From Pantanalinema sp. (GTDB lineage Bacteria > Cyanobacteriota > Sericytochromatia > S15B-MN24 > UBA4093), in assembly GCA_036704125.1 (NCBI GenBank), contig DATNQI010000008.1, forward strand, positions 1 through 64,000: 64,000 nt of DNA, given 5' to 3'. This document shows, one piece after another, positions 1-64,000 of this stretch; positions within the stretch are counted from its first letter, which is position 1, and each line of letters starts with the position of its first letter. The position numbers were made by a program, and so were the translations under genes. The notes beneath the pieces were generated by a model, which worked only from the letters and a program-made list of their open reading frames with translations, made no database searches and had not been told where the DNA came from.

Positions 1-1
1 C

Positions 2-1446
<1,445 letters not shown>

Positions 1447-1450
1447 CCCC

Positions 1451-2713
1451 ATGCCGACCACCGCTGCCCAGAGCGCAGAAAAGCCAGGGCGCGTCCAGGA
1501 CGCCTTCCTGACGGGCCTCATCGCCCAGAAGCCCGAGCTTTCCGAGCGCCTCTCGGCCCTCACCCTGCCTTCCCCCAAGGACGAGGAGTGGCGCTTCACC
1601 AGCCTCGCAGCCCTCAAGGCCACGACCTTCGCCCCGGCCGCCCAGGCCCCCGACGTCACGCTCGAGGACATCGCGCCCTTCATCCTGAGCGAGGCCCAGG
1701 CGAGCCGCATGGTCTTCGTCAACGGCCTGCACGCGCCGCACCTCTCGGACGTGAGCGCGCTCGGCCACACCATCGCGTTCGCCTCCGAAAGCTGGGAAGC
1801 GACCGAAGACGACGCCTTCGACGCCCTGAACGCCATGTTCGCCACCGCCTCGACCGCGATCACGATTCCCCGCGCGCAGCTTGCGCCCTCGCCCATCCAC
1901 CTCCTGTTCGTGACCGTGCCGCAGGCCGAGCCCGTGATGGCCTCGCCCCGCGTGCGGGTGACCCTCGAGACCATGAGCGAGGCGACCCTCATCGAGGACT
2001 ACGTCGCCCTGGGCGACGGCCCCGCCTTCACCAACGCGGCGATCGCGTTCTCGGTGGCCGCCGGCGCGCGCCTCAAACACGTCCGGCTCCAGCGGGAGAA
2101 CAGGCAGACCCATCACCTGGGCCGCAGCGTGGCGACCCTTTCGCGCGACGCGGTCTACGACGCGCACGCCTTCAGCCTGGGAGGCGCCTTCTCGCGTTAC
2201 GAGCCGAAGGCCGTCCAGACCGACGAGGGCACCGACGTGCGCATGCACGGCCTCATGCTGCTCTCGGGCGAGCAGCTCGGCGACACCCACAGCACCCTGG
2301 ACCACGCCAGGCCTCACGGCACGAGCAACCAGGTCCACAAGTGCATCGTGGCGGGCTCGGCCCGCGCGGTCTTCAACGGCAAGATCCTGGTCCGCAAGGA
2401 CGCCCAGCAGACCAACTCGGCGCAGTCGAGCCGGAACTTGCTGCTCTCGCCCAGGGCCCGCGTCGACGCCAAGCCCCAGCTCGAGATCTTCGCCGATGAC
2501 GTGAAGTGCGCCCACGGCGCCACCGTCGGCCAGCTCGACCCCGAGGAGGTCTTCTACCTCCAGAGCCGCGGCCTCGGCGAGGCGGACGCCCGGAGCCTCC
2601 TGGTGTACGCGTTCGCCGCCGAGGTCTTCGATCACATCCCCGTCCCCTCGATCAAGGAGCTGCTGCGCACCCTCGTGCAGGAGCAGCTCCTGGCCACTCA
2701 GAGCGATAGGTGA
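1451..2713 (+). CDS. sufD: SufD, Fe-S cluster assembly scaffold subunit
   Basis: A 420-residue SufB/SufD-family protein. The N-terminal half is variable, with a KDEEWRFTSL motif near residue 40 that is common in SufD. The C-terminal beta-helix carries the family block SSRNLLLSPRARVDAKPQLE followed by DDVKCAHGATVG and EEVFYLQSRGL. SufD pairs with SufB and SufC and is needed for iron entry into the scaffold. The ATG lies four bases after the sufC stop, and sufS begins four bases after this stop, so it is an interior operon gene. Confidence 0.96.
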   Translation: MPTTAAQSAEKPGRVQDAFLTGLIAQKPELSERLSALTLPSPKDEEWRFTSLAALKATTFAPAAQAPDVTLEDIAPFILSEAQASRMVFVNGLHAPHLSDVSALGHTIAFASESWEATEDDAFDALNAMFATASTAITIPRAQLAPSPIHLLFVTVPQAEPVMASPRVRVTLETMSEATLIEDYVALGDGPAFTNAAIAFSVAAGARLKHVRLQRENRQTHHLGRSVATLSRDAVYDAHAFSLGGAFSRYEPKAVQTDEGTDVRMHGLMLLSGEQLGDTHSTLDHARPHGTSNQVHKCIVAGSARAVFNGKILVRKDAQQTNSAQSSRNLLLSPRARVDAKPQLEIFADDVKCAHGATVGQLDPEEVFYLQSRGLGEADARSLLVYAFAAEVFDHIPVPSIKELLRTLVQEQLLATQSDR

Positions 2714-2717
2714 GCCC

Positions 2718-3970
<1,253 letters not shown>

Positions 3971-3971
<1 letters not shown>

Positions 3972-4444
3972 TGGCCGACCAGAAGCAGCTCTACCAGGAA
4001 GTGATCCTGGAGCACAACAAGAAGCCCCGCAACTTCGGCGCGGTGGAGAACCCCAACCGCAAGGCCGAGGGACACAACCCGGTGTGCGGGGACCACATCA
4101 CGCTCACCCTCGACGTCGAGGGCGAGCGCATCGAGAAGATCGCCTTCACCGGCGACGCGTGCGCCATCTGCAAGGCCTCGGCCTCGATGATGACGACCAA
4201 CGTCAAGGGCAAGACCGTGACGGAGGCCGAGGGCCTGATCCAGGAGTTCCGCGACCTGGCCACCGGCAAGATCACCTCCGAGACCCCGGGCCACCACCTG
4301 GGGCGGCTGACCGTCTTCTCGGGGATCGCCACCTTGCCCTCGCGGGTCAAGTGCGCCGTCCTGCCCTGGCACACCCTTCATGCGGCCTTCGAGAACGCCG
4401 AGCTCGTCTCGACCGAAGGCAACGCTGACCCCGCTCACCCGTAA
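3971..4444 (+). CDS. sufU: SufU, zinc-dependent sulfur-transfer protein
   Basis: A 157-residue IscU/SufU-fold protein that accepts sulfur from SufS. The metal and sulfur ligands are C39 and D41 (PVCGD), C64/C67 (DACAICKAS) and C128 (RVKCAVLPW). The spacing between the second and third ligand regions includes the insertion typical of SufU, and the SRVKCAVLPW block supports SufU over IscU. The ATG chosen overlaps the sufS stop by one base. The same frame is open far upstream inside sufS, but that part is antisense-quality shadow sequence. Confidence 0.95.
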
Positions 4445-4455
4445 AGGATAGCCCC

Positions 4456-5007
4456 ATGCCCAAGATCGCCGAAATCGAGCCCACCCCCAACCCGAACGCC
4501 ATCAAGTTCGTGCTCAAGGAGGCGCTGACCACCGGCTTCGGCCGATCCTTCGACAGCGCGGACGCCGCCTCGAACGATCCCTTGGCCTCGCAGCTCTTCG
4601 CCATTCCTCACGTCACCAACGTCTTCTACCAGGACAAGTGGCTGACGGTGACGCAGGACGGCAAGGCCTCCTGGTCGGAGCTGATGCGCGAGCTGGCGGT
4701 GCCCATCCGGGCGGCGGGCTCGGAGCGATCGCCCGGCGGCACGGCGAGCGCCTCGCGCCAGGCCATCGTCGCCGACGGGGACGAGGCGCGCCTTTCGCGC
4801 ATCAACGAGCTGCTGGACACCAAGGTGCGCCCGGCGCTCGCCATGGACGGCGGTGGCCTGGAGGTGGTGGAGCTCGCGGGCAACATCCTCAGGGTCCACT
4901 ACCAGGGCGCCTGCGGCAGCTGTCCCAGCTCCATCTCGGGCACCCTGATGGGGATCGAGAACCTCATGCAGAGCATCGAGCCGGGCCTGATGCTCGAGGC
5001 GGTCTAA
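4456..5007 (+). CDS. nfu: Nfu-type Fe-S carrier protein (NifU-like)
   Basis: A 183-residue two-domain protein. The N-terminal Nfu domain opens with EIEPTPNPNAIKFVLKEAL. The C-terminal NifU-like domain carries the cluster-binding CxxC in GACGSCPSS. Proteins of this architecture take a cluster from the Suf scaffold and deliver it to apo-targets. A linker of about 30 residues rich in small residues separates the domains. It starts 11 bases after sufU, with AAAGGA upstream, and is the last gene of the suf operon before a strong terminator. Confidence 0.93.
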   Translation: MPKIAEIEPTPNPNAIKFVLKEALTTGFGRSFDSADAASNDPLASQLFAIPHVTNVFYQDKWLTVTQDGKASWSELMRELAVPIRAAGSERSPGGTASASRQAIVADGDEARLSRINELLDTKVRPALAMDGGGLEVVELAGNILRVHYQGACGSCPSSISGTLMGIENLMQSIEPGLMLEAV

Positions 5008-5017
5008 AACAGAAGCG

Positions 5018-5045
5018 GGGGGCGGTCGTTTGACCGCCCCCTTTT
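5018..5045 (+). terminator. Intrinsic terminator of the suf operon
   Basis: A perfect 10-bp stem, GGGGGCGGTC / GACCGCCCCC, with a four-base loop (GTTT), followed by TTTT. It lies 11 bases after the nfu stop. On the minus strand the same hairpin sits just past the stop of the last gene of the lipoprotein cluster, so it may also help end that transcript. Confidence 0.9.
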
Positions 5046-6961
5046 CAGTAGAGCACCCCGACTTCCTGGACTTCGGGGGTGACCGCGGGATCGGCCGTGG
5101 TCAGCGTCAGGCGAAGCCTGAGGTAACGCCCCGAGACTCCTGGGAGGTTGGCCACGTTCTTGCCCTGGGCCGAGGTCCCCGTCACCAGGTTCCAGCCGCC
5201 CCAGGTCAGCGCGTCGCTCGAGGTCGCCGTCTCGACCGCTACTTGGGTCGATGCCGGCAGGCTCGCGACGTCCCAGTACGCCGAACCCCACGTGACGGCG
5301 CCTCCCGCGTCTAGTGCGGGCGTCACGTAGCTGCCCGAGACCGAGTAGACCGGGGTGTCCGGCTGGCGATGCCCCGTCAGGCGCAGCGCGCCGCTGGCAT
5401 CGCGGGGGTTGACGCCCTGGAAGCGCTGAATGCGCCCGTTGAAGTAGTCGGCGATGAGCAGGGCCCCGTCCGGCATGAAGCCTATCTGGCGCATGTCTCG
5501 GAACTGGCCCGGCCCGGACCCGTAGCTTCCGAACTGGCTGAGACGCTCGCCGCTAGGGGAAAACACGCCGATGGTGTTGCTCGCCCCCGAGTAGGGGGCC
5601 CCCGCGAGCACGCGCCCCCAGGGAGCGACCTGGATGGTATAGGCGTTGGCGCCGGTGGACCACTCGGTCACGTACGTTCCGTCGGGCTTCAGCTTCTGGA
5701 TCCGGTTGTTCTGATGATCGACGGCGTACAGGAACCCCTCCGCATCGATCGAGAGGGTGTAGGAGCGCTTGAAGTAACGTGGCCCGGTGCTCGCGACCGG
5801 ATTCGGGGCAGCGGTCCCCACGAACCACGTCGTGCCGTTGCCGACCCCCTGAAGAAACTGGCCGCTCGGATTGAACTTCTGGAGCCGATAGTTGATGGCA
5901 TCCCCCACCCAGATGTTGCCCTGGGGATCCTGCGCGAGCCCATGCGGCGAAGAGAAGGCGCCGTTGACGGATCCCGTGGCCGGAGCGGGGGCTGCGGTCC
6001 CCGTGAACCACGCCGTGCCGTTACCGAGGCCCATGACGAAGTTCCCGTTGGAATCGAAGCGCAGCACGCGGTGATTGGCGACGTCCGCGACCCAGACGTA
6101 GCCGTCGCGGTCCACCATGGTGCCGAGCGGATCGCTGAACCAGCCATTGAGGCTGCCCGTCGCCACCGGCGGCGGGGTGCTCGCGGGTCCCCACGCCTCT
6201 CCCTGCCCCCACGCGCGCACGAAATTGAAGTTGGAATCGAACTTCTGGATGCGATGGTTGCCGCGGTCCGCCACGTAGATGTTGCCCATGGCGTCGACCG
6301 CCGCCTTGTCGGGGTTATTGAACTCACCGTTCAGGCTGCCCGTCGCCCCGAACGACGAGAGGTAGGCAAACTGGTTCGACTGGAACACCTCGATGTTGCT
6401 CGTGGTGGCTCCGTACTTCTCGAAATCCGCCATGGAGGTGAAGGCGGAGCGCGCGCCGAGCAACTGGGCGTCGTTGCCGGCTGGACCGCTCACCAGATCA
6501 GCCGCGCCGCTCCCTGCCGCCACCACCACCGAGAGGCTGAGGTTGAGCTGGTTGGCGCCGGAGGCGAGGGTGACGGGCAGCTTGCCCCAGCTCAGCATGG
6601 TCCCGGTGCCGTTGAGGCCTGCGTATCCCGCCGCATAAAGGGCGTAGCCGCCCCCCGAGGGCAAGCCTGTGAACGTGACCGTCGTGGCCCCGCCGGTGTT
6701 TACCGTCGCCGTCTGGTCCGGCACCCCGGCGTTGCGCAGCAGGACCTTCACCGACTGGGTGTTGCTCAGGATCGCCTGGGTGCGCTGCGGCAGCGCGACC
6801 CGGATGATCACCTGCGCGCTCCCTTGAGCCGCCCTCACGGCCTGAGCGGCATCCCCCGTGGCGGCCAAGGGGCGATCGACGATGCAGCCCCCGATCGCGA
6901 GCACCAGGGGCAACAGCGACCAGAGCCCGAGGGTGATGACGTTCACGGCCTTACGTTTCAT
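5045..6961 (-). CDS. NHL-repeat lipoprotein, type A (cluster I)
   Basis: A 638-residue predicted lipoprotein with a signal peptide ending in lipobox AIGGC (C26). A small beta-sandwich region (about 50-140, with SNTQSVKVLLRN) is followed by several NHL repeats (about 180-480, e.g. GNIYVADRGNHRIQKFD) that should form a beta-propeller. The C-terminal ~150 residues (from ALRLTGHRQPDTPVY) form a separate domain also found at the end of the gene at 16185-18095. The ATG at 6961 is chosen because it starts the signal peptide and overlaps the upstream stop by four bases (ATGA). It is the last gene of a six-gene operon. Ligand and role are unknown; surface binding is a guess. Confidence 0.85.
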   Translation of the reverse strand: MKRKAVNVITLGLWSLLPLVLAIGGCIVDRPLAATGDAAQAVRAAQGSAQVIIRVALPQRTQAILSNTQSVKVLLRNAGVPDQTATVNTGGATTVTFTGLPSGGGYALYAAGYAGLNGTGTMLSWGKLPVTLASGANQLNLSLSVVVAAGSGAADLVSGPAGNDAQLLGARSAFTSMADFEKYGATTSNIEVFQSNQFAYLSSFGATGSLNGEFNNPDKAAVDAMGNIYVADRGNHRIQKFDSNFNFVRAWGQGEAWGPASTPPPVATGSLNGWFSDPLGTMVDRDGYVWVADVANHRVLRFDSNGNFVMGLGNGTAWFTGTAAPAPATGSVNGAFSSPHGLAQDPQGNIWVGDAINYRLQKFNPSGQFLQGVGNGTTWFVGTAAPNPVASTGPRYFKRSYTLSIDAEGFLYAVDHQNNRIQKLKPDGTYVTEWSTGANAYTIQVAPWGRVLAGAPYSGASNTIGVFSPSGERLSQFGSYGSGPGQFRDMRQIGFMPDGALLIADYFNGRIQRFQGVNPRDASGALRLTGHRQPDTPVYSVSGSYVTPALDAGGAVTWGSAYWDVASLPASTQVAVETATSSDALTWGGWNLVTGTSAQGKNVANLPGVSGRYLRLRLTLTTADPAVTPEVQEVGVLY

Positions 6962-9279
6962 GGCGCGATCCCCAGGTAGGTGCGGCGGATGTCGACGGAC
7001 GATCGCTGCGCGTCCCAGACCTTCAGGCCATCCAGCGCCCCCTGTGGGTTCACCACCGAAAAGACGTTGACGCTCAGGAACTCGTTGCAGGCGAAGCTCA
7101 GCAGGTTGAGGGGCGACGCCCCGTTGATGCTCCCCGAAAAGGCTCCCGTCGCCACCTTCTCGCCGTCGAAGTACAGATCCTTGCCCTGCGGCCCCCACGT
7201 GATCGCGAGGTGGTGCCACTCGCCAGGCTTCCAGGGCTGCGAAGCGGGCGTCCAGGTCGTGGGGGCGTCCCAATCGAAGCCCGGGCCGCCATGGGTCCGC
7301 AGGGTGAGGGTCTCGCCGAGCTTGGCCAGGTACAGCACCGGCCACTTCGGGCTGTTCGTCCCGTCGATCGAGAGCAGCTTGAAATCGCCCTCGTTCCAGG
7401 CGTAGGTCGGCTGATACCAGAACGCGATCGCTCCCTGGCGCTTGTTGACGTAGCGATAGGCGTCGAAGGTCAGGCGATCGTGACCGGGCTCGCCTCCGTA
7501 GGGCGTGGCCTTGGGGCCCTGCTCCACCTGGAAGCCGTCGAACCAGACCGTGCCCGTCTTGTTCCGGAAGATGGGGCTCAGCGCGGCGGCGGTACAGGTG
7601 TTGAGGAAGGTGTGGGTCAGCGAGATCTGCGTCCAGTCGAAGGTCCCGACGGGGGCGGCCACGTGCCGCACGTCCACGCCGGAGAGCGAGGCATCGGGGA
7701 GGTAGGGATCCACGTAGAGGCCGAAGTCGGTGGAGCTCTGCGAGCCGCTGACGTTCTTGCCCTTGACCCAGACCGAGAAGGTGTAGGTCTTTCCCGCCTC
7801 GTAGGTGTAGGCGTGATTGAACTTGACGTACTCCGCGGTTCCGCTCGTGGTCTTGTCGATCTTCAGCGATCGCCCGTGGAACAGGGCATCCACGTCGAGC
7901 GAGTAGGTGGCGATGCTCGCCGCGGTCCGGCTCATCCCGTCCGGGATGCCGTCGGCGTCCGAATCCCGCTCGAAGCTGGAGTTGGCGAGCTGGTTGACGG
8001 TGCGGTCGATGAAGACGGCCGTGCCGCTGCGCCCCTCCACGGGGGTCACGCCGACGCTCTCACGGGCGTTGGCGAAGCCCTCGAGGACCAGGCTCCCCTG
8101 GGGGCGAAAATCGGTGGGAGCGCCTTCTTCGAGCTGGGCCGCATCCGCGTAGCACGTGGCGCCGACGGTCTGACCGATTCCCGTCCCGAATCGGATGAGG
8201 GCGATCGCCTTGGGGGTCGAGTACGCCGGGGTGAAGGTCCAGGAATAGCGCTGCCAGGCGGTGGTGAGGGTGAAGGCGTCGCTGCGCACCTCCAGGAACG
8301 GATCCTGGTAGTTGAAGGCGAGGGCGAGCTTCTCGCCCCCCGCGGCGCCCCGTGCATACACCGAGTAGGTGTATGCACGTCCCGCCTCGAGCTTGAGCGG
8401 CCAGCGATGGTCGGCACCGTTGTAGCCCTGGCCGAACCACGAGTCACCCGCGGCCGTGGCGGAAAAGCGCATGGCCTGGCGCCCCTCGTGAGGACTCAGC
8501 GTCTCGAAGGAGTACGTCGCCACTCCCGCGGCGGCATTCAGACGCCAGGGGGCGGGGTTTGCGCCCCCCTCCTCGAACCCGGCGTTCGCGAGCATGTTGC
8601 GGCTCTGATCCGCGAAAGAGAGGCGATACGCCCCGTCCGGGCCGGGACGGACGATCTGCACCGGATCGAGGTTCAACAGGAGCGCCTGGGAGACGAGGGA
8701 CTCGACCGACCGGACCAGGAGCTCGGGCACGCTCGCCGTGAGGCCCGCCTGCTGGTGAACCCCGGTGACCGCATCCTTGCTCACCTTGCCGATCACGTCC
8801 GCGGCCCCGAGGCTCAGGTGGTCCCACAGGATGGCGACGGCCGTGGTCGTGGCCGAGAGCTGGATGGCGGTCCCCGAGACCGAGGTCCAGCCGCCCGCAT
8901 TGAACTGAACCAGGGTCCGCAGCCGGAAGGCGGAGTTCGACGTCCCGCCCAGCGTCTTGCTCGACTCCAGCAGGTAGAGCGACCCGATGGTCGGGGTAAA
9001 GGTCCCCAGCGCCTGGACGGTGAAGGTGCCGTCCGGGGCGGTGATGCCCGTGCCCTTGGCCTGGAAGGTCGAGGGATCGATCAGGGTCACCGTGGCGTTG
9101 GCCCGCACCTGGCCCGCTGTCGCCTGGATGCCGTACCCCTCGGGCAACAGGACCTGCCCGGTCAGGACCGGTTGAGACGCCGGGGCAACGGCCGTCGAGA
9201 CGGCCAGCGGCGTGGGGCGGCACCCGATCGCAAGCAAGGCGACAATCACGAGGCTCAAAGCAAGCCGTAGCTTCCGCAT
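6958..9279 (-). CDS. Carbohydrate-binding-like/LamG-like lipoprotein, type B (cluster I)
   Basis: A 773-residue predicted lipoprotein, lipobox LAIGC (C20). It starts with the ~180-residue module shared by most lipoproteins in this window (TGQVLLPEG..., LRTLVQF, TTTAVAILW). Two regions resembling carbohydrate-binding modules follow, each opening with an N-x-x-FE-type motif (LANAGFEEG near 230; LANSSFERDSD near 430). The C-terminal ~200 residues are a LamG/concanavalin-like fold (GAIAFWYQP, EWHHLAITWG, LYFDGEKV). It begins four bases after the stop of the gene at 9284 and overlaps the next start. It is a close paralogue of 11621-13936, with long near-identical DNA around 8990-9130 versus 13650-13790. 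Confidence 0.83.
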   Translation of the reverse strand: MRKLRLALSLVIVALLAIGCRPTPLAVSTAVAPASQPVLTGQVLLPEGYGIQATAGQVRANATVTLIDPSTFQAKGTGITAPDGTFTVQALGTFTPTIGSLYLLESSKTLGGTSNSAFRLRTLVQFNAGGWTSVSGTAIQLSATTTAVAILWDHLSLGAADVIGKVSKDAVTGVHQQAGLTASVPELLVRSVESLVSQALLLNLDPVQIVRPGPDGAYRLSFADQSRNMLANAGFEEGGANPAPWRLNAAAGVATYSFETLSPHEGRQAMRFSATAAGDSWFGQGYNGADHRWPLKLEAGRAYTYSVYARGAAGGEKLALAFNYQDPFLEVRSDAFTLTTAWQRYSWTFTPAYSTPKAIALIRFGTGIGQTVGATCYADAAQLEEGAPTDFRPQGSLVLEGFANARESVGVTPVEGRSGTAVFIDRTVNQLANSSFERDSDADGIPDGMSRTAASIATYSLDVDALFHGRSLKIDKTTSGTAEYVKFNHAYTYEAGKTYTFSVWVKGKNVSGSQSSTDFGLYVDPYLPDASLSGVDVRHVAAPVGTFDWTQISLTHTFLNTCTAAALSPIFRNKTGTVWFDGFQVEQGPKATPYGGEPGHDRLTFDAYRYVNKRQGAIAFWYQPTYAWNEGDFKLLSIDGTNSPKWPVLYLAKLGETLTLRTHGGPGFDWDAPTTWTPASQPWKPGEWHHLAITWGPQGKDLYFDGEKVATGAFSGSINGASPLNLLSFACNEFLSVNVFSVVNPQGALDGLKVWDAQRSSVDIRRTYLGIAP

Positions 9280-9283
9280 CGCC

Positions 9284-11482
9284 CTACTCCTGCACGAGGC
9301 CGCGCGCCGCGCGGGCGATCGCCTCGGGGCTCAGCGCCGCATCGCGGATCTGGAACCGATCGAAGACCGAATCGGCCGGGGTGTTCAGATTCGTGTCCGC
9401 CCCGACGGTGAGGGTGGCTCCCGGTCCGAAGTTGAGCGTCGCCCCCGGGTTGTCGTTCGAGAGGCCTCCGGCGGCCCGGCCGTCGAGGAACAGGCGTACG
9501 TCGCTGGTGGGGCCGTCCCAGGTCGCGGCGAGGTGGTGCCAGCGGCCCGCCTTGATCAGGGCGGCGGTATCGGGGAGCTCGAACCCGATGCGCCGGGTCT
9601 TGGTCTCGTCGCCCACCCCCGCGGTGACGTAGAAGTACAAGCGATTGCCGAACTTGTGCAGGCCGAAGTTGCACTCGGTGCCGCCCTGGACGCGCACCAG
9701 GCAATGGTCGATTCCGTCGTCGCCGTTCCAGTTCGGCTTGAACCAGAAGGAGATCGTGCCTCGCGTCGCGTTGAAGCGCCCCTTGGCGGGGAACACCGCC
9801 GGCGCGTTGGCGGGGATCAGGCGCTGGACGCGGTGATTCTGGTAATCCACCACCCACATCTTGCCGTCCGGTCCGAAGGAGAGGCCGCGCGGCTGCCGGA
9901 ACTGACCGTTGCCGTAGCCCAAGCCCCCGTAGGCGCCGAGCAGAGCCCCGCTGGAGTCGAACTTCACGATCCGCGACGCCGTGGCCACGGTCGAGAACTC
10001 GGAGACCCACATGTTGCCGGCGTTGTCGAACTTCAGGTCGTCGGGTGCGGTCAGAACGCCGGCCCCGATCGTCGCGAGGTAGGATCCAGCCGAGGAAAAG
10101 CGCTGGATCCGGTTGTTCGCGCGATCGCAGACGTAGACGTCGCCGTTCGGGGCGAAGGCGAGCCCCGTGGGGCCCTTGAACTGGCCCGGGCCCGTGCCGA
10201 GACCCGAGCCGAGCGTCTGCATCAAGGCCGTCCCGTCGGCGCTGAAGCGAAGGACACGGTAGTTCAGGTAATCGGAGACCCAGAGGGTCCCGTCGGGGGC
10301 GATCGTGCCGTTGCTGGGATTCCAGAATTCCGAATTGAGGCTGCCCGAGGCCACGCTCCCCGGCGCGACGGTCCAGCGGCTGCCCTGGCCGATCCCGAAG
10401 AGGAAGTTGCCATTGGCGTCGAACTTCTGCAGGCGATGATTGGTGAGCTCGGTGGTCAGGAAATTCCCGTCCGGATCGAGGCTGATGCCGTGCGGCGAAT
10501 CGAACTGGCCCGCCCCCGTGCCGAAGCTCCCGAAGGTCGAGATGAAGCGGCCGTCAGCGGCGAACTTCTGGATGCGATGGTTCTTCCACTCCGCCACCCA
10601 GACGGTCCCCCCTCGATCGACGGTGACGACGATCGGAGAGTCCATCAGCCCCGGGGCCGTTCCCTTTCCGCCGATTTGGCCGTCGAAGAGGGCGAGCGCG
10701 TTCGAAAAGGCGATCGCCGTCCCCCCGTCGCGGCCGGCGACGAGCGTGCTGCCGGTGCCGGACGCCGAGAGGGCATCCTCGAGATCGAAGAGCTGCCGCC
10801 CCTGCCCGCTTTGCAATTGCAAGCGATAAGTCGTATCCGAGGCGGTGTAGGTCAGCCACTTGACCGGGTCCAGGTTGGAGGCGAGCGCCTGGCTCACCAG
10901 GCCCGTCACCGTCGCCAGCTCGGTGGCCGTCACCCCGCCCGCGGGGGTGAAAACACCGGTCGAAGGGTTCAGGGCATCCAGCAGGCTCGTCCCCGCCACC
11001 GCTCGCAGGTCCTTGATGGCGGCAAGCGCCGTGGTCTGGGCGTTCAGGATCACCCCTGCCCCGCCGCCCTGCGAAGTCGTGCTGCCCGAGAGCGATCGCC
11101 ACTTGCTGCCGTCCCAGCAGACCAGGGTGCGGAAGCGAAGTGCCGCACGATCGTTGGTCTTGTCGAAAGTCTTGAGCGCATCGAGCACGTAGACGGCATT
11201 GGTCGTGGGCGTCCAGCTCACGAAGGGGTTGAGGCCGAAGGCCCCCGAGGCGTCCGTCAGGCCGGTGGCCACCACCGTGTTGCTCGCATCGAGCAGGGTC
11301 ACCGTCGCGTAGGCCACGAGCTCGGCAGCCGTCGCCTGGGCTTCGTAACCCGACGTGACCCGTCCCCACAGGGACGAGCCTTCCTGGATGGCCTGTGCGG
11401 GGCGAGACGGGTCCACCGTAGGACGAATGCCCGGCTGGCAGGCACATAGGCACGCAACGAGTACGAGGGAGATTTTCTTCAC
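9284..11482 (-). CDS. NHL-repeat plus LamG-like lipoprotein, type C (cluster I)
   Basis: A 732-residue predicted lipoprotein. The GTG at 11482 is preferred because it places a short signal peptide and lipobox LCAC (C15) at the very N-terminus. The frame is open upstream to about 11554, but that extension has no signal-like start. Domains in order: the shared N-terminal module (about 30-260, with LRFRTLVCWDGSKW and the DP motif SNLDPVKWLTY), five or more NHL repeats (about 290-560, e.g. GGTVWVAEWKNHRIQKF), and a C-terminal LamG-like fold (GTISFWFKPNW, RWHHLAATWDG, LFLDGR). It is a paralogue of 13942-16185 and is followed by a type B gene, as that copy is. Confidence 0.82.
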   Translation of the reverse strand: MKKISLVLVACLCACQPGIRPTVDPSRPAQAIQEGSSLWGRVTSGYEAQATAAELVAYATVTLLDASNTVVATGLTDASGAFGLNPFVSWTPTTNAVYVLDALKTFDKTNDRAALRFRTLVCWDGSKWRSLSGSTTSQGGGAGVILNAQTTALAAIKDLRAVAGTSLLDALNPSTGVFTPAGGVTATELATVTGLVSQALASNLDPVKWLTYTASDTTYRLQLQSGQGRQLFDLEDALSASGTGSTLVAGRDGGTAIAFSNALALFDGQIGGKGTAPGLMDSPIVVTVDRGGTVWVAEWKNHRIQKFAADGRFISTFGSFGTGAGQFDSPHGISLDPDGNFLTTELTNHRLQKFDANGNFLFGIGQGSRWTVAPGSVASGSLNSEFWNPSNGTIAPDGTLWVSDYLNYRVLRFSADGTALMQTLGSGLGTGPGQFKGPTGLAFAPNGDVYVCDRANNRIQRFSSAGSYLATIGAGVLTAPDDLKFDNAGNMWVSEFSTVATASRIVKFDSSGALLGAYGGLGYGNGQFRQPRGLSFGPDGKMWVVDYQNHRVQRLIPANAPAVFPAKGRFNATRGTISFWFKPNWNGDDGIDHCLVRVQGGTECNFGLHKFGNRLYFYVTAGVGDETKTRRIGFELPDTAALIKAGRWHHLAATWDGPTSDVRLFLDGRAAGGLSNDNPGATLNFGPGATLTVGADTNLNTPADSVFDRFQIRDAALSPEAIARAARGLVQE

Positions 11483-11573
11483 ACCTAACCCTCGCTTGCC
11501 CGTTCCTCCTTGGAGCGGGGGGCAAAAAGCCTGGCTGATTGTTATATTCCACAAGCAGGTAAGCGAATAACCA

Positions 11574-11596
11574 CCTGCATCACAGGCCGATGCAGG
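11574..11596 (-). repeat. Hairpin in the spacer between the two C-B cassettes
   Basis: The 138-bp spacer 11483-11620 is the only sizeable gap inside lipoprotein cluster I. It holds an 8-bp perfect inverted repeat CCTGCATC / GATGCAGG with a seven-base loop. There is no T-run on either strand, so a terminator is not shown. On the minus strand TATAAC (11541-11546) could be a -10 for the downstream C gene, but no good -35 is seen. Confidence 0.45.
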
Positions 11597-11620
11597 CCCA
11601 ACAGCATCGGGGCAGTGGCA

Positions 11621-13936
11621 CTACAGAGCTGCTACGCCGAGGGCATCGCGGCGAATGGCGGCCTGATCCCGCTGGAGGTCCCATACCTTGAGACCGTCCA
11701 GGGTACCGCTCGAGCAGTAGCCCACGTTGTTGCACAGCCCGGAGAAGTACAGCAACCGGATCTGTCGCGCGAAGTAGAGCGGCCCGCCGTAATCGCTCAC
11801 TCCGACGCGTTCGCCGTCGACGAACAGCTCAGAATTGCGAGGGCCCCAGGTCATTGCGATGTGATGCCAGGTATCCGCTGCCCAGGCATCCGTCGCCGGT
11901 ACCCAGTCGATCCAGCGCCAGTTCGTCCCGTCATGGACCGCGAGGCCCAGGGCCGGCCGGCCGGATGAGGCACGGTTCTTTCGCAGGAGCAAAATCGCGT
12001 CATCGGCCGAGTTCGTCATGCCGGCAAGATAGCCGTTGCCCCGATCATCGCTCCACTCATAGGCGGGCCGATACCAGAACGTCACCGCACCCTGCGAGGG
12101 ATTGAACGAGCGGGCATCGACGCTCAGCCGGTCCAGGCCCGTGCCGTCCCCGCCGTAGGGGGTCAGGACCGTCCCCTCCTCGACCTGGAGACCGTCCCAC
12201 CAGGCAATACCCGTCTTGTTCCGGAAAATGGGATAGACATCCAGGTGGTCGCAGTTCGCCGTCCACATGAAAGAGACGCTCAGCCGCGTCCATTCGAAGG
12301 TTCCGGTGGGAGCCGCCATCCGCGAGGTCCCCCCGTAGCCCGCACTCGGGGTCCGCTGGTCGAGGTAGAGGCCGAAGTTGGCGTTGTCGGGGGCGCCGGA
12401 GATGTTCTGGCCCTTGACCCAGATGGACGCGGTGTAATACTTGCCGGCCTTGAAGGGGTAATAGGAAGGATAGTTGACGATGTGCGCGGTGGATCCGCCA
12501 GAGCGGTCCATCTTGAGGCTGTACTGGCCGAACAGCGCGTTCGCCGAATCCAGGGCGCAGACCGCCCCGGCCCCGGTCTGAGTCAGGCCGTCCGGAACGC
12601 CGTCCGCGTTGCTGTCCACCTCGAAGCTGGTGTTCTGGAGCGGCGAGAGCGAGTTGGAAGCGATGTTGACCCCGCTCTCCAGCACGATGCCGTTGCCGGT
12701 GCGCCCCGGGGCCGCCGTGACCCCCGCGCCCTCGTAGACGTTGGCGATGCCGTCGACGAGCAGGCGCCCCTGAGGCTGGTAGCCGGTGACATTGCTCCCC
12801 TCCTCCAGCTGGATCGCGTCCAAGTAGAAGGTCGAGCCGACGGTGCTGTGGCGGATCAGGAAAATCGCCTGCGAGGTCGAATAGCCGGCGGTGAAGGTCC
12901 AGGAATAGCGCTGCCAGGCCGTGGTCAGCGAGAAGTTCGAGCTGCTCTGCTCGGAGAACGGGGACTGGTAGTTGAAGGCGAGGGCCAGCGCCTCCCCGCC
13001 GACGGCCCCCCGGGCATAGACCGAGTAGGTGTAGGTCCGTCCCGCGACGAGCGTGATCGGAGCGCGGCCGTTCGAGCTGTCGTAGCCCTGGCCCAGCCAC
13101 GAATCACCCGCGCCGGTCCGGTTGATGCGCAAGCTCTGACGCCCCTCGTAGGGGGACGCCGTCTCCACCGAGTAGCTGGCATTCACGGTGTTGTTCGTCC
13201 GCCAGTGGGTGGGAAGCGCGCTCCCCTCCTCGAACCCCGCGTTCCTGAGCAGGTTGCGGCCGGCGTCCCCCATCGCGAGGATGAAGGAATCGGCAGGCCC
13301 TGGCCTGACGGTCTGCACCGGGTCCAGGTTCAAGAGCAGGGCCTGACCGACGAGGGCCTCGACCTCGCGGACCCTGGCGGCGCCGATGCTGGCGGAAAGA
13401 TCGCTCGCGACGTGGCCACCGGTGGTCGCATCCCGGCTCACCTTGCCGATGACCGCCGACGTCGCCAGGCCGAGGTGGTCCCAAAGGATCGAGACGGCCG
13501 TGGTCGTGGCCGAAAGCTGGACGCTGGCCCCCGAGATCGAGGTCCAGCCGCTCGCGTCGAACTGCACCAGGGTCCGCAGCCGGAAGGTGGAATTCGACGT
13601 CCCGCCCAGCGTCTTGGTGGATTCGAGCAGGTACGGCGACCCGAGGGTCGGGGTGAAGGTCCCGAGGGCCTGGACGGTGAAGGTGCCGTCCGGGGCGGTG
13701 ATGCCCGTGCCCTTGGCCTGGAAGGTCGCGGGGTCGATGAGGGTCACGGTGGCGTTGGCCCGCACCTGGCCCGACGTCGCCTGGGTGGCGTATCCCTCCG
13801 GCAGCAGGATCTCGCCGTGCAAGAGCGGGGCCTCGGAAACCGCCGGCGCGATCGCGGGCGTCGTCGGAGCCGGCCGGCACGCGAGCACCAGCAGGGCCGA
13901 GAGGACGAGGCTCAGAATCAGGCGAACACTGTTCAT
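11621..13936 (-). CDS. Carbohydrate-binding-like/LamG-like lipoprotein, type B' (cluster I)
   Basis: A 771-residue predicted lipoprotein, lipobox LVLAC (C20). The architecture equals 6958-9279: shared N-terminal module (LLHGEILLPEGYATQA, LRTLVQFDASGW), two carbohydrate-binding-like regions (LRNAGFEEGS near 230; LQNTSFEVDSNADG near 430) and a C-terminal LamG-like fold (GAVTFWYRP, TWHHIAMTWG, LFVDGERV). The ATG at 13936 has AGGAG about ten bases upstream and lies five bases after the stop of 13942-16185; a longer open frame upstream lacks a signal peptide. High DNA similarity to its paralogue points to recent duplication or gene conversion. Confidence 0.83.
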   Translation of the reverse strand: MNSVRLILSLVLSALLVLACRPAPTTPAIAPAVSEAPLLHGEILLPEGYATQATSGQVRANATVTLIDPATFQAKGTGITAPDGTFTVQALGTFTPTLGSPYLLESTKTLGGTSNSTFRLRTLVQFDASGWTSISGASVQLSATTTAVSILWDHLGLATSAVIGKVSRDATTGGHVASDLSASIGAARVREVEALVGQALLLNLDPVQTVRPGPADSFILAMGDAGRNLLRNAGFEEGSALPTHWRTNNTVNASYSVETASPYEGRQSLRINRTGAGDSWLGQGYDSSNGRAPITLVAGRTYTYSVYARGAVGGEALALAFNYQSPFSEQSSSNFSLTTAWQRYSWTFTAGYSTSQAIFLIRHSTVGSTFYLDAIQLEEGSNVTGYQPQGRLLVDGIANVYEGAGVTAAPGRTGNGIVLESGVNIASNSLSPLQNTSFEVDSNADGVPDGLTQTGAGAVCALDSANALFGQYSLKMDRSGGSTAHIVNYPSYYPFKAGKYYTASIWVKGQNISGAPDNANFGLYLDQRTPSAGYGGTSRMAAPTGTFEWTRLSVSFMWTANCDHLDVYPIFRNKTGIAWWDGLQVEEGTVLTPYGGDGTGLDRLSVDARSFNPSQGAVTFWYRPAYEWSDDRGNGYLAGMTNSADDAILLLRKNRASSGRPALGLAVHDGTNWRWIDWVPATDAWAADTWHHIAMTWGPRNSELFVDGERVGVSDYGGPLYFARQIRLLYFSGLCNNVGYCSSGTLDGLKVWDLQRDQAAIRRDALGVAAL

Positions 13937-13941
13937 GGCGC

Positions 13942-16185
13942 TCACTCCTGGACCAAGCCGCTCGCCTCTCGGGCGATCTCCTCGGGGCTCAGCACCACGT
14001 CCCGGATCCGGAACTGGTCGATGACCGAGTTGCACTGAAGGGTCGTGCCGCTGATCGCCGCCCCGACCATCATGGTCCCCGGCGCCCCGAACGCGAAGCT
14101 CGCGGGGTTACCCGTCTGGAAGCTGCCGTACTCCCTGCCCTGCAGGAAGAAGCGAACCTGCCCGTTGGCAGCGTCCCACGTGGCGGCCACGTGATGCCAC
14201 TTTCCCTTGCGCAGGACCTGCGAGAGCTCCGCCTTGTTGATGCCCACCCGCCTGGTCTGGGCCTCGCTCGCGGTGTTGTCCGAGACGTAGAAGTACAGCT
14301 GATCGGCGATGCCCGTCGTGGGGTTGCCGTAGGTCACCACCAAGCGGCAGTTGGGCTGACTGATCTCGAAGAAGTAGCGGGTCGTGGCCGAATCGATTCC
14401 CCAGTTCGGCTTGAACCAGAAGGAGATGCTCCCCTTCGCGGCGTTGAAGTTGCCACCCGGCACGAACTGCATCGGCGCATTGGCGGGGATCAGGCGCTGG
14501 AAGCGGTAGTTGTTCTCGTCCGCCACGTAGAGGGCGCCGTCCGGGCCCCAGGCCATGCCGCGGGCGGTCTTGAACTGGCCGTCTGCGCTCCCGTTGGTGC
14601 CGAACTGGCCCAGGTAGGTCCCCGTGCGCGTGAACTTCTGGATCCGGTGGCCGGCGTACTCGCTGACCCAGACGTTTCCGGCCTGATCGACGAGGATGTC
14701 CTCGGGATTGTTGAACTGGCCCGGCCCCGAGCCCGTGGTGCCCCACTTGCCGAGGAAGGCGCCGCCGCTCGACAGGCGCTGGACGCGGTTGTTCTTGCGG
14801 TCCGCGACGTAGACGTCCTGGTTGGGGGCGATCCCCACGCTGATGGGGCTGTCGAAACCACGATCCACCGAGGACGAGGCGCTCTGGTTGCCGGCCGAGG
14901 TGGTCCAGACCGTGCCGTTGCCGATGCCCATCTGGAAGCCGCCGTTTGAATCGTACTTGAGGACACGGTTGTTGAGCGTGTCCGCGATCCAGATGTTTCC
15001 GGCGGGATCGAACTTGGCGTAGTGCGCCGAGTTCAGAAGATTGTGGCCGCTGCCCGTCGTGACGCTCTGGCTGGCGGTCCAGCCGCTGCTCCCGTTGCCG
15101 ATGCCGAAGCGCAGGTTGCCAGCCGAGTCGATCTTCAAGACCCGGTAGTTGACGTAGTCGCTCACCAGCAGGTCGCCGTTGCGGTCCAGGTCCACGCTGT
15201 GAGGGTTCGAGAAGGCCCCCACCCCGGATCCCACGGTCGTGAGGGTCCGCAGGAAGGTCCCGTCGAGCGAGAGCAGCTGGATGCGGTTGTTGCCGCGATC
15301 GCCCGCGTAGATGATGCCTTCGGGGGAGACGGCGATCCCCGTCGTCACGCCGAAGAGGCCGTTGGCGACCCCACGTGCGCCGATCTGGCCGTCGTAGAGC
15401 GCAATCTCGTCGGCGATCGCATAGGCGCGGCCGCCATCCACGCCCCGGACCGCCGTGGCTCCCGCCGGCCCCTGCACGAGCGCATCCTCCAGGTCGAAGA
15501 TGATGCGACCGGTCTGGGGCGCCATCGCGAGGCGATACGTCCCGCCGGTATAGGTCAACCACTTGACGGGATCGAGGTTGGAAGCGATCGCCTGGTTCAC
15601 CAGCCCCGTCACCGTTACCAGCTCGGCATCCGTAACCCCGCCGGCAGGCGTGAAAACACCGGTCGAAGGGTTCAGGGCGTCCAGCAAGGTGGTCCCCGCC
15701 ACCGCTCGCAGGTCCTTGATCGCGGCAAGGGCCGTGGTCTGGGCGTTCAGGAGCACCCCCGATCCGCCGCCCTGCGCGATGGTGCTGCCAGAGAGCGATC
15801 GCCACTTGCTGCCATCCCAGCTGACCAGGGTCCTGAAGCGCAAGGCCGCACGGTCGTTGGTCTTGTCGAAGCTCTTGAGCGCGTCCAGGGCGTAGACCGC
15901 GTTGGTGGTGGGCGTCCAGCTCACGAAGGGATTGAGGCCGAAGGCCCCCGAGGCGTCCGTGAGGCCCGTAGCCACCACCGTGTTGCTCGCGTCGAGCAGG
16001 GTCACCGTGGCGTAAGCCGTCAACTCGGCGGCCGTCGCCTGAGCCGAATAGCCCGAAGTGATCCGCCCCCAGAGCGCGGACGAGGCCTGCGCGGCTTCGG
16101 CCTGAGCGGGTGGCCCGGCGAGGGGCCGGACCGCGGGGGCGCAAGCCGCCAGTGCGAGTGGAAGCAGCAACCATGCGTGGCGCAT
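13942..16185 (-). CDS. NHL-repeat plus LamG-like lipoprotein, type C' (cluster I)
   Basis: A 747-residue predicted lipoprotein, lipobox LAAC (C15). The domain order is the same as in 9284-11482: shared N-terminal module (LRFRTLVSWDGSKWRSLSG, SNLDPVKWLTYTGG), NHL repeats (about 275-560, e.g. GNIWIADTLNNRVLKYDSN), then a LamG-like domain (GSISFWFKPNW, KWHHVAATWD, FFLQGREYGSF). Its ATG shares one base with the stop of 16185-18095. N-terminal DNA is nearly identical to the paralogue (for example a block around 15650-15760 versus 10970-11070), while the propeller sequence has diverged more. Confidence 0.83.
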   Translation of the reverse strand: MRHAWLLLPLALAACAPAVRPLAGPPAQAEAAQASSALWGRITSGYSAQATAAELTAYATVTLLDASNTVVATGLTDASGAFGLNPFVSWTPTTNAVYALDALKSFDKTNDRAALRFRTLVSWDGSKWRSLSGSTIAQGGGSGVLLNAQTTALAAIKDLRAVAGTTLLDALNPSTGVFTPAGGVTDAELVTVTGLVNQAIASNLDPVKWLTYTGGTYRLAMAPQTGRIIFDLEDALVQGPAGATAVRGVDGGRAYAIADEIALYDGQIGARGVANGLFGVTTGIAVSPEGIIYAGDRGNNRIQLLSLDGTFLRTLTTVGSGVGAFSNPHSVDLDRNGDLLVSDYVNYRVLKIDSAGNLRFGIGNGSSGWTASQSVTTGSGHNLLNSAHYAKFDPAGNIWIADTLNNRVLKYDSNGGFQMGIGNGTVWTTSAGNQSASSSVDRGFDSPISVGIAPNQDVYVADRKNNRVQRLSSGGAFLGKWGTTGSGPGQFNNPEDILVDQAGNVWVSEYAGHRIQKFTRTGTYLGQFGTNGSADGQFKTARGMAWGPDGALYVADENNYRFQRLIPANAPMQFVPGGNFNAAKGSISFWFKPNWGIDSATTRYFFEISQPNCRLVVTYGNPTTGIADQLYFYVSDNTASEAQTRRVGINKAELSQVLRKGKWHHVAATWDAANGQVRFFLQGREYGSFQTGNPASFAFGAPGTMMVGAAISGTTLQCNSVIDQFRIRDVVLSPEEIAREASGLVQE

Positions 16186-18095
16186 CAGTACATCACTCCC
16201 AGTTCCTGAATCACCGGTGACAGCGCTGCATTGCTCGTGCCCAGGGTCACACGCAGCTTGAAAAATCGACCGGAGACCCCGACCAGGTTCGCCAGCGTAC
16301 GGCCGGCGCCGGGCGAACCCGTCACCAGGCTCCAGGTCCAGGTGATGCCGTCACTGGAGCATCCCGCTTCGATCGTCGCAGAGGTGCCCACGGGCAGGGT
16401 CGTGATGTCCCAGTAGACGGATCCCCAGTCGATCGTCGAACCCGCATCCACGGCGGGAGTCAGGTACGCGCCCGAGGCGGCATACGACGGATTATCCGGC
16501 TGCCGATGCCCCCTCAGCCTGAGCGCGCCGGCGGGGTCCTTGGGGTTGGCGCCGCGCCAGCGCTGCACGCGGCTGCCGTCCCGATCGATCGTGAAGAAGT
16601 TGCCGTCCGAGGCCCAGGCGATGCCCTCGGGATTCTGCAACTGACCGTCCCCCGTGCCGAACACGCCGAAGCGCGAAAGCAGGATGCCATCGCGATTGAA
16701 AACCTGGTAGAAATTCGGGCCAGGCGTCGAACCGTAAGCGGCCACGTAGATGTTGCCGTCGGGACCGAGCTCGAGATAGCCAGCGGTTCGCTGGTCGGGC
16801 TTGTCGGGGCTGGCGGTGGAGAAGGTGCGCACATAAGCGCCGCTCGGGTTGAAGACCTGGACCCGCTCATTGAAGTCAGTCGCGTACATCGTGCCGTTCT
16901 CATCCACCCGGACATGCCAGGCGTTCGTGAACTGACTCGCACCATTACCGCTCGCGGTGGTGGCAGGCAAGCCGGCAGCGCTCGTCCAGGTGGTCCCCTG
17001 CCCGATGCCGCGCAAGAACACCCCGCTGGGGCTGAAGATGTGGAGGCGGTGCTGGCCCATCCCGCCCACGTAGATGTTGCCCGAGCGATCCAGGTCGAGC
17101 CCGTACGGCTGCATGTGCCCGATGGCATTCGCCAGTGCCGCGACCGCAGGGGCGGCGCTGGGTGCGAACCACGGCGTGTTGTAGCCGATGCCCATCAGGA
17201 AGTTGCCGCTGGAGTCGTACTTCAAGATGCGGCGGTTATTCGTATCCGACACGTAGACGTTGTCCTGGGCATCCACCGTCAGTCCCGACGGCCCGTTAAG
17301 GCCGTAATTGGTGGATCCCGTCGCTGGAACAGGAGCAGCCGCCGGTGCCACCCACACCTGGTCGCTGCCGATTCCGCGCAGGAAATTGCCGTCCTTGTCG
17401 AACTGCACGATCCGTTGATTGTTGTCGTCGGAGACCCAGATACGGTCCCGCGAGTCGATCGCAATCATCTGGATGTGGGATCCAAACTGGCCATTCAGGT
17501 TGCCCAGGGTCCCGAACTTGGACACGTAGGTGTTCTGACTGGGGTCGTAGACCTCGATGTTGCTCGACGTCGCCGTCGGCGCCTGGAAGTCCGCCATGGT
17601 CGTGAAGACCCTCTGGGCCCCCAGTTGCACCGCGCCGTTGCCCGCAGGCCCCGTGATGATGTCCGCGGCAGCGGCGCCCGCGCTCACGACCACCGAAAGG
17701 CTCAGGTTGAGCTGGTTGCGGCCCGAGGCGAGGGTGACGGGCAGCTTGCCCCAGCTGAGCATGGTCCCGGTCGCGTTCAGGTCCGAATAGGCCGCGGCGT
17801 ACAGCGCGTATCCCCCACCCGAGGGGAGGCCCTCGAAGGTGACCGTGGTGGCGGTGCCGGTGTTCACCGTGCGCGTCACGTCGTTGCTTAGCGCATCGCG
17901 CAGGACGATCTTGACCGACTGTGTGTTGGAGACAAGGGCCTGGGGTGCGCGCTCGGGGAAAGCGACCCGGATCGCGACGCTCGCCGTGGACCGGCTCTCG
18001 GTGGACGATCGCGGCGCATCGCCCGCCGGGAATACACCCGGCTGGCAGCCTCCGACGAACATCAGCATTAGGAACCCGGCGATGGCGCGGCGCAT
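16185..18095 (-). CDS. NHL-repeat lipoprotein, type A' (first gene of cluster I)
   Basis: A 636-residue predicted lipoprotein, lipobox FVGGC (C17). The ATG at 18095 is preferred because GGGGGAGG lies just upstream and a signal peptide follows; the frame extends 16 codons further without one. It matches 5045-6961 along its whole length: a beta-sandwich with SNTQSVKIVLRD, the GLPSGGGYALYAA block, NHL repeats (about 160-470) and a C-terminal domain starting ALRLRGHRQPDNPSY. As first gene of the six-gene minus-strand run, it faces the divergently transcribed peptide precursor gene across a 198-bp spacer. Confidence 0.84.
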   Translation of the reverse strand: MRRAIAGFLMLMFVGGCQPGVFPAGDAPRSSTESRSTASVAIRVAFPERAPQALVSNTQSVKIVLRDALSNDVTRTVNTGTATTVTFEGLPSGGGYALYAAAYSDLNATGTMLSWGKLPVTLASGRNQLNLSLSVVVSAGAAAADIITGPAGNGAVQLGAQRVFTTMADFQAPTATSSNIEVYDPSQNTYVSKFGTLGNLNGQFGSHIQMIAIDSRDRIWVSDDNNQRIVQFDKDGNFLRGIGSDQVWVAPAAAPVPATGSTNYGLNGPSGLTVDAQDNVYVSDTNNRRILKYDSSGNFLMGIGYNTPWFAPSAAPAVAALANAIGHMQPYGLDLDRSGNIYVGGMGQHRLHIFSPSGVFLRGIGQGTTWTSAAGLPATTASGNGASQFTNAWHVRVDENGTMYATDFNERVQVFNPSGAYVRTFSTASPDKPDQRTAGYLELGPDGNIYVAAYGSTPGPNFYQVFNRDGILLSRFGVFGTGDGQLQNPEGIAWASDGNFFTIDRDGSRVQRWRGANPKDPAGALRLRGHRQPDNPSYAASGAYLTPAVDAGSTIDWGSVYWDITTLPVGTSATIEAGCSSDGITWTWSLVTGSPGAGRTLANLVGVSGRFFKLRVTLGTSNAALSPVIQELGVMY

Positions 18096-18190
18096 CCCAC
18101 CTCCCCCGCGAGCGCGGCGCCCGAGGGCGAAAAGAGCAGGCAAGCTCCTGAGTCATTCCACGGCCTCGCATCGCTGAAACCTAAGACACC

Positions 18191-18204
18191 GTGAGGAACC
18201 TCAC
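18191..18204. promoter_or_regulatory. Inverted repeat, possible operator
   Basis: A perfect 6-2-6 inverted repeat, GTGAGG-AA-CCTCAC, in the 198-bp spacer between divergent genes (lipoprotein cluster I to the left, peptide precursor to the right). A second short repeat, CACTT-GCAGT-AAGTG, lies at 18225-18239. The position suits a regulator site, but no matching regulator is known. Confidence 0.35.
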
Positions 18205-18227
18205 ACCCCCTGCGCCACCGCACTCAC

Positions 18228-18256
18228 TTGCAGTAAGTGGCAATCGAGCCGACAAT
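18228..18256 (+). promoter_or_regulatory. Candidate promoter of the NHLP precursor gene
   Basis: TTGCAG (18228-18233), 17-bp spacer, GACAAT (18251-18256). The match to sigma-70-type elements is partial (three and four of six). It sits 38 bases before the chosen start and overlaps the CACTT/AAGTG inverted repeat. Confidence 0.3.
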
Positions 18257-18293
18257 GGCTCCATTGACGCGCCATCACACAAGGAGAATCGAT

Positions 18294-18698
18294 TTGTCGC
18301 AGGAAAAGACGCTCGAACAGATGCAAGAAGAGCTGGTGAAGGTCCTGATGCAGGACGAGGCGCTCAAGGCCGAGTTCATCGCCAACCCCAACGCCGTCGC
18401 CTCGCGGGTGCTCGGGATCTCGATCCCGTCGTTCGTCAAGCTGATGCCCGTCGAGGTGCCGGCCAACGCCATCCTCGTCCCCCTCCCCGCCCAGACGAGC
18501 GAGGACGAGCTGTCGGACCTCGACCTCGAGCTGGTCGCCGGCGGCAAGACCCAGGCCGGCAAGGCCATCAAGATGATGGGGCTTGCGATGGGAGTCGGCT
18601 TCTCCTATATCTTCACCGGGGCGAACAGCAGCCAGACCAACAGCGTCAGGAACAAGTTCAGCCAGGCGCACGAGGAACTCGGGTCCCCCCGGCCATAG
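18294..18698 (+). CDS. NHLP-leader RiPP/bacteriocin-type precursor peptide
   Basis: A 134-residue protein with a long leader of the nitrile-hydratase-like (NHLP) type. Visible family features are an early acidic helix (LEQMQEELVKVLMQDEALK), AEFIANPNAVAS, IPSFVKLMPVE, the LVPLPAQ block, and DELSDLDLELVAGG ending in a double glycine at 83-84. Cleavage there would release a ~50-residue core starting KTQAGKAIKMMG. The core is cationic, glycine-rich and hydrophobic in its first half, polar in the second, and has no cysteine. The TTG start is chosen because AAGGAG (18281-18286) lies seven bases before it and the leader then begins MSQEKTLEQ; in-frame GTG 18237 and ATG 18255 lack such a site. The C39 exporter genes converge on it from the right. 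Confidence 0.85.
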   Translation: MSQEKTLEQMQEELVKVLMQDEALKAEFIANPNAVASRVLGISIPSFVKLMPVEVPANAILVPLPAQTSEDELSDLDLELVAGGKTQAGKAIKMMGLAMGVGFSYIFTGANSSQTNSVRNKFSQAHEELGSPRP

Positions 18699-18716
18699 GG
18701 CGCGAGGCCACAAGCA

Positions 18717-18758
18717 AAGCGTCGAGGCGCCGGCAAATTGCTCGGCGCCTCGACGCTT
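18717..18758. terminator. Bidirectional hairpin between precursor gene and export operon
   Basis: A perfect 16-bp stem, AAGCGTCGAGGCGCCG / CGGCGCCTCGACGCTT, with a 10-base loop. It lies 18 bases after the precursor stop, and its last base is the first base of the tolC-like stop codon on the other strand. There is no long T-run, but the stem is very stable and serves both convergent genes. Confidence 0.75.
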
Positions 18759-20035
18759 CAAGGGATCAGCTCCTCGACCTCCAGGCCAAGGGCCTGGGCG
18801 AGCCTGAGCTGGGTGGTCTTGACCTCGTAGGATCCCTGGATGTACGAACTCTGCGCTTGGCTCAAGGACGACAGGGCGCTCGTCACCTCGAGGCCCGTGC
18901 CCACCCCCGCGTTGAAGCGCACCTTGGCGAGCTTGAGACCCTCGATCGCCGCCTGGAGGCCCTGCTGGGTCACGGCCACGCGCTCCTGGGCCGACTGCAG
19001 GGCCTGGGCGGTGGTCTGGATTTCGAGGGCCGCCGTGCGGCGGGTGGCGGCGAGCGAGGCCTCTGCCCGCTCGGCCCCGAACTGGGCTTGGCGAACCTGC
19101 GTCGCCGTGCGCCCGCTGTCGAAGAAGTTCCAGGCGAGCGAGGCTGCGATGGTCTGCTGCGTCCCGCCGCCGGGCGCGGTCGTCACGTCGCCCACCGCAC
19201 TGACGGTGGGCCACGTGGTGCGCGCGCGCTGGCGCGCCGTCTCCACTTGCCCCTCGCGCGCGAGGATCGCCTGCGCCACCTCGGGGCGCCCGTCGAGGGC
19301 CTGGGCGATCTGCTCGGGATCGTAGGCCAGGTGCTTGAGCTGGGTCATGGGCTCGACCCTCAGATCCGCCACGGGCCGGCCGAGCTGGCTCTCGAGGGTC
19401 TGGCGCGCCTGGCGCAATTGATTGACCGCACGGAGGAAGCCCTCCTGCGCGATCGCCACCGAGGACTGGGCCTGCAGCACCTCGAAGCGCGTGCCCACCT
19501 GGCCCTGCGAGCGAAGATCCGCGAGGCACAGCTGGTCCTTGGCCTGTTCGACGTTGATCCGCGCCGCGTCCCGCAAACTCTCGGCCTGAAGGACCGCGAT
19601 ATAGGCGAGCGCCGTGTCGTAGGCTACCTTGCGCTGGGCCCCGCGCCGCTCGACCTCGGCGAGCTGCGCGCCGAGGTCCGCGAGTCGCACCGCCGACGCG
19701 GTACGCGCTCCGTCGTAGAGCGGCTGCACCGCGCTGAGCTGGAGCTGGAAGCCGTAGGGGCTCTGGGGCGAGACGGTGCGCAGGGGCACCCCGGTCACGT
19801 CTGTCCGGTTGAGCCCCCCCGACAGGGACAGGGTGGGCTGCAGGCCCGTCCGGGCCTCGCGTACCGCCGCCTGCGCCTGGTCGACCCCGAGGCGCGCCGC
19901 CTCGATCGAGGGATGGGTGCGGGTGGCGATCGCCACGGCCTCCTTGAGGGTCAGGACCTGCGCCTGGACACTCGGCGCCATCAAGGCCCAAGAAAGGGCG
20001 AAGCAGAGTGCTCGCGCGCCATGCCGCCCCTTCAT
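18758..20035 (-). CDS. TolC-like outer-membrane efflux protein
   Basis: A 425-residue predicted outer-membrane factor. It has a signal peptide ending near QAQ, then LTLKEAVAIATRTHPSIEAA, the usual start of an OEP domain, and two long helical repeats with coiled-coil character (EVERRGAQRKVAYDTALAY; TRRTAALEIQTTAQALQSAQ). The length is normal for TolC family members. The ATG at 20035 overlaps the upstream stop by four bases; a longer frame has no signal peptide. As last gene of the NHLM export operon, it likely forms the outer-membrane exit for the exporter at 21468-27197. Confidence 0.88.
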   Translation of the reverse strand: MKGRHGARALCFALSWALMAPSVQAQVLTLKEAVAIATRTHPSIEAARLGVDQAQAAVREARTGLQPTLSLSGGLNRTDVTGVPLRTVSPQSPYGFQLQLSAVQPLYDGARTASAVRLADLGAQLAEVERRGAQRKVAYDTALAYIAVLQAESLRDAARINVEQAKDQLCLADLRSQGQVGTRFEVLQAQSSVAIAQEGFLRAVNQLRQARQTLESQLGRPVADLRVEPMTQLKHLAYDPEQIAQALDGRPEVAQAILAREGQVETARQRARTTWPTVSAVGDVTTAPGGGTQQTIAASLAWNFFDSGRTATQVRQAQFGAERAEASLAATRRTAALEIQTTAQALQSAQERVAVTQQGLQAAIEGLKLAKVRFNAGVGTGLEVTSALSSLSQAQSSYIQGSYEVKTTQLRLAQALGLEVEELIP

Positions 20036-21033
20036 GGCTGGGTCCGCTCGGGCCGGTAGGTCACGCCGATCGAAACGTCGTCGCGATCGATCGTGAGATC
20101 CCCGCCCCAGGCCTGGTGGCGGTAGCGGCCTTCGAGGCGCAGCGCAGGCGTGACGGCGTAGCCCAGCCCGATCGCCCCTTCCCACAGGCGCGTGAGCGCC
20201 ACCGCGTAGGGGGCGCGTGCGGCGTTGAAGGAGAGGGCGGGGTAGTAGGCGAGAGAGCCCAGCAACTCAAGGCGATCGCTCGGCTCCCAGGCGAAGGGCA
20301 GCTCGAGACCGAGCCCCCGGCGATCGTGGGCGTAGTCGTAGGGCGTGCCGGAAAGGGCCAAGTTCGCCGCCGCCACGCTGCTGTTCACGAACGACAGGCT
20401 CGGCGCGACCTCCCAGCCCCCGCCGCCCAGCGCCTGGCCCAGGCGAAGGCGGTAGGTGCTCTCCTCGGGCGCCGGGCCTGCCGCATCCACGGCAGGCAGC
20501 GCCGGCATGGCCACCCCCGCCTTGAAGCGCTCGAACGCACCGCCAAGCAGCCAGGCATCGAGCCGGACATGCCCCGTGAGCGAAAGCTGGTTGTCCAGGG
20601 TGCCCGAGAGTCGGTTGCCCGCAAAGGCGCTCGAAAAGGCGCCCGTCTGGTACGCGAGCTGGATCTGGGTGTCGAGTGGGCGCGAGGACGGCTTGGCCGG
20701 CAGCGTGGCGAGCAGGGGGCGGTACTGCGGGAGGTAGGCCTCGACCGGCTTCAGAAAGAACTTGCGGGCGCCGGCCACCGGCTTTCGGTCGAGCTGATAG
20801 CCCTCGGCCGAGAACACGAGAAATTGCAGCCCATCCGGGGCGAGCGTCAAGCTATAGCGGCCGTTCGCGTCGGTAAAGCCGGCGACGATGGCTCCCTCCT
20901 GGCGAACGAAGACATTCGGCAGCGGGCGGCCCTGCGGGTCGAGGACCTGGCCGCTCACGGCCTGCTCGGCGAAAGCGGGCCGGGAGAGAGCGGGAACGAG
21001 CAAGAGGGCGGCGAGGAAGGGGCGTGAACTCAT
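20032..21033 (-). CDS. Predicted outer-membrane protein with carboxypeptidase-regulatory-like domain
   Basis: A 333-residue protein with a signal peptide (cut after PAFA, about residue 22). A ~75-residue carboxypeptidase-D regulatory-like (transthyretin) domain follows (VSGQVLDPQGRPLPNVFV, TDANGRYSLTLAPDG). The remaining ~220 residues alternate polar and hydrophobic positions and end in aromatic-rich strands (LRLEGRYRHQAWGG...ISIGVTY-type), suggesting a beta-barrel. It sits between a lipoprotein and the TolC-like gene in the NHLM operon, overlapping tolC by four bases. Such a barrel is not part of the core NHLM set; a receptor or accessory channel role is inference. Confidence 0.7.
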   Translation of the reverse strand: MSSRPFLAALLLVPALSRPAFAEQAVSGQVLDPQGRPLPNVFVRQEGAIVAGFTDANGRYSLTLAPDGLQFLVFSAEGYQLDRKPVAGARKFFLKPVEAYLPQYRPLLATLPAKPSSRPLDTQIQLAYQTGAFSSAFAGNRLSGTLDNQLSLTGHVRLDAWLLGGAFERFKAGVAMPALPAVDAAGPAPEESTYRLRLGQALGGGGWEVAPSLSFVNSSVAAANLALSGTPYDYAHDRRGLGLELPFAWEPSDRLELLGSLAYYPALSFNAARAPYAVALTRLWEGAIGLGYAVTPALRLEGRYRHQAWGGDLTIDRDDVSIGVTYRPERTQP

Positions 21034-21054
21034 GGCAACTGCTCTCTTGGCACT

Positions 21055-21450
21055 CTAGGGGCGAACCAGGGCGATCTCGGCGAGTCGCACGGCCTTGCCG
21101 TCCGCCGCCAGGACCCCGCGAAGCTTGGCGCTCGCGTCGGTCGCGGGGAAGGCCCCCGTGAAGGCGAAGTCCATGGCCGAGCCGGTGCGGATCCCGCTCG
21201 TCTCGACGCCCCCCGCAAGCAGGGTGACGGCCTTGGCCTCGCGAACGGGTGCTGGCAAATCGGCGAGCGACAGCGAGATCATGGGCGCCCCGCCGATCGG
21301 CTGGCTCATGGTCGCCGTCAGGCTCAGCACGCCCGCCTCGGCCGGGGTCGCCTGCAAGGCGCCCGTCGACTGGCAGCCGACGAGCCCCATGGCGAGCGCG
21401 AGGCTCGCAGCCCCCTTCCATCCGAGGGCCCATGGCCGTTTCGTCTGCAT
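21055..21450 (-). CDS. Small lipoprotein in the NHLM export operon
   Basis: A 131-residue predicted lipoprotein with lipobox LVGC (C26). The mature part is ~105 residues, probably beta-rich, with no recognised family. The ATG at 21450 is preferred because AAAGGAAG lies about six bases upstream. An in-frame ATG at 21468, which overlaps the stop of the upstream ABC gene by one base (TGATG), is an alternative that would add six residues. It could help anchor or gate the export complex, or give self-protection to the producer; the sequence alone does not say which. Confidence 0.65.
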   Translation of the reverse strand: MQTKRPWALGWKGAASLALAMGLVGCQSTGALQATPAEAGVLSLTATMSQPIGGAPMISLSLADLPAPVREAKAVTLLAGGVETSGIRTGSAMDFAFTGAFPATDASAKLRGVLAADGKAVRLAEIALVRP

Positions 21451-21467
21451 CGCGCGCTTCCTTTCCA

Positions 21468-23738
21468 TCAGGTGGTTTGCCTCGTCATGAGGCGCGAGAA
21501 CATCCCGTCCTCGGCCATGAGCGCCTCGAAGGTGCCTTCCTGCACCACCTGGCCGCCCTCCAGCACGTAGATGCGATCGGCCTGGCGGATGGTGCTGAGG
21601 CGATGGGCGATGACGAGCCGCGTCACGTTCAGGCGCTCCAGGCTCTCGCTGACGATGGCCTGGGTCCGGCTGTCCAGGGCGCTGGTGGCCTCGTCGAAGA
21701 GCAGGATGCGCGGCTTGAGGGCGAGGGCGCGGGCGATGAGCAGGCGCTGGCGCTGGCCCCCCGAAAGGTTGCCGCCCCCCTCGCTGACCACCGTGTGCAT
21801 GCCCATGGGCATGGCCGTCACGTCGTCGGCGAAGCCCGCGTGCCGCGCGGCCTCCCACGCCTCCTCCTGGGTGATGAGCGAGCCGTTGGAGATGTTCTCG
21901 AAGATCGAGGCGGCCATCAGGCGGCCGTGCTGGAGCACCACCCCCATCTGCCGGCGCACCGCGGGCAGGTCGAGCCCCCTGAGGTCCTGGCCATCCAGGA
22001 CGATCTGGCCCGCCTCGTACTCCTCGAAGCCGAGCAAGAGCCGGAACAGAGACGACTTGCCGCTGCCCGAGGGGCCCACCAGGGCGACGAACTCGCCGGG
22101 GTTGACCGAAAGGCTCACGTCGCGCAGCACGTGCGGCGCGTCGGGGGTGTAGCGGAAGCTGACGTGCTCGAAGGCGATCCGGCCCGTGAGCCGGCCCGGG
22201 TCCACCTTGTCGGGTCCCACCTCGGGCAGGGCCTCCAGGATCGGCTTGGCGCGCTCCCAGAGGGTGACGACCTGCATCAGAGAGGTGACCGAGGCACCGA
22301 CGCCCGTCAGGCCCGCCACGAAGGAGCCGAAGGCCGCGTTAAAGGCGAGGAAGGTGCCCACCGTGATGGCCCCCTGGCCGGGGTCCGCGGCAGCGGCCTT
22401 GGCCATGAGGCCGAAGCCGTTGAACATGATGAGGGTACTTGCGATCGGCAGCAGCTCGTCGAAGAGGCTGAGGCGATCCTGGAGGCGCTGGGCCCCGAAT
22501 TCCAACCGGGTCAAGTCGCTGTAGGTCTTGGCCCACTGGGAGAAGGCCCGGGCCTCGGCCCCGGCGGTACGGATCTTGGCGACCCCGCCGATCAGGCCCA
22601 CCACCAGGCCGAGAATCTTGCCGCCCTCCTGCATGATCGCCCGGGTCGCCCGCAGCACCAGGACCCCCGAGAGGGTGGTGACGGCGACCGAGACCACCGC
22701 CACCCCGAGGGCCACCAGGGCCATCTTCTGGTTGAAGCCGAAGAGCTGGACCAGGCTGACCAGCGAGAAGACGCCCGCGAGCAGGGCCTGGACGGTGGAT
22801 CCGGTGAGCAGCTGGCGGATCTGGTCGATGGCCGACATGCGCGAGGCGAGCTCGCCGGCCGCGTACTTCCGGAAGAAGGTGAGCTTGAGCTTGAGCAGCC
22901 GATCCCAGACAGCGGCCTCGGTGGCCGACTCGGCGAGGGTCTCGGCCCGCAAGAGGGCGACGTTCTGCACCAGCTGGAAGAGGGCCTGAGTCAGGGCCAG
23001 CGCCCCGAGGGCGAGGGCCACCTGCGCGACGAGGCTACGCTGGGCGTCGGGGATGGCGTGATCGATCAAGAAGGCCGTCGCCTGGGGCGTGACGAGCCCC
23101 AAGAGCGCCACGACCCCCGCCATGAGCATGACCACCGGCATGTCGCGCCGCGAGGCGAGCATCCCGAGGCGCAGGAGATCGAAGGCCTTGACGGCGGTGT
23201 CGGGCAGCGGCCGGTAGAACATGGTGGCCTGCGCCCCGAGGCCGCTCGCCACCTCGGCCGTGACGACAACCCGCTCGTCGGCGACCGGGTCGAAGCAGTC
23301 GTAGCCCCCCGCCGAGCGCGGCAAGAGCGCCAGAGGGCGGGCTCCGTCGGCGCTCCAGGCGAGCAACGGGCCGTTGTCGCGCCTGAACCAGTCCCCGCGC
23401 AAGAGGACGCGGCGGGTGCGGAAGCGCGAGGCCCGCGCGATCGCCTCGATCGGGTCCTTGAGGCGGCCCAGGTCCTCCCAGCGCGCGGGCGGCTTGACGG
23501 CGATCCCGAGGGCGACGCCGACCGCGTGGGCCGCGCGGTAGAGGGGGCTGCCGTCCACCGGGGCCTCACCGGGGCGCGTGTCGAGCACCGAGGCGAGCTG
23601 AGCGATCGCCTTCTCCATGACCTCCCGGTCGTGACGGTGGCGGCGCACGAAGCGCGCATACGCCTGCTGCTGATCCTGCTCGGCCTGCGCGGCGGGCACC
23701 ACCCGCTGTTCGGTCTCCACGCGGCGCTCGTCGCTCAT
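21468..23738 (-). CDS. NHLM-type ABC transporter, ATP-binding protein without peptidase
   Basis: A 756-residue half-transporter. The first ~210 residues form a soluble N-terminal region with no C39 cysteine motif. About six transmembrane segments follow (about 215-480, e.g. MLMAGVVALLGLVTPQATAF), then a nucleotide-binding domain with Walker A GPSGSGKSS, signature LSGGQRQRL and Walker B ILLFDEATSALD. This layout is that of the second ABC protein of NHLM (nitrile hydratase leader microcin) export systems, which likely pairs with the C39-bearing protein. The ATG at 23738 overlaps the upstream stop by four bases and begins MSDERRVE. Confidence 0.9.
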   Translation of the reverse strand: MSDERRVETEQRVVPAAQAEQDQQQAYARFVRRHRHDREVMEKAIAQLASVLDTRPGEAPVDGSPLYRAAHAVGVALGIAVKPPARWEDLGRLKDPIEAIARASRFRTRRVLLRGDWFRRDNGPLLAWSADGARPLALLPRSAGGYDCFDPVADERVVVTAEVASGLGAQATMFYRPLPDTAVKAFDLLRLGMLASRRDMPVVMLMAGVVALLGLVTPQATAFLIDHAIPDAQRSLVAQVALALGALALTQALFQLVQNVALLRAETLAESATEAAVWDRLLKLKLTFFRKYAAGELASRMSAIDQIRQLLTGSTVQALLAGVFSLVSLVQLFGFNQKMALVALGVAVVSVAVTTLSGVLVLRATRAIMQEGGKILGLVVGLIGGVAKIRTAGAEARAFSQWAKTYSDLTRLEFGAQRLQDRLSLFDELLPIASTLIMFNGFGLMAKAAAADPGQGAITVGTFLAFNAAFGSFVAGLTGVGASVTSLMQVVTLWERAKPILEALPEVGPDKVDPGRLTGRIAFEHVSFRYTPDAPHVLRDVSLSVNPGEFVALVGPSGSGKSSLFRLLLGFEEYEAGQIVLDGQDLRGLDLPAVRRQMGVVLQHGRLMAASIFENISNGSLITQEEAWEAARHAGFADDVTAMPMGMHTVVSEGGGNLSGGQRQRLLIARALALKPRILLFDEATSALDSRTQAIVSESLERLNVTRLVIAHRLSTIRQADRIYVLEGGQVVQEGTFEALMAEDGMFSRLMTRQTT

Positions 23739-25942
23739 GACAGGGCCTCCTCGCGGCTGCTCTGCTCGCTTCTCACCAGCCGCGCATAGGCGCCCTGCTT
23801 GGCGATGAGGGCCTCGTGGGTGCCGCGCTCGACGATCCGGCCGTACTCCATGACCACGATCTCGTCGCAGTCGCGCACCGTGCTCAGGCGGTGGGCGACG
23901 ATGAGGCAGGTGCAGCCGCGGCGGCGCAGGTTGGCGTCGATGAGGCGCTCGGTCTCGGCATCCAGCGCGCTGGTCGCCTCGTCCATCACCAGGATGGCCG
24001 GATCGTTGACCAGGGCGCGGGCGATCTCGAGGCGCTGGCGCTGGCCGCCCGACAGATTGACCCCGCCCTCCAGCAGAGGGGAGTCGTACCCCCCGGGCAG
24101 CGCCAGGATCACGTCGTGGATGACCGCGTCCTCGCAGGCCTGACGCAAACGCTCGTCGGGCACCGTGGGGTCCCACAGGGTGAGGTTGTCGCGCACCGAG
24201 CCCGCGAACAAGGAGATCTCCTGGTCCACCGTGGCGAGCGACTGGGTGAGGACCGACGGCGGGCAATCCTCGCGACGCACCCCATCGAAGCGGATGTCGC
24301 CCTCCCAGGGGGAATACAGGCCGCTCACCAGCTTGGCGACGGTGGACTTGCCCGAGCCCGAGCCGCCGACCAGGGCGACCCGCTCTCCCGGCTTGAGCGA
24401 GAGCGCGAAATCCGCGATCAGGGGCTCTGCCACCCGGCTGTAACCGAACGTCAGGCCCGCGATGTCCAGAGCCCCCGTCAGGCGGAAGGCATCCGCGCCG
24501 GGCAGGGGCTTCTCCCCCGCGGGCACGACGGCCGGATGGTCCAGCACGTCGTCCAGACGGTTCAGGTCGCTGACCAGGTCCTGGATGGCGCTGCCCAGAC
24601 CGACCAGGCTGTTGATGGGCCCGAGGAAGCTACCGACCATCCCCTGGAACGCCACCAGCATGCCGATGCTGAGGTGGCCCTCCATGACCCGCAGCCCCCC
24701 GACGATGAGCAGGGCGGCGGTGGTGAGGGTGGAGAGCAGGGTCGGCACCAGGCTGAGCACCAGGTTCTGGGCGGCGGTCTGCTGGGTCGCCTCCATCACC
24801 TTGGCGTCGTAGCCCGCCCAGCGGGTGAAGAAGTCCGCCTCGGCCGCCGAGGCCTTGAGGGTCTCGATGGACTGGAGGCCCGCCATGGCGACCCCCATCT
24901 TCTTGCCGTACTCCTGGGCCACCCGCTGGTTGGCCTCGACGCGACGGGCCCCCATCCACTGCAACAGGGCGAGGTTGGCCCCGCCGGAGGCCACCACCAG
25001 CCCCGTCAGCACAGGGTCGTAGTGGAACATGAGCGCCCCGTAGAACACGATCATGACCGTGTCGATCACCGAGCTCGCAAGCCGGCCCGAGAGGACGCCG
25101 GCCACCTCGTCGTTCATGCCGATACGGCCCGCGACCTCGCCCGCGTAGCGCTGGGAGTAGAAGTCCATGGGCAGATGCAGCAGGTGCTGGAGGAAGCGGC
25201 TGGAGTGAACGACCGAAAGCTTCAGCTTGAGGCGGCGCAGGTAGAAGATCCGCAGCTGGGTGAGGCCCGCCTTGAGCACGGCGATCACCAGGATGCCGAT
25301 GAGCAGGGGGCGCAGCCAGTCATGCATCCCCTGGACCAGGATCTGGTCCACGAAGAGCTGCGAGGCGACCGGCAAGGCGATGCCCGGCACCACCAGCAAG
25401 AGGCCCGCGAGCACGCAGTACGCGAGATCCCGGTACGAGCCCGCGAGCCGCACGCGCAGGGCCTGGACGGCGCTCGGCTTCCGGCCGCCCTTCGCGAAGT
25501 CGTCGCCGGGCTCGAGGACGAGCACCACCCCGGTGAAGGCCTCGTCGAACTCGGCGAGCGTCACCGCGCGGCGACCGGCCGCGGGGTCGTTCAGGTAGGC
25601 GCGCTTGTCGTCCATCCCCTCCACGACCAGGTAGTGGTTGAAGTTCCAGAAGACGATGTACGGAAACGGCAGCTGCTTCACCGTCTCCATGGTCTTCTTG
25701 AAGCCCTTGGCCTTGAGGCCGTAGTCCCGGGCCGCCTTGAGGATGTTGCTCGCCTTGCTGCCGTCGCGCGAGACGCCGCACGCGCTTCGCAGCTCACTGA
25801 GCGGCACGATCCGGCCGTGGTGGGCGAGGATCATGGCGAGGGCAGCGGCCCCGCACTCCACCGCCTCCAGCTGGATCACGGTGGGGGTCTTGACCCGGCG
25901 CACGCGCCGCTTGGAGTGGAGCCAGGACTTAATAGAGGCCAC
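23735..25942 (-). CDS. NHLM-type C39 peptidase/ABC exporter
   Basis: A 735-residue peptidase-containing ABC transporter that should cut the precursor leader after Gly-Gly and export the core. The C39 domain (1-150) has the oxyanion Q24 and catalytic C30 (QLEAVECGAAAL), H103 (FNHYLVVEG) and D119 (YLNDPAAGRR). Membrane segments span about 165-450, and the nucleotide-binding domain has [18 protein letters not shown] and ILVMDEATSALD. The start is GTG at 25942 with GAGG about seven bases upstream. It overlaps the end of the HlyD-like gene by 14 bases. All catalytic residues are intact, so it is predicted active. Confidence 0.93.
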   Translation of the reverse strand: MASIKSWLHSKRRVRRVKTPTVIQLEAVECGAAALAMILAHHGRIVPLSELRSACGVSRDGSKASNILKAARDYGLKAKGFKKTMETVKQLPFPYIVFWNFNHYLVVEGMDDKRAYLNDPAAGRRAVTLAEFDEAFTGVVLVLEPGDDFAKGGRKPSAVQALRVRLAGSYRDLAYCVLAGLLLVVPGIALPVASQLFVDQILVQGMHDWLRPLLIGILVIAVLKAGLTQLRIFYLRRLKLKLSVVHSSRFLQHLLHLPMDFYSQRYAGEVAGRIGMNDEVAGVLSGRLASSVIDTVMIVFYGALMFHYDPVLTGLVVASGGANLALLQWMGARRVEANQRVAQEYGKKMGVAMAGLQSIETLKASAAEADFFTRWAGYDAKVMEATQQTAAQNLVLSLVPTLLSTLTTAALLIVGGLRVMEGHLSIGMLVAFQGMVGSFLGPINSLVGLGSAIQDLVSDLNRLDDVLDHPAVVPAGEKPLPGADAFRLTGALDIAGLTFGYSRVAEPLIADFALSLKPGERVALVGGSGSGKSTVAKLVSGLYSPWEGDIRFDGVRREDCPPSVLTQSLATVDQEISLFAGSVRDNLTLWDPTVPDERLRQACEDAVIHDVILALPGGYDSPLLEGGVNLSGGQRQRLEIARALVNDPAILVMDEATSALDAETERLIDANLRRRGCTCLIVAHRLSTVRDCDEIVVMEYGRIVERGTHEALIAKQGAYARLVRSEQSSREEALS

Positions 25943-27197
25943 TGCTCGACCTCAGGATCGCGAAGGCCAGGACGATGGGCGGCACCTCCTCGACCGTCAC
26001 GCGGGCCGCTCCCGTCGTGCCGGTGGTGACGGCGAGCGCCGGACCGTGCGACGAGGACCACTTGAAGCCGCTCTGGTTGGCCGGTTCCCGCTCCAGCTCG
26101 GCTTGCACCTCGATCAAGGGGCCGGCCCCCGCGAAGGCGCGGGCGAGCTCGGCGTTACCGAGGGTGTTGACCAGGCCCTGCTCGGTGACCGGGAACGACG
26201 AGACCGAGACCACCCGGCCGACGATCCCGCCGAAGCGCTCGCGCTTGACCGTGTCGGGCGTCAGCTGGAGGCGCATCCCGGTACGTACCTTCTTGCCATC
26301 GCTGACGGGGAAGTAGGTCACCCCCATGAGGGGGCCGTCGCCATCGCCGCGCGCGAGGCTCGCAATCCGGGTGCCCGGGCCGATCACGTCGCCCACGGCG
26401 ACCGCCACTTCGAGGATCCGCCCCGCACGCTGGCTGATGACCCGGCCCTGCTGCTTGAGCTGGACCTCGAGAACCGCGCCCGTGGCGCGCATCTCGCGCA
26501 GCTGGTGATCGCGCTGGGCCTCGGCTTCGAGGCGCTGCTGGGCGACCGATGTCTTCTTGCCTTCCAGCTCCTTGAGCTGGGCCTCGAGCTCGGCGATGCG
26601 GTTGCGGTTCTGGAGGTAGCTCTGTTCGGCTGCGAGCGCCGCGTCCACGCTCACCGCGCGCAGCTGGTTGAGGCGGCGGTTCTCGGAAAGGCGCCGTTCG
26701 AGGACCGGATCCAGCGCCCTGGCCTCGCGGATCAGCTGCAGGACGTTGTCGTGCTGCTGGGCGATGGCGCGCAGGGTCTGCTCGGCGAAGGTCGCCTGAA
26801 GGGTCGCGATGGAGGCCTGCTGACGCTCCAGCTCGGCGACCCGGGCGCGGTGCTGCCTGAGCTGCTCGGCAAGCTCTGGCTGCTCGACGACGGCGAGCAC
26901 GTCGCCCGCCTTCACCGCATCCCCCGGGCGCACCCGCAGCTCGCGGATCCGCCCGCCGCCGGTGGCCTGCAGGGACGCGACCTCGTGCGGCCGAACGATC
27001 ACGCCTTTGGCGTTGACCGTCACCGGCAAGCGCCCGAAGACGCTCCACAGGACCAGCAGGATGATCCCGCCCCCCAGGCACGCGAGCGCGACCCAGCCCT
27101 TGGGGCCGACGACCTGCATCAGGAGATCCAGGCGCTCGGGCGACGACAGCCGCTCGAGCGCCTCCTTGCGGAACAGGCGCTGCTGGGCCGAGGACAT
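25929..27197 (-). CDS. HlyD-family membrane fusion protein (NHLM secretion protein)
   Basis: A 422-residue periplasmic adaptor. An N-terminal cytosolic stretch (1-35) is followed by one transmembrane segment (about 36-56, LACLGGGIILLVLWSVFG). Next come a biotinyl-lipoyl half-domain (VRPGDAVKAGDVLAVV), a long coiled-coil hairpin (about 110-240, rich in E, Q, R, L), the second lipoyl half (RILEVAVAVGDVIGPG) and a beta-barrel end. It links the inner-membrane ABC proteins to the TolC-like channel. The ATG at 27197 shares one base with the upstream stop. Its absence of a secreted signal and its length fit the NHLM secretion protein family. Confidence 0.88.
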   Translation of the reverse strand: MSSAQQRLFRKEALERLSSPERLDLLMQVVGPKGWVALACLGGGIILLVLWSVFGRLPVTVNAKGVIVRPHEVASLQATGGGRIRELRVRPGDAVKAGDVLAVVEQPELAEQLRQHRARVAELERQQASIATLQATFAEQTLRAIAQQHDNVLQLIREARALDPVLERRLSENRRLNQLRAVSVDAALAAEQSYLQNRNRIAELEAQLKELEGKKTSVAQQRLEAEAQRDHQLREMRATGAVLEVQLKQQGRVISQRAGRILEVAVAVGDVIGPGTRIASLARGDGDGPLMGVTYFPVSDGKKVRTGMRLQLTPDTVKRERFGGIVGRVVSVSSFPVTEQGLVNTLGNAELARAFAGAGPLIEVQAELEREPANQSGFKWSSSHGPALAVTTGTTGAARVTVEEVPPIVLAFAILRSSSGLY

Positions 27198-27739
27198 CAG
27201 GCCCCCTTCATCCGCTTGAGGAGCCAGTCGAACCGGGCGCCGGCGAGCGCCGCCTTGTCCAGCACGCCCATGTCCAGCTCGTCCTCGTACTCGGTCTCTT
27301 GATCCATGGGGCCGCTCTGACCGTAGCCGAGGCGGCTGACGGTGCTGCGCAGGCGATCCGAAAGGAAGACCGTCAGCGCCCGGTGGAAGCGCGCCGAGAA
27401 GGCCATGTCCTGGGCGAGCTTGCGCTCGATCTCGCGGCGGGGCACCGAGAGCACCAGGCCGGGCTCCAGCGCCGTCACCGTGGCGCTCGGCGGGCGCTGA
27501 TCCACCAGCGACATCTCGCCGACGATCTCGCCGCACCCGAGCTGGGCGACCTCCTTGCCCGAGAGGGCCGCGACCGAGACCCCGAAGCGGCCCTCGAGGA
27601 TCACGTACACATGGTCGATGGCGCTGGCCTCCTTGATCAGCACCCGCCCCGGCGCGACGGCCTCGCGATCGCCGACCTCCACCAGCCAGTCCACGTCCGA
27701 ATCGCTGAGTTCGCCGAGGATGAAGAGGACCTTCTTCAC
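27197..27739 (-). CDS. Cyclic-nucleotide-binding-domain-like protein of the NHLM operon
   Basis: A 180-residue protein with one cNMP-binding fold (about 10-125) and a C-terminal ~50-residue tail; no helix-turn-helix is visible. The phosphate-binding cassette reads GEMSL (74-78) then PPSATV (83-88). The glutamate is kept, but the position that normally holds the phosphate-contacting arginine (P-R-x-A) is a proline, so cAMP binding is doubtful. The GTG at 27739 is chosen for GGAAGG about six bases upstream; the frame stays open further but without support. It overlaps the HlyD-like start by one base. Such proteins often accompany NHLM exporters; its role is likely protein interaction or control of export. 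Confidence 0.78.
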   Translation of the reverse strand: MKKVLFILGELSDSDVDWLVEVGDREAVAPGRVLIKEASAIDHVYVILEGRFGVSVAALSGKEVAQLGCGEIVGEMSLVDQRPPSATVTALEPGLVLSVPRREIERKLAQDMAFSARFHRALTVFLSDRLRSTVSRLGYGQSGPMDQETEYEDELDMGVLDKAALAGARFDWLLKRMKGA

Positions 27740-27782
27740 GATGTTTCCTTCCGAGTATGACCGGATAAGCAAGCCTTGACGA

Positions 27783-28691
27783 CTATGACAGACGGTTCCT
27801 GTTTTCACAAGATAAAGTAAGGCGCTTACGAACCCCGCGCGTCTCGCCGAAGAAGTCCGCGTAGGGCGCCATCCAGCGCGTGGCGAAGGCCGCCATGGCC
27901 GGATGGTGGGCGGGAACGGTCCACATGCCCTGCGCGATCCCCAGGCCGTAGGCGCGCCGCATCACCTCGACATAGAGGGGCAGGATGCGCGCGCGGCGCT
28001 GCAGGGCAGGGTGGACGTAGCTGCAGGTGTAGCGCAGCACGTCGTCCAACAGGTGGGTGATGAGCCAGCCGACCACCTCGCCCCGGTGCCTCAGGGCCAC
28101 GCTGGTGGGGCCGTGGCAGCCCTCCTCGAAATCGAAAGGGACGAGATCCGGGGCGATCCAGGCCGTCTCGGCCTGGCTGCGCAGGATCCCCTCGCGCTCG
28201 CTCGCGCTCACCTCGCCCCACGCCCCCACGGCGAAGCCGTCCGCGAGCGAAGCCCGCTGGACCCATGGCGCGCGAGCCATGGCGTCGTAATGGGCCCTCA
28301 CCACCAGCATCCGGCTCTCGGGCGCCTCCCAGCCACCCCGCACGAGCAGGTGCTCGAGCGCGGGGATCGAGGGCTTTCCCGTCAGGTAGACGCCCGTCAC
28401 CTCGCGCACCCCGGCACCGCTCAAGGCCTCCTCGAGACGCTCGAGCAGCGAGGAGGCGATGCCGCGCCCGCGATGGGCGCGGGGCACGTACAGGGAGCAA
28501 AGCTCGGCATGCTCGCCGCGCTCATCGCGCACCGCAAGCGCCAGGCCCGCCGGGATGCCCTCGACTTGAGCCGCGATCGCGACGGCCTCCGGCGCAAGCG
28601 GCGCAAGCAGCGGGCGAAAGGCAGGGAAGGTGAGCCCGGAATAGGCCGGCGCCGGCGCAGGACCCAGGCGAGCGTACTCGACCCCGCTCAT
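27783..28691 (-). CDS. GNAT-family N-acetyltransferase
   Basis: A 302-residue protein. The N-terminal half carries a GNAT acetyl-CoA signature (YVPRAHRGRGIASSLLERLE, about 68-87). The C-terminal half (about 150-290) looks like a second, weaker acetyltransferase-like region (TSVALRHRGEVVGWLITH). Substrate is unknown. It lies one base after the MFS gene and 43 bases before the cyclic-nucleotide-binding-like gene, all on the same strand. It may therefore share the transcript of the export locus, where modification of the product or self-protection is possible but unproven. Confidence 0.8.
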   Translation of the reverse strand: MSGVEYARLGPAPAPAYSGLTFPAFRPLLAPLAPEAVAIAAQVEGIPAGLALAVRDERGEHAELCSLYVPRAHRGRGIASSLLERLEEALSGAGVREVTGVYLTGKPSIPALEHLLVRGGWEAPESRMLVVRAHYDAMARAPWVQRASLADGFAVGAWGEVSASEREGILRSQAETAWIAPDLVPFDFEEGCHGPTSVALRHRGEVVGWLITHLLDDVLRYTCSYVHPALQRRARILPLYVEVMRRAYGLGIAQGMWTVPAHHPAMAAFATRWMAPYADFFGETRGVRKRLTLSCENRNRLS

Positions 28692-28692
28692 C

Positions 28693-29952
28693 CTAGACCG
28701 AAACCGGCGCCTGCTCGATGGCCTGGGCCGGAATGCGGTTGAACAGGCGCACCATGTTGAAGAGCGCGATCGCGGTCAGGGCCGCCCCCAGGAAGAAGGC
28801 GATGCCCGGCAACTTCACCGGTGCCGACGGCGCGGTGAACTCGGCGAAGAGCTGGTTGGCCACGATGGGGCCCACGATGCCCGTGAGGCTCATGAGGCTG
28901 GTGAGAGCCCCCTGGACGGCACCCTGCTCGTCGGGGCCGACCTGCTTGGAGACCATGCCCTGCACCGCGGGCCCCGCGATGCCGGCGATGCTCGCCACCG
29001 CGACGATGGCGTACATCATCCAGCCCTGAGTCGCCAGGCCATAGGCGAGGAAGGCGACAGCGGCGAGGGCCAGCCCGAAGAGGATGGCGCGGCGCTCGCC
29101 GAGCCGGGGCAGCAGGACCCGGATGAGGCCCCCCTGGACCAGGGCCGCCGAGAGGCCCACCACCGCGAGCGAGATGCCGTTCTCGGTGGGCGACCAGTGG
29201 AAGCGGTAGGTCGTGAACAGGACCCAGTTGCTCTGCAGCCCGTTCTGGGCGAGGCCCTGCAGGATCATGGAGACCGCGAGGCCCATGACGATCGGGTGGC
29301 GTCGCAAGAGGGCGATCCACGCGACCGGGTTGGCCTGGGCCCAGGTGAAGGCGCGGCGGTTCTCGACGGCGTGGGACTCGGGGACCACGAAGAGGCCGTA
29401 GAGGAAGTTCAGCAAAGAGAGGCCGGCGGCCACGAAGAAGGGCATGCGCGGATCGAAGGCACCGAGGAAGCCCCCCAGCGCCGGCCCGATGATGAAGCCG
29501 AGGCCGAAGGCGGCCCCCAGCAGGCCGTAGTTCTGGGCCCGGGTCTCGGGGGAGCTCACGTCGGCGATGTAGGTCGAGGCGACCGTGAGGCTCGCGCCGC
29601 CCAGGCCCGACATGGTGCGGGCGACGAAGACCCAGGCGAGCGTCGGCGCCAGGCCGAGCGTCAGGTAGCTCAGAGCGGTCAGGAGCAGCGAGCCGAGCAG
29701 GATCGGCTTGCGGCCGTAGCGGTCCGAGAGCGCGCCGAGCATGGGCGAGAACAGGAACTGCATCGCGGTATAGCAGGCCGCCAACCCCCCGAAGTAGCGC
29801 GACGCCGTGGAGAGGTCCCCGCCCAGGAAGCTCGCCACCAGCTGCGGCATGATGGGGATGATCAGCCCGATCCCCATGATATCGAGCAGCACGGTGATGA
29901 AGATGAAGATGAGGCCCGCGCGCTTCGCGGGAGCAGGTGCCTGTGCGTCCAT
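28693..29952 (-). CDS. TCR/Tet-type MFS transporter
   Basis: A 419-residue, 12-segment major facilitator of the drug:H+ antiporter type. The loop motif [14 protein letters not shown] (about 73-86) and the TM5 motif [13 protein letters not shown] are diagnostic, and TMs are evenly spread. The start has AAAGGA about seven bases upstream. Substrate cannot be told from sequence; TetA-like layout does not mean tetracycline resistance. Its closeness to the GNAT gene suggests one unit, possibly linked to the peptide export operon downstream. Confidence 0.85.
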
Positions 29953-30064
29953 GACCGTCCTTTACTTACCTCGACGCGCCCAACTAACCGACAAGGGCCG
30001 GATCTTCTACATAACCGTTCTTCGGGCATTCAGGCAAGTGGAGTTCCCAACGCACCAAGAGCAA

Positions 30065-30081
30065 GTTAAAATGGATTTAAC
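30065..30081. promoter_or_regulatory. AT-rich inverted repeat in a divergent spacer
   Basis: GTTAAA-ATGGA-TTTAAC is a perfect 6-5-6 inverted repeat in the 175-bp spacer 29953-30127 between the divergent MFS and lipoprotein genes. TACAAT at 30083-30088 could be a -10 for the rightward gene, but no matching -35 is seen. The repeat could be an operator for either gene. Confidence 0.35.
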
Positions 30082-30127
30082 CTACAATAAATAAAGCCCA
30101 CCCCCCTCTCAGCTCGAAAGCGATGCC

Positions 30128-30814
30128 ATGACGAAAAAGCTGCTCGCCCTTCTCCCCCTGTTGCTCGCCGGCTGCGGCCTGGCGGGTGCCGGTGGCCCCC
30201 TCTCCCAGACGGGCACCGGTGCGCTCAAGGCCAAGCAGGTCGTCGACTTCGAGGCGCTCTACCCCCTCTCGGCCGGCAGCGAATGGCGCTACAGCACCCT
30301 CCAGCGCAACGGCGACGGCCCCGAACGCCCCGGCCAGGAGCAGCGCATGACCGTCGTCGAGAGCAACACCGAGGCGGGTGTGACCACCGCGGTCGTGGAG
30401 CGCTTCTACGGCGATCGCCAGTCGCCGACGACCCTGGCGGTGCGCTCGGCCACGGGGGTGGTGCTCTCGCGCTACGGCCAGCCGGAGCTCGGCTCGCTGA
30501 GCGTCATGAAGTTCCCCCTCGCCGCGGGCGCCAGGTGGGGAGGCCGGATCAAGCCCAACGTCACCGAGACGGTCGCCTACGAGGGCACCGCGTCGGTGAC
30601 CGTGCCCGCGGGGACCTTCGTCGCCCAGCGCCTCACCCACTACCTGCAGTACCCCGCCGGCAACGTGGACCGGCTGGACTACTGGTACGCCCCGGGCGTC
30701 GGGATGGTCAAGGCCGTGGAGGGCCTGACCATCGATCTCGGGCAGGGCCCCAAGCTCAACCAGGTGACCGCCGAGCTCACCTCCTTCAAGCCCGGCACGG
30801 CGCGAAGGAAGTAA
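30128..30814 (+). CDS. Lipoprotein of unknown function
   Basis: A 228-residue predicted lipoprotein, lipobox LLAGC (C16). The mature protein begins with a short linker and contains LYPLSAGSEWRYS, a motif found in several uncharacterised secreted beta-sandwich proteins. TVPAGTFVAQRLTHYLQYP and YWYAPGVGMVK follow, also typical of that group. No catalytic residues are apparent. It stands alone between the divergent MFS gene and the MFS_3 gene that starts 71 bases downstream. Confidence 0.72.
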   Translation: MTKKLLALLPLLLAGCGLAGAGGPLSQTGTGALKAKQVVDFEALYPLSAGSEWRYSTLQRNGDGPERPGQEQRMTVVESNTEAGVTTAVVERFYGDRQSPTTLAVRSATGVVLSRYGQPELGSLSVMKFPLAAGARWGGRIKPNVTETVAYEGTASVTVPAGTFVAQRLTHYLQYPAGNVDRLDYWYAPGVGMVKAVEGLTIDLGQGPKLNQVTAELTSFKPGTARRK

Positions 30815-30823
30815 AAGGCGTTT

Positions 30824-30841
30824 TCGGCGTAGCGTCGCCGA
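30824..30841 (+). terminator. Weak hairpin after the lipoprotein gene
   Basis: TCGGCG / CGCCGA with a six-base loop, nine bases after the stop of the lipoprotein gene. No T-run follows, so termination is uncertain. Confidence 0.3.
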
Positions 30842-30885
30842 GCGTTTCGGAGCTTTAATGGGGATCGCCCGACCGGGAGGTCCCC

Positions 30886-32475
30886 ATGTCCGACTCAAGC
30901 GCCCCCTTCTGGAGCCCGCTGCGCCACTCCATCTTCCGCCTGCTGTGGATCGCCTCGTTCGCCTCGAACGTGGGCGCCCTGATGCAGAGCGTCGGGGCCT
31001 CGTGGCTCATGACGAGCCTCTCGCCCTCCAAGACCGCCCTGGTCCAGACGGCGGTCAACTTGCCGACCTTCCTGCTCGCGCTGCCCGCCGGTGCCCTCGC
31101 CGACGTGCTCGACCGCCGCAAGCTGCTCCTGGCCACCCAGTTCTGGATGCTCGTCGTCGCGACCCTGCTCGGGATCATGACCGTGGCCGGGAGCATGACG
31201 AGCGGGCTGCTCCTGGCCTTCACCTTCGCGCTGGGGCTCGGGGCCGCCCTCAACGGGCCCGCATGGCAGGCGATCATCCCTGAGCTGGTCCCGCGCAACG
31301 AGCTCGGCGCGGCGGTCGCGCTCAACAGCGCGGGCTTCAACCTCGCGCGGTCGGTGGGGCCCGCCCTCGGGGGGGTGGTCGTCGCCGTCGCGGGGCCCGG
31401 CTTCACCTTCCTGCTGAACGCCGCCTCCTTCCTGGGGGTGCTGTACGTCCTCTTCGCCTGGCAGCGGCGGCCCGAGCCGAGCGTGCTTCCTGCCGAGAGG
31501 GTCTGGGGGGCCATGGCGGCGGGGGTGCGCTACGTGCGTCACTCACCGGCCATCCAGGCGGTGCTGCTGCGCAACGGCACGTTCGTGCTCGGGGCGAGCG
31601 CGCTCTGGGCCCTGCTGCCGCTCATCGCCCGCTTCGAGCTCCGGCTCGGGCCGAGCGGCTACGGGATCCTGCTCGGCTGCATCGGGGGCGGCGCGGTGCT
31701 CGGGGCGACCGTGATGCCGCGACTCAAGCGCGCCCTCCCGAGCTCCCTCACGCTGATCCTCGCCCCCGCGCTCTACGCGCTGGGCATGAGCGTACCGGCA
31801 TGGACGGGCAACTTCTGGGCGGTGTGCGGGGGCATGCTGGGATCAGGGGTCGGCTGGCTGGTCTTCCTGTCGCTCTGCAACACGGCGATCCAGGTCTCGG
31901 TGCCCGCCTGGGTCCGGGGCCGGGCACTCGCGGTCAACCTGCTCGCCGTCTTCGGCAGCCTGGCCCTGGGCAGCGCGGTGTGGGGGGCCCTCGCCGAGCG
32001 CTGGGGCCTGGCGGCGACCCTGTGGGGCGCGTGCCTCTGGATCGTCGCCATGGTCGCTTTGACCCACCGCTTCGAGATCCCCACCGGCGAGGGGCTCGAC
32101 CTCGAACCCGCGCGCCACTGGCAGCACCCGGTCGTTGCCCACGACGTGGCCCTCGAGCACGGCCCGGTCTTCGTCTTCGTCGAGTACCGGATCGACCCGA
32201 CCGAGACCGAGGCCTTCGCCGAGGCCATGGCCGCCCTGCGCCGGATCCGGCTTCGGGACGGGGCAATTCGCTGGAACCTCTTCAAAGACACGGCGGATCC
32301 GGGTAGGATGGTCGAGTCCTTCGTCCTGGAGTCCTGGGTCGAGCACCTGCGTCAGCACGAGCGAGTCACCGTGAGCGATCGTGCCGTCGAGGAACGGGCA
32401 AGAACCTTCCACCGGGGCCCCTTGCCGCCCGCCGTCTCTCACTTCATCGCCGAACCCCCTCCGACCAGAGCCTGA
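30886..32475 (+). CDS. MFS_3-family transporter with C-terminal soluble domain
   Basis: A 529-residue protein. Residues 1-400 form an MFS of the transmembrane secretion effector type (LWIASFASNVGALMQSVG, ALADVLDRRKLLLATQFW, SLCNTAIQVSVPAWVRGRAL). The last ~120 residues are a soluble alpha/beta domain resembling antibiotic-biosynthesis-monooxygenase-like ferredoxin folds (VFVFVEYRIDPTETEAF, LESWVEHLRQHERVT). This two-part layout is common for the family. The ATG has GGGAGG upstream. Substrate is unknown; relatives include siderophore exporters. corA follows after five bases. Confidence 0.85.
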   Translation: MSDSSAPFWSPLRHSIFRLLWIASFASNVGALMQSVGASWLMTSLSPSKTALVQTAVNLPTFLLALPAGALADVLDRRKLLLATQFWMLVVATLLGIMTVAGSMTSGLLLAFTFALGLGAALNGPAWQAIIPELVPRNELGAAVALNSAGFNLARSVGPALGGVVVAVAGPGFTFLLNAASFLGVLYVLFAWQRRPEPSVLPAERVWGAMAAGVRYVRHSPAIQAVLLRNGTFVLGASALWALLPLIARFELRLGPSGYGILLGCIGGGAVLGATVMPRLKRALPSSLTLILAPALYALGMSVPAWTGNFWAVCGGMLGSGVGWLVFLSLCNTAIQVSVPAWVRGRALAVNLLAVFGSLALGSAVWGALAERWGLAATLWGACLWIVAMVALTHRFEIPTGEGLDLEPARHWQHPVVAHDVALEHGPVFVFVEYRIDPTETEAFAEAMAALRRIRLRDGAIRWNLFKDTADPGRMVESFVLESWVEHLRQHERVTVSDRAVEERARTFHRGPLPPAVSHFIAEPPPTRA

Positions 32476-32480
32476 GCCCA

Positions 32481-33395
32481 ATGCCCATCAAGATCGTCTC
32501 CCACAAGGACCTCACCTGGTACGACATCTCGCACCCGACCCGCCACGACATCGACTGGCTGGAGGAGAACTTCTCCTTCCACCCACTCGACTTCGAGGAC
32601 GTGGTCTCGCGCCTGCAGCGGCCCAAGCTCGACGAGTACGACGATTACCTGTTCGTCGTCCTTCACTTCCCGGTCTTCGACAAGCAGCAGCAGGTGACCC
32701 AGCCGGCCGAGATCGACATCTTCGTCGGCGAGGGCTTCCTCATCACCATCCACGTCAGCAAGATCTGGCCGCTCGAGCGCTTCTTCGAGGCCTGCGAGGG
32801 CTCCGAGAAGGTCCGCGAGGACGACATGGGGCTGGGATCGGGCCATCTGCTCTACCGCGTGATGGACAAGCTGGTCGACAACTTCTTCCCCATCGCCTAC
32901 AAGATCGAGCGCAACGTGCAGGCCATCGAGGATGAGATCTTCGAGCAGTCGGGCCGCGAGACCGTCGAGAAGATCTCGCTCTTGCGCCGCGACATCATCG
33001 CCTACCGCCGCATCGTCAAGCCGCTCATCCCCGTGATCTCGCGCCTCGAGTACGTCAAGAGCCGCCTCATCGGCGAGGAGCTCGAGCTGTACTTCTCGGA
33101 CATCGGCGACGCGCTCGCGCGCCTCTGGGACATGCTCGAGGACCAGAAGGGCATCATCGAGTCGCTCAACGACACCTACGACTCGCTGACCACCCACCGC
33201 ACCAACGAGGTGATCCGCGCCCTGACCGTCATCTCGGTCATCATGCTGCCCCTGACCCTGCTGTCGGGCATCTACGGCATGAACGTCCACCTGCCCATCG
33301 GCGACTGGCCCTTCGCCTTCGAGGCGGTCATCGGCATGATGGTCCTCCTGGCCACCCTGATGGTCGGCTTCTTCCGCCACAAGAAGTGGATCTAA
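32481..33395 (+). CDS. corA: CorA-type divalent metal transporter
   Basis: A 304-residue CorA-family channel for magnesium or other divalent ions. A large N-terminal cytosolic funnel with long charged helices (about 130-245) is followed by two C-terminal transmembrane segments. The signature GMN is at 266-268 (SGIYGMN), and the protein ends in basic residues (FFRHKKWI). The length is slightly short but normal. It starts five bases after the MFS_3 gene, so the two may be cotranscribed. Mg2+, Co2+ and Ni2+ specificity cannot be told apart here. Confidence 0.92.
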   Translation: MPIKIVSHKDLTWYDISHPTRHDIDWLEENFSFHPLDFEDVVSRLQRPKLDEYDDYLFVVLHFPVFDKQQQVTQPAEIDIFVGEGFLITIHVSKIWPLERFFEACEGSEKVREDDMGLGSGHLLYRVMDKLVDNFFPIAYKIERNVQAIEDEIFEQSGRETVEKISLLRRDIIAYRRIVKPLIPVISRLEYVKSRLIGEELELYFSDIGDALARLWDMLEDQKGIIESLNDTYDSLTTHRTNEVIRALTVISVIMLPLTLLSGIYGMNVHLPIGDWPFAFEAVIGMMVLLATLMVGFFRHKKWI

Positions 33396-33409
33396 GCGGG
33401 GATCCCCGC
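33396..33409. repeat. Palindrome after corA
   Basis: GCGGGGATCCCCGC begins directly after the corA stop. It could form a small stem but has no T-run. It lies between corA and the feo promoter and may mark the transcript end. Confidence 0.3.
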
Positions 33410-33441
33410 CCGAAACCCTTCCCACGAGAGGGCCAGGGGAT

Positions 33442-33470
33442 TTGACAAAGGCCCCGGCCTCCGCTAAGCT
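33442..33470 (+). promoter_or_regulatory. Promoter of the feo operon
   Basis: A perfect TTGACA -35 (33442-33447), a 17-bp spacer and TAAGCT (33465-33470) as -10. Transcription would start near 33477, at the edge of the Fur-like box. Confidence 0.7.
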
Positions 33471-33478
33471 ACTAAGAG

Positions 33479-33495
33479 TTGAGAACTATTCTCAA
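33479..33495. promoter_or_regulatory. Fur-like operator of the feo operon
   Basis: TTGAGAACTATTCTCAA is a near-perfect inverted repeat (TTGAGAA/TTCTCAA arms, three-base centre) and resembles the 7-1-7 Fur box with TGAGAA half-sites. It overlaps the expected transcription start, so an iron-loaded regulator would block feoABC. The site ends 34 bases before feoA. Confidence 0.75.
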
Positions 33496-33529
33496 TTGCA
33501 GGTGCCGGATTCTCGATGGGAAGGTCGCC

Positions 33530-33760
33530 ATGGTCGCCAAGCTCAGCCAGCTCGCCCCGGGTCAAAGCGCGCGGATCGTCTCGGTCGGAGGCTGCGGCCC
33601 CACCCGCCGCCGGATGCTCGATCTGGGCCTGGTGGCGGGCACCGATATCTCGGCGGTGCGCACCGCGCCGCTCAACGATCCGGTCGAGTACGCGGTCCGC
33701 GGGTACCACCTGGCCATGCGGCGGCGCGACGCCGAGGCCATCGCCGTGGAGCTCTTGTAG
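33530..33760 (+). CDS. feoA: FeoA, ferrous-iron transport accessory protein
   Basis: A 76-residue SH3-like protein with the FeoA pattern (LSQLAPGQSARIVSVGG, RRRMLDLGLVAGTDI, and a final AIAVEL-type strand). The ATG at 33530 is preferred, with GGGAAGG six bases upstream; the frame can be opened back to 33479, inside the Fur-like box, which is unlikely. It acts with FeoB at the inner membrane. feoB starts three bases after its stop. Confidence 0.9.
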   Translation: MVAKLSQLAPGQSARIVSVGGCGPTRRRMLDLGLVAGTDISAVRTAPLNDPVEYAVRGYHLAMRRRDAEAIAVELL

Positions 33761-33763
33761 AAC

Positions 33764-35794
33764 GTGGCCGTGACCTCCGAAATACCCCAGGCCGCCAAGC
33801 CCCTCGCCACCGTCGCGCTGGCGGGCAACCCCAACGTCGGCAAGAGCACCCTCTTCAACGCCCTGACCGGCATGCACCAGCACGTGGGCAACTGGTCGGG
33901 CAAGACCGTCGCGCGCATGGAGGGCACCCACCGGATCGCGGATCGCACCCTTCGCATCATCGACCTGCCCGGCACCTACAGCCTCAGCGCCCTCTCCCCC
34001 GAGGAGCTCATCGCCCGCGAGTTCATCGCCCAGGAGCGCCCCGACGTGGTCGTCAACCTGGTGGATGCCGCCAACCTCGAGCGCAACCTGTACCTGACGC
34101 TCCAGCTCCTGGAGCTGACCGACAAGGTGGTGGTGGTCCTCAACCTGATGGACATCGCCGAGGCCAAGGGGATCGCCATCGACATCGCGGCCCTGGAGGC
34201 CCGCCTTGGCGTGCCGGTCGTGCCCATGGTGGCCGAGCGCCGGACGGGCAAGGACGAGACCATCTCGATCGTCCAGCGCCTGCTCGATGGCGAATACCCC
34301 ACGCGCCCCTTGCGCGCCACCCTTCCGCGCCCCGTCGCCGAGGCGATCGCCCAGGTCGCCGCCAGGCTCGATCCCTCCGCCCTCGGCGGCTTCGACCCCC
34401 AGTGGTTCGCGCGCAAGCTGCTCGAGGGCGACGCGGCAATCGGCGAGCTGGCGGCCAGCCGCCCCTCGCTCGCCGACGCCGCCTCGCTCGCCGAGCGCCT
34501 GCGGCGCACCCCCGAGCTCGAGGACCTGGAGGCCGAGGTGATCGGCGCCCAGTATGGCCTCCTGGCCGAGGTCATGGCCGAGGTCGTCACCCGCAGCACC
34601 GGCGCCGAGGACTGGACCGACCGCATCGACCGGGTGGTGACCCACCGCCTGTGGGGCCTGCCCATCACGGTGCTGGTCTTCGGGCTCATGTTCTTCATCA
34701 CCTTCTCGCTGGCGACGCCCATCAACGACTGGTTCGGCGGGATCCTCGACCAGGGCGGCGGCCTCATCCGTGGCTTCCTCACGGCGATGGGCGCCCCGAG
34801 CGTCGCCGGCGACTTCGCCGTGGACGGCCTGTGGGCGGGCTTCGCGACCGTGGCGGGCTTCTTTCCGGTCATCGCCATCTTCTTCACCCTCTTCGCCATC
34901 CTGGAGGACTCGGGCTACCTCGCCCGCGCCGCCTTCGTGGTCGATCGCCTCATGGGCTCCTTCGGCCTGCACGGCCGCAGCTTCCTTCCCCTGCTGATGG
35001 GCTTCGGCTGCAACGTGCCCGCGGTCATGGCCGCCCGCATCGTGGACAACCGCGCCGACCGGCTTCTGACCATCCTGGTCAACCCCCTCATGCTCTGCCA
35101 GGCGCGCCTGGTGCTGTTCGTCTTCTTCGTGGGGACCTTCTTCACCGGCCTCAAGGCGACGCTCGCCATGCTCTCGCTCTACGTCATCAGCGTGGGGCTG
35201 GTGCTCCTCATCAGCCTGGCCTTCAAGAAGACCCTGTTCCCCGGCGAGCCCTCGCCCTTCATCATGGAGCTGCCCCCCTACCACCGCCCCATCGCGCGCA
35301 ACGTGCTCGCCCACGCCTGGCGCTCGGCCGGAGGATTCCTGCGCCGCGCCGCCGGCCAGATCACCCTGATGACCGGCGCCATCTGGATCTTCACCCACGT
35401 TCCCGCGGGCACCATCGAGCAGTCGATCGCGGGCATCGTGGGCCACGCCCTGGCCCCTATCGGGGTGCCCATGGGCTTCGACTGGCGCCTCCTGGTCAGC
35501 CTGGTCGGCGGCTTCCTCGCCAAGGAAGGCGCGCTCGCCTCGCTCGCCGTCATCTACGGGGTGGGGGAGGACGGCCTGGGCGGCGTGCTGCGGCAGAACC
35601 TGTCGCCGCTCGCGGCCTACGCGTTCATGGTCGTGAGCCTGGTCTACATCCCCTGCTACTCGACCCTGGTCGCCATCTGGCGCGAGACCCTCAGCGTGAA
35701 GTGGACCGCCTTCTCGGCCACCTACGGCCTCGTGCTCGCCTTCGTGCTCGGCACGCTCATCTACCAGGTGGGGCGCCTGCTGGGGCTCGGCTAG
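33764..35794 (+). CDS. feoB: FeoB, ferrous-iron transport GTPase/permease
   Basis: A 676-residue protein importing Fe2+. The N-terminal G domain has G1 GNPNVGKST (21-29), G2/G3 region with [10 protein letters not shown], and G4 NLMD. A helical region linked to it (about 165-280) precedes the membrane part with two Gate motifs ([20 protein letters not shown] with GCNVPAVMA; and [15 protein letters not shown] near the end). It starts at GTG, three bases after feoA; a second GTG two codons later is possible. feoC-like follows after one base. Confidence 0.96.
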
Positions 35795-35795
35795 C

Positions 35796-36080
35796 ATGCT
35801 AAAGGAGCTGCTCGGAGCCATTCGCAACGCCCCGACCTCCTCGAACCTCGAGCTGAGGATCATGCTGGGGCTGAGCCGCGAAACCTACGAGCAGCTCCTC
35901 GCTCACCTGATCCGCATGGGCTACGTCGAGGCGCAGGCCCTCGAGGTTGCCGACGCCTCGTGCGCCTCGGGGAGCTGCGCCTCTTGCCCCATCGCATGCC
36001 AGAGCAGCCCGGCCATGGGCCCGCGGAACCTGGTGGTCACCGCCAAGGGCGATCGCTACCTCGCAAAACCATCTCCTTGA
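35796..36080 (+). CDS. feoC: FeoC-like winged-helix Fe-S protein
   Basis: A 94-residue protein. The N-terminal ~50 residues form a predicted winged helix (LELRIMLGLSRETYEQLLAHL). A cysteine cluster C-x4-C-x2-C-x3-C (C56, C61, C64, C68) can hold an Fe-S cluster, and a wing-like strand (LVVTAKGDRYLA) ends the protein. FeoC proteins regulate FeoB stability or feo expression in response to iron or oxygen. It begins one base after the feoB stop, completing a feoABC operon. Confidence 0.85.
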   Translation: MLKELLGAIRNAPTSSNLELRIMLGLSRETYEQLLAHLIRMGYVEAQALEVADASCASGSCASCPIACQSSPAMGPRNLVVTAKGDRYLAKPSP

Positions 36081-36105
36081 CACAATACTCAAAAGATAAT
36101 ATTTA
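36077..36105 (+). promoter_or_regulatory. Candidate promoter for the lipoprotein at 36141
   Basis: A perfect TTGACA (36077-36082) overlapping the feoC stop, with a 17-bp spacer and TATTTA (36100-36105). The 60-bp spacer is strikingly AT-rich in this GC-rich window. AGGAGG (36130-36135) is the ribosome site before the next ATG. Confidence 0.5.
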
Positions 36106-36140
36106 TATCAAAACAACATCAGAAAAATAGGAGGTAACCC

Positions 36141-37262
36141 ATGGCGAAGCCTCGTCGTCTCCTCCTGCCCGTCTTGCTCATGCTGCAAGCGCTCAGCGGC
36201 TGCCTGTCCATCCCCGGTGGCACGTCGCAGCCCGTCGCCTCCGCGCCGGGTTCGGGATCATCCTCCCAGGGGCCCGCGCCGACCTCCATGGTCAGCGCCT
36301 GGCGCTTCAAGCCCACCCCCCAGGACGAGCCCCGCGGCGTCTGCACGGCCTCCGGCAGCGCGGAGATCTACTTCACCACGCGCTACGGCGTCACCGTCCT
36401 GAAGCCGAACGGCGCCTCGCGGGGCTACGTCGAGGCGCGGCGCCTCGACGGCCACCGCTTCGCGATCGGCGCGCCGCTCGCCAGCCCGGACGGTGGTTCG
36501 ATCTTCTTCAGCGACTGGCAGCAACTCGTCTACCTGGGCCTCTTCTCGCTCGACACCGGCTCGCGCGACCTCACCAAGGTGCCCTTCGACCAGGACAGCC
36601 CCATCGCGGTCGATGCCCACATCGGCATCACCGCCCAGGCGGCCCTCTCGAAGGACGGCTCGCGCGTCTACCTGCCGAGCGGAGATCTCTACGTCTACGA
36701 TCTCAAGACCGGCAAGCGCGCGGAGCGTCACGACATGGGGGGGCAGGCCAGGCAGATCGCGCGCCTCGATGACGAGCGCTTCCTGGTCAACCTGACCCAG
36801 GAAGGCGACGTCCGGGGCTCGCTCGCCATGTTCCGCGCCTCGGGCGACACCGGCGAGATCGTGGACTACCCCCATCCGATCCACGCGATCGCCGCGCGGC
36901 AGGACTGGGCCGTGGGGATCGCCAAGCTCTCCGACGACACCTTCCAGCTGGTCGAGGTGCAGGCCACCGCGGGCGACTCGCTCGCGTTCAAGGCCGGCCC
37001 CACCTTCGCCCTCACCGGCGACAACGAAGCGCTCGAACTGAGCCTGGCCATGCGCCCGGCCAAGCAACAAGTGGCGATCGGCCGCACCGGGCCCTACCCC
37101 TACGGCGAGACCAAGCTCGTCGACGCGAAGGACGGGGCGATCGCGACGGCCGATACCAGGGACGTCGCCGGCCTCGCCTTCTCGCCGGATGGTCAGGCCC
37201 TCTACGTCGCGCACACCCTGTATCCGACCATCAGTTGCCTCGAGGCGTTCATCGTGCCCTGA
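36141..37262 (+). CDS. Beta-propeller lipoprotein
   Basis: A 373-residue predicted lipoprotein, lipobox ALSGC (C21). A Ser/Pro-rich linker (about 25-50) is followed by a ~310-residue repeat region with blade-like units (GVTVLKPNGAS, DLYVYDLKTGKRAE, GLAFSPDGQALYVAH), suggesting a WD40/YVTN-type propeller. There are no NHL motifs and it lacks the shared N-terminal module of the two lipoprotein clusters. The start is well supported by AGGAGG upstream. Function unknown. Confidence 0.8.
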   Translation: MAKPRRLLLPVLLMLQALSGCLSIPGGTSQPVASAPGSGSSSQGPAPTSMVSAWRFKPTPQDEPRGVCTASGSAEIYFTTRYGVTVLKPNGASRGYVEARRLDGHRFAIGAPLASPDGGSIFFSDWQQLVYLGLFSLDTGSRDLTKVPFDQDSPIAVDAHIGITAQAALSKDGSRVYLPSGDLYVYDLKTGKRAERHDMGGQARQIARLDDERFLVNLTQEGDVRGSLAMFRASGDTGEIVDYPHPIHAIAARQDWAVGIAKLSDDTFQLVEVQATAGDSLAFKAGPTFALTGDNEALELSLAMRPAKQQVAIGRTGPYPYGETKLVDAKDGAIATADTRDVAGLAFSPDGQALYVAHTLYPTISCLEAFIVP

Positions 37263-37312
37263 GGCCGGGTATATGATCGCTTGCCTACCGTTTTTCCCAC
37301 TGAGGCACGCGA

Positions 37313-37684
37313 ATGCTCACGATCGTGGTCTGCTCCCCATCGGCCATCCTGCGGCGGAACCTCACCGCCAGCCTCGATCGCCATGGCCACCGCGTGCTGA
37401 ACACCGACAGCAGCATCTCGCTGGTCTCGGCCTGCCTGACCCGCAAGGTGGATCTGGCGCTGGTGGACTCGGACCTGGAATACCTCTCGACCATCGACGC
37501 GATCCGGTGCCTCAAGTGCACCCCGGCCACCCACCACATCCCCCTGGTCGCCATGGTCCACGATTCGTCCCAGCTTTCGGCGTTCATCAAGGCCGGCGCG
37601 AGTCATGCCATCACCAAGCCCGTCGAGATCGCGAAGCTCATCAGCTGGGTCGAGCACCAGCAGCTCAAGCACGCCCGCGCCTGA
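37313..37684 (+). CDS. Single-domain receiver-like protein, degenerate
   Basis: A 123-residue CheY-like receiver without an output domain. The expected phospho-acceptor position is D52 (DLALVDSDLEY) and the conserved lysine is K102 (AITKPVEI). The acidic pair that binds Mg2+ near the N-terminus is missing (IVVCSPS instead of two Asp), and the conserved Thr/Ser is replaced by His (AMVHDSS). Phosphorylation in the normal way is therefore doubtful. No histidine kinase is nearby. GAGG lies about eight bases before the ATG. Confidence 0.78.
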   Translation: MLTIVVCSPSAILRRNLTASLDRHGHRVLNTDSSISLVSACLTRKVDLALVDSDLEYLSTIDAIRCLKCTPATHHIPLVAMVHDSSQLSAFIKAGASHAITKPVEIAKLISWVEHQQLKHARA

Positions 37685-37695
37685 ACCAAGCTCGC

Positions 37696-37730
37696 TCAGT
37701 TCGTGAAGACCTGGGTCTTGTAGGCCCGCT
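37696..37730 (-). pseudogene. Remnant copy of the CAP-gene 3' end
   Basis: Read on the minus strand this piece ends in YKTQVFTN-stop, matching YTQVFTN-stop at the end of the CAP-domain gene 21 bases away. The first 12 bases (TCAGTTCGTGAA) are identical at 37696 and 37745, and the match continues with mismatches. It looks like a leftover of a tandem duplication. Confidence 0.5.
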
Positions 37731-37744
37731 CCTGAGGTATGGCC

Positions 37745-38419
37745 TCAGTTCGTGAACACCTGAGTGTAGAAGATCGCCCCGTCCGACGAACGCTTGTAGG
37801 TACCCACCCCGATGCGCCCGTAGCGCGTGTTGAGGATGTTCGCCTTGTGGCCCGAGCTGTTCATCCAGGCCGTCATCACCTGCTGGGGCGACTGGGAGAT
37901 CGGGTAGCTGTTGTAGGCGATGTTCTCGCCGGCGGTCGTGTACGAGAAGCCCATCTCCTTGAGCATGTCGAAGACCTTCTTGCCGTCGGGCGTGACGTGG
38001 TCGAAGTAGTTGCGCTTGACCATGTCCTCGCTGCGGCTGCGCGCCAGCGCGTTGAGGGTGGGATCCGAGACCAGGGCCCTGGCCCCCACCTTGGCGCGCT
38101 CGGCGTTGGTCTGCTGGAAGACGATCCCCTCGGCTCCTGCAAGATCGCTCGCCGGCGCCACCGGCGTCGCGACGGGCGCCGGAGTGGCGATAGGAGCAGG
38201 GGTATTGCCGGGCTGCGGGATGGGCGTCACCACGGGTGCCGGCGTCCGGCCGGGAGTGGGCCTGCCGGCCTCGACGCCGCCCGAGCCGCCGCCGAGGTTG
38301 GCGGGGTTCGTCGTGATGCTCGGGGTCATGGCCTCGGGGATCATGCCGAGCGGAACGCTCGCGCAGCCCGTCACCAGCAAGAGTCCCCCCACCGCAACCT
38401 GGTTGAATAGACGCACCAA
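37745..38419 (-). CDS. CAP/SCP-domain lipoprotein
   Basis: A 224-residue predicted lipoprotein, lipobox VTGC (C19). A Pro/Thr/Ala-rich linker (about 40-95) leads to a CAP domain (about 98-224) with NAERAKVGARALVSD, YFDHVTPDGK, AGENIAYNSYP and NSSGHKANILNTRY. Secreted bacterial CAP proteins of this type are common; their activity is mostly unknown. It begins TTG or the adjacent GTG; AGGAGG lies six or nine bases upstream respectively. A partial copy of its 3' end lies just downstream at 37696-37730. Confidence 0.85.
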   Translation of the reverse strand: MVRLFNQVAVGGLLLVTGCASVPLGMIPEAMTPSITTNPANLGGGSGGVEAGRPTPGRTPAPVVTPIPQPGNTPAPIATPAPVATPVAPASDLAGAEGIVFQQTNAERAKVGARALVSDPTLNALARSRSEDMVKRNYFDHVTPDGKKVFDMLKEMGFSYTTAGENIAYNSYPISQSPQQVMTAWMNSSGHKANILNTRYGRIGVGTYKRSSDGAIFYTQVFTN

Positions 38420-38518
38420 AGGAAACCTCCTGTCTGTACGTCAGTCAGGATAATTCTCGGATGCGAACGGGGGATGAGCGCCCGATGACGCCGGGATGAA
38501 GAAGGAATGAGCGATCGA

Positions 38519-40447
38519 CTAGGTCCGCGCGCCGGTGAAGAGGCGCAGCTTGCCTTCAGCGATGCCCTGGGCGTCCGGCACGATGCGGGTCAGCTCGTAG
38601 CTCGCGCTCAGGCCCTTGAGGGCCACCTCGAAGCGCTCGACCCTGCCCTGGGACAGCTCGGCGAGCAGGCCCTGCGCGCCGGGGTCCGAGAGGACCGAGG
38701 GCGAGAGAACCACGTCGTCTCCTGCCGCCTCGTTCTGGACCCGGGCGGCCATGTTGACGGTGGTCCCGAAGTAATCCAGCCGGTCGTTGAGGTTGACCGC
38801 GATGCACGGCCCCACGTGGGCCCCCAGCTTCACGACGATGGGGGCCGCCTTCTCGGGGTGGGTCGCGTTGTAGCGCGCGACCGACGCCTGGATCTCGAAG
38901 GCGGCGCGCACGCAGTCCGCCACGTCGTAGAACGAAGCCATGACAGCGTCGCCAACGGTCTTGACCACCGAGCCGTTGTTGGCGGCGATCGCCTCCTCCA
39001 GGATCCGGAAGTGGGCCTGCACCAGCGAGAAGGCGGTGGCATCCCCCAGCTGCTCGTACATGGCCGTGGAGCTCTTGAGGTCGGTGAACATGATGGCGAC
39101 CCGGGCCACGCCGAGCTCGAGCCCCGGGGCGAGGACCTCGGCCGAGAACAGGCTTCGGAACTCCTGGAGGGTGCTCACGTAGGCGCCGGTGACCACGTCG
39201 TCCGCCCAGGCGGTGCGCTCGAGGCAGACCTGCACCGGCTCGTCGGTCTCGAGGCGCAAGCGCAGGACGGCGTGGTCCTGGTCCAACGTCAAGGGGGCGA
39301 AGCCCTCCGGGGTGATCCTGACGAGCTGCGTGGCGCCGGGATCGCTGGCCTCGTCGCACAGGACGACGCTCAGCTGGTTGGGCACCTGGGGGCTGCGCAG
39401 GCGGTACGCGCCGGGAGGCAGCGCGAGCGTCACCTCCCGGGGAACGCCGGGCTCCAGCAGGGCCTGGAAGACCACGTGAGGCATCCAGGCCGGCCCCCCC
39501 ATACAGAAGAACTTGCGCTCGACCTTGCGCAGGCCCGGGCTGGGACGGAAGCTCAGCTCGACCGACTGACCGAAGTCCGCGTCGATGCGGACGTTGCAGG
39601 CGTCGCAGTGGGACTGGGCGTTGAGCTGCGAGAGGGTGGAGACGCGCTCGCGCGGGCCGCGACAGGCGGGGCACAGGAGGTCCCACGTGAGTTCGAGCAG
39701 GCCCAATCGGGTGGCGTGCAGGAAGAGCTTGAGCACCTCGCGCCGCTCGACGCCCCACTCCTTGGCGAGGGCGAAGGGGCGCAGCTTGTCGAGCGCGGAC
39801 TCCGGGCCGGTCAGGACGTAGGCCACCAGGCGCTCGACCAGTGGGCGTTCAAAGCCGAGGCCCGCAAGCTCGGCGGCGATCGCCTGTCCCCGATCCGTCT
39901 GGAGGTCGGTGGGCGTTGCAGCGGGCAAGAGGCGCTCCAGCGGGCGATCCCCGCGCAGGACCTCGGCGAGGATGCCCATGGCCCTTTCGAACTGGCGCAA
40001 GGCCTCGCTGGTGTAGACGCGTGCAAGGGGCTTGATCAAGGCATGACGCGGGGAACAGGCGACGGCGATGACCACCCGGGTGCCGGCGCCGTCGGGCTCG
40101 AGCGTCACCTCGAGGCCGAACTCCCGGAAGGGCCCGCCGCGGAACGCTCGCCGCACGCTGAAGCCCTTGCCCTCGATCCACTGATAGGGCGAATCGTCCC
40201 ACGTGAAGGAGAGGGGGCCCACCATGCCGCAGGCATGACGCCTGAGGCCGCCACGGGGGTTGGGCGTGAAGGCGTAGCGCACCGCAGGCAGGCCCATGAT
40301 CTGGTTGATCAGGTCGGTGTTGGAGAGCAGCGGCCAGACGCGCTCGATCGGGGCGTCGAAGCGGCATGAAAGCCGCTGGAACAAGGCATCGAGTTGCGGT
40401 CGGTTCAAGGCGAAGCCCCCTTTGCTGGATCCTGCTGCTTGAACCAA
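38519..40447 (-). CDS. Class III adenylate cyclase with N-terminal SRPBCC-like and zinc-ribbon regions
   Basis: A 642-residue soluble protein. The N-terminal ~165 residues resemble an SRPBCC lipid-binding fold (CRFDAPIERVWPLLSNT). A helical region and a CxxC...CxxC zinc-ribbon-like segment follow (LLCPACRG; HCDACN), as in DUF5939-type cyclases. The catalytic domain has metal Asp456 (IMFTDLKSST) and Asp500 (VGDAVMASF), adenine-selecting K496 and D558 (LDYFGTTVN), and transition-state N565 and R569, so cAMP synthesis is predicted. The start is TTG; another TTG at 40408 with AAAGGGGG upstream is a fair alternative. rnj lies 26 bases upstream. Confidence 0.85.
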   Translation of the reverse strand: MVQAAGSSKGGFALNRPQLDALFQRLSCRFDAPIERVWPLLSNTDLINQIMGLPAVRYAFTPNPRGGLRRHACGMVGPLSFTWDDSPYQWIEGKGFSVRRAFRGGPFREFGLEVTLEPDGAGTRVVIAVACSPRHALIKPLARVYTSEALRQFERAMGILAEVLRGDRPLERLLPAATPTDLQTDRGQAIAAELAGLGFERPLVERLVAYVLTGPESALDKLRPFALAKEWGVERREVLKLFLHATRLGLLELTWDLLCPACRGPRERVSTLSQLNAQSHCDACNVRIDADFGQSVELSFRPSPGLRKVERKFFCMGGPAWMPHVVFQALLEPGVPREVTLALPPGAYRLRSPQVPNQLSVVLCDEASDPGATQLVRITPEGFAPLTLDQDHAVLRLRLETDEPVQVCLERTAWADDVVTGAYVSTLQEFRSLFSAEVLAPGLELGVARVAIMFTDLKSSTAMYEQLGDATAFSLVQAHFRILEEAIAANNGSVVKTVGDAVMASFYDVADCVRAAFEIQASVARYNATHPEKAAPIVVKLGAHVGPCIAVNLNDRLDYFGTTVNMAARVQNEAAGDDVVLSPSVLSDPGAQGLLAELSQGRVERFEVALKGLSASYELTRIVPDAQGIAEGKLRLFTGART

Positions 40448-40473
40448 CTTACCTCGCCCGGCCCGGGTCTAAT

Positions 40474-42171
<1,698 letters not shown>

Positions 42172-42172
42172 T

Positions 42173-43072
42173 TTAAGCCTCCACGGGCTCCTTGATCAGT
42201 CGGAGCTCCTTGAGGATCGCCTCGACCCGCGCATGCTCGGCATCGGTGACCTCGACCAAGGGCAAGCGAACGCCGCCCGTCTCGAGGCCGACCATCTTGA
42301 GGGCGTCCTTGACCGGCGCCGGCGAGGGGGCGATGAACAATCCGTTGAACAGTTCCCAGAGTTTGAAGTGCAGGTCCCGCGCCGCCTGCCACCGGCCCTC
42401 GACGCAGGCGTCCACCAGCGCGTGGACCTCGCTGCCTGCGACGTGGGTCGCCACCGAGATCACGCCGTAGCCGCCGATGCTCATGTAGGGCAGGGTGAGG
42501 CTGTCGTTGCCCGAGTAGAGCAGGAAGCTCTCGGGGGTGACCTTGCGGAAGTCGCTCGCAACGTCCAGCGACGCCGACGAATCCTTGAGCCCCACGATGT
42601 TGGGGATCTGGCAGAGACGCGCCAGGGTCTCGGGGGCGATGGAGACGCCGGTGCGCGGCGGATGGTTGTAGAGGATGATGGGCAGGCAGGTGCTCTCGGC
42701 GACCGCCTTGAAGTGACGGTAGAGGCCCTCCTGGTTGGGCTTGTTGTAGTAGGGCGCGATGAGCAGGATGCCGTCCACCCCGATCGCCTCGGCCTCGCGG
42801 GTCAGGGCGATGGTCGAAGCCGTGTCGTTGGAGCCGGTGCCCGCCACCACGCTGCCCGAGCTGCCGACCGCCTCGACGGCACACCGGTACATCTCGAGCT
42901 TCTCGTCGTGGGTGAGGGTGGGCGACTCGCCGGTGGTGCCGACGACGACCAGGCCGTCCGATCCGTTCTCGACCAGGTGGCGCGCCAGGCGCTTGGCCAT
43001 CGGCATGTCGACCTTGCCCTCGTCGTCGAAGGGGGTGACCATCGCGGTGAGGACGCGGCCGAGCTGTTTCAT
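42173..43072 (-). CDS. dapA: 4-hydroxy-tetrahydrodipicolinate synthase
   Basis: A 299-residue TIM-barrel aldolase joining pyruvate and aspartate semialdehyde in lysine/diaminopimelate synthesis. It has the catalytic K163 (GLKDSS), Y135 (PIILYNHPPRTG), R140 and the T46-T47 pair in VVGTTGES. The ATG at 43072 is chosen because MKQLGRVLTAMVTPF is the usual N-terminus and AAGGAG lies nine bases upstream; a 27-codon extension has no support. It is encoded with asd and dapB on the same strand. Confidence 0.96.
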   Translation of the reverse strand: MKQLGRVLTAMVTPFDDEGKVDMPMAKRLARHLVENGSDGLVVVGTTGESPTLTHDEKLEMYRCAVEAVGSSGSVVAGTGSNDTASTIALTREAEAIGVDGILLIAPYYNKPNQEGLYRHFKAVAESTCLPIILYNHPPRTGVSIAPETLARLCQIPNIVGLKDSSASLDVASDFRKVTPESFLLYSGNDSLTLPYMSIGGYGVISVATHVAGSEVHALVDACVEGRWQAARDLHFKLWELFNGLFIAPSPAPVKDALKMVGLETGGVRLPLVEVTDAEHARVEAILKELRLIKEPVEA

Positions 43073-43172
43073 CGTGGAGGACTCCTTCTGTGCAGCCGTA
43101 TCGTGGGCCTGGCGCCATTTTCTCACGTTTCGGGCCAAGCGTCTATTGGCCAAGCGCCCCGCGCGTCGGGCT

Positions 43173-43598
43173 TCAGACGATTTCCTTGACGATGGCGATC
43201 ACGTGGGGAATGCCGTCCAGGTGGGCGACCTTGACCACCACCTCCAGGTCCACCCAGACCCCGCTCTTGTGGGTGAGCAAGGTGCTGTAGTGGTCCTGGA
43301 CCGTCTCGCCGCGCAGGCGCTCCTGCATGCGCTGCATGAGCTTGGTGCGCTCGACCTCGGGGACCATCCCGAAGAAAGAGGGCAGCGCGAGCAGCTCCTC
43401 GAAGGAGTAGCCGCTCAGCTTGGCGAAGGCCTCGTTGACGTAGCGGATCTGCGAGCCGTCGGTGATGACCACCCCGTAGCCCAGGTCGTCGTGGGCCTTC
43501 AGGATGGCGATGATCAGGTCGTTCAGGCGACGGATCTCGGCCTGGGCGTAGTCCAGGTCGGCATGGGCGGAGGGCGTGCAGGTCTCGGTCACTTCCAT
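43173..43598 (-). CDS. PAS-domain protein
   Basis: A 141-residue protein consisting of a short N-terminal helix (about 15-38) and one PAS domain (about 40-140; GVVITDGSQIRYVNEAFAKL, GYSFEELLALPSFFGMV, GVWVDLEVVVK). There is no output domain. It lies between asd (33 bases upstream) and dapA (100 bases downstream), where some Firmicutes carry aspartokinase. It may sense a small molecule and act through a partner protein; this is inference. Confidence 0.85.
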   Translation of the reverse strand: MEVTETCTPSAHADLDYAQAEIRRLNDLIIAILKAHDDLGYGVVITDGSQIRYVNEAFAKLSGYSFEELLALPSFFGMVPEVERTKLMQRMQERLRGETVQDHYSTLLTHKSGVWVDLEVVVKVAHLDGIPHVIAIVKEIV

Positions 43599-43631
43599 GG
43601 CATGTCCTTCCTTCGGTTCACTGGCTGGGTA

Positions 43632-44663
<1,032 letters not shown>

Positions 44664-44672
44664 GTCTTCCCC

Positions 44673-45470
44673 CTAAAGCAGGTTCTCGAGGCCGTAGACC
44701 AGTCCCTTGAGCTCCGGCGCCTTGCGGATCGCGAGCATCACCCCCGGCATGAAGCTCTCGCGCGTCAGCGAGTCGTGCCGGATGGTCAGGGTCTGACCCA
44801 CCCCGCCGAAGATGACTTCCTGATGCGCCACCAGGCCCGGCAGGCGCACGCTGTGGATGTGGATGCCCCCGAAATCCGCGCCGCGCGCGCCCACGAGCTT
44901 CTCGGTCTCGGGCGCGTCGTCCAGGCCGAAGGCGTCGCGCTCGTCGCGCATCATCTGGGCCGTCTTGATGGCCGTGCCCGAGGGGGCGTCGGCCTTGCGG
45001 TTGTGGTGCAGCTCGATGATCTCGGCGTTGCCGAAGTAGCGCGCGGCCTGCTGGGCGAACTTCATCAGGAGGATGGCCCCGATGGCGAAGTTGGGCGCGA
45101 CCAGGAGGCCCAGGCCGCGGGCCTGGGCCGCGTCGTCCAGGTCCTGCAGATCGCTGGTGCTCATGCCGGTGGTACCGACGACCGGGCGCATGCCCATCGA
45201 GAGGGCCCGCATGGCGTTGGCCTTGACCACCGAGGGGGTGGTGAAGTCCACCAGCACGTCGGGCCGGGCCTCGGACAGGTCCTCGATCGAGGCCACGCAG
45301 GCGACGTGCATGGGCGTTCCCGCCGCGATCGTCCCGATGTCCTCACCCTCGCGGTTGGGGTCCACCGCCCCGACCAGCTCCATGTCGTCCTGGAGGGCGA
45401 CGGTGCGCACCGTCTCCAGGCCCATCTTGCCAGCGGCGCCCGCGATCGCCACCCTGATTCGCTGCTGCAT
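44673..45470 (-). CDS. dapB: 4-hydroxy-tetrahydrodipicolinate reductase
   Basis: A 265-residue NAD(P)H-dependent reductase that follows DapA in the diaminopimelate pathway. The Rossmann motif is AGAAGKMG (10-17). The substrate-binding signature ELHHNRKADAPSGTA contains H155/H156 and K159, and VVGTTGMS marks the mid-domain. It is 265 residues, as expected. It lies 13 bases after dut with TAGGAG upstream. Confidence 0.96.
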   Translation of the reverse strand: MQQRIRVAIAGAAGKMGLETVRTVALQDDMELVGAVDPNREGEDIGTIAAGTPMHVACVASIEDLSEARPDVLVDFTTPSVVKANAMRALSMGMRPVVGTTGMSTSDLQDLDDAAQARGLGLLVAPNFAIGAILLMKFAQQAARYFGNAEIIELHHNRKADAPSGTAIKTAQMMRDERDAFGLDDAPETEKLVGARGADFGGIHIHSVRLPGLVAHQEVIFGGVGQTLTIRHDSLTRESFMPGVMLAIRKAPELKGLVYGLENLL

Positions 45471-45483
45471 GTGTGAAAAGCTC

Positions 45484-45918
45484 CTAGATGCCCGAGGATC
45501 CCCAGCCCGTCGTCCGCCGCGTCGCCGCGACCGACTCCACCTCCTCGAAGCGAGGCTCGGTGTAGCGCTCGACGCACAGCTGGGCGATGCGATCGCCCGG
45601 GGTCACGTGGTAGTCGTCGTCCGAGAAGTTGTAGAGCAGCACCCCCACCGCGTGGCGGTAAGAGTTGTCGATGAGGCCCGCCCCGGCCTCGATGCCGTGC
45701 TTGAGCGAGAGGCCCGAGCGCGAGTGGACGCGCGCCCGAAAGCCCGGCGGCAGCTCCAGGGCGATGTCGGTCGGCACCATGGCCCGCCCGCGGGCCGGCA
45801 CCCGCACCGAGGCCGCAGCGAAGAGGTCCGCGGCCACATCCCCCGCCTGGCTCACCCGAGGGGCGATCGCGGCCTCGGAGAGGCGCTGGAAGCGAACGCT
45901 CACGCCATCAGGGGTCAT
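45484..45918 (-). CDS. dut: dUTP diphosphatase
   Basis: A 144-residue trimeric dUTPase that prevents uracil incorporation and supplies dUMP. The five motifs are visible: GDVAADLFA (I), RSGLSLKHGI (II), GLIDNSYRHAVGVL (III), GDRIAQLCV (IV) and RRTTGWGSSG (V). It starts with a four-base overlap of the M16 peptidase stop (ATGA), so the two are coupled. Confidence 0.95.
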   Translation of the reverse strand: MTPDGVSVRFQRLSEAAIAPRVSQAGDVAADLFAAASVRVPARGRAMVPTDIALELPPGFRARVHSRSGLSLKHGIEAGAGLIDNSYRHAVGVLLYNFSDDDYHVTPGDRIAQLCVERYTEPRFEEVESVAATRRTTGWGSSGI

Positions 45919-47165
45919 GCGGCGAACTCCGGCAGCTTGATCCTACGCACGGGCCCCACGACCGTCGCCGTCAGGGTCCGGGGGTCGAAGAGCTGGCGCG
46001 CGACCCGCTCCAGGTCCTTGAGGGTGACCTTTTCGATCTCGGCGAGGACCTCCTCGGGAGGCACCAGCCGCCCGAAGCACAGCTCATTGCGGGCCATGCG
46101 GCTCATTCGGTTGCGCGGGGACTCCATGCTGAGCAGCATGCCGCCCTTGAGCTGCTCCTTGGCGCGCATCAGCTCGGACTCGGCGATGTCCCCGCCCTTG
46201 GCCTTGTCGAGCTCGGCCAGGGAGAGGCGCAGGACCTCGTCAAGCTGCTTGGGCGAGCAGCCGGCGTAGATCCCGAACACCCCGGCATCCTCGTACATGA
46301 CCTCGTAGCTGGAGATGGAGTAGGCCATCCCGCGCTTCTCGCGGATCTCCTGGAAGAGGCGCGAGCTCATGCCCCCTCCCAGGATGGCGTCGAGCAGGGT
46401 CACGGCGTAGCGATCGGGGTTCGCGATCGAGACCCCCTCGGTGCCGAGGCAGACGTGGACCTGCTCGATGTCCTTGTACTTGACCTTGACCGCGGAGTTG
46501 GCGATGGGCGGGGCCACGTCGAGGCGGGTGGGCGGGCGCTCGAGCCTGCCCACGGTGCTTGCGAGCTGATCCAGAACGGCCTCGGGGTGGATGTTGCCCG
46601 CGACCGAGACCACGAGGCGATCGGGGGTGTAGAAGCGATCCATGTAGGTGAGGACCTGGTCGCGGTCCGCCCCGCGCATGGAGCCGCGGGTGCCCGCGAT
46701 GGGGCGCGCGAGGGGGTGATCGCCCCAGAACGCCAGGCTGAACATGTCCTGGACCAGCTCGTCGGGGGTGTCCTCGTACATCTTGATCTCTTCGAGGACC
46801 ACCCGGCGCTCGCGCTTGAGCTCGCTGGGGTCGAACACCGAGTCGAGCAGCATGTCCGACAGGACATCGATCGCGAGCGGCACCTGGTCGTCGAGCACCC
46901 GCGCGTAGAAGCAGGTGTTCTCCTTGTCGGTGAAGGCGTTGAGGCTCCCGCCCTTGTCCTCGAGGGACTGGGCGATGTCGAGGGGCGAGCGCGTGCGGGT
47001 GCCCTTGAAGAGCATGTGCTCGATGAAGTGGGAGATGCCGTTGTTCTCGGCCGTCTCGTTCTTGGAGCCCGTGTCCATCCAGAACCCGACCGAGGCCGAG
47101 CGCACGTGGGGGATTTCCTCGAGCAAGACCCTCACCCCGTTGGGCAACACGTGCTTCTGTTCCAT
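45915..47165 (-). CDS. M16-family zinc metallopeptidase (processing peptidase-like)
   Basis: A 416-residue protein with the inverted zinc motif HFIEH (46-50), the downstream glutamate region (VLEEIKMYEDTPDEL), and a C-terminal inactive-half signature (GGGMSSRLFQEIREKRGMAYS). Members next to pnp are widespread in Gram-positive bacteria; substrate is unknown. It follows pnp across a strong terminator. TAAGAT near 47205 on the minus strand might be a -10 for its own promoter. Confidence 0.92.
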   Translation of the reverse strand: MEQKHVLPNGVRVLLEEIPHVRSASVGFWMDTGSKNETAENNGISHFIEHMLFKGTRTRSPLDIAQSLEDKGGSLNAFTDKENTCFYARVLDDQVPLAIDVLSDMLLDSVFDPSELKRERRVVLEEIKMYEDTPDELVQDMFSLAFWGDHPLARPIAGTRGSMRGADRDQVLTYMDRFYTPDRLVVSVAGNIHPEAVLDQLASTVGRLERPPTRLDVAPPIANSAVKVKYKDIEQVHVCLGTEGVSIANPDRYAVTLLDAILGGGMSSRLFQEIREKRGMAYSISSYEVMYEDAGVFGIYAGCSPKQLDEVLRLSLAELDKAKGGDIAESELMRAKEQLKGGMLLSMESPRNRMSRMARNELCFGRLVPPEEVLAEIEKVTLKDLERVARQLFDPRTLTATVVGPVRRIKLPEFAA

Positions 47166-47222
47166 TCCCGTTCCTCAAGGTCGCGCGGCGTGGTTATTCC
47201 CACCCATCTTAGCGCAAATCGC

Positions 47223-47257
47223 AAAAAAAGAAGCAGGAGGGCGCATCGCCCTCCTGC
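47223..47257 (-). terminator. Intrinsic terminator of pnp
   Basis: An 11-bp perfect stem, GCAGGAGGGCG / CGCCCTCCTGC, with a three-base loop, followed on the minus strand by TTCTTTTTTT. It lies 19 bases after the pnp stop and separates rpsO-pnp from the M16-dut-dap genes. Confidence 0.93.
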
Positions 47258-47275
47258 CTCGTTCGAAGTAGCGCC

Positions 47276-49420
47276 TTACTTGGCGGCGCCGGCCATCATC
47301 TTCTCGACCTCTTCGGGCGCGACGCCCTTCTTGGTCAGGTTGATGCGACCCTGGCTGTCGACCTCGACGACCTTGACCACGACGATGTCACCGAGGTTGA
47401 CCACGTCTTCCACCTTCGCGACGCGCTCGGGGGCGAGCTGCGAGATGTGGATCAGGCCTTCCTTGCCGGGAAGGATCTCGACGAAGGCGCCGAAGTTGAG
47501 GATGCGGGTGACCTTGCCCTTGTAGACCGTGCCGACCTCGACGTCCTTGCAGAGGCGGTTGACCCACGCGACCGCGGCGTTGGCCGAGTCGGCGTCGGAG
47601 GTCGTGATGAAGACCGAGCCGTCGTCCTCGATGTCGATCTTGACGCCCGTCTCCTCGACGATGCGCTTGATCATCTTGCCGCCGGGGCCGATCAGGGTGC
47701 CGATCTTCTCCGGGTTGATCTTGAGGGTGATGATGCGCGGGGCGAACTCGCTGAGCTCGGTGCGCGGACGGGGGATCGCCGCCAGCATCTTGTCGAGGAT
47801 GAAGAGGCGGCCCTTGCGCGCCTGCTCCATGGCCATTTCCATGACCTCCAGCGAGATGCCGTGGATCTTGATGTCCATCTGCAGGGCGGTGATGCCGTCA
47901 CGGGTGCCCGTCACCTTGAAGTCCATGTCGCCGAGGTGATCCTCGATGCCCTGGATGTCGGTGAGGACGGCGAAGCGATCGCCTTCCTTGATGAGGCCCA
48001 TGGCCACGCCGGCGACCGGAGCCTTGATGGGCACGCCCGCGTCCATCAGGGACAGGGTCGAGCCGCAGGTCGAGGCCATCGAGGTCGAGCCGTTGGACTC
48101 GAGGGCCTCGGAGACCAGGCGAAGCGCGTAGGGGAACTCCTTGGGGTCCGGCAGGACCGGCAGGAGGGCGCGCTCGGCCAGAGCGCCGTGGCCGATCTCG
48201 CGGCGGCCGGGGCCGCGGCTGGGACGGACCTCACCGGTCGAGAAGCCGGGGAAGTTGTAGTGGTGCATGTAGCGCTTGCTGGTGATGGGGTCGAGCCCGT
48301 CGATCTTCTGGGCGTCACCCGAGGAGCCCAGCGTGCAAACGTTGAGGACCTGGGTTTGACCGCGGACGAAGAGGCCCGAGCCGTGCGTGCGGGGCAGGAC
48401 GCCCACTTCGCAGGTGATGGGGCGGATCTCGTCGAGCTTGCGGCCATCGATGCGCAGGCCCTGCTCGGTGACGAGCTTGCGGAGGATCTTCTTCTCGAGG
48501 TAGTAGAGCACGTCGCCGACGAGCTTGGGCTTGGCAGCGATCAGCTGGCCCAGCTCGCTGTCCTCGCTCTGGCCGGCGAGGGCCTCGCGGATCTCGGTCG
48601 AGAGCGCGTCGACGTTCTTCTGGCGGGCTTCCTTGTCGGCGTTCTGCAGGGCCTCGGTCATGCGGGCCATGTAGTCGTTGGCGAAGGCCACCAGGCGGCT
48701 GTCGAGCTCGGCCGGCTTCACGTCGAGCTTCTGCTTGCCGATTTCCTTGACGATCTCTTCCTGCCAGGCGCAGAGCTCGCGCACGGCGTCCCAGCCCACC
48801 TCGATGGCCTCGAGCACTTCGGCCTCGGGCACGAGCTTGATGCCGGCCTCGACCATCATGACGGCGTCCGCGGTACCCGCGACCACCAGGTCCATGTCGC
48901 TCTCGTCGGTCTCGGTGAAGGTGGGGTTGATCACCCACTCATCGTTGATGCGGCCGACGCGGACGCCACCGATGGGGCCGGCGAAGGGGATTTCGGAGAC
49001 CATCAGAGCGGCCGAGGCGCCAAGCATCGCGAGCACGTCGGGCTGGATGTTCTGGTCGCTCGAGAGCACGTAGGAGACGACCTGAACGTCGTTGCGGAAG
49101 CCGTTCGGGAACAGGGGGCGGATCGAGCGGTCGATCAGACGCCCAGCCAGGATGGCGTTCTCGGAGGCGCGGCCCTCGCGGCGCATGAAGCTGCCGGGGA
49201 CGCGGCCGACCGCGTACATCTTCTCTTCGTAGTCGACCAGCAGGGGGAAGAAGTCGATGCCCTCGCGGGGGGACTTCGACATGGTGGCCGAGACCAGCAC
49301 GGAGGTGCCGCCCGACTGGACGAGCACGGCACCGCTCGCCTGCTTGGCGTACTTGCCGAAGGTCATCGAGATGTCGTGGTCGCCGAGCTGGTAGCGATAG
49401 GTCTTCACTTCGTTGCTCAT
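47276..49420 (-). CDS. pnp: Polyribonucleotide nucleotidyltransferase (PNPase)
   Basis: A 714-residue phosphorolytic 3'-5' exoribonuclease. Two RNase PH domains are present (FFPLLVDYEEKMYAVGRVPG; FSTGEVRPSRGPGRREIGHG and GDMDFKVTGTRDGITALQMD), then a KH domain (IGPGGKMIKRIVEETGVKI) and an S1 domain (GKVTRILNFGAFVEILPGKE). The length is normal. It follows rpsO after a 125-bp spacer that holds a stable hairpin, and ends at a strong terminator. Confidence 0.97.
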   Translation of the reverse strand: MSNEVKTYRYQLGDHDISMTFGKYAKQASGAVLVQSGGTSVLVSATMSKSPREGIDFFPLLVDYEEKMYAVGRVPGSFMRREGRASENAILAGRLIDRSIRPLFPNGFRNDVQVVSYVLSSDQNIQPDVLAMLGASAALMVSEIPFAGPIGGVRVGRINDEWVINPTFTETDESDMDLVVAGTADAVMMVEAGIKLVPEAEVLEAIEVGWDAVRELCAWQEEIVKEIGKQKLDVKPAELDSRLVAFANDYMARMTEALQNADKEARQKNVDALSTEIREALAGQSEDSELGQLIAAKPKLVGDVLYYLEKKILRKLVTEQGLRIDGRKLDEIRPITCEVGVLPRTHGSGLFVRGQTQVLNVCTLGSSGDAQKIDGLDPITSKRYMHHYNFPGFSTGEVRPSRGPGRREIGHGALAERALLPVLPDPKEFPYALRLVSEALESNGSTSMASTCGSTLSLMDAGVPIKAPVAGVAMGLIKEGDRFAVLTDIQGIEDHLGDMDFKVTGTRDGITALQMDIKIHGISLEVMEMAMEQARKGRLFILDKMLAAIPRPRTELSEFAPRIITLKINPEKIGTLIGPGGKMIKRIVEETGVKIDIEDDGSVFITTSDADSANAAVAWVNRLCKDVEVGTVYKGKVTRILNFGAFVEILPGKEGLIHISQLAPERVAKVEDVVNLGDIVVVKVVEVDSQGRINLTKKGVAPEEVEKMMAGAAK

Positions 49421-49502
49421 GGTTCTTACTCTCTTCTCTTCACTTTCCGATGGGAGCCCTTCCGTCCGCGAGGCGATGGGTCGGGCCGTTCTTTAAGATG
49501 CG

Positions 49503-49532
49503 AAGCCGGCCACCCGAGAGGGGGACCGGCTT
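49503..49532 (-). promoter_or_regulatory. Hairpin in the rpsO-pnp spacer
   Basis: AAGCCGG / CCGGCTT arms (49503-49509, 49526-49532) with further pairing inside around a short loop. There is no T-run. In E. coli a hairpin at this place is an RNase III processing site controlling pnp; a similar role is possible here. Confidence 0.5.
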
Positions 49533-49545
49533 TGGCGTCGCTCGT

Positions 49546-49815
49546 TTACTTACGAAGGCCGAGCTTGCCGATGATGGAGCGGTAGCGGGCCAGGTCGTTC
49601 TTCATGAGGTAGGCCAGAAGGCGACGGCGCTGACCGACCATCTTGAGAAGGCCGCGACGCGACGCGAAGTCCTTCTTGTTGCGGGTCAGGTGCTCGCTGA
49701 GCTGCTCGATCTTGGCGGTCAGCAGCGCGATCTGGACCTCGGGCGAGCCGTTGTCAGCGTCGTTGCGCTTGTGCTCGGCGATGATCTGGGTCTTGGTTTC
49801 CTTGAGAAGCGGCAA
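49546..49815 (-). CDS. rpsO: Ribosomal protein S15
   Basis: An 89-residue S15 with standard length and motifs ([47 protein letters not shown]). The start is TTG, with AGGAGG about nine bases upstream; no ATG fits. It binds 16S rRNA in the platform of the small subunit, and in other bacteria it represses its own translation. It is transcribed toward pnp. Confidence 0.97.
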
Positions 49816-49905
49816 AGGTTTTTCCTCCTACATGCGCGGCGAATAGGGTCGCCGTGCGGCGTTCGTCGGACCCGAGGGGGGTGGTAGGCCACCGTCCCGT
49901 GAGTC

Positions 49906-49927
49906 GAGCCGTCGATTCGACCGGCTC
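49906..49927 (-). promoter_or_regulatory. Structured rpsO leader
   Basis: The ~135-base leader between the rpsO promoter and start holds a hairpin with GAGCCG / CGGCTC arms and an inner TCGA / TCGA pairing. A second stem, GGCGA / TCGCC, lies nearer the gene at about 49832-49848. Such leaders often bind S15. No fit to a known S15 site was established. Confidence 0.4.
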
Positions 49928-49957
49928 TCAGTGCAATCCCTATGACTGACGCCCCTG

Positions 49958-49986
49958 ATTATAGCAAAAAGATTAAGGATATCCAA
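49958..49986 (-). promoter_or_regulatory. rpsO promoter (extended -10)
   Basis: On the minus strand TGCTATAAT gives a perfect TATAAT (49958-49963) with an extended TGn. TTGGAT lies 17 bp upstream (49981-49986) as a partial -35. The rest of the spacer 49816-50138 holds the leader and no gene. Confidence 0.7.
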
Positions 49987-50138
49987 TCTGCTCGCTAAGA
50001 ATGGCTTGGCTGCTCCCCCTTTCACCGGGAAGAATCGAATAAATGTTCGAGTTCCGGGTAGAAAAGTCGTGGTCACCGACTTGCAGCCCGCCACGCCGCC
50101 CCATGACCCTTTCTCGAGACGCTCAAAGGAGGTTCATC

Positions 50139-50726
50139 ATGGAGCGGCGGCACGTCATCAACCTGCAAGGGCAGGAGTTCGTCACCTACGAGGGCTTGCT
50201 CAACGAGGCCCACCAGCTCGGCCTCCAGGCCATCCGCACTCACCTGGTGCAGTTGCCCGCCGCCGACAACGGCCATCTGGCCGTGGTCACCGCCGAGGTC
50301 GAGCTGGAGGGCGGCAAGGTGTTCACCGGGATCGGGGACGCGAGCACCTCAAATGTCGGCCCCGCCATCGCCAGGCACCTGGTGCGAATGGCGGAGACCA
50401 GAGCCAAGGCTCGTGCCCTGCGCGACGCGGTCAACATCGGCATGACGGCCCTCGAGGAGCTGGGCGAACTCGAGCAGGCGCCGACTCGGCCGGCTTCCAC
50501 CCCCGAGGCCCACGTGCTGGCGGCGGCTCCGGGCCGACTTGCAACCCCCAAGCAGATCAACAAGGTCGCCGCCGAGATGGCCCGGGCGGGGTGGAGCGAC
50601 CAGGACGGCCGCGACTACCTGATCCAGCGCTTCAACAAGCTCAGCCGCAGCGAGCTGACGACCTCCGAGATCAGCCTGATGATCGACCATCTGATCGCCC
50701 TGCCGGACAAGAAAGCAGCGGTGTGA
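50139..50726 (+). CDS. Possible Rad52/DdrA-like single-strand annealing protein
   Basis: A 195-residue protein. Residues 10-115 carry GGKVFTGIGDASTSNVGPA followed by LVRMAETRAKARALRDA, a pattern found in Rad52/DdrA-like DNA annealing proteins and related phage genes. A linker (about 115-140) leads to a C-terminal ~50-residue helical part (TPKQINKVAAEMARAGWS; LTTSEISLMIDHL). The ATG at 50139 has AAAGGAGG about six bases upstream; a longer frame is unsupported. It stands alone on the plus strand between two minus-strand operons. The assignment rests on recalled pattern only. Confidence 0.55.
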   Translation: MERRHVINLQGQEFVTYEGLLNEAHQLGLQAIRTHLVQLPAADNGHLAVVTAEVELEGGKVFTGIGDASTSNVGPAIARHLVRMAETRAKARALRDAVNIGMTALEELGELEQAPTRPASTPEAHVLAAAPGRLATPKQINKVAAEMARAGWSDQDGRDYLIQRFNKLSRSELTTSEISLMIDHLIALPDKKAAV

Positions 50727-50742
50727 TCAGCAGAAGGGAGGC

Positions 50743-52683
50743 TCAGGGGCAGACCACCCGGATGCGGTAATTGCCGAGGTCCGTCACGTAGAGCTCACCG
50801 GAGGGGCCCAGCTTGACGTCATAGACGTACCCGAATCTCGCCGCGGCGAGGCTTCCGTCTGCGAAGCTCTGAACCCCACCCGTGAGGGTCGTGACCACGC
50901 CCCCCGGCGCGATGCGCCGGATGGCGTAGTTGCGGGAATCCGCCACGTAGAGCTCGCCGCTCCCGTCGCGACACAGACCGGTGGGCTGGTAAAACGAAGC
51001 CCCCGTTCCCGTTCCGTCCCCGGCGCCGGGAACGGCGGTCGGCGATCCCACGTAGGTCGAAACGACCCCCGCCGGCGAGATCTTTCGGATGCGGTTCCCG
51101 CCGTACTCCGTCACGTAGAGATCGCCCGACGGATCCAGGAGCATGTCGACCGGGTCTCTGAACTGGGCCGTGAGTAACGAACCGTCCGCATCCCCCGCCG
51201 TCCCCGTTCCTGCGAAGGTGGTGACCACCCCGGTCGGACCGACCCGGCGGATCCGGTGGTTCCCGCGGTCGGCGACGAGCAGATCTCCGCTCGGCAGGAC
51301 GCACATCCCGTAGGGGTTCTTGAACTGCGCCATGTGGGCCGGCCCGTCGTAATACCCCTCGGGGCCTGCCCCCGCCAGGGTCGTGACGGTGCCGCCGGGC
51401 GTGATCTTGCGGATGGCGTTGTTGAACCACTCGCTGACGTAGATGTTGCCCTGGGGATCGAGCACCGCCCGGCAACCGCCGTTGAAGCGTGCGCTCGGCC
51501 CCTGAGCGTCGGCGAAGCCGGTCACGTCGCCACCCGCCAGGGTCGATACCGCCCCCTCGAGGGTCAGGCGCCGGACGCGCGAGAAGTCCCCGGTCATGAT
51601 GAAGGCACCGTCCCGCAACGCGGAGAGACCGACCGGCCTGAAGGCCGCCGATGCGCCCTGGCCATCTCCTGTCGGGTTCGTTCGGGTCGACTGGTCTGCC
51701 CTGCCGCCCCCCGCGAGCGTCCCGACCGTGCCCTTGATGAGCAGGAAGGGGCTGATGGTCTGCGTCGCCCCGTTGGGCTGCTGCACGGTGAACGGGGCGC
51801 AGAAGGCGCCGGCGGGCACGCTCATGGTCGCGGTGCTTCGATCGGCGCTCACGCTCCAGGTGGCGGCCGGCACGGTCCCGAACCAGAAGACGTTGCGCCC
51901 GTCCAGGCGGTCAAGGTTGGTGCCCCGGATGGTCACGATCGAGCCGGTCGAGGGGATGGCCGGGCTGTAGCCCGCGATCCAGGGGACCCCGGTGGCCAGG
52001 CGATAGGTGTCGGCGGCCGAATCGTAGCCGATCGAGGCGAGGGGGTCCTGGTCCAGGGCGATCGCGCTCCCCACCAGGCCCAGGACCTTCGAGAAATCGC
52101 TCGCGGCAAGCCCCGTCCCGACGTCGTTGAAGGTGCTGCCGCTGATGGAGTTGACCAGCTTTTCGAGCGGCACCGATTGCCCCGCTTGCTGCTTGAGGCT
52201 CGTCAGCGTCGCCAGCGCCGTGGTCGCCGCGCTCACCACGATGCCGACGTTGGGGGTGGCGTTGGTGAAGCTCTGCCAGCCCTCGTTCCAGACGAGCAGC
52301 GTCCGAATGCGGGCCGCCTTGGTACCCGGGCGGTTTGAAGCCCCGCCGACCGAGAGCCCCTTCTGGGCCTCCAGGACAAACGCGTCTCCCGCGCGAGGGG
52401 CGAGCCCCGCGAAGTTCAGCACGAAGCCCCCGCCGGCGTCCGTCAGCGAGGTCGAGACGGAGTTCCCGCTCCGAGCGTCGATCAACGACACCGTCGCACC
52501 GCTCACCACCTCGCTCAGCTCCGACTGCGCCTGCCGATCGGCCGCGGGGAACTCCGCGCGACCGACCAAGTGAGCTGCGGCCGAGGAGACCGGCGGACGC
52601 GCGCCGCTTGGCATGGAAACCTGGCAGCCGATGAGTGCCAGCGAAAGGGCCATGAGCGCGGCGCGCAAGACGGAAGGCTTCAT
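50743..52683 (-). CDS. NHL-repeat IPT-like lipoprotein, type Y (last gene of cluster II)
   Basis: A 646-residue predicted lipoprotein, lipobox LIGC (C20). Domains in order: the shared N-terminal module (about 35-240; FVLEAQKGLSVGG, ARIRTLLVWNEGW, TTALATLTSLK, ALDQDPLASIGYD), an IPT/TIG-like Ig fold (about 250-340; GSIVTIRGTNLDRLDGRNV), and five or six NHL repeats (about 355-646; GNIYVSEWFNNAIRKITPGG). The ATG at 52683 begins the signal peptide with TAGGAG upstream. It is the closest paralogue of 54601-56538, which shares the IPT block almost word for word. Confidence 0.84.
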   Translation of the reverse strand: MKPSVLRAALMALSLALIGCQVSMPSGARPPVSSAAAHLVGRAEFPAADRQAQSELSEVVSGATVSLIDARSGNSVSTSLTDAGGGFVLNFAGLAPRAGDAFVLEAQKGLSVGGASNRPGTKAARIRTLLVWNEGWQSFTNATPNVGIVVSAATTALATLTSLKQQAGQSVPLEKLVNSISGSTFNDVGTGLAASDFSKVLGLVGSAIALDQDPLASIGYDSAADTYRLATGVPWIAGYSPAIPSTGSIVTIRGTNLDRLDGRNVFWFGTVPAATWSVSADRSTATMSVPAGAFCAPFTVQQPNGATQTISPFLLIKGTVGTLAGGGRADQSTRTNPTGDGQGASAAFRPVGLSALRDGAFIMTGDFSRVRRLTLEGAVSTLAGGDVTGFADAQGPSARFNGGCRAVLDPQGNIYVSEWFNNAIRKITPGGTVTTLAGAGPEGYYDGPAHMAQFKNPYGMCVLPSGDLLVADRGNHRIRRVGPTGVVTTFAGTGTAGDADGSLLTAQFRDPVDMLLDPSGDLYVTEYGGNRIRKISPAGVVSTYVGSPTAVPGAGDGTGTGASFYQPTGLCRDGSGELYVADSRNYAIRRIAPGGVVTTLTGGVQSFADGSLAAARFGYVYDVKLGPSGELYVTDLGNYRIRVVCP

Positions 52684-52693
52684 CCTCGAACTC

Positions 52694-54604
52694 CTACGGC
52701 ACGTACATCCGGATCCGCTGCCCCCACTCCTCGATGATGAACACCCGCCCCGCCTGGTCCACCCACAGGTCGAAGGGGCCGTGAAGGGTCGCGCTGAGGG
52801 CCGCTCCATCGCGCGTCCCGGCCGCCCCCGTGCCGACGAGGGTGGTCACCACCCCGTCCGGGGTCACGCGGCGCACCACATTCCCGGCGCGCTCGGCGAC
52901 CAGCAGGTTGCCGGCGCGGTCGAAGGTGAGCCCCGCGGGCTGGTTGAACTTGGCGCTGGAGGTGGCGCCGTCGACGAAGCCCGAGGTGCTCCCGGCGACG
53001 GTCGTCACCACCCCGGCCGGGGTGACCTTGCGGATCCGGTGGTTGCCATAATCCGCCACGAAGAGGTTGCCCTGAGGATCGAGCGCGATGTCGAACGGTT
53101 GATTGAACCTTGCGGCCGTCCCGGTGCCGTCCGTGGTGCCGGCGGCCGCAGGCACGCTCCCGGCGAGGGTGGTCACGGTGCCGTCAGGGGTGATCTTGCG
53201 GATGTTGTGGTTGCCGTAGTCGCTCACGAAGAGGTTTCCCGCGGCATCCAACACCAGCTGGTCGGGCCGGTAGAACTGGGCGGCGGTCCCCACCCCATCG
53301 AGGTTGCCCTGGGTCCCTCCCGCGAAGGTGCTGACCATGCCGTCCGGGGTGATCTTCCGGATGCGATTGTTGAATTCCTCCCCGACGTAGAGGCTGCCGT
53401 CCCGCGCCACTGCCACCGAGATCGGATTGTCGAACATGGCGCTGGCCGCAGGCCCGTCCGCGAAGCCCTTGACCCCGCTCCCCGCGACCGTCGTCACCAC
53501 CCCGGCCGGGGTGATCTTGCGGATGACGGCGTTCCAGGCGTCCGCCAGGTAGACGTTGCCGTCCGCGTCCAGGCCGGGGCTGCATGGGAGGTTGAAGCCG
53601 GCCTGGGTTCCCACGCCGTCGAGCCTCGAAGCGTCGCCGCGACCGACCCAGATGCCCGTGGTCCCCCTGACCTCCACGAAGGGGCCCGTCCAGGTGCTCG
53701 CCCCCTGCGTCAGCCGCAGCCAGCCGCTGTGGCCATCGGCCGGTATCGTGACCGCGAGGCGGCGGCGATCGGGGCTGACCGACCAGGCGACCGGAGCCTC
53801 GCCGATCGTCAAGCGCGTGTCGGCGCGTGGAGCGGGGAAGTTCTGGCCCGAGAAGGTGACGGTGCTGCCCGTGGAGGCGGGACTCGGAGAGTAGGCGTCG
53901 TAGATCAGCAGCTCGCCGGGCTTGAGGCCGTAGGTCGCGCCCGTCGCGTCATAGGCGACGCTCTCGATCGGGTCGCGATCGCTCGCGATCGCCTCCTCCA
54001 CCAGGGCGAGCACCTTCTCGTACTCCGGGCCCGAGATCCCCGTGGCCCCGGGGGTGAAGGCAAGCCCATCCGCTCCGAGGCAGCCGGCAAGGGCGCTCAA
54101 CGGCAGGCCCCGCAAGGCGGCGACGAGGCTCACGGCCGTGGTGCCGCCGCTCAGGGCGATGGGGCCGTCGACCCCCGCGTTGGTCAGGCTGAGCCAGTCG
54201 CCGCCCTGGTAAAGGAGCACCGAGCGCAGGCGCGCGACGGCGCTCCCCGCGCGGTTGGCCTGGTCGCCCACGGCGAGGCCCTTCGAGGCTTCCAGGTAGT
54301 AGGCGCGCGCCGCGACGAGACTCGAAGCGCTCGGGGCGAGATAGAACCGGCCGTCGGCGGCGCTCAGGGCGGTGGCGACGCTCAGCCCCGTGAGCGAGTC
54401 GATCAAGGAGAGGGTGGCCCCGCTGGCCACGTCGGCGAACGTGGCCTGGGCAACGCGCCCCGCAGTCGTGATCCGTCCCTCGACCGGGACGATCGCGCTC
54501 GCCACGGCGGCGCCGTCCGGCGAAGTTGGCGCCGGTCCCGAGAGGGGGCAGCCCGCGAGCGCGAGAATCAGGACAGGGAGCAGGGTCTTGCTTCGTATCT
54601 TCAT
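52694..54604 (-). CDS. NHL-repeat IPT-like lipoprotein, type X (cluster II)
   Basis: A 636-residue predicted lipoprotein, lipobox LAGC (C19). Shared N-terminal module (YYLEASKGLAVGDQANRAG, ARLRSVLLYQGGDWLSLTNA, SDRDPIESVAYD), then an IPT/TIG-like fold (GSTVTFSGQNFPAPRADTRL) with a GWLRLTQG strand, then NHL repeats (GNVYLADAWNAVIRKITPAG and later units) forming the propeller. It is a paralogue of 56555-58408, which has the same IPT variant. Its ATG overlaps the stop of 54601-56538 by four bases, and its stop lies ten bases before the next start. Confidence 0.84.
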   Translation of the reverse strand: MKIRSKTLLPVLILALAGCPLSGPAPTSPDGAAVASAIVPVEGRITTAGRVAQATFADVASGATLSLIDSLTGLSVATALSAADGRFYLAPSASSLVAARAYYLEASKGLAVGDQANRAGSAVARLRSVLLYQGGDWLSLTNAGVDGPIALSGGTTAVSLVAALRGLPLSALAGCLGADGLAFTPGATGISGPEYEKVLALVEEAIASDRDPIESVAYDATGATYGLKPGELLIYDAYSPSPASTGSTVTFSGQNFPAPRADTRLTIGEAPVAWSVSPDRRRLAVTIPADGHSGWLRLTQGASTWTGPFVEVRGTTGIWVGRGDASRLDGVGTQAGFNLPCSPGLDADGNVYLADAWNAVIRKITPAGVVTTVAGSGVKGFADGPAASAMFDNPISVAVARDGSLYVGEEFNNRIRKITPDGMVSTFAGGTQGNLDGVGTAAQFYRPDQLVLDAAGNLFVSDYGNHNIRKITPDGTVTTLAGSVPAAAGTTDGTGTAARFNQPFDIALDPQGNLFVADYGNHRIRKVTPAGVVTTVAGSTSGFVDGATSSAKFNQPAGLTFDRAGNLLVAERAGNVVRRVTPDGVVTTLVGTGAAGTRDGAALSATLHGPFDLWVDQAGRVFIIEEWGQRIRMYVP

Positions 54605-56538
54605 GGGCAGATCACCCGGATCGTGTGGTTGAGGTTGTCCGCCACGTACACGTTCCCCCTGGAATCCACGGCGACCCCGTAGGGCCGGTAGAACTGGGCG
54701 ATCCCGACCGCGCCGTCACGGGAGCCCGAAACCCCGGTGCCCGCGATGGTGGTGACCGCCCCGCTCGGCGAGATCTTTCGGATGGCGTGGTTCCCCGAAT
54801 CGGCGAGGTAGAGGTTCCCGGCCGAATCGATCTTCATGCCGACAGGGTCGCTGAAGCGCGCCGCGCTCCCCAGGCCGTCCACAAAGCCCGGCGACGCGGC
54901 GAGGCCCGCGAAGGTGGTCACCGTTCCCGATGCCGAGATGCGGCGGATGGCGTGGTTCATGTAATCCACCACGTACACGGCGCCATCGACACCGGGCTGC
55001 ACACTGCAGGGCCCCTTGAAGAGCGCGCTGCCGGTGGCGCCGTCGGTGGAGCCGGCGGCGCCACCGGCGAAGGTGCTGACCACCCCGCCGCTGAGGCGCC
55101 GGATTCGGTTGTTCGATTGATCGCCGATCAGCAGGTCCCCGTTGCCGAGGATGCAGAGCCCGAAGGACTGGTTGAACTGGGCGCTCAACGCTGGGCCGTC
55201 CAGGTATCCTGGCGTCGCGGTGCCCGCGACCGTGGTGAGCGTGCCGCCCAGCGTCAGCCGGCGGACCCGGGCCCCGTCCACGTACTCGGTGAAGTACAGG
55301 GAGTTGACGCCGTCGAAGGCCATGGCACTCGCACCCGAGAGCCTCGCGCTGGTCCCCACCCCGTCGACGCACGCCTGGGTTCCATCGCCCGCCAGGGTCG
55401 AGACCTCCCCCGAGGGGGTGATCCGGCGAATCCGCCGGTTGTAGAGCTCGCTCGCGTACAGGTTGCCCGCGTTGTCGAACACCAGGTCGTTGACCCCGTC
55501 GAACAGGGCGACGCGCCCGGGCCCGTCGGCGAAGCCCTTCTGCGTGGGCATGCCGGCAAAAGTCCCGACCGTTCCCTTGATGAGCAGCATGGGCCGGATC
55601 ACCTGCGCCACGCCACTGGGCTGCTGAAGCGAGAAGGGGCCGCAGTAGGCTTGCGCGGGCACGCTCATGGTCGCCGTCGCGCGATCGGGACTCACGCTCC
55701 AGGTGGCGGCGGCGTAGTTGCCGAACCAGAAGGTGCTGCGCCCGTTCAGCCTGTCCAGGTTGCTGCCCCGCAGGGTGAGGACCTGCCCGGGAGCGGGGCT
55801 TTCGGGCGAGAGGCTCGAAATCCAGGGGGTGCCGACGGCGAGGCGATAGGTGCCGGTGGCACCGTCGAAGGCGATGGCCGAGAGAGGGTCCTGGTCCAGC
55901 TCGAGGGCGTTGCTCACCAGCTGGAGGACCGGCTGGAAGTCGGCCGCATCGCTGAGCCCCGTCCCGGATGGGTTGAAGGTGCTCCCGCTCACCTTGTTGA
56001 CCAGCAGGCTCGGGTCCAGGCCAATGCCCGCTTGCTGCTTCAGACCCACCACCACGCTCAAGGCGGTCGTCGCAGCGCCGATCGAGATCCCGCTGTTGGG
56101 GGTCGCGTTGGTCAGGCTCTGCCAGCCGTCGTTCCAGAACAGCAGGGTCCGGATGCGCACCGCGGCAGCTCCGGGTCGATCGGGCAACCCACCCACCGAC
56201 AGACCCTTCACCGCCTCCAGGAGATAGCGGCTGCCGTTGACCGGGGCGATGCCCTTGAAGTCCAGGGTGAAGGCGCCCGAGGCATCGGTCAGAGCGCTGG
56301 CGACGGTGAGGCCCGTGGCGGCGTCGATCAGCGAGACGGCGGCCCCGCCCGTGGCCTCGGCGAGGCTGGACTGAAGCGCCCGAACGGGTGCGACGAAGCT
56401 TGTCCGGCCGCGAATCGCCGGCACCTCGGTCGAGACGGTTTGCCCGGCGCGCGAGCCCACGGGCGCCAGGCAGCCGCTCGCCCCGATCGCCAGGGCGATC
56501 GCAAGCGCGCAAACGCCCATCCTTGCAGCCCGAACCAT
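54601..56538 (-). CDS. NHL-repeat IPT-like lipoprotein, type Y' (cluster II)
   Basis: A 645-residue predicted lipoprotein, lipobox GASGC (C23). Shared N-terminal module (YLLEAVKGLSVGGLPDRPG, VRIRTLLFWNDGWQSLTNAT, ELDQDPLSAIAFDG), IPT/TIG-like fold (GQVLTLRGSNLDRLNGRSTF; CGPFSLQQPSGVAQVIRPML) and NHL repeats to the end (GNLYASELYNRRIRRITPSG; GNVYVADNLNHTIRVICP). The ATG at 56538 begins the signal peptide; 34 further upstream codons are open but lack one. It is paired in order and type with 50743-52683. Confidence 0.84.
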   Translation of the reverse strand: MVRAARMGVCALAIALAIGASGCLAPVGSRAGQTVSTEVPAIRGRTSFVAPVRALQSSLAEATGGAAVSLIDAATGLTVASALTDASGAFTLDFKGIAPVNGSRYLLEAVKGLSVGGLPDRPGAAAVRIRTLLFWNDGWQSLTNATPNSGISIGAATTALSVVVGLKQQAGIGLDPSLLVNKVSGSTFNPSGTGLSDAADFQPVLQLVSNALELDQDPLSAIAFDGATGTYRLAVGTPWISSLSPESPAPGQVLTLRGSNLDRLNGRSTFWFGNYAAATWSVSPDRATATMSVPAQAYCGPFSLQQPSGVAQVIRPMLLIKGTVGTFAGMPTQKGFADGPGRVALFDGVNDLVFDNAGNLYASELYNRRIRRITPSGEVSTLAGDGTQACVDGVGTSARLSGASAMAFDGVNSLYFTEYVDGARVRRLTLGGTLTTVAGTATPGYLDGPALSAQFNQSFGLCILGNGDLLIGDQSNNRIRRLSGGVVSTFAGGAAGSTDGATGSALFKGPCSVQPGVDGAVYVVDYMNHAIRRISASGTVTTFAGLAASPGFVDGLGSAARFSDPVGMKIDSAGNLYLADSGNHAIRKISPSGAVTTIAGTGVSGSRDGAVGIAQFYRPYGVAVDSRGNVYVADNLNHTIRVICP

Positions 56539-56554
56539 CACGCCCCTCCCGTCG

Positions 56555-58408
56555 CTACGGCACATAGACCCGGATCCTTCGGTTCTTGCTGTCGCCGATG
56601 TAGACCAGGCCATCGGAGGCCACCTTGAGGTGATGCGCATAATTCAGGAGGGCCTGCAGGGGCGGCCCCTCCGCGAAGCCGGCGACAGTCGCCTTGCCCG
56701 CCACGGTGGTGACCACGCCGCCGGACGTCACCTTGCGGATGCAGTGGTTCTGGAGATCGGCGACGTAGACGTTCCCCGAGCCATCGACGCTGACCCCCTT
56801 GAGCGCGCCGAACCTGGCGCCCGCCCCCGTCCCGTCCAGGTAGCCGTATGTTCCTCCGGCCAGGGTGCTGACCACTCCGCCCGAGATCTTGCGCACGCGG
56901 CCGTTGCTCCACTCGCCCACGTACACATTGGCGCCCGCCGCGTCCACCGTGATGCCGTAGGGCTCGTTGAAGGTCGCGCTCGAGGTGGCCGCGTCGCCGG
57001 CCCCGGGCGCCCCGGTTCCCGCGAAGGTGGAGACCACTCCCTGCGGGGTGATGCGACGGATCTTGTTGTTGGCCAGATCGGCCACGTAGAGGTTGCCGGC
57101 CCCGTCCAGCGCCAGGTCGCTCGGCTGGTTGAAGGTGGCGCTCGCACCCGGGCCATCCTGAGCGCCGGTGCTCCCGGCCCCGGCCAGCACGCTCACCGCC
57201 CCGTTCGAGGCGACCTTCGAGATGCGGTGCGCCGCGCGCTCGCACACGTACACGTCGCCCGCAGCATCGACCGCGAGGCCACTGACCCCGATGAAGACGC
57301 CGTGCGGCACAAGCAGGGTGCTCGCGCCGCTCGGGCTCAGGCGCGTGAGCCCCTGGGCCGAGATGTAGTAAAGGTCTCCCGTCGCGCCGAGGGTATGCAC
57401 CTCGGCCATGGCCCACGGATCGAGCGGATCGCCCGAGTAGGTGCCGACGGTCCCGGGGACCCTCACGAAGGGGCCCGTCCAGCGGGCAGTCCCCTGGGCG
57501 ATGCGGATCCAGCCGCTCGCGCCGCTCGCAGGAACGGTGACGGTCAGCTGGGTGCGCGACGCGTTGAGGGTCCAGGGCACGGGGCTCTCGCCCAGGTAGA
57601 CGAGCGTGTCCGAGCGGGGAACCGGCAGGTTCTGGCCGGTCACCACCACCGTGCTGCCGGTGGCCGCCGACAGGTGGCCCGCCGTAGGGTGCAGGACCAG
57701 ATCGGCCGGTTTGAGGCCGTAGCGGGCGCTTGCGGGCGAAAGGGTCGGATCGTAGCCGAGGGCGGCGACCGGATCCCGATCGCCCGCGATCGCCGCTCCC
57801 ACCAGCGCATCGACGGCGGCGAACTCGTCGGAAGCGATCGCGCTGGTGGCCGGCTTGAAGGTCGCGTCGCTCCCCGCGAGCGTCCCCACCAGCGAGGACA
57901 GCGCCAGCGAGCGTATCTCCCCGATGAGGGCGACGGCCGTGGTTCGGGTGCTCATGACGATCGGATCGCCGGGCTGCGCGTTGCTGAGGCTGACCCAGCC
58001 CCCGGGCGCGAAGAACAGGACGGTCCTGAGGCGCGCGGCGGCCGCCCCGGCCCGGTTGGCCGTCCCCCCGGCGCCGAGGCCCTTGAGGGCCTCCAGGTAG
58101 TAGGGCCGCCCGCCGACCGGCGACACCCCGGGCAACCGCAACTGGAAGCTTCCCCCGGGCGCGCTGACGGTGGTCCCGAGCGTCAGGCCCGTCGCCCCGT
58201 CGACGAGGGCGACCGTCGCCCCGCTCGCGATCTCGAGGACCTGGGCCTGCGCGGCGCGATCCTCGCCGAGGATGCGCCCCTCGACGGGCGGGGCCGAGAC
58301 GACGGCCTCGCCGCTGGCCCCTTGGCTCGCGGTGTGCGAGGCGGGCGGCTGGCAGCCAGCAACGAGCAAGCAGCCAAGCGCGCAGAGCGAAGCCAGACGA
58401 CGGCGCAT
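56555..58408 (-). CDS. NHL-repeat IPT-like lipoprotein, type X' (cluster II)
   Basis: A 617-residue predicted lipoprotein, lipobox LVAGC (C19). Shared N-terminal module (YYLEALKGLGAGGTANRAG, ARLRTVLFFAPGGWVSLSNA, AGDRDPVAALGYDP), IPT/TIG-like fold (GSTVVVTGQNLPVPRSDTLV) with GWIRIAQG, then NHL repeats (GNLYVADLANNKIRRITPQG). The ATG at 58408 is preferred with GGGGGAGG five bases upstream; GTG at 58414 is an alternative. It begins two bases after the stop of 58411-59568 and is paired in type with 52694-54604. Confidence 0.84.
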   Translation of the reverse strand: MRRRLASLCALGCLLVAGCQPPASHTASQGASGEAVVSAPPVEGRILGEDRAAQAQVLEIASGATVALVDGATGLTLGTTVSAPGGSFQLRLPGVSPVGGRPYYLEALKGLGAGGTANRAGAAAARLRTVLFFAPGGWVSLSNAQPGDPIVMSTRTTAVALIGEIRSLALSSLVGTLAGSDATFKPATSAIASDEFAAVDALVGAAIAGDRDPVAALGYDPTLSPASARYGLKPADLVLHPTAGHLSAATGSTVVVTGQNLPVPRSDTLVYLGESPVPWTLNASRTQLTVTVPASGASGWIRIAQGTARWTGPFVRVPGTVGTYSGDPLDPWAMAEVHTLGATGDLYYISAQGLTRLSPSGASTLLVPHGVFIGVSGLAVDAAGDVYVCERAAHRISKVASNGAVSVLAGAGSTGAQDGPGASATFNQPSDLALDGAGNLYVADLANNKIRRITPQGVVSTFAGTGAPGAGDAATSSATFNEPYGITVDAAGANVYVGEWSNGRVRKISGGVVSTLAGGTYGYLDGTGAGARFGALKGVSVDGSGNVYVADLQNHCIRKVTSGGVVTTVAGKATVAGFAEGPPLQALLNYAHHLKVASDGLVYIGDSKNRRIRVYVP

Positions 58409-58410
58409 GG

Positions 58411-59568
58411 TCACCTCCCCCAGACGGGCACGGCCCGGCCCAGGAGCGGGTCGAAAAACCAGATCCGTCCCAGGCCATCCCTCGACGATCCTCGCGGCGT
58501 GAGGGGAAGGGCGAAGGCCCCGGACAGCGCCTCACCCTCGTAGAGGTAGGCCCGGCCGTCGTCGCACCCCACCCAGATTCGCGAGCCGGAAGGCTGCAGG
58601 CAAAGGGGCGTCGCGCTCAGCGGGATCGTGACGGGCGCGGCGGTGGCGCTGGCAAGCCGCGTCAAGGTCCGCGCGGTGCGGTTCGCCGTCCAGACGGCGC
58701 CGTCATCGCTCACCGCCACGCTCCGGGGCCCCGCCCCCACGATCACGGGCGCTCGGAGCTCCGCTCCGGTCGAGCGATCGAGGCGCAAGAGCCGGTCGCC
58801 GGTCGTCACGACCCAGGCGGAAGTCGCGTCGAGGGCGATCGCCGTCGCCCCCGGCACCGCAATGCTCGTCACCGCGAGGCTCGTCTTGTGGACGCGCGTC
58901 ACCGTACCAGCCGCCTGGCTGCACAGCCAGATCGCGTCGCCGGCATCGATCGTGTCGCTCGGCTCCGCGGAAAGGGCAACGCCCTGCCGCCGCCAGTCAT
59001 CGAACATGCCGGGGGTGAAGCGCGCCAGCTCGTCGTCCCCCGCCACCCAGACCGACCCGTCGTCATCCGCTCGCACGAAAAGCGGGTTCGCGGGCAGCGT
59101 GACGGCCAGCGGCTGCTCGGATCCTTGCGAGCCCGTGCGCACGAGGGCCGATGGGGTGAGGACCCATGGCACGGTCTCGCGCGGGCTCACCGCCAGATCC
59201 CGCGCGTCGAGCGCGCTCACGCCAACCCCGACGTGACCGAGCGGGGTCGGGGTGGGCGCAGGTGGCACGTAAGGGGTGGGAACGGTGTCGACCGACGGCG
59301 TCGGCATGCCGGGGTCGGTCCCGACCGACACGCTCGTCGTGGGCGTCGGGGTGGGCGTGGGCGTTGCGGCAGGGGGCGGCGTCGGCGTCGATCCCGAATT
59401 TCCTTGCCCGCCACTTCCCGCGCCGTTCCCGGTGCTCCCCTCGATCGTGGTGTCGCCTCCCAGGCCGGGGCCCACCCCGGTCACGACGGGGGCATCGTCC
59501 TCCGTCGCGCAGCCGATGACGAGCGCAAGCAGGAGGGAGGCAAGGGCGAGGGATAGACGGTTACGCAT
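58411..59568 (-). CDS. Lipoprotein with Pro/Thr linker and propeller-like repeats (cluster II)
   Basis: A 385-residue predicted lipoprotein, lipobox VIGC (C20). A Gly/Ser-rich then Pro/Thr-rich low-complexity linker (about 30-112; TPTPTPT runs) holds the C-terminal region away from the membrane. The last ~270 residues have blade-like repeats (DDDGSVWVAGDDELARFTPG, SDDGAVWTANRTARTLTRL, GRIWFFDPLL) of the streptogramin-lyase/YVTN type rather than NHL. It lacks the shared N-terminal module. It lies nine bases after the first gene of the cluster. Confidence 0.78.
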   Translation of the reverse strand: MRNRLSLALASLLLALVIGCATEDDAPVVTGVGPGLGGDTTIEGSTGNGAGSGGQGNSGSTPTPPPAATPTPTPTPTTSVSVGTDPGMPTPSVDTVPTPYVPPAPTPTPLGHVGVGVSALDARDLAVSPRETVPWVLTPSALVRTGSQGSEQPLAVTLPANPLFVRADDDGSVWVAGDDELARFTPGMFDDWRRQGVALSAEPSDTIDAGDAIWLCSQAAGTVTRVHKTSLAVTSIAVPGATAIALDATSAWVVTTGDRLLRLDRSTGAELRAPVIVGAGPRSVAVSDDGAVWTANRTARTLTRLASATAAPVTIPLSATPLCLQPSGSRIWVGCDDGRAYLYEGEALSGAFALPLTPRGSSRDGLGRIWFFDPLLGRAVPVWGR

Positions 59569-59577
59569 GGCAGGCCT

Positions 59578-60600
59578 TCAAGGTGAGCCGATTTGGCCGC
59601 TGGTGACCCCGGCCGATTCGGTGGCGATCCCTCCGGCGATGGCGCCGGTGACGCGGAAGCTGGACGTGCTCGCCATCAGGCTGCCCACGCGGACCTGGAC
59701 CGGGCCGCTGGTCGCACCGAAGGGCACGCTCACCTCCAGGCGGTTGGGTGTCGCCGCGTTGACGCTCGCCCCCGCACCGTTGAAGGTGACGGAATTGCTT
59801 GCAGGCAAAAGATTGAACCCCACGCCGAGGACCGACACCGTGGCACCCACGCTCGCGCTCGGCGGCACGACCCCCGAGATGGCGAGCGATCCGCCTCCGG
59901 CTGCCCCTCGCACCCAGGTATTCGGCAACACCAGCGAGACCCCAGCGACCGGATCGCCATCCCCCGAGAGCAGCGCGCCGACGATGTCACTTATCCTCTG
60001 GACGTCGAGCGCCGAAATCCCGCCCTGCGGGACGTAGTTCCCGTCCGAGGGCCGGTAGCTCCCGATCAAGGCGGAGAAATCGACCGGATCGGGGTTCTGA
60101 TGCCGCAGGGCCGCGGCGATCGCGATCGCCGTCGTTCCCTGGTCCACCACGATGCCGGAGCCCGGCAGGGCGTTGGTCAGGGTGACCCAGCCGGAGTTGA
60201 AGCGTGCGATCGTGCGGATGCGGGCCGCAGTATTGCCTGGCCGGTTGGCCGAAAGCCCCTTGACGGCCTCGAGGTAGTAGGACTCGGTGGCGCTCGGCCG
60301 GAACGCTCGCGGGAAGCTGAGGACGAAGCCGCCGTTCTCGTTGGTGACGGACGAGGCCTCGGTCCGGTTGCGCTCGGCGTTGATGAGCGAGACCGTGGCG
60401 CGGTTGCCGATTTCGACGAGCCCCGCCTGGACCTGCCGCGCATCCGCCGCGTCGAAGGAGACCCGCCCGACGAGTTCGGGGGCCACCGGCCCCGGAGCGG
60501 ATGGCGCGCCGATGCAGCCGAAAAGAAGGAGCGCCCCCGACAGAGGGGCGGCCCACAGCAGCTTCCGCGCAGCGTGGCCAGATCGACGGATGGTCGGCAT
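59578..60600 (-). CDS. IPT/TIG-like lipoprotein with shared N-terminal module (first gene of cluster II)
   Basis: A 340-residue predicted lipoprotein, lipobox LLFGC (C29). It has the shared N-terminal module (VGRVSFDAADARQVQ, YYLEAVKGLSANRPG, ARIRTIARFNSGWVTLTNAL, SGDGDPVAGVS) and one IPT/TIG-like fold at the C-terminus (ASVGATVSVLGVGFNLLPAS), but no NHL repeats, so it is the shortest form of the family. The ATG at 60600 begins the signal peptide, with GGAG seven bases upstream; a 32-codon extension is unsupported. TATAAC at 60652-60657 (minus strand) is a possible -10 for the six-gene operon, without a clear -35. Confidence 0.8.
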   Translation of the reverse strand: MPTIRRSGHAARKLLWAAPLSGALLLFGCIGAPSAPGPVAPELVGRVSFDAADARQVQAGLVEIGNRATVSLINAERNRTEASSVTNENGGFVLSFPRAFRPSATESYYLEAVKGLSANRPGNTAARIRTIARFNSGWVTLTNALPGSGIVVDQGTTAIAIAAALRHQNPDPVDFSALIGSYRPSDGNYVPQGGISALDVQRISDIVGALLSGDGDPVAGVSLVLPNTWVRGAAGGGSLAISGVVPPSASVGATVSVLGVGFNLLPASNSVTFNGAGASVNAATPNRLEVSVPFGATSGPVQVRVGSLMASTSSFRVTGAIAGGIATESAGVTSGQIGSP

Positions 60601-60804
60601 AGGGGTCTCCAGGGGCGAGCCCAAGACAGGGGCAAGAAGGCCCACTTGGCAGTTATACCCACCCGAGGGCCGATCCGCATCCAAAGTGCGCACCACGCTT
60701 CCAGCAACCTATCGAGAGCGAGATCGGGGCGCTCGCTCGAGCGCGCCGATCCCCTCGTCACATCCCCCCGGCGAGGAATTCCGGCATGGGGTAGGATAGG
60801 CGGC

Positions 60805-61575
60805 ATGCGACACGACCTGGTGACGATAAAGCATCTTGACTGCATCGCCTTCCTGCGCGAGCTCCCGGCCGATTCGGTCGACGTGATCACGACGGACCCG
60901 GCCTACTCGGGGATGAACCAGCACCTCAAGCTGGGCCGGGGGCGGATCGTGGGCCGTTACGGGGACGCGTCCGACCCGCGCTGGTTCAAGGAGTTCGCGG
61001 ACGATCCGATCACCTACCGCGCGTTCCTGGCGGAATGCGCCCGGGTACTGAAGCCCGATCGCCACCTCTACCTGATGTTCGACAGCTTCTCCCTGCTCTC
61101 GCTGGGCGCGCTGGTGCGCGAGCACTTCGCCGTCAAGAACCTCATCGTCTGGGACAAGCGCTCCATCGGCATGGGGCACTACTTCCGCAGGCGGCACGAG
61201 CACATCGTCTTTGCCGCCAAGGGCAACCGCAAGCTCTCGAGGCGCGACATCCCCGACGTGTGGACCTTCAGCCGCCTGACGCGCGCCAAGTACCCCACCC
61301 AGAAGCCGGTGGAGCTGTTCGAGGCCATGCTCGCGGGCTCGGCCGAGCCAGGCTTCGTCGTCTGCGACCCCTTCGTGGGCAGCGGCTCGGCCGCGATCGC
61401 AGCCCTCAGGCACGGCTGCAGCTTCGTGGGCGCCGACATCGCGGAACGGGCGGTCGCCTTTGCCCGCGAGCGCGTGGCGGCGTTCCTCGCCAGCGGCATC
61501 GATCCCGGCCAGGCGCCGCAAAAAGAGCGGCCCCCGTACCTGGGGCCGCTCAATGACGTGACGGGCGAGGCCTAG
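60805..61575 (+). CDS. DNA methyltransferase, beta-class (N6-adenine or N4-cytosine)
   Basis: A 256-residue methyltransferase. Motif IV is TTDPAYSGMN (DPAY at 31-34) and comes before motif I (CDPFVGSGSAAIAAL, 188-202), the beta-class order. YPTQKPVELFEAM precedes motif I as usual. The protein is short, with little room for a target-recognition domain, and no restriction gene is nearby, so it is an orphan enzyme. The ATG at 60805 has TAGG upstream; the frame is open far to the left only as shadow of the antisense gene. It converges with udk, and the two stops overlap in CTAG (61572-61575). Confidence 0.88.
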   Translation: MRHDLVTIKHLDCIAFLRELPADSVDVITTDPAYSGMNQHLKLGRGRIVGRYGDASDPRWFKEFADDPITYRAFLAECARVLKPDRHLYLMFDSFSLLSLGALVREHFAVKNLIVWDKRSIGMGHYFRRRHEHIVFAAKGNRKLSRRDIPDVWTFSRLTRAKYPTQKPVELFEAMLAGSAEPGFVVCDPFVGSGSAAIAALRHGCSFVGADIAERAVAFARERVAAFLASGIDPGQAPQKERPPYLGPLNDVTGEA

Positions 61576-62216
61576 CTCAGCGTCAGCTGGCCGGTGGCCT
61601 TCTTGAGCACCGACTGGATCTTGGTGTTGAGGATGTCGATCGCCACCTCGTTCATGCCGCCCTCGGGCACGACGATGTTGGCGTGCTTCTTGCTGGGCTC
61701 CACGAACTCCATGTGCATGGGGCGCACCGTTCCGAGGTACTGGTCGATGACCGAGTTGGGCGAGCGCCCCCGGTCGTTGATGTCCCGGCTCAGCCGACGG
61801 ATGAAGCGGATATCCGGGTCGGTGTCCACGAAGACGCGGATGTCCAGCAGGCGACGGATCTCGGCGCTGGCGAAGATCAGGATGCCCTCGACCAGGATGA
61901 CCCGGCGCGGCATGATCGTGCGGGTCTCTTCGGCCCGCGCGTGGGTGCTGAAGTTGTAGAGGGGCGTCTCGATGGGAAAGCCCTTCTGGAGCTGCCGAAT
62001 GTGCTCGGCGAACAGGGCGTTGTCGAGCGAGCTGGGGTGGTCGTAGTTGACCTTGGCCCGCTCTTCGAGCGAGAGATCGCTGTGGTCGAAGTAGTAGCTG
62101 TCGTGGCAGAGGTAGGCCACCTGCTCGGGGCCCGCCAGCTCGAGGATGTTGCGGGCGACCGTCGACTTGCCCGAGCCGGTGCCGCCGGCCACGCCGATGG
62201 TGAGAGGCTTTCGCAT
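61572..62216 (-). CDS. udk: Uridine kinase
   Basis: A 214-residue P-loop kinase of pyrimidine salvage that phosphorylates uridine and cytidine. It has Walker A GVAGGTGSGKST (8-19), DSYYFDHSDL, NYDHPSSLDNALF (substrate binding), VILVEGILIF and RRLSRDINDRGRS. It starts one base after the def stop. Its TAG overlaps the stop of the convergent methyltransferase by four bases, with no room for a terminator between them. Confidence 0.95.
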   Translation of the reverse strand: MRKPLTIGVAGGTGSGKSTVARNILELAGPEQVAYLCHDSYYFDHSDLSLEERAKVNYDHPSSLDNALFAEHIRQLQKGFPIETPLYNFSTHARAEETRTIMPRRVILVEGILIFASAEIRRLLDIRVFVDTDPDIRFIRRLSRDINDRGRSPNSVIDQYLGTVRPMHMEFVEPSKKHANIVVPEGGMNEVAIDILNTKIQSVLKKATGQLTLS

Positions 62217-62217
62217 G

Positions 62218-62760
62218 CTACTTGAGCACCGCTTCCGGGGTCCTGGGCTCGCCGACGATCTTGCCGCCCATCCGCGCGTTGAAGTCGACCAGCTCGCGCT
62301 CCAGGGCCTCCTTGTCCTCGACCTTGTCCACGAAAAGCTTGCCGTCGAGGTGATCGATCTCGTGCTGGATGGCGCGGGCCAGCAGGTCGGTGGCCTCCAT
62401 GACGATCTGGCGATCGTTCAGGTCACGGGCGCGGACCTTGACCTTGGAGGGGCGACAGACGGGCAAGTAGACGCCGGGGATGCTAAGGCAGCCCTCGTTG
62501 TCGGTTTCCGAGCCCGAGGCCTTGATGATCTCGGGATTGATCAGGGCGAAGGGCTTGATGCCCTCGTGGCTGAGATCCAGCACGACGACGCGCTTGTTGA
62601 CGCCCACCTGGGGCGCGGCGAGCCCGATGCCGTTCTCGAGGGCCATGGTCTCGAACATCTGGGCCACGAGCTTCTTGATCTCGGCGTTGACCTTGCGGAC
62701 CGGCTCTGCCACCTCGCGGAGCACGGGGTTCCCCATGTACGTAAGCGCCATTGCAGCCAT
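62218..62760 (-). CDS. def: Peptide deformylase
   Basis: A 180-residue metalloenzyme removing N-formyl from nascent proteins. The three motifs are present: GIGLAAPQ (44-51), EGCLS (89-93) and QHEIDHL (132-138), giving ligands C91, H133 and H137 with catalytic E134. The ATG at 62760 is preferred, with GGGGGAAG upstream; a second ATG three codons later is possible, and longer open frame upstream crosses the promoter. udk follows after one base. Confidence 0.96.
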   Translation of the reverse strand: MAAMALTYMGNPVLREVAEPVRKVNAEIKKLVAQMFETMALENGIGLAAPQVGVNKRVVVLDLSHEGIKPFALINPEIIKASGSETDNEGCLSIPGVYLPVCRPSKVKVRARDLNDRQIVMEATDLLARAIQHEIDHLDGKLFVDKVEDKEALERELVDFNARMGGKIVGEPRTPEAVLK

Positions 62761-62866
62761 CGTCTTCCCCCTACCTCGCCTCTCTTGCAGGATCCGCCGA
62801 CCGCCCGGCGGGAGCGTCCCGCGCAGGCTCTCTGCCGGCTGGCGCGAAACGCGCGCCATGACGCCC

Positions 62867-62895
62867 ATTATACGGTTCGAGCGAAGCGGAGTAAA
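62867..62895 (-). promoter_or_regulatory. def-udk promoter
   Basis: On the minus strand TTTACT (62890-62895), 17-bp spacer, perfect TATAAT (62867-62872), about 107 bases before def. The 279-bp divergent spacer 62761-63039 holds this promoter and no gene. Confidence 0.7.
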
Positions 62896-63026
62896 GGCGG
62901 GCGAGCGGGATCCCGCCCCCTCATGGCATGCCCGCGAACAGGCGAAAGAGCGTCCGACAAAACGGTTCCATCGAGCCGCCCCCGGCGGCCATGGGTCGTG
63001 GCATGCCTGGTTTTTGCCGGATGATC

Positions 63027-63032
63027 TATACT
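63027..63032 (+). promoter_or_regulatory. -10 element suggesting a leaderless transcript
   Basis: TATACT ends seven bases before the ATG at 63040 and there is no ribosome site between them, so transcription could begin at the start codon. No clear -35 is visible. Confidence 0.4.
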
Positions 63033-63039
63033 GGCTGAC

Positions 63040-63516
63040 ATGCGACACTGCACCGTCCATCGCCAGGTCACCTTCGGCGTCAAACTCTGCCCGGAATGCG
63101 AGCGCCCCTTCTGCGCCGCGTGCATCCAGTTCGGCGGCCACTGCGCCCCCTGCACCCGCAAGGCCAACCGCGCCGCGCCGCAGATGAACGATCCGCGAGA
63201 GCAGGCCCGCCGCCGCAAACCCGTGACCCGCCGCCAGCGCTTCAACAAGGGGCGCAAACTTGCCCTCATGCGTGCCGCGGTGGGTCTCGCGGTCCTGGCC
63301 GGCCTGGGCACCATCCTGTACTTCGACTACGGCTTCCTGGTCTCCATCACGCGGCAGGCAGGTAAAGCGCCCGCCGAGGTGGTCCGCAAGTCGGGCCTCA
63401 AGCAGGAACGCCCGAACGACTTCGAGGCGATCGAGAAGCGCCTCGAGGAGGGGGTGGTCACCGAGAAGGAGGCGGCCGAGACCGAGGCGCTCATGAAGCG
63501 CATCACGGGCCAGTAG
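63040..63516 (+). CDS. Membrane protein with N-terminal zinc-finger (B-box-like)
   Basis: A 158-residue protein. The first 40 residues hold a Cys/His array (C4, H7, C17-x2-C20, C25, C28, H34, C35, C38) like a B-box zinc finger, with CPECERPFCAACIQFGGHC at its core. A basic linker (about 42-75) leads to one transmembrane segment (about 78-100, AVGLAVLAGLGTILYFDYGF). A charged helical tail contains FEAIEKRLEEGVVTEKEAAE. Function unknown; a cytosolic adaptor anchored in the membrane is a guess. Confidence 0.7.
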   Translation: MRHCTVHRQVTFGVKLCPECERPFCAACIQFGGHCAPCTRKANRAAPQMNDPREQARRRKPVTRRQRFNKGRKLALMRAAVGLAVLAGLGTILYFDYGFLVSITRQAGKAPAEVVRKSGLKQERPNDFEAIEKRLEEGVVTEKEAAETEALMKRITGQ

Positions 63517-63534
63517 CCCTGCCCTAGGGCAGGG
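63517..63534. repeat. Palindrome between convergent genes
   Basis: CCCTGCCCTAGGGCAGGG is a perfect 18-bp palindrome, starting right after the stop at 63516 and including the stop codon of the leftward gene. It may act as a two-way transcript end, although no T-run is present. Confidence 0.35.
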
Positions 63535-64000
63535 TGAAGCTCCAGGGCTCCTTGGTCCCGTCGGCGAACTCGATCTCGGGCATCTTGCCCGGAGCCTGAG
63601 TGAACTTGGCGAGCTCGGCCTGGCGCCCGTCCATGGCCTTGGCGGTCCCCGAGAGCAATCCCTTTTCCACCACCAGGTCGATCCGGACCTTGCGCTCGGA
63701 GTTGAGCAGGACGAGCTTGAGGACCCCGCTCGCGGCCGTCACCTGGGCCTGGTAGGTATCGGTGCCCTTGCTGGTGGTCACGCTGAACGGGCCGTCGAGA
63801 CGAAGCGACTGGATGCTACCGAAGCTCCCGCTGAGATCCGCTCGCACCCCGGGGACCTCGAAGTTCAGCGAGACGACGCCCGGCACGGCAGGAGCGCCCG
63901 CACCAGCCTGCTGCATCTGGTTGAGGCGCGCCGAGAGCTTGGCCTCGCCCGCCCCCGACGGCAGGGTCAGGTTCGCGACCGCCTCGATCGACTTGGGAGT
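63524..64000 (-). CDS. Unknown protein, partial (5' end beyond window)
   Basis: A 158-residue C-terminal part; the frame is open through the right edge, so the start is outside. It is beta-rich, with FEVPGVRADLSGSFGSIQSL, DLVVEKGLLSGTAKAMDG and a final EPWSFTLP; no family is recognised. The internal ATG at 63916 is not a likely start because coding character continues upstream (LPSGAGEAKLSARLNQMQQ). It is probably a secreted or envelope protein by composition, but the N-terminus is not seen. Confidence 0.6.
   Translation of the reverse strand, partial: TPKSIEAVANLTLPSGAGEAKLSARLNQMQQAGAGAPAVPGVVSLNFEVPGVRADLSGSFGSIQSLRLDGPFSVTTSKGTDTYQAQVTAASGVLKLVLLNSERKVRIDLVVEKGLLSGTAKAMDGRQAELAKFTQAPGKMPEIEFADGTKEPWSFTLP

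Follow-up and report, generated by a model that had tools for sequence, protein, structure and literature searches.

A lipoprotein gene cluster in Pantanalinema sp. most simply read as a tandemly repeated C-B-A cassette, with probable gene conversion between neighbouring copies

The lipoprotein cluster and its surroundings

The window analysed here is a stretch of 64,000 nucleotides from Pantanalinema sp., a member of the class Sericytochromatia of the Cyanobacteriota (assembly GCA_036704125.1, contig DATNQI010000008.1, positions 1 to 64,000). Six long genes, all on the minus strand, span positions 5045-18095 and are transcribed in the order A'-C'-B'-C-B-A (Table 1). Neighbouring genes inside A'-C'-B' and inside C-B-A abut or share a few bases, and these two groups are set apart by a gap of 138 bases. 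The first-pass annotation had described a six-gene lipoprotein cluster with a C-B pair in tandem and an A-type gene at either end, and the open reading frames and their common strand bear this description out. Its domain assignments were likewise recovered with Pfam, namely NHL repeats in A and A', NHL repeats with LamG-3 in C and C', and CBM_4_9 with LamG-3 in B and B'.

Table 1. Features of the cluster, in coordinates of the window
Feature	Position	Strand	Evidence
Terminator-like hairpin 3' of A	5018..5041	-	10 pairs, 9 of them G-C; consensus match only
A, lipoprotein: NHL propeller, C-terminal sandwich-like domain	5045..6961	-	ORF, Pfam
B, lipoprotein: N-terminal domain, CBM_4_9, second CBM-like domain, LamG-3	6958..9279	-	ORF, Pfam, NCBIfam
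B tract, residues 56-148, low silent divergence to B'	8836..9114	-	Fourfold sites identical 53/61 vs 99/198 outside, p=0.0002
C, lipoprotein: N-terminal domain, NHL propeller, LamG-3	9284..11482	-	ORF, Pfam, propeller model
C tract, residues 59-176, low silent divergence to C'	10952..11305	-	Fourfold sites identical 61/74 vs 88/171 outside, p=0.0028
Gap from B' to C, expected site of a second A gene (138 bases)	11483..11620	-	No A remnant
B', lipoprotein: N-terminal domain, CBM_4_9, second CBM-like domain, LamG-3	11621..13936	-	ORF, Pfam, NCBIfam
B' tract matching the B tract	13493..13771	-	dS blocks, fourfold-site scan
C', lipoprotein: N-terminal domain, NHL propeller, LamG-3	13942..16185	-	ORF, Pfam
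C' tract matching the C tract	15655..16008	-	dS blocks, fourfold-site scan
A', lipoprotein: NHL propeller, C-terminal sandwich-like domain	16185..18095	-	ORF, ATG at 18095; NHL E=1.6e-18

Each protein begins with a hydrophobic stretch that ends, as read by eye, in a lipobox-like cysteine (...IGGC, ...VGGC, ...AIGC, ...VLAC, ...LCAC and ...LAAC), and the proteins are probably exported and lipid-anchored at this residue. The CBM_4_9 match of B covers residues 228-360 (Pfam, E=1.9e-11), xylanase CBM modules in the PDB match the same protein with E ~1e-6, and the CBM-like parts of B and B' are assigned by NCBIfam to a 'head spike fiber' type domain. The structure model of C is reliable mainly for the propeller, which has good model confidence and matches NHL structures with a TM-score to target of ~0.88-0.91; the model of B is poor (mean pLDDT 46.5). 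No catalytic domain was recognised in the cassette proteins. Identity with ScyF, the scytonemin-biosynthesis NHL protein (NF035926), was considered and rejected, the scores of 129-162 bits lying below the curated cut-off of 350 and covering the NHL repeats only. Judged by their domain families only, which include carbohydrate- and protein-binding folds, the proteins together may constitute a surface or outer-membrane binding set acting via NHL propellers and LamG/CBM4_9 domains.

Adjoining the cluster is an NHLP-type RiPP export locus (18237-27536). Its leader-peptide precursor lies on the plus strand (18237-18698), pointing away from A', and scores 44 bits, below the cut-off of 50.9. On the minus strand there follow genes for a TolC-like protein, a CarboxypepD_reg protein, subunit 2 of the NHLM ABC transporter, subunit 1 with its C39 peptidase, and an HlyD protein of the NHLM type.

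A third cassette and the order of the genes

A whole-genome search found one more full-length copy each of C, B and A, adjacent on another contig (C18). This independent copy, C''-B''-A'', has the order and strand of the C-B-A unit in the window, and its existence changes the interpretation of the cluster, which is most simply described as a C-B-A cassette repeated directly in tandem, less one A: A', then C'-B'-(no A), then C-B-A. The repeats are not all complete, A being absent between B' and C, and searches of the 138-base gap for a remnant of it and for an unusual RNA fold found neither. Since no trace of the gene was found in the gap, it is from gene order alone that the loss of one A gene appears probable.

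The cluster had earlier been called mirror-like, which does not hold. ACBCBA read backwards is ABCBCA, all genes lie on one strand, and a self-BLAST of positions 5001-18150 returned 9 direct and 0 inverted matches; a mirror or inverted duplication is rejected on these grounds. What looked like a striking mirror pattern becomes a set of direct tandem repeats once the third genomic copy is counted.

The dispersed cassette lies in other surroundings. Directly upstream of it, on the same strand, are genes for a hybrid histidine kinase and an HD-GYP response regulator (L009:13589-17460), which are possible regulators. As the dispersed cassette adjoins these genes, the NHLP export locus is not a conserved neighbour, and a functional link between that locus and the cluster is not supported.

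Silent sites and domain histories

In codon alignments, the pairwise dS between copies is ~0.74-1.1 overall, falling to 0.19-0.24 in residues 51-150 of B/B' and to 0.36-0.50 in residues 51-200 of C/C', and it is mostly 0.6-1.3 in the remaining blocks. A scan of fourfold sites delimits a tract of low silent divergence in each of these two pairs (Table 1), with ends that fall inside the N-terminal domain and not at domain borders; in none of the seven remaining pairs, A/A' among them (p=0.28), did the scan find a significant tract. The comparisons with the dispersed cassette are the key control, because silent sites with an inherently low rate of change would stand out in these comparisons as well. 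For both B/B' and C/C', the tract is found between neighbours and is absent against the dispersed copy, which is the pattern taken as the sign of gene conversion, and coarser tests were mixed. When the N-terminal domain as a whole was set against the remainder, B gave p=0.007 and C gave p=0.21. The bootstrapped local excess relative to the dispersed copy was 0.19 for C/C' (CI 0.07-0.30) and 0.07 for B/B' (CI -0.04 to 0.18), the latter not significant because B and B' are closer in CBM1 too.

The first-pass annotation had called the N-terminal DNA of the pairs near identical. In steps of 15 codons this is true in part for B (~84-98% in residues 46-150) and for C (~80-98% in residues 61-210), and it fails for A/A', where the N-terminal 50-codon blocks have 69-75% DNA identity without a silent-site signal. 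Such similarity might also arise with no recombination, by stronger purifying selection on the N-terminal domain, which ranks with the best-conserved parts of every pair, comparisons with the dispersed cassette included. For A/A', where the scan shows no silent-site tract, this explanation suffices. As an account of the cluster it is very unlikely, as purifying selection on a protein does not reduce silent divergence in the tandem pairs alone, and the comparisons with the dispersed cassette are without such a tract. It is the silent sites that tell probable gene conversion apart from plain selection.

Trees were made for single domains, the families B and C (or A and C) serving as mutual outgroups. 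The N-terminal domain tree places C and C' as sisters, with p-AU ~0.024 for the alternatives. In the propeller tree, A' joins the dispersed copy (UFBoot 100; p-AU 0.003-0.006 for A+A'), so that the propellers of A and A' are not nearest relatives, and C+C' is disfavoured (p-AU 0.03) and not rejected by the SH test. The LamG trees and the tree of the B N-terminal domain resolved no pairing. Bootstraps of identity agreed with the trees: for A and C it was in the N-terminal domain that neighbours were most alike, and for B/B' in the 5' tract of that domain and in CBM1, with no resolved pairing in CBM2 and LamG; in general, the distal domains were near-equidistant or favoured another pairing. The C propeller, the second CBM and LamG are about as far from their tandem counterparts as from the dispersed copies. 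The earlier pairing of C with C' and of B with B' is thus upheld for the N-terminal domain of C and for the 5' tract and CBM1 of B, and probably not for the C propeller. As far as sequence comparison goes, the cluster is a mosaic whose domains have different histories, and recombination is its probable cause.

Duplication with later diversification of the binding parts, or else gene conversion, had been offered as explanations, and the data favour conversion, or an equivalent recombination, superimposed on an old duplication. The account preferred here, and considered fairly probable, is a tandem array derived from a C-B-A cassette, in which the copies are old and the 5' parts of C/C' and B/B' later underwent segmental gene conversion. 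The three-gene lipoprotein cassette would have been duplicated long ago, one intact copy lying elsewhere in the genome. Neighbouring copies would later have exchanged the 5' parts of C/C' and B/B' through segmental gene conversion or an equivalent form of homologous recombination, thereby keeping the membrane-proximal domain alike as the propeller, the second CBM and LamG drifted apart. Each gene is represented by just three copies within a single genome, from which the direction and timing of exchange are not readable.

Two other histories were weighed against segmental conversion. The C-B pair may have been duplicated in tandem recently, its propeller, CBM and LamG parts then diverging rapidly by adaptation, and overall identity is indeed slightly higher within C/C' and B/B' (54-56%) than against the dispersed copies (48-49%). 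This course of events is improbable, given that C+C' is not the favoured pair in the propeller and that silent sites of the distal domains are as diverged between tandem neighbours as against the dispersed copy, where selection on the protein would not raise dS. Alternatively, the duplication may be of intermediate age and the distal domains of one copy may have been replaced, through recombination, by those of a diverged homologue, the shared N-terminal tracts being original. Replacement of this kind yields the same mosaic of dS and trees as conversion, to which it is formally equivalent, and the grouping of the A' propeller with the dispersed copy is compatible with it. Nevertheless, it would need a donor for several domains, whereas the distal domains of B and C, like both end domains of A, occur in the three cassettes only among the loci examined, and the tracts stop within the N-terminal domain and not at domain borders; replacement is for these reasons regarded as doubtful.

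If segmental conversion did occur, a functional meaning can be imagined for it, to which only a small probability is attached: the cassette may be a surface recognition unit that diversifies its binders, conversion keeping the membrane-proximal adaptor uniform. Were this true, different binders would dock on the same machinery.

Occurrence of the proteins and comparison with known systems

The N-terminal domain common to B and C comprises ~180 residues (for example, positions 10817-11377 of the window). Against Pfam it gave nothing above cut-off, with weak carboxypeptidase-regulatory or Ig-like matches, and against the PDB no match. This genome has 31 matches to it, other class genomes have up to 26, and in all it occurs in 10 of the 18 class genomes; the cases checked carry TIG and, in part, NHL domains. 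The domain is a candidate new protein family, as judged from these searches, and suggests that this lineage near the cyanobacteria, itself little studied, has a large family of lipoproteins as yet without a name. A second paralogous lipoprotein cluster lies in the same window on the minus strand (50746-60708), with five genes that share the N-terminal domain and encode mostly TIG and teneurin-like NHL domains.

Close relatives of the cassette proteins were not found in other genomes. In the 17 other genomes of the class, B had no relative at E<=1e-25 and A had none at E<=1e-40; for C, a search of 58 other genomes at E<=1e-100 found none either. A contig scan gave LamG- or NHL-level matches only, which lay in other phyla and had 24-60% identity. 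Photosystem II proteins are absent from this genome and from the tested members of the class and present in other genomes of the phylum, and the host class is therefore probably non-photosynthetic. A literature search on lipoproteins or NHL proteins of Sericytochromatia found nothing relevant. As far as searched, the C-B-A cassette itself is new to description, and the evolution of the gene family is of an ordinary kind acting on this newly described protein set.

The mechanism of conversion is not new, since gene conversion between tandem bacterial paralogues is already described for PE_PGRS17 and PE_PGRS18 of Mycobacterium, at least as that report presents it (PMC1762029). Both cases concern tandem paralogues with signs of conversion between neighbours. 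The proteins are unrelated, however, the repeat unit here consists of whole three-gene cassettes, and conversion was shown there by comparing strains, whereas here it is inferred from one genome (PMC1762029). As for the domains, the propellers of C and A match the NHL propellers of TRIM71, Thin, TRIM2/3 and PknD by sequence, and the C model matches them by fold. In contrast to those proteins, the propellers described here belong to bacterial lipoproteins with LamG or a C-terminal sandwich, and have no RNA-binding or kinase context. Additionally, B shares its CBM_4_9 match with the CBM4_9 modules of xylanases, but is without a recognised enzyme and continues instead with a second CBM-like domain and LamG, within a lipoprotein.

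Follow-up and report, generated by a model that had tools for sequence, protein, structure and literature searches.

The lipoprotein gene cluster X'-Y'-X-Y analyzed here most probably arose through the tandem copying of a whole two-gene unit, which would have turned an ancestral W-X-Y arrangement into W-X'-Y'-X-Y; judging from the sequences, we assign this reading a probability of roughly 0.8. The cluster lies in a 64,000-nucleotide stretch of a Pantanalinema sp. genome (class Sericytochromatia, phylum Cyanobacteriota; contig DATNQI010000008.1, positions 1 to 64,000), hereafter the window. X and Y are read as an old pair that was doubled as a unit because alternate genes group together and because G007, an order-level relative belonging to another family, has one W-X-Y run. 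The first-pass annotation had already proposed the tandem duplication of a two-gene unit, and the trees and the single run in G007 make it the best-supported history. To this we add two points absent from that annotation: the X-Y pair appears to predate its own duplication, and mismatched adjacent pairs seem to be common in the family. The proposed course of events thus starts with X and Y as anciently diverged paralogues, which would have been maintained adjacent as a co-directional, closely spaced pair, until in the window lineage the whole X-Y unit downstream of W would have been copied in tandem.

Table 1. Genes of the Z-W-X'-Y'-X-Y run and the modules used in the family tree (window coordinates).
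Feature	Position	Strand	Product or composition	Remarks
Y	50743..52683	-	Predicted lipoprotein: N-terminal domain, IPT, NHL repeats	Downstream unit, second gene
X	52694..54604	-	Predicted lipoprotein: N-terminal domain, IPT, NHL propeller	Downstream unit, first gene
Y'	54601..56538	-		Upstream unit, second gene; ATGA overlap with X
X'	56555..58414	-		Upstream unit, first gene
W	58411..59568	-	Pro/Thr-rich predicted lipoprotein	Weak propeller similarity
Z	59578..60600	-	Short predicted lipoprotein: N-terminal domain and IPT only	Opens the run
X module	53636..54604	-	N-terminal domain and IPT	Entered in family tree
X' module	57425..58408	-	N-terminal domain and IPT	Entered in family tree
Y module	51703..52683	-	N-terminal domain and IPT	Family tree; modeled, mean pLDDT 87.8
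Y' module	55546..56526	-	N-terminal domain and IPT	Entered in family tree

All four lipoprotein reading frames are present and co-directional where the first-pass annotation had placed them (Table 1), and the same orientation is shared by Z and W, directly upstream of X', so that the run is longer than had been described. The genes probably start at 52683 in Y and at 56538 or 56541 in Y', rather than at the maximal extent of the reading frames, and X' starts either at a GTG overlapping the W stop or at an ATG at 58408, 2 nt past that stop. The W|X' and Y'|X junctions are overlaps (GTGA or ATGA), and the X'|Y' and X|Y junctions consist of a TAG stop and a short gap (13-16 nt and 10 nt, respectively). 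Two-copy DNA repeat families (D6, D9, D14 and D16, the last of only 32 nt) are 71-78% identical and recur at an offset of 3.79-3.85 kb, which equals the two-gene period.

The IPT motifs by which X types and Y types had been told apart are found in the proteins (GQNFPAPRADT in X and GQNLPVPRSDT in X'; GTNLDRLDGR in Y and GSNLDRLNGR in Y'). Whole-protein BLASTP identity is 49% for Y-Y' and 42% for X-X', against 34-39% for the four cross pairs, and at 42-49% protein identity the copies of the unit are old. The same ordering holds in the N-terminal domain (Y-Y' 55%, X-X' 48%, cross pairs 39-41%) and is most pronounced in the IPT domain (63%, 50% and 26-35%), whereas the NHL region shows no real difference (43%, 41% and 40-42%). 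Topology tests on the four sequences bear out the alternation of X types with Y types: they reject neighbor grouping in the N-terminal domain (p-AU 0.001), the IPT domain (p-AU <1e-60) and the whole protein (p-AU <1e-47). Trees of the IPT and NHL regions had been suggested as a check on the alternation, and they answer it differently. The IPT tree groups alternate genes; the NHL region, where the alternating tree is best and the others are retained (p-AU 0.052), carries almost no information, since blades at equivalent positions do not correspond and match instead out of register between proteins, as saturated repeats do. A grouping of X' with Y', the outcome opposed to the earlier reading, was looked for and does not appear in any region with signal.

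Wider sampling leads to the same groups, with supports taken per split of unrooted trees. Family trees built from the N-terminal domain only and from the IPT domain only each place X and X' in one clan and Y and Y' in another, and each of these pairs also forms a clan together with its relatives from G007 and G009. In an 18-sequence tree, X joins X' (94.5/96) and Y joins Y' (93/95), the X group takes in the G007 and G009 genes (99.4/100), the Y group takes in that of G007 (100/100), and all seven X/Y genes stand together (96.5/91). Of 96 family proteins with a module match, two covered less than 180 model positions and were excluded, and in the resulting 94-sequence tree support is only 0.62 for X with X' and only 0.51 for the seven genes together. 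Among topologies for seven sequences, neighbor grouping is 161 log-likelihood units worse.

The arrangement expected of the ancestor, with a single unit, is found in G007 only, where W, X and Y occur once on contig C94, in the window's order. The W of this contig, which precedes X, matches the window W (tblastn 1e-18, phmmer 1e-19), and X and Y overlap there by ATGA, a form seen at the X-Y junction of neither window copy. Because the start of contig C94 falls within W and the G009 X gene is cut by the end of its contig, a single genome bears the whole single-pair comparison. The G007 pair has the same X and Y types, and therefore these types would be older than the duplication. We favor a doubling after the window and G007 lineages split, without regarding it as proven. 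Late duplication is the best of ten topologies tested, and the 18-sequence supports for X with X' and Y with Y' speak for it. The unit might instead have doubled before the split, G007 having then lost one copy or retaining a unit orthologous to one of them, which we consider unlikely. The p-AU test keeps seven of the nine alternating topologies, among them several mixed ones and an early doubling with the G007 pair joined to X-Y (0.099), and rejects at 5% the one joining the G007 pair to X'-Y' (0.040). An early doubling would also fit two details of the smaller trees, namely that in a six-sequence N-terminal tree Y weakly joins the G007 Y and not Y' (54.5/61; the IPT region of the same set favors Y with Y', 75.6/64), and that in the IPT-only family tree X has the G009 gene as its closest tip.

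Two other histories would dispense with the copying of a unit, and both seem very improbable. Had X and Y each been duplicated as single genes and come to alternate by chance insertion, the difference between 42% identity for X-X' and 49% for Y-Y' could mean different dates, but it may just reflect faster evolution of X-type genes. Such a history would require that two insertions landed in register and with the same orientation, and it sits badly with the recurrence of the X|Y junction form in both copies, with the repeat period of about 3.8 kb and with the co-inheritance seen in other pairs of the order. Slightly more improbable still is a duplication of neighbors after which gene conversion between alternate genes would have overwritten the N-terminal and IPT regions, the NHL region keeping the older history. 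That the NHL region lends almost no support to alternation is what this scenario would predict, but neither does it support neighbor grouping, the alternating tree being still the best there, and its out-of-register blades are those of saturated repeats; moreover, the X and Y types are already present in the G007 pair.

X, X', Y and Y' are predicted to be exported lipoproteins. Read by eye against the lipobox cysteine motif, X (LAGC), X' (VAGC), Y (LIGC) and W (VIGC) fit, and Y' (ASGC) and Z (LFGC) deviate. The IPT domain scores above the PF01833 TIG cut-off of 20.9 bits in X (24.5), X' (24.4), Y' (21.4) and Z (24.5), and just under it in Y (19.6), whose modeled IPT domain matches solved ones. 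The NHL family PF01436 (cut-off 20 bits) is matched at 67.6-91.5 bits in X, X', Y and Y', and W shows similarity under the cut-offs (Vgb_lyase, E 7e-4; NHL, E 4e-3). The propeller was modeled for X only, with block pLDDT of 86-97 from residue 301 and Z-scores of 42-44 to NHLRC2 and SOQ1, and Y was modeled over its N-terminal and IPT module. Neither Pfam nor NCBIfam gives the N-terminal domain of the scanned proteins a name above cut-off; the sub-cut-off matches are CarboxypepD_reg in Y' and bMG3 in one G000 protein. Enzyme-named propeller families pass the Pfam cut-off (SGL in all four proteins, PhoX and Phytase-like in X), yet these matches overlap the NHL repeats at lower scores, which makes catalysis unlikely. 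In a genome contig collection no relatives were found with Y' as query; the G007 Y matched four loci, titled Treponema, Nitrospinae, Alphaproteobacteria and Rudanella, through the propeller half only (query residues 294-643).

An IPT domain followed by an NHL-like propeller is also the architecture of the Bacteroides proteins 3tc9 (BT_3476) and 4hw6 (BACOVA_00264), titled 'auxiliary nutrient binding protein', and of 3kya and 3hrp. Their IPT domains match that of Y with Z-scores of 11.5-12.7 over 85-88 residues, and the full X model matches with 30.9-33.5. The models thus suggest for X the IPT and propeller fold of auxiliary nutrient-binding or SGBP-type proteins, and for Y its IPT part. The Bacteroides chains, of 409-496 residues and from another phylum, differ in that the Y module aligns only from residue 207, so that most of the N-terminal domain is unmatched in them, and in that 3tc9 and 3kya align to X with an rmsd of 9-10 and therefore have a different domain arrangement. 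The surface glycan-binding protein type SGBP-B (7k44, 5e7g, 6d2y) shares IPT-type domains (Z-scores 11.0-12.5) and matches the Y module in that domain only. The X propeller resembles the teneurin-type NHL (teneurin-like 9ifo: 37% identity over residues 313-636, Z-score 39.2) and TEN_NHL (PF25021) is above cut-off in all four proteins, whereas other teneurin domains were not found in them by Pfam at E <= 0.1. The best NCBIfam similarity of all four is to ScyD/ScyE/ScyF of scytonemin biosynthesis, over the propeller only; identity with these proteins was rejected, at 57-90 bits against a cut-off of 350 for ScyF and 40-55 against 80 for ScyD/E.

In a tandem array formed by single-gene copying, neighbors are expected to be closest relatives. 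The order reverses this expectation, in several pair types and across genera: of the 31 adjacencies between family genes at the sampled loci, 29 join genes neither of which is the nearest relative of the other, a count that argues only against single-gene tandem copying, given that random placement would yield a similar one too. A mirror-tree comparison of first and second pair members, from which the 6 adjacencies linking overlapping pairs were dropped, gives r = 0.57 (shuffled mean 0.00, SD 0.07; 0 of 5000 shuffles), with a weak rank correlation of 0.23. In 13 of 25 pairs, both members point to one and the same other pair as the nearest, against a mean of 1.1 and a maximum of 6 in 2000 shuffles, and the U-V pair has an identical order in 5 genomes. 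The tree was inspected before genes were sorted into classes (X, Y, U, V, A, B, P, Q, S, T, K, Z); neither the count of nearest relatives nor the main form of the mirror test draws on this sorting. The loci are the 76 places, spread over 7 of 10 genomes, at which five window proteins found matches with E <= 1e-30, so that distant family members are under-sampled, and some neighbors are hidden by contig ends.

Mismatched pairs kept together across the group therefore hint that the X and Y proteins are partners. The likeliest reason for the copying and keeping of a unit rather than of single genes would be a joint action of X and Y on the cell surface, for instance as a putative binding pair needed in matched amounts, whose joint ligand might be a glycan or another extracellular molecule; we put this forward tentatively, at a little under even odds. 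It is also quite possible that the duplication history is right and that X and Y are no partners, both having been carried along by an operon duplication and kept by dosage or for lack of deletion. Lone family members exist, two neighboring pairs are nearest relatives (K-K in L072 and T-T in L075) and S-T pairs are found in either order, all of which would agree with independence; the prevalence of mismatched adjacencies, their co-inheritance across genera and the constant U-V order argue against it. If X and Y do act jointly, one might go further and picture the surface of this order as built from a private lipoprotein family, mainly of obligate mismatched pairs (X-Y, U-V, A-B, P-Q, short-long), each an old duplicate frozen into hetero-partners that expand together, comparable to SusC-SusD but made of paralogues, an extension that we consider doubtful. 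In practical terms, the co-inherited pairs indicate, from sequence alone, surface proteins that may cooperate in a little-studied lineage, and X-Y, U-V, A-B-E and P-Q are candidate pairs for interaction.

Among the matches listed for Sericytochromatia, NHL/IPT lipoproteins and paralogous pairs, no title or abstract opening names the family. Of the genomes searched for the photosystem family PF00124, 5 of 6 that belong to the phylum but not to the window's class have it, as against none of the 8 from that class, and our guess is that the class is a non-photosynthetic one within Cyanobacteriota. Finally, the first-pass annotation had attributed the doubled pair to the same process as cluster I, elsewhere in the window. 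This holds only loosely: cluster I is of a different pair type and its unit elsewhere in the genome comprises three genes, A-B-E; its copies are 52% (A) and 53% (B) identical, somewhat above those of the X-Y unit.

The proposal of the first-pass annotation, that the four minus-strand genes X', Y', X and Y alternate as two types of predicted lipoprotein and arose by tandem duplication of a two-gene unit, holds: the identities among their products and the topology tests confirm the alternation and, with qualifications concerning the NHL region and cluster I, support the duplication. Over the whole protein, Y and Y' are 49% identical and X and X' 42%, as against 34-39% for the four cross pairs. 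In four-sequence tests, the grouping of neighbours is rejected for the whole protein (p-AU <1e-47), the N-terminal domain (p-AU 0.001) and the IPT domain (p-AU <1e-60), where alternate genes group in the tree that the annotation had named as a check. Its companion check, the tree of the NHL regions, also prefers alternation but leaves the alternatives unrejected (p-AU 0.052). Single NHL blades find their best match mostly at other positions, in other proteins, indicating that the historical record of this region is largely lost. In addition, four families of DNA repeats within the X-Y cluster have copies 3.79-3.85 kb apart, a spacing that equals one two-gene unit.

The four genes belong to a co-directional six-gene run (Z-W-X'-Y'-X-Y) in which successive genes lie no more than 16 nt apart or overlap by 4 nt, and which is probably transcribed as one unit. 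At X|Y and X'|Y', a TAG stop is followed by 10-16 nt of intergenic sequence; at Y'|X and W|X', the genes share an ATGA or GTGA. In the relative G007, overlaps occur at W|X and at X|Y alike, and hence the gap at X|Y is not general.

Features of the predicted lipoprotein gene run and its plus-strand neighbours in the window
Feature	Position	Strand	Characteristics
Z	59578-60600	-	N-terminal domain, ends after IPT domain
W	58411-59568	-	Pro/Thr-rich linker, only weak propeller similarity
X'	56555-58414	-	lipobox-like Cys, N-terminal domain, IPT, NHL repeats
Y'	54601-56538	-	lipobox-like Cys, N-terminal domain, IPT, NHL repeats
X	52694-54604	-	lipobox-like Cys, N-terminal domain, IPT, NHL repeats
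Y	50743-52683	-	lipobox-like Cys, N-terminal domain, IPT, NHL repeats
Methylase-like ORF	60900-61575	+	DPAY-type motif (read by eye)
227-aa ORF	50043-50726	+	

A search for the N-terminal + IPT module (E <= 1e-30) across the ten genomes returned for the window's order located 76 instances in seven of them, 21 in the window's own genome. Outside the order, matches at E <= 1e-10 occur in three of 14 genomes, all of the same class, and the best reaches only 4e-18. In a tree of 94 modules, Y pairs with Y' (0.98) and the two are joined by one G007 gene (0.985); X pairs with X' (0.62), and these are joined by another G007 gene and one from G009 (1.0). The corresponding supports in an 18-sequence tree are 93/95 and 100/100 for the Y types, and 94.5/96 and 99.4/100 for the X types. 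These groups are also recovered with the N-terminal domain only (94 sequences) and the IPT domain only (79 sequences); all seven X/Y genes come together at 96.5/91 in the 18-sequence tree, but at only 0.51 in the larger one. The two G007 genes adjoin on contig C94 (L041; X spanning about 1020-3011, Y ending at 4993) and are preceded by a W homologue truncated by the contig end, an order (W-X-Y) that identifies the locus as the counterpart of W-X'-Y'-X-Y. The X-Y pair is thus older than its tandem duplication.

Among ten topologies for the seven sequences, duplication after the split from the G007 lineage ranks best (p-AU 0.95), and the neighbour-grouping topology is 161 log units worse. Orthology of the G007 pair to X'-Y' is rejected (p-AU 0.040), whereas orthology to X-Y is not (p-AU 0.099). 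A six-sequence IPT tree places Y with Y' (75.6/64); its N-terminal equivalent places Y, weakly, with the Y of G007 (54.5/61), which counts against a late duplication. Since seven of the nine alternating topologies are unrejected, a duplication later than this split is favoured rather than established.

The annotation had also invoked the same process for cluster I (window 5045-18107), a comparison that is fair as to the kind of event but does not extend to the event itself. Cluster I alternates as E1-A1-B1-A2-B2-E2, and contig C18 of the same genome (L081, 1974-8479) carries a single A-B-E set, implying a unit of at least three genes, of which the cluster I run looks like an imperfect repeat. 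This unit is of another type than X-Y (A bears NHL and LamG domains, B CBM_4_9 and LamG), and the identity between its copies is somewhat higher (A 52%, B 53%, E 48%; 46-49%, 46-48% and 46-50% to the C18 set).

As an event, the tandem copying of two adjacent genes is nothing unusual; of greater interest is the tendency of this order to form mismatched pairs. The window and 50 fetched stretches contain 31 cases of two family genes lying on the same strand less than 400 bp apart, and in 29 the neighbour is not the nearest relative, the exceptions being K-K (L072) and T-T (L075). Nearest-relative neighbours number 2/31 with the N-terminal domain only and 1/25 with the IPT domain only, or 5/31 and 7/25 when relatives are limited to the same genome. 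Such low counts speak against single-gene tandem copying; random placement also yields low counts, and they are therefore no proof of pairing. Pairing is evident instead from the recurrence of pair types, under gene classes (U, V, X, Y, A, B, S, T and others) assigned after inspection of the tree. In the sampled loci, X-Y and A-B each occur three times. The order of U-V, lipoproteins of ~1150 residues where complete, is kept in five genomes (L049, L050, L052, L056, L079), and short-long S-T pairs, in both orders, occupy nine places in five genomes (L048, L051, L053, L057, L060, L061, L074, L082, L085). With six linking adjacencies removed, the distances between first members in the remaining 25 pairs are correlated with those between second members (Pearson 0.57; shuffles 0.00, SD 0.07, 0/5000), albeit with a Spearman coefficient of only 0.23, and the nearest pair is identical by either member for 13 pairs (shuffled mean 1.1, maximum 6 in 2000). 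In G006, a further run alternates as S-P-Q-P' (L089, 7171-15443) up to the end of its contig, and a different contig has an incomplete P with Q after it (L090, 1-3575). The short S-T members measure ~350 aa; among the long ones, two were scanned, of which one carries Kelch repeats and the other IPT domains only. In G007, the U-V pair begins ~2.5 kb downstream of the uridine kinase.

Each X- and Y-type protein comprises a signal-peptide-like start with its lipobox-like cysteine, presumably lipidated, an N-terminal domain of ~200 residues, the IPT domain and ~300-330 residues of NHL repeats. The model of X (mean pLDDT 84) has a confident propeller and a poorly modelled start, and the predicted propeller resembles NHLRC2, SOQ1 and a teneurin-like protein (Z 39-44). 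In the model of the Y N-terminal + IPT module (mean pLDDT 88), the IPT domain is structurally similar to those of SGBP-B and of IPT-propeller proteins from Bacteroides (Z 11-12.7), as well as to the corresponding domain of cyclodextrin glucanotransferases. Among the Bacteroides entries that combine IPT and propeller, 3tc9 and 4hw6 bear the title 'auxiliary nutrient binding protein' and 3kya 'putative phosphatase', which are entry titles and not tested functions. Other family members scanned bear LamG, CBM_4_9 or Kelch domains. We infer that the proteins are located at the surface and bind a ligand there, such as a glycan; the recurrence of the pair as a unit suggests that X and Y are partners. 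Catalysis by these propellers is conceivable from their sequences, because enzyme-named models pass the cut-offs (SGL in all four proteins, PhoX and Phytase-like in X), on the same repeats as NHL and with lower scores.

The genes for uridine kinase (udk) and polynucleotide phosphorylase (pnp), which flank the X-Y region ~12 kb apart in the window (49420-61572), are separated by 0.5-0.55 kb in G004 and G009, 1.8 kb in G002 and 2.2 kb in G008; in the remaining genomes they lie on different contigs or one of them was not found. In G007, both reside on contigs other than C94. In G001, the nearest relative, of the same family, neither X nor Y finds a match at 1e-25 in the next 7.8 kb fetched beyond the homologue of the pnp-side 227-aa ORF; there, the pair may have been lost, may never have been present or may lie in unassembled sequence. 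From these comparisons, the X-Y pair has no fixed genomic place. The homologue of the 227-aa ORF in G001 (L097) is 68% identical and adjoins pnp, as the ORF does in the window. The methylase-like ORF sits between the lipoprotein run and the uridine kinase, and a homologue is contained in the 1.8-kb interval of G002.
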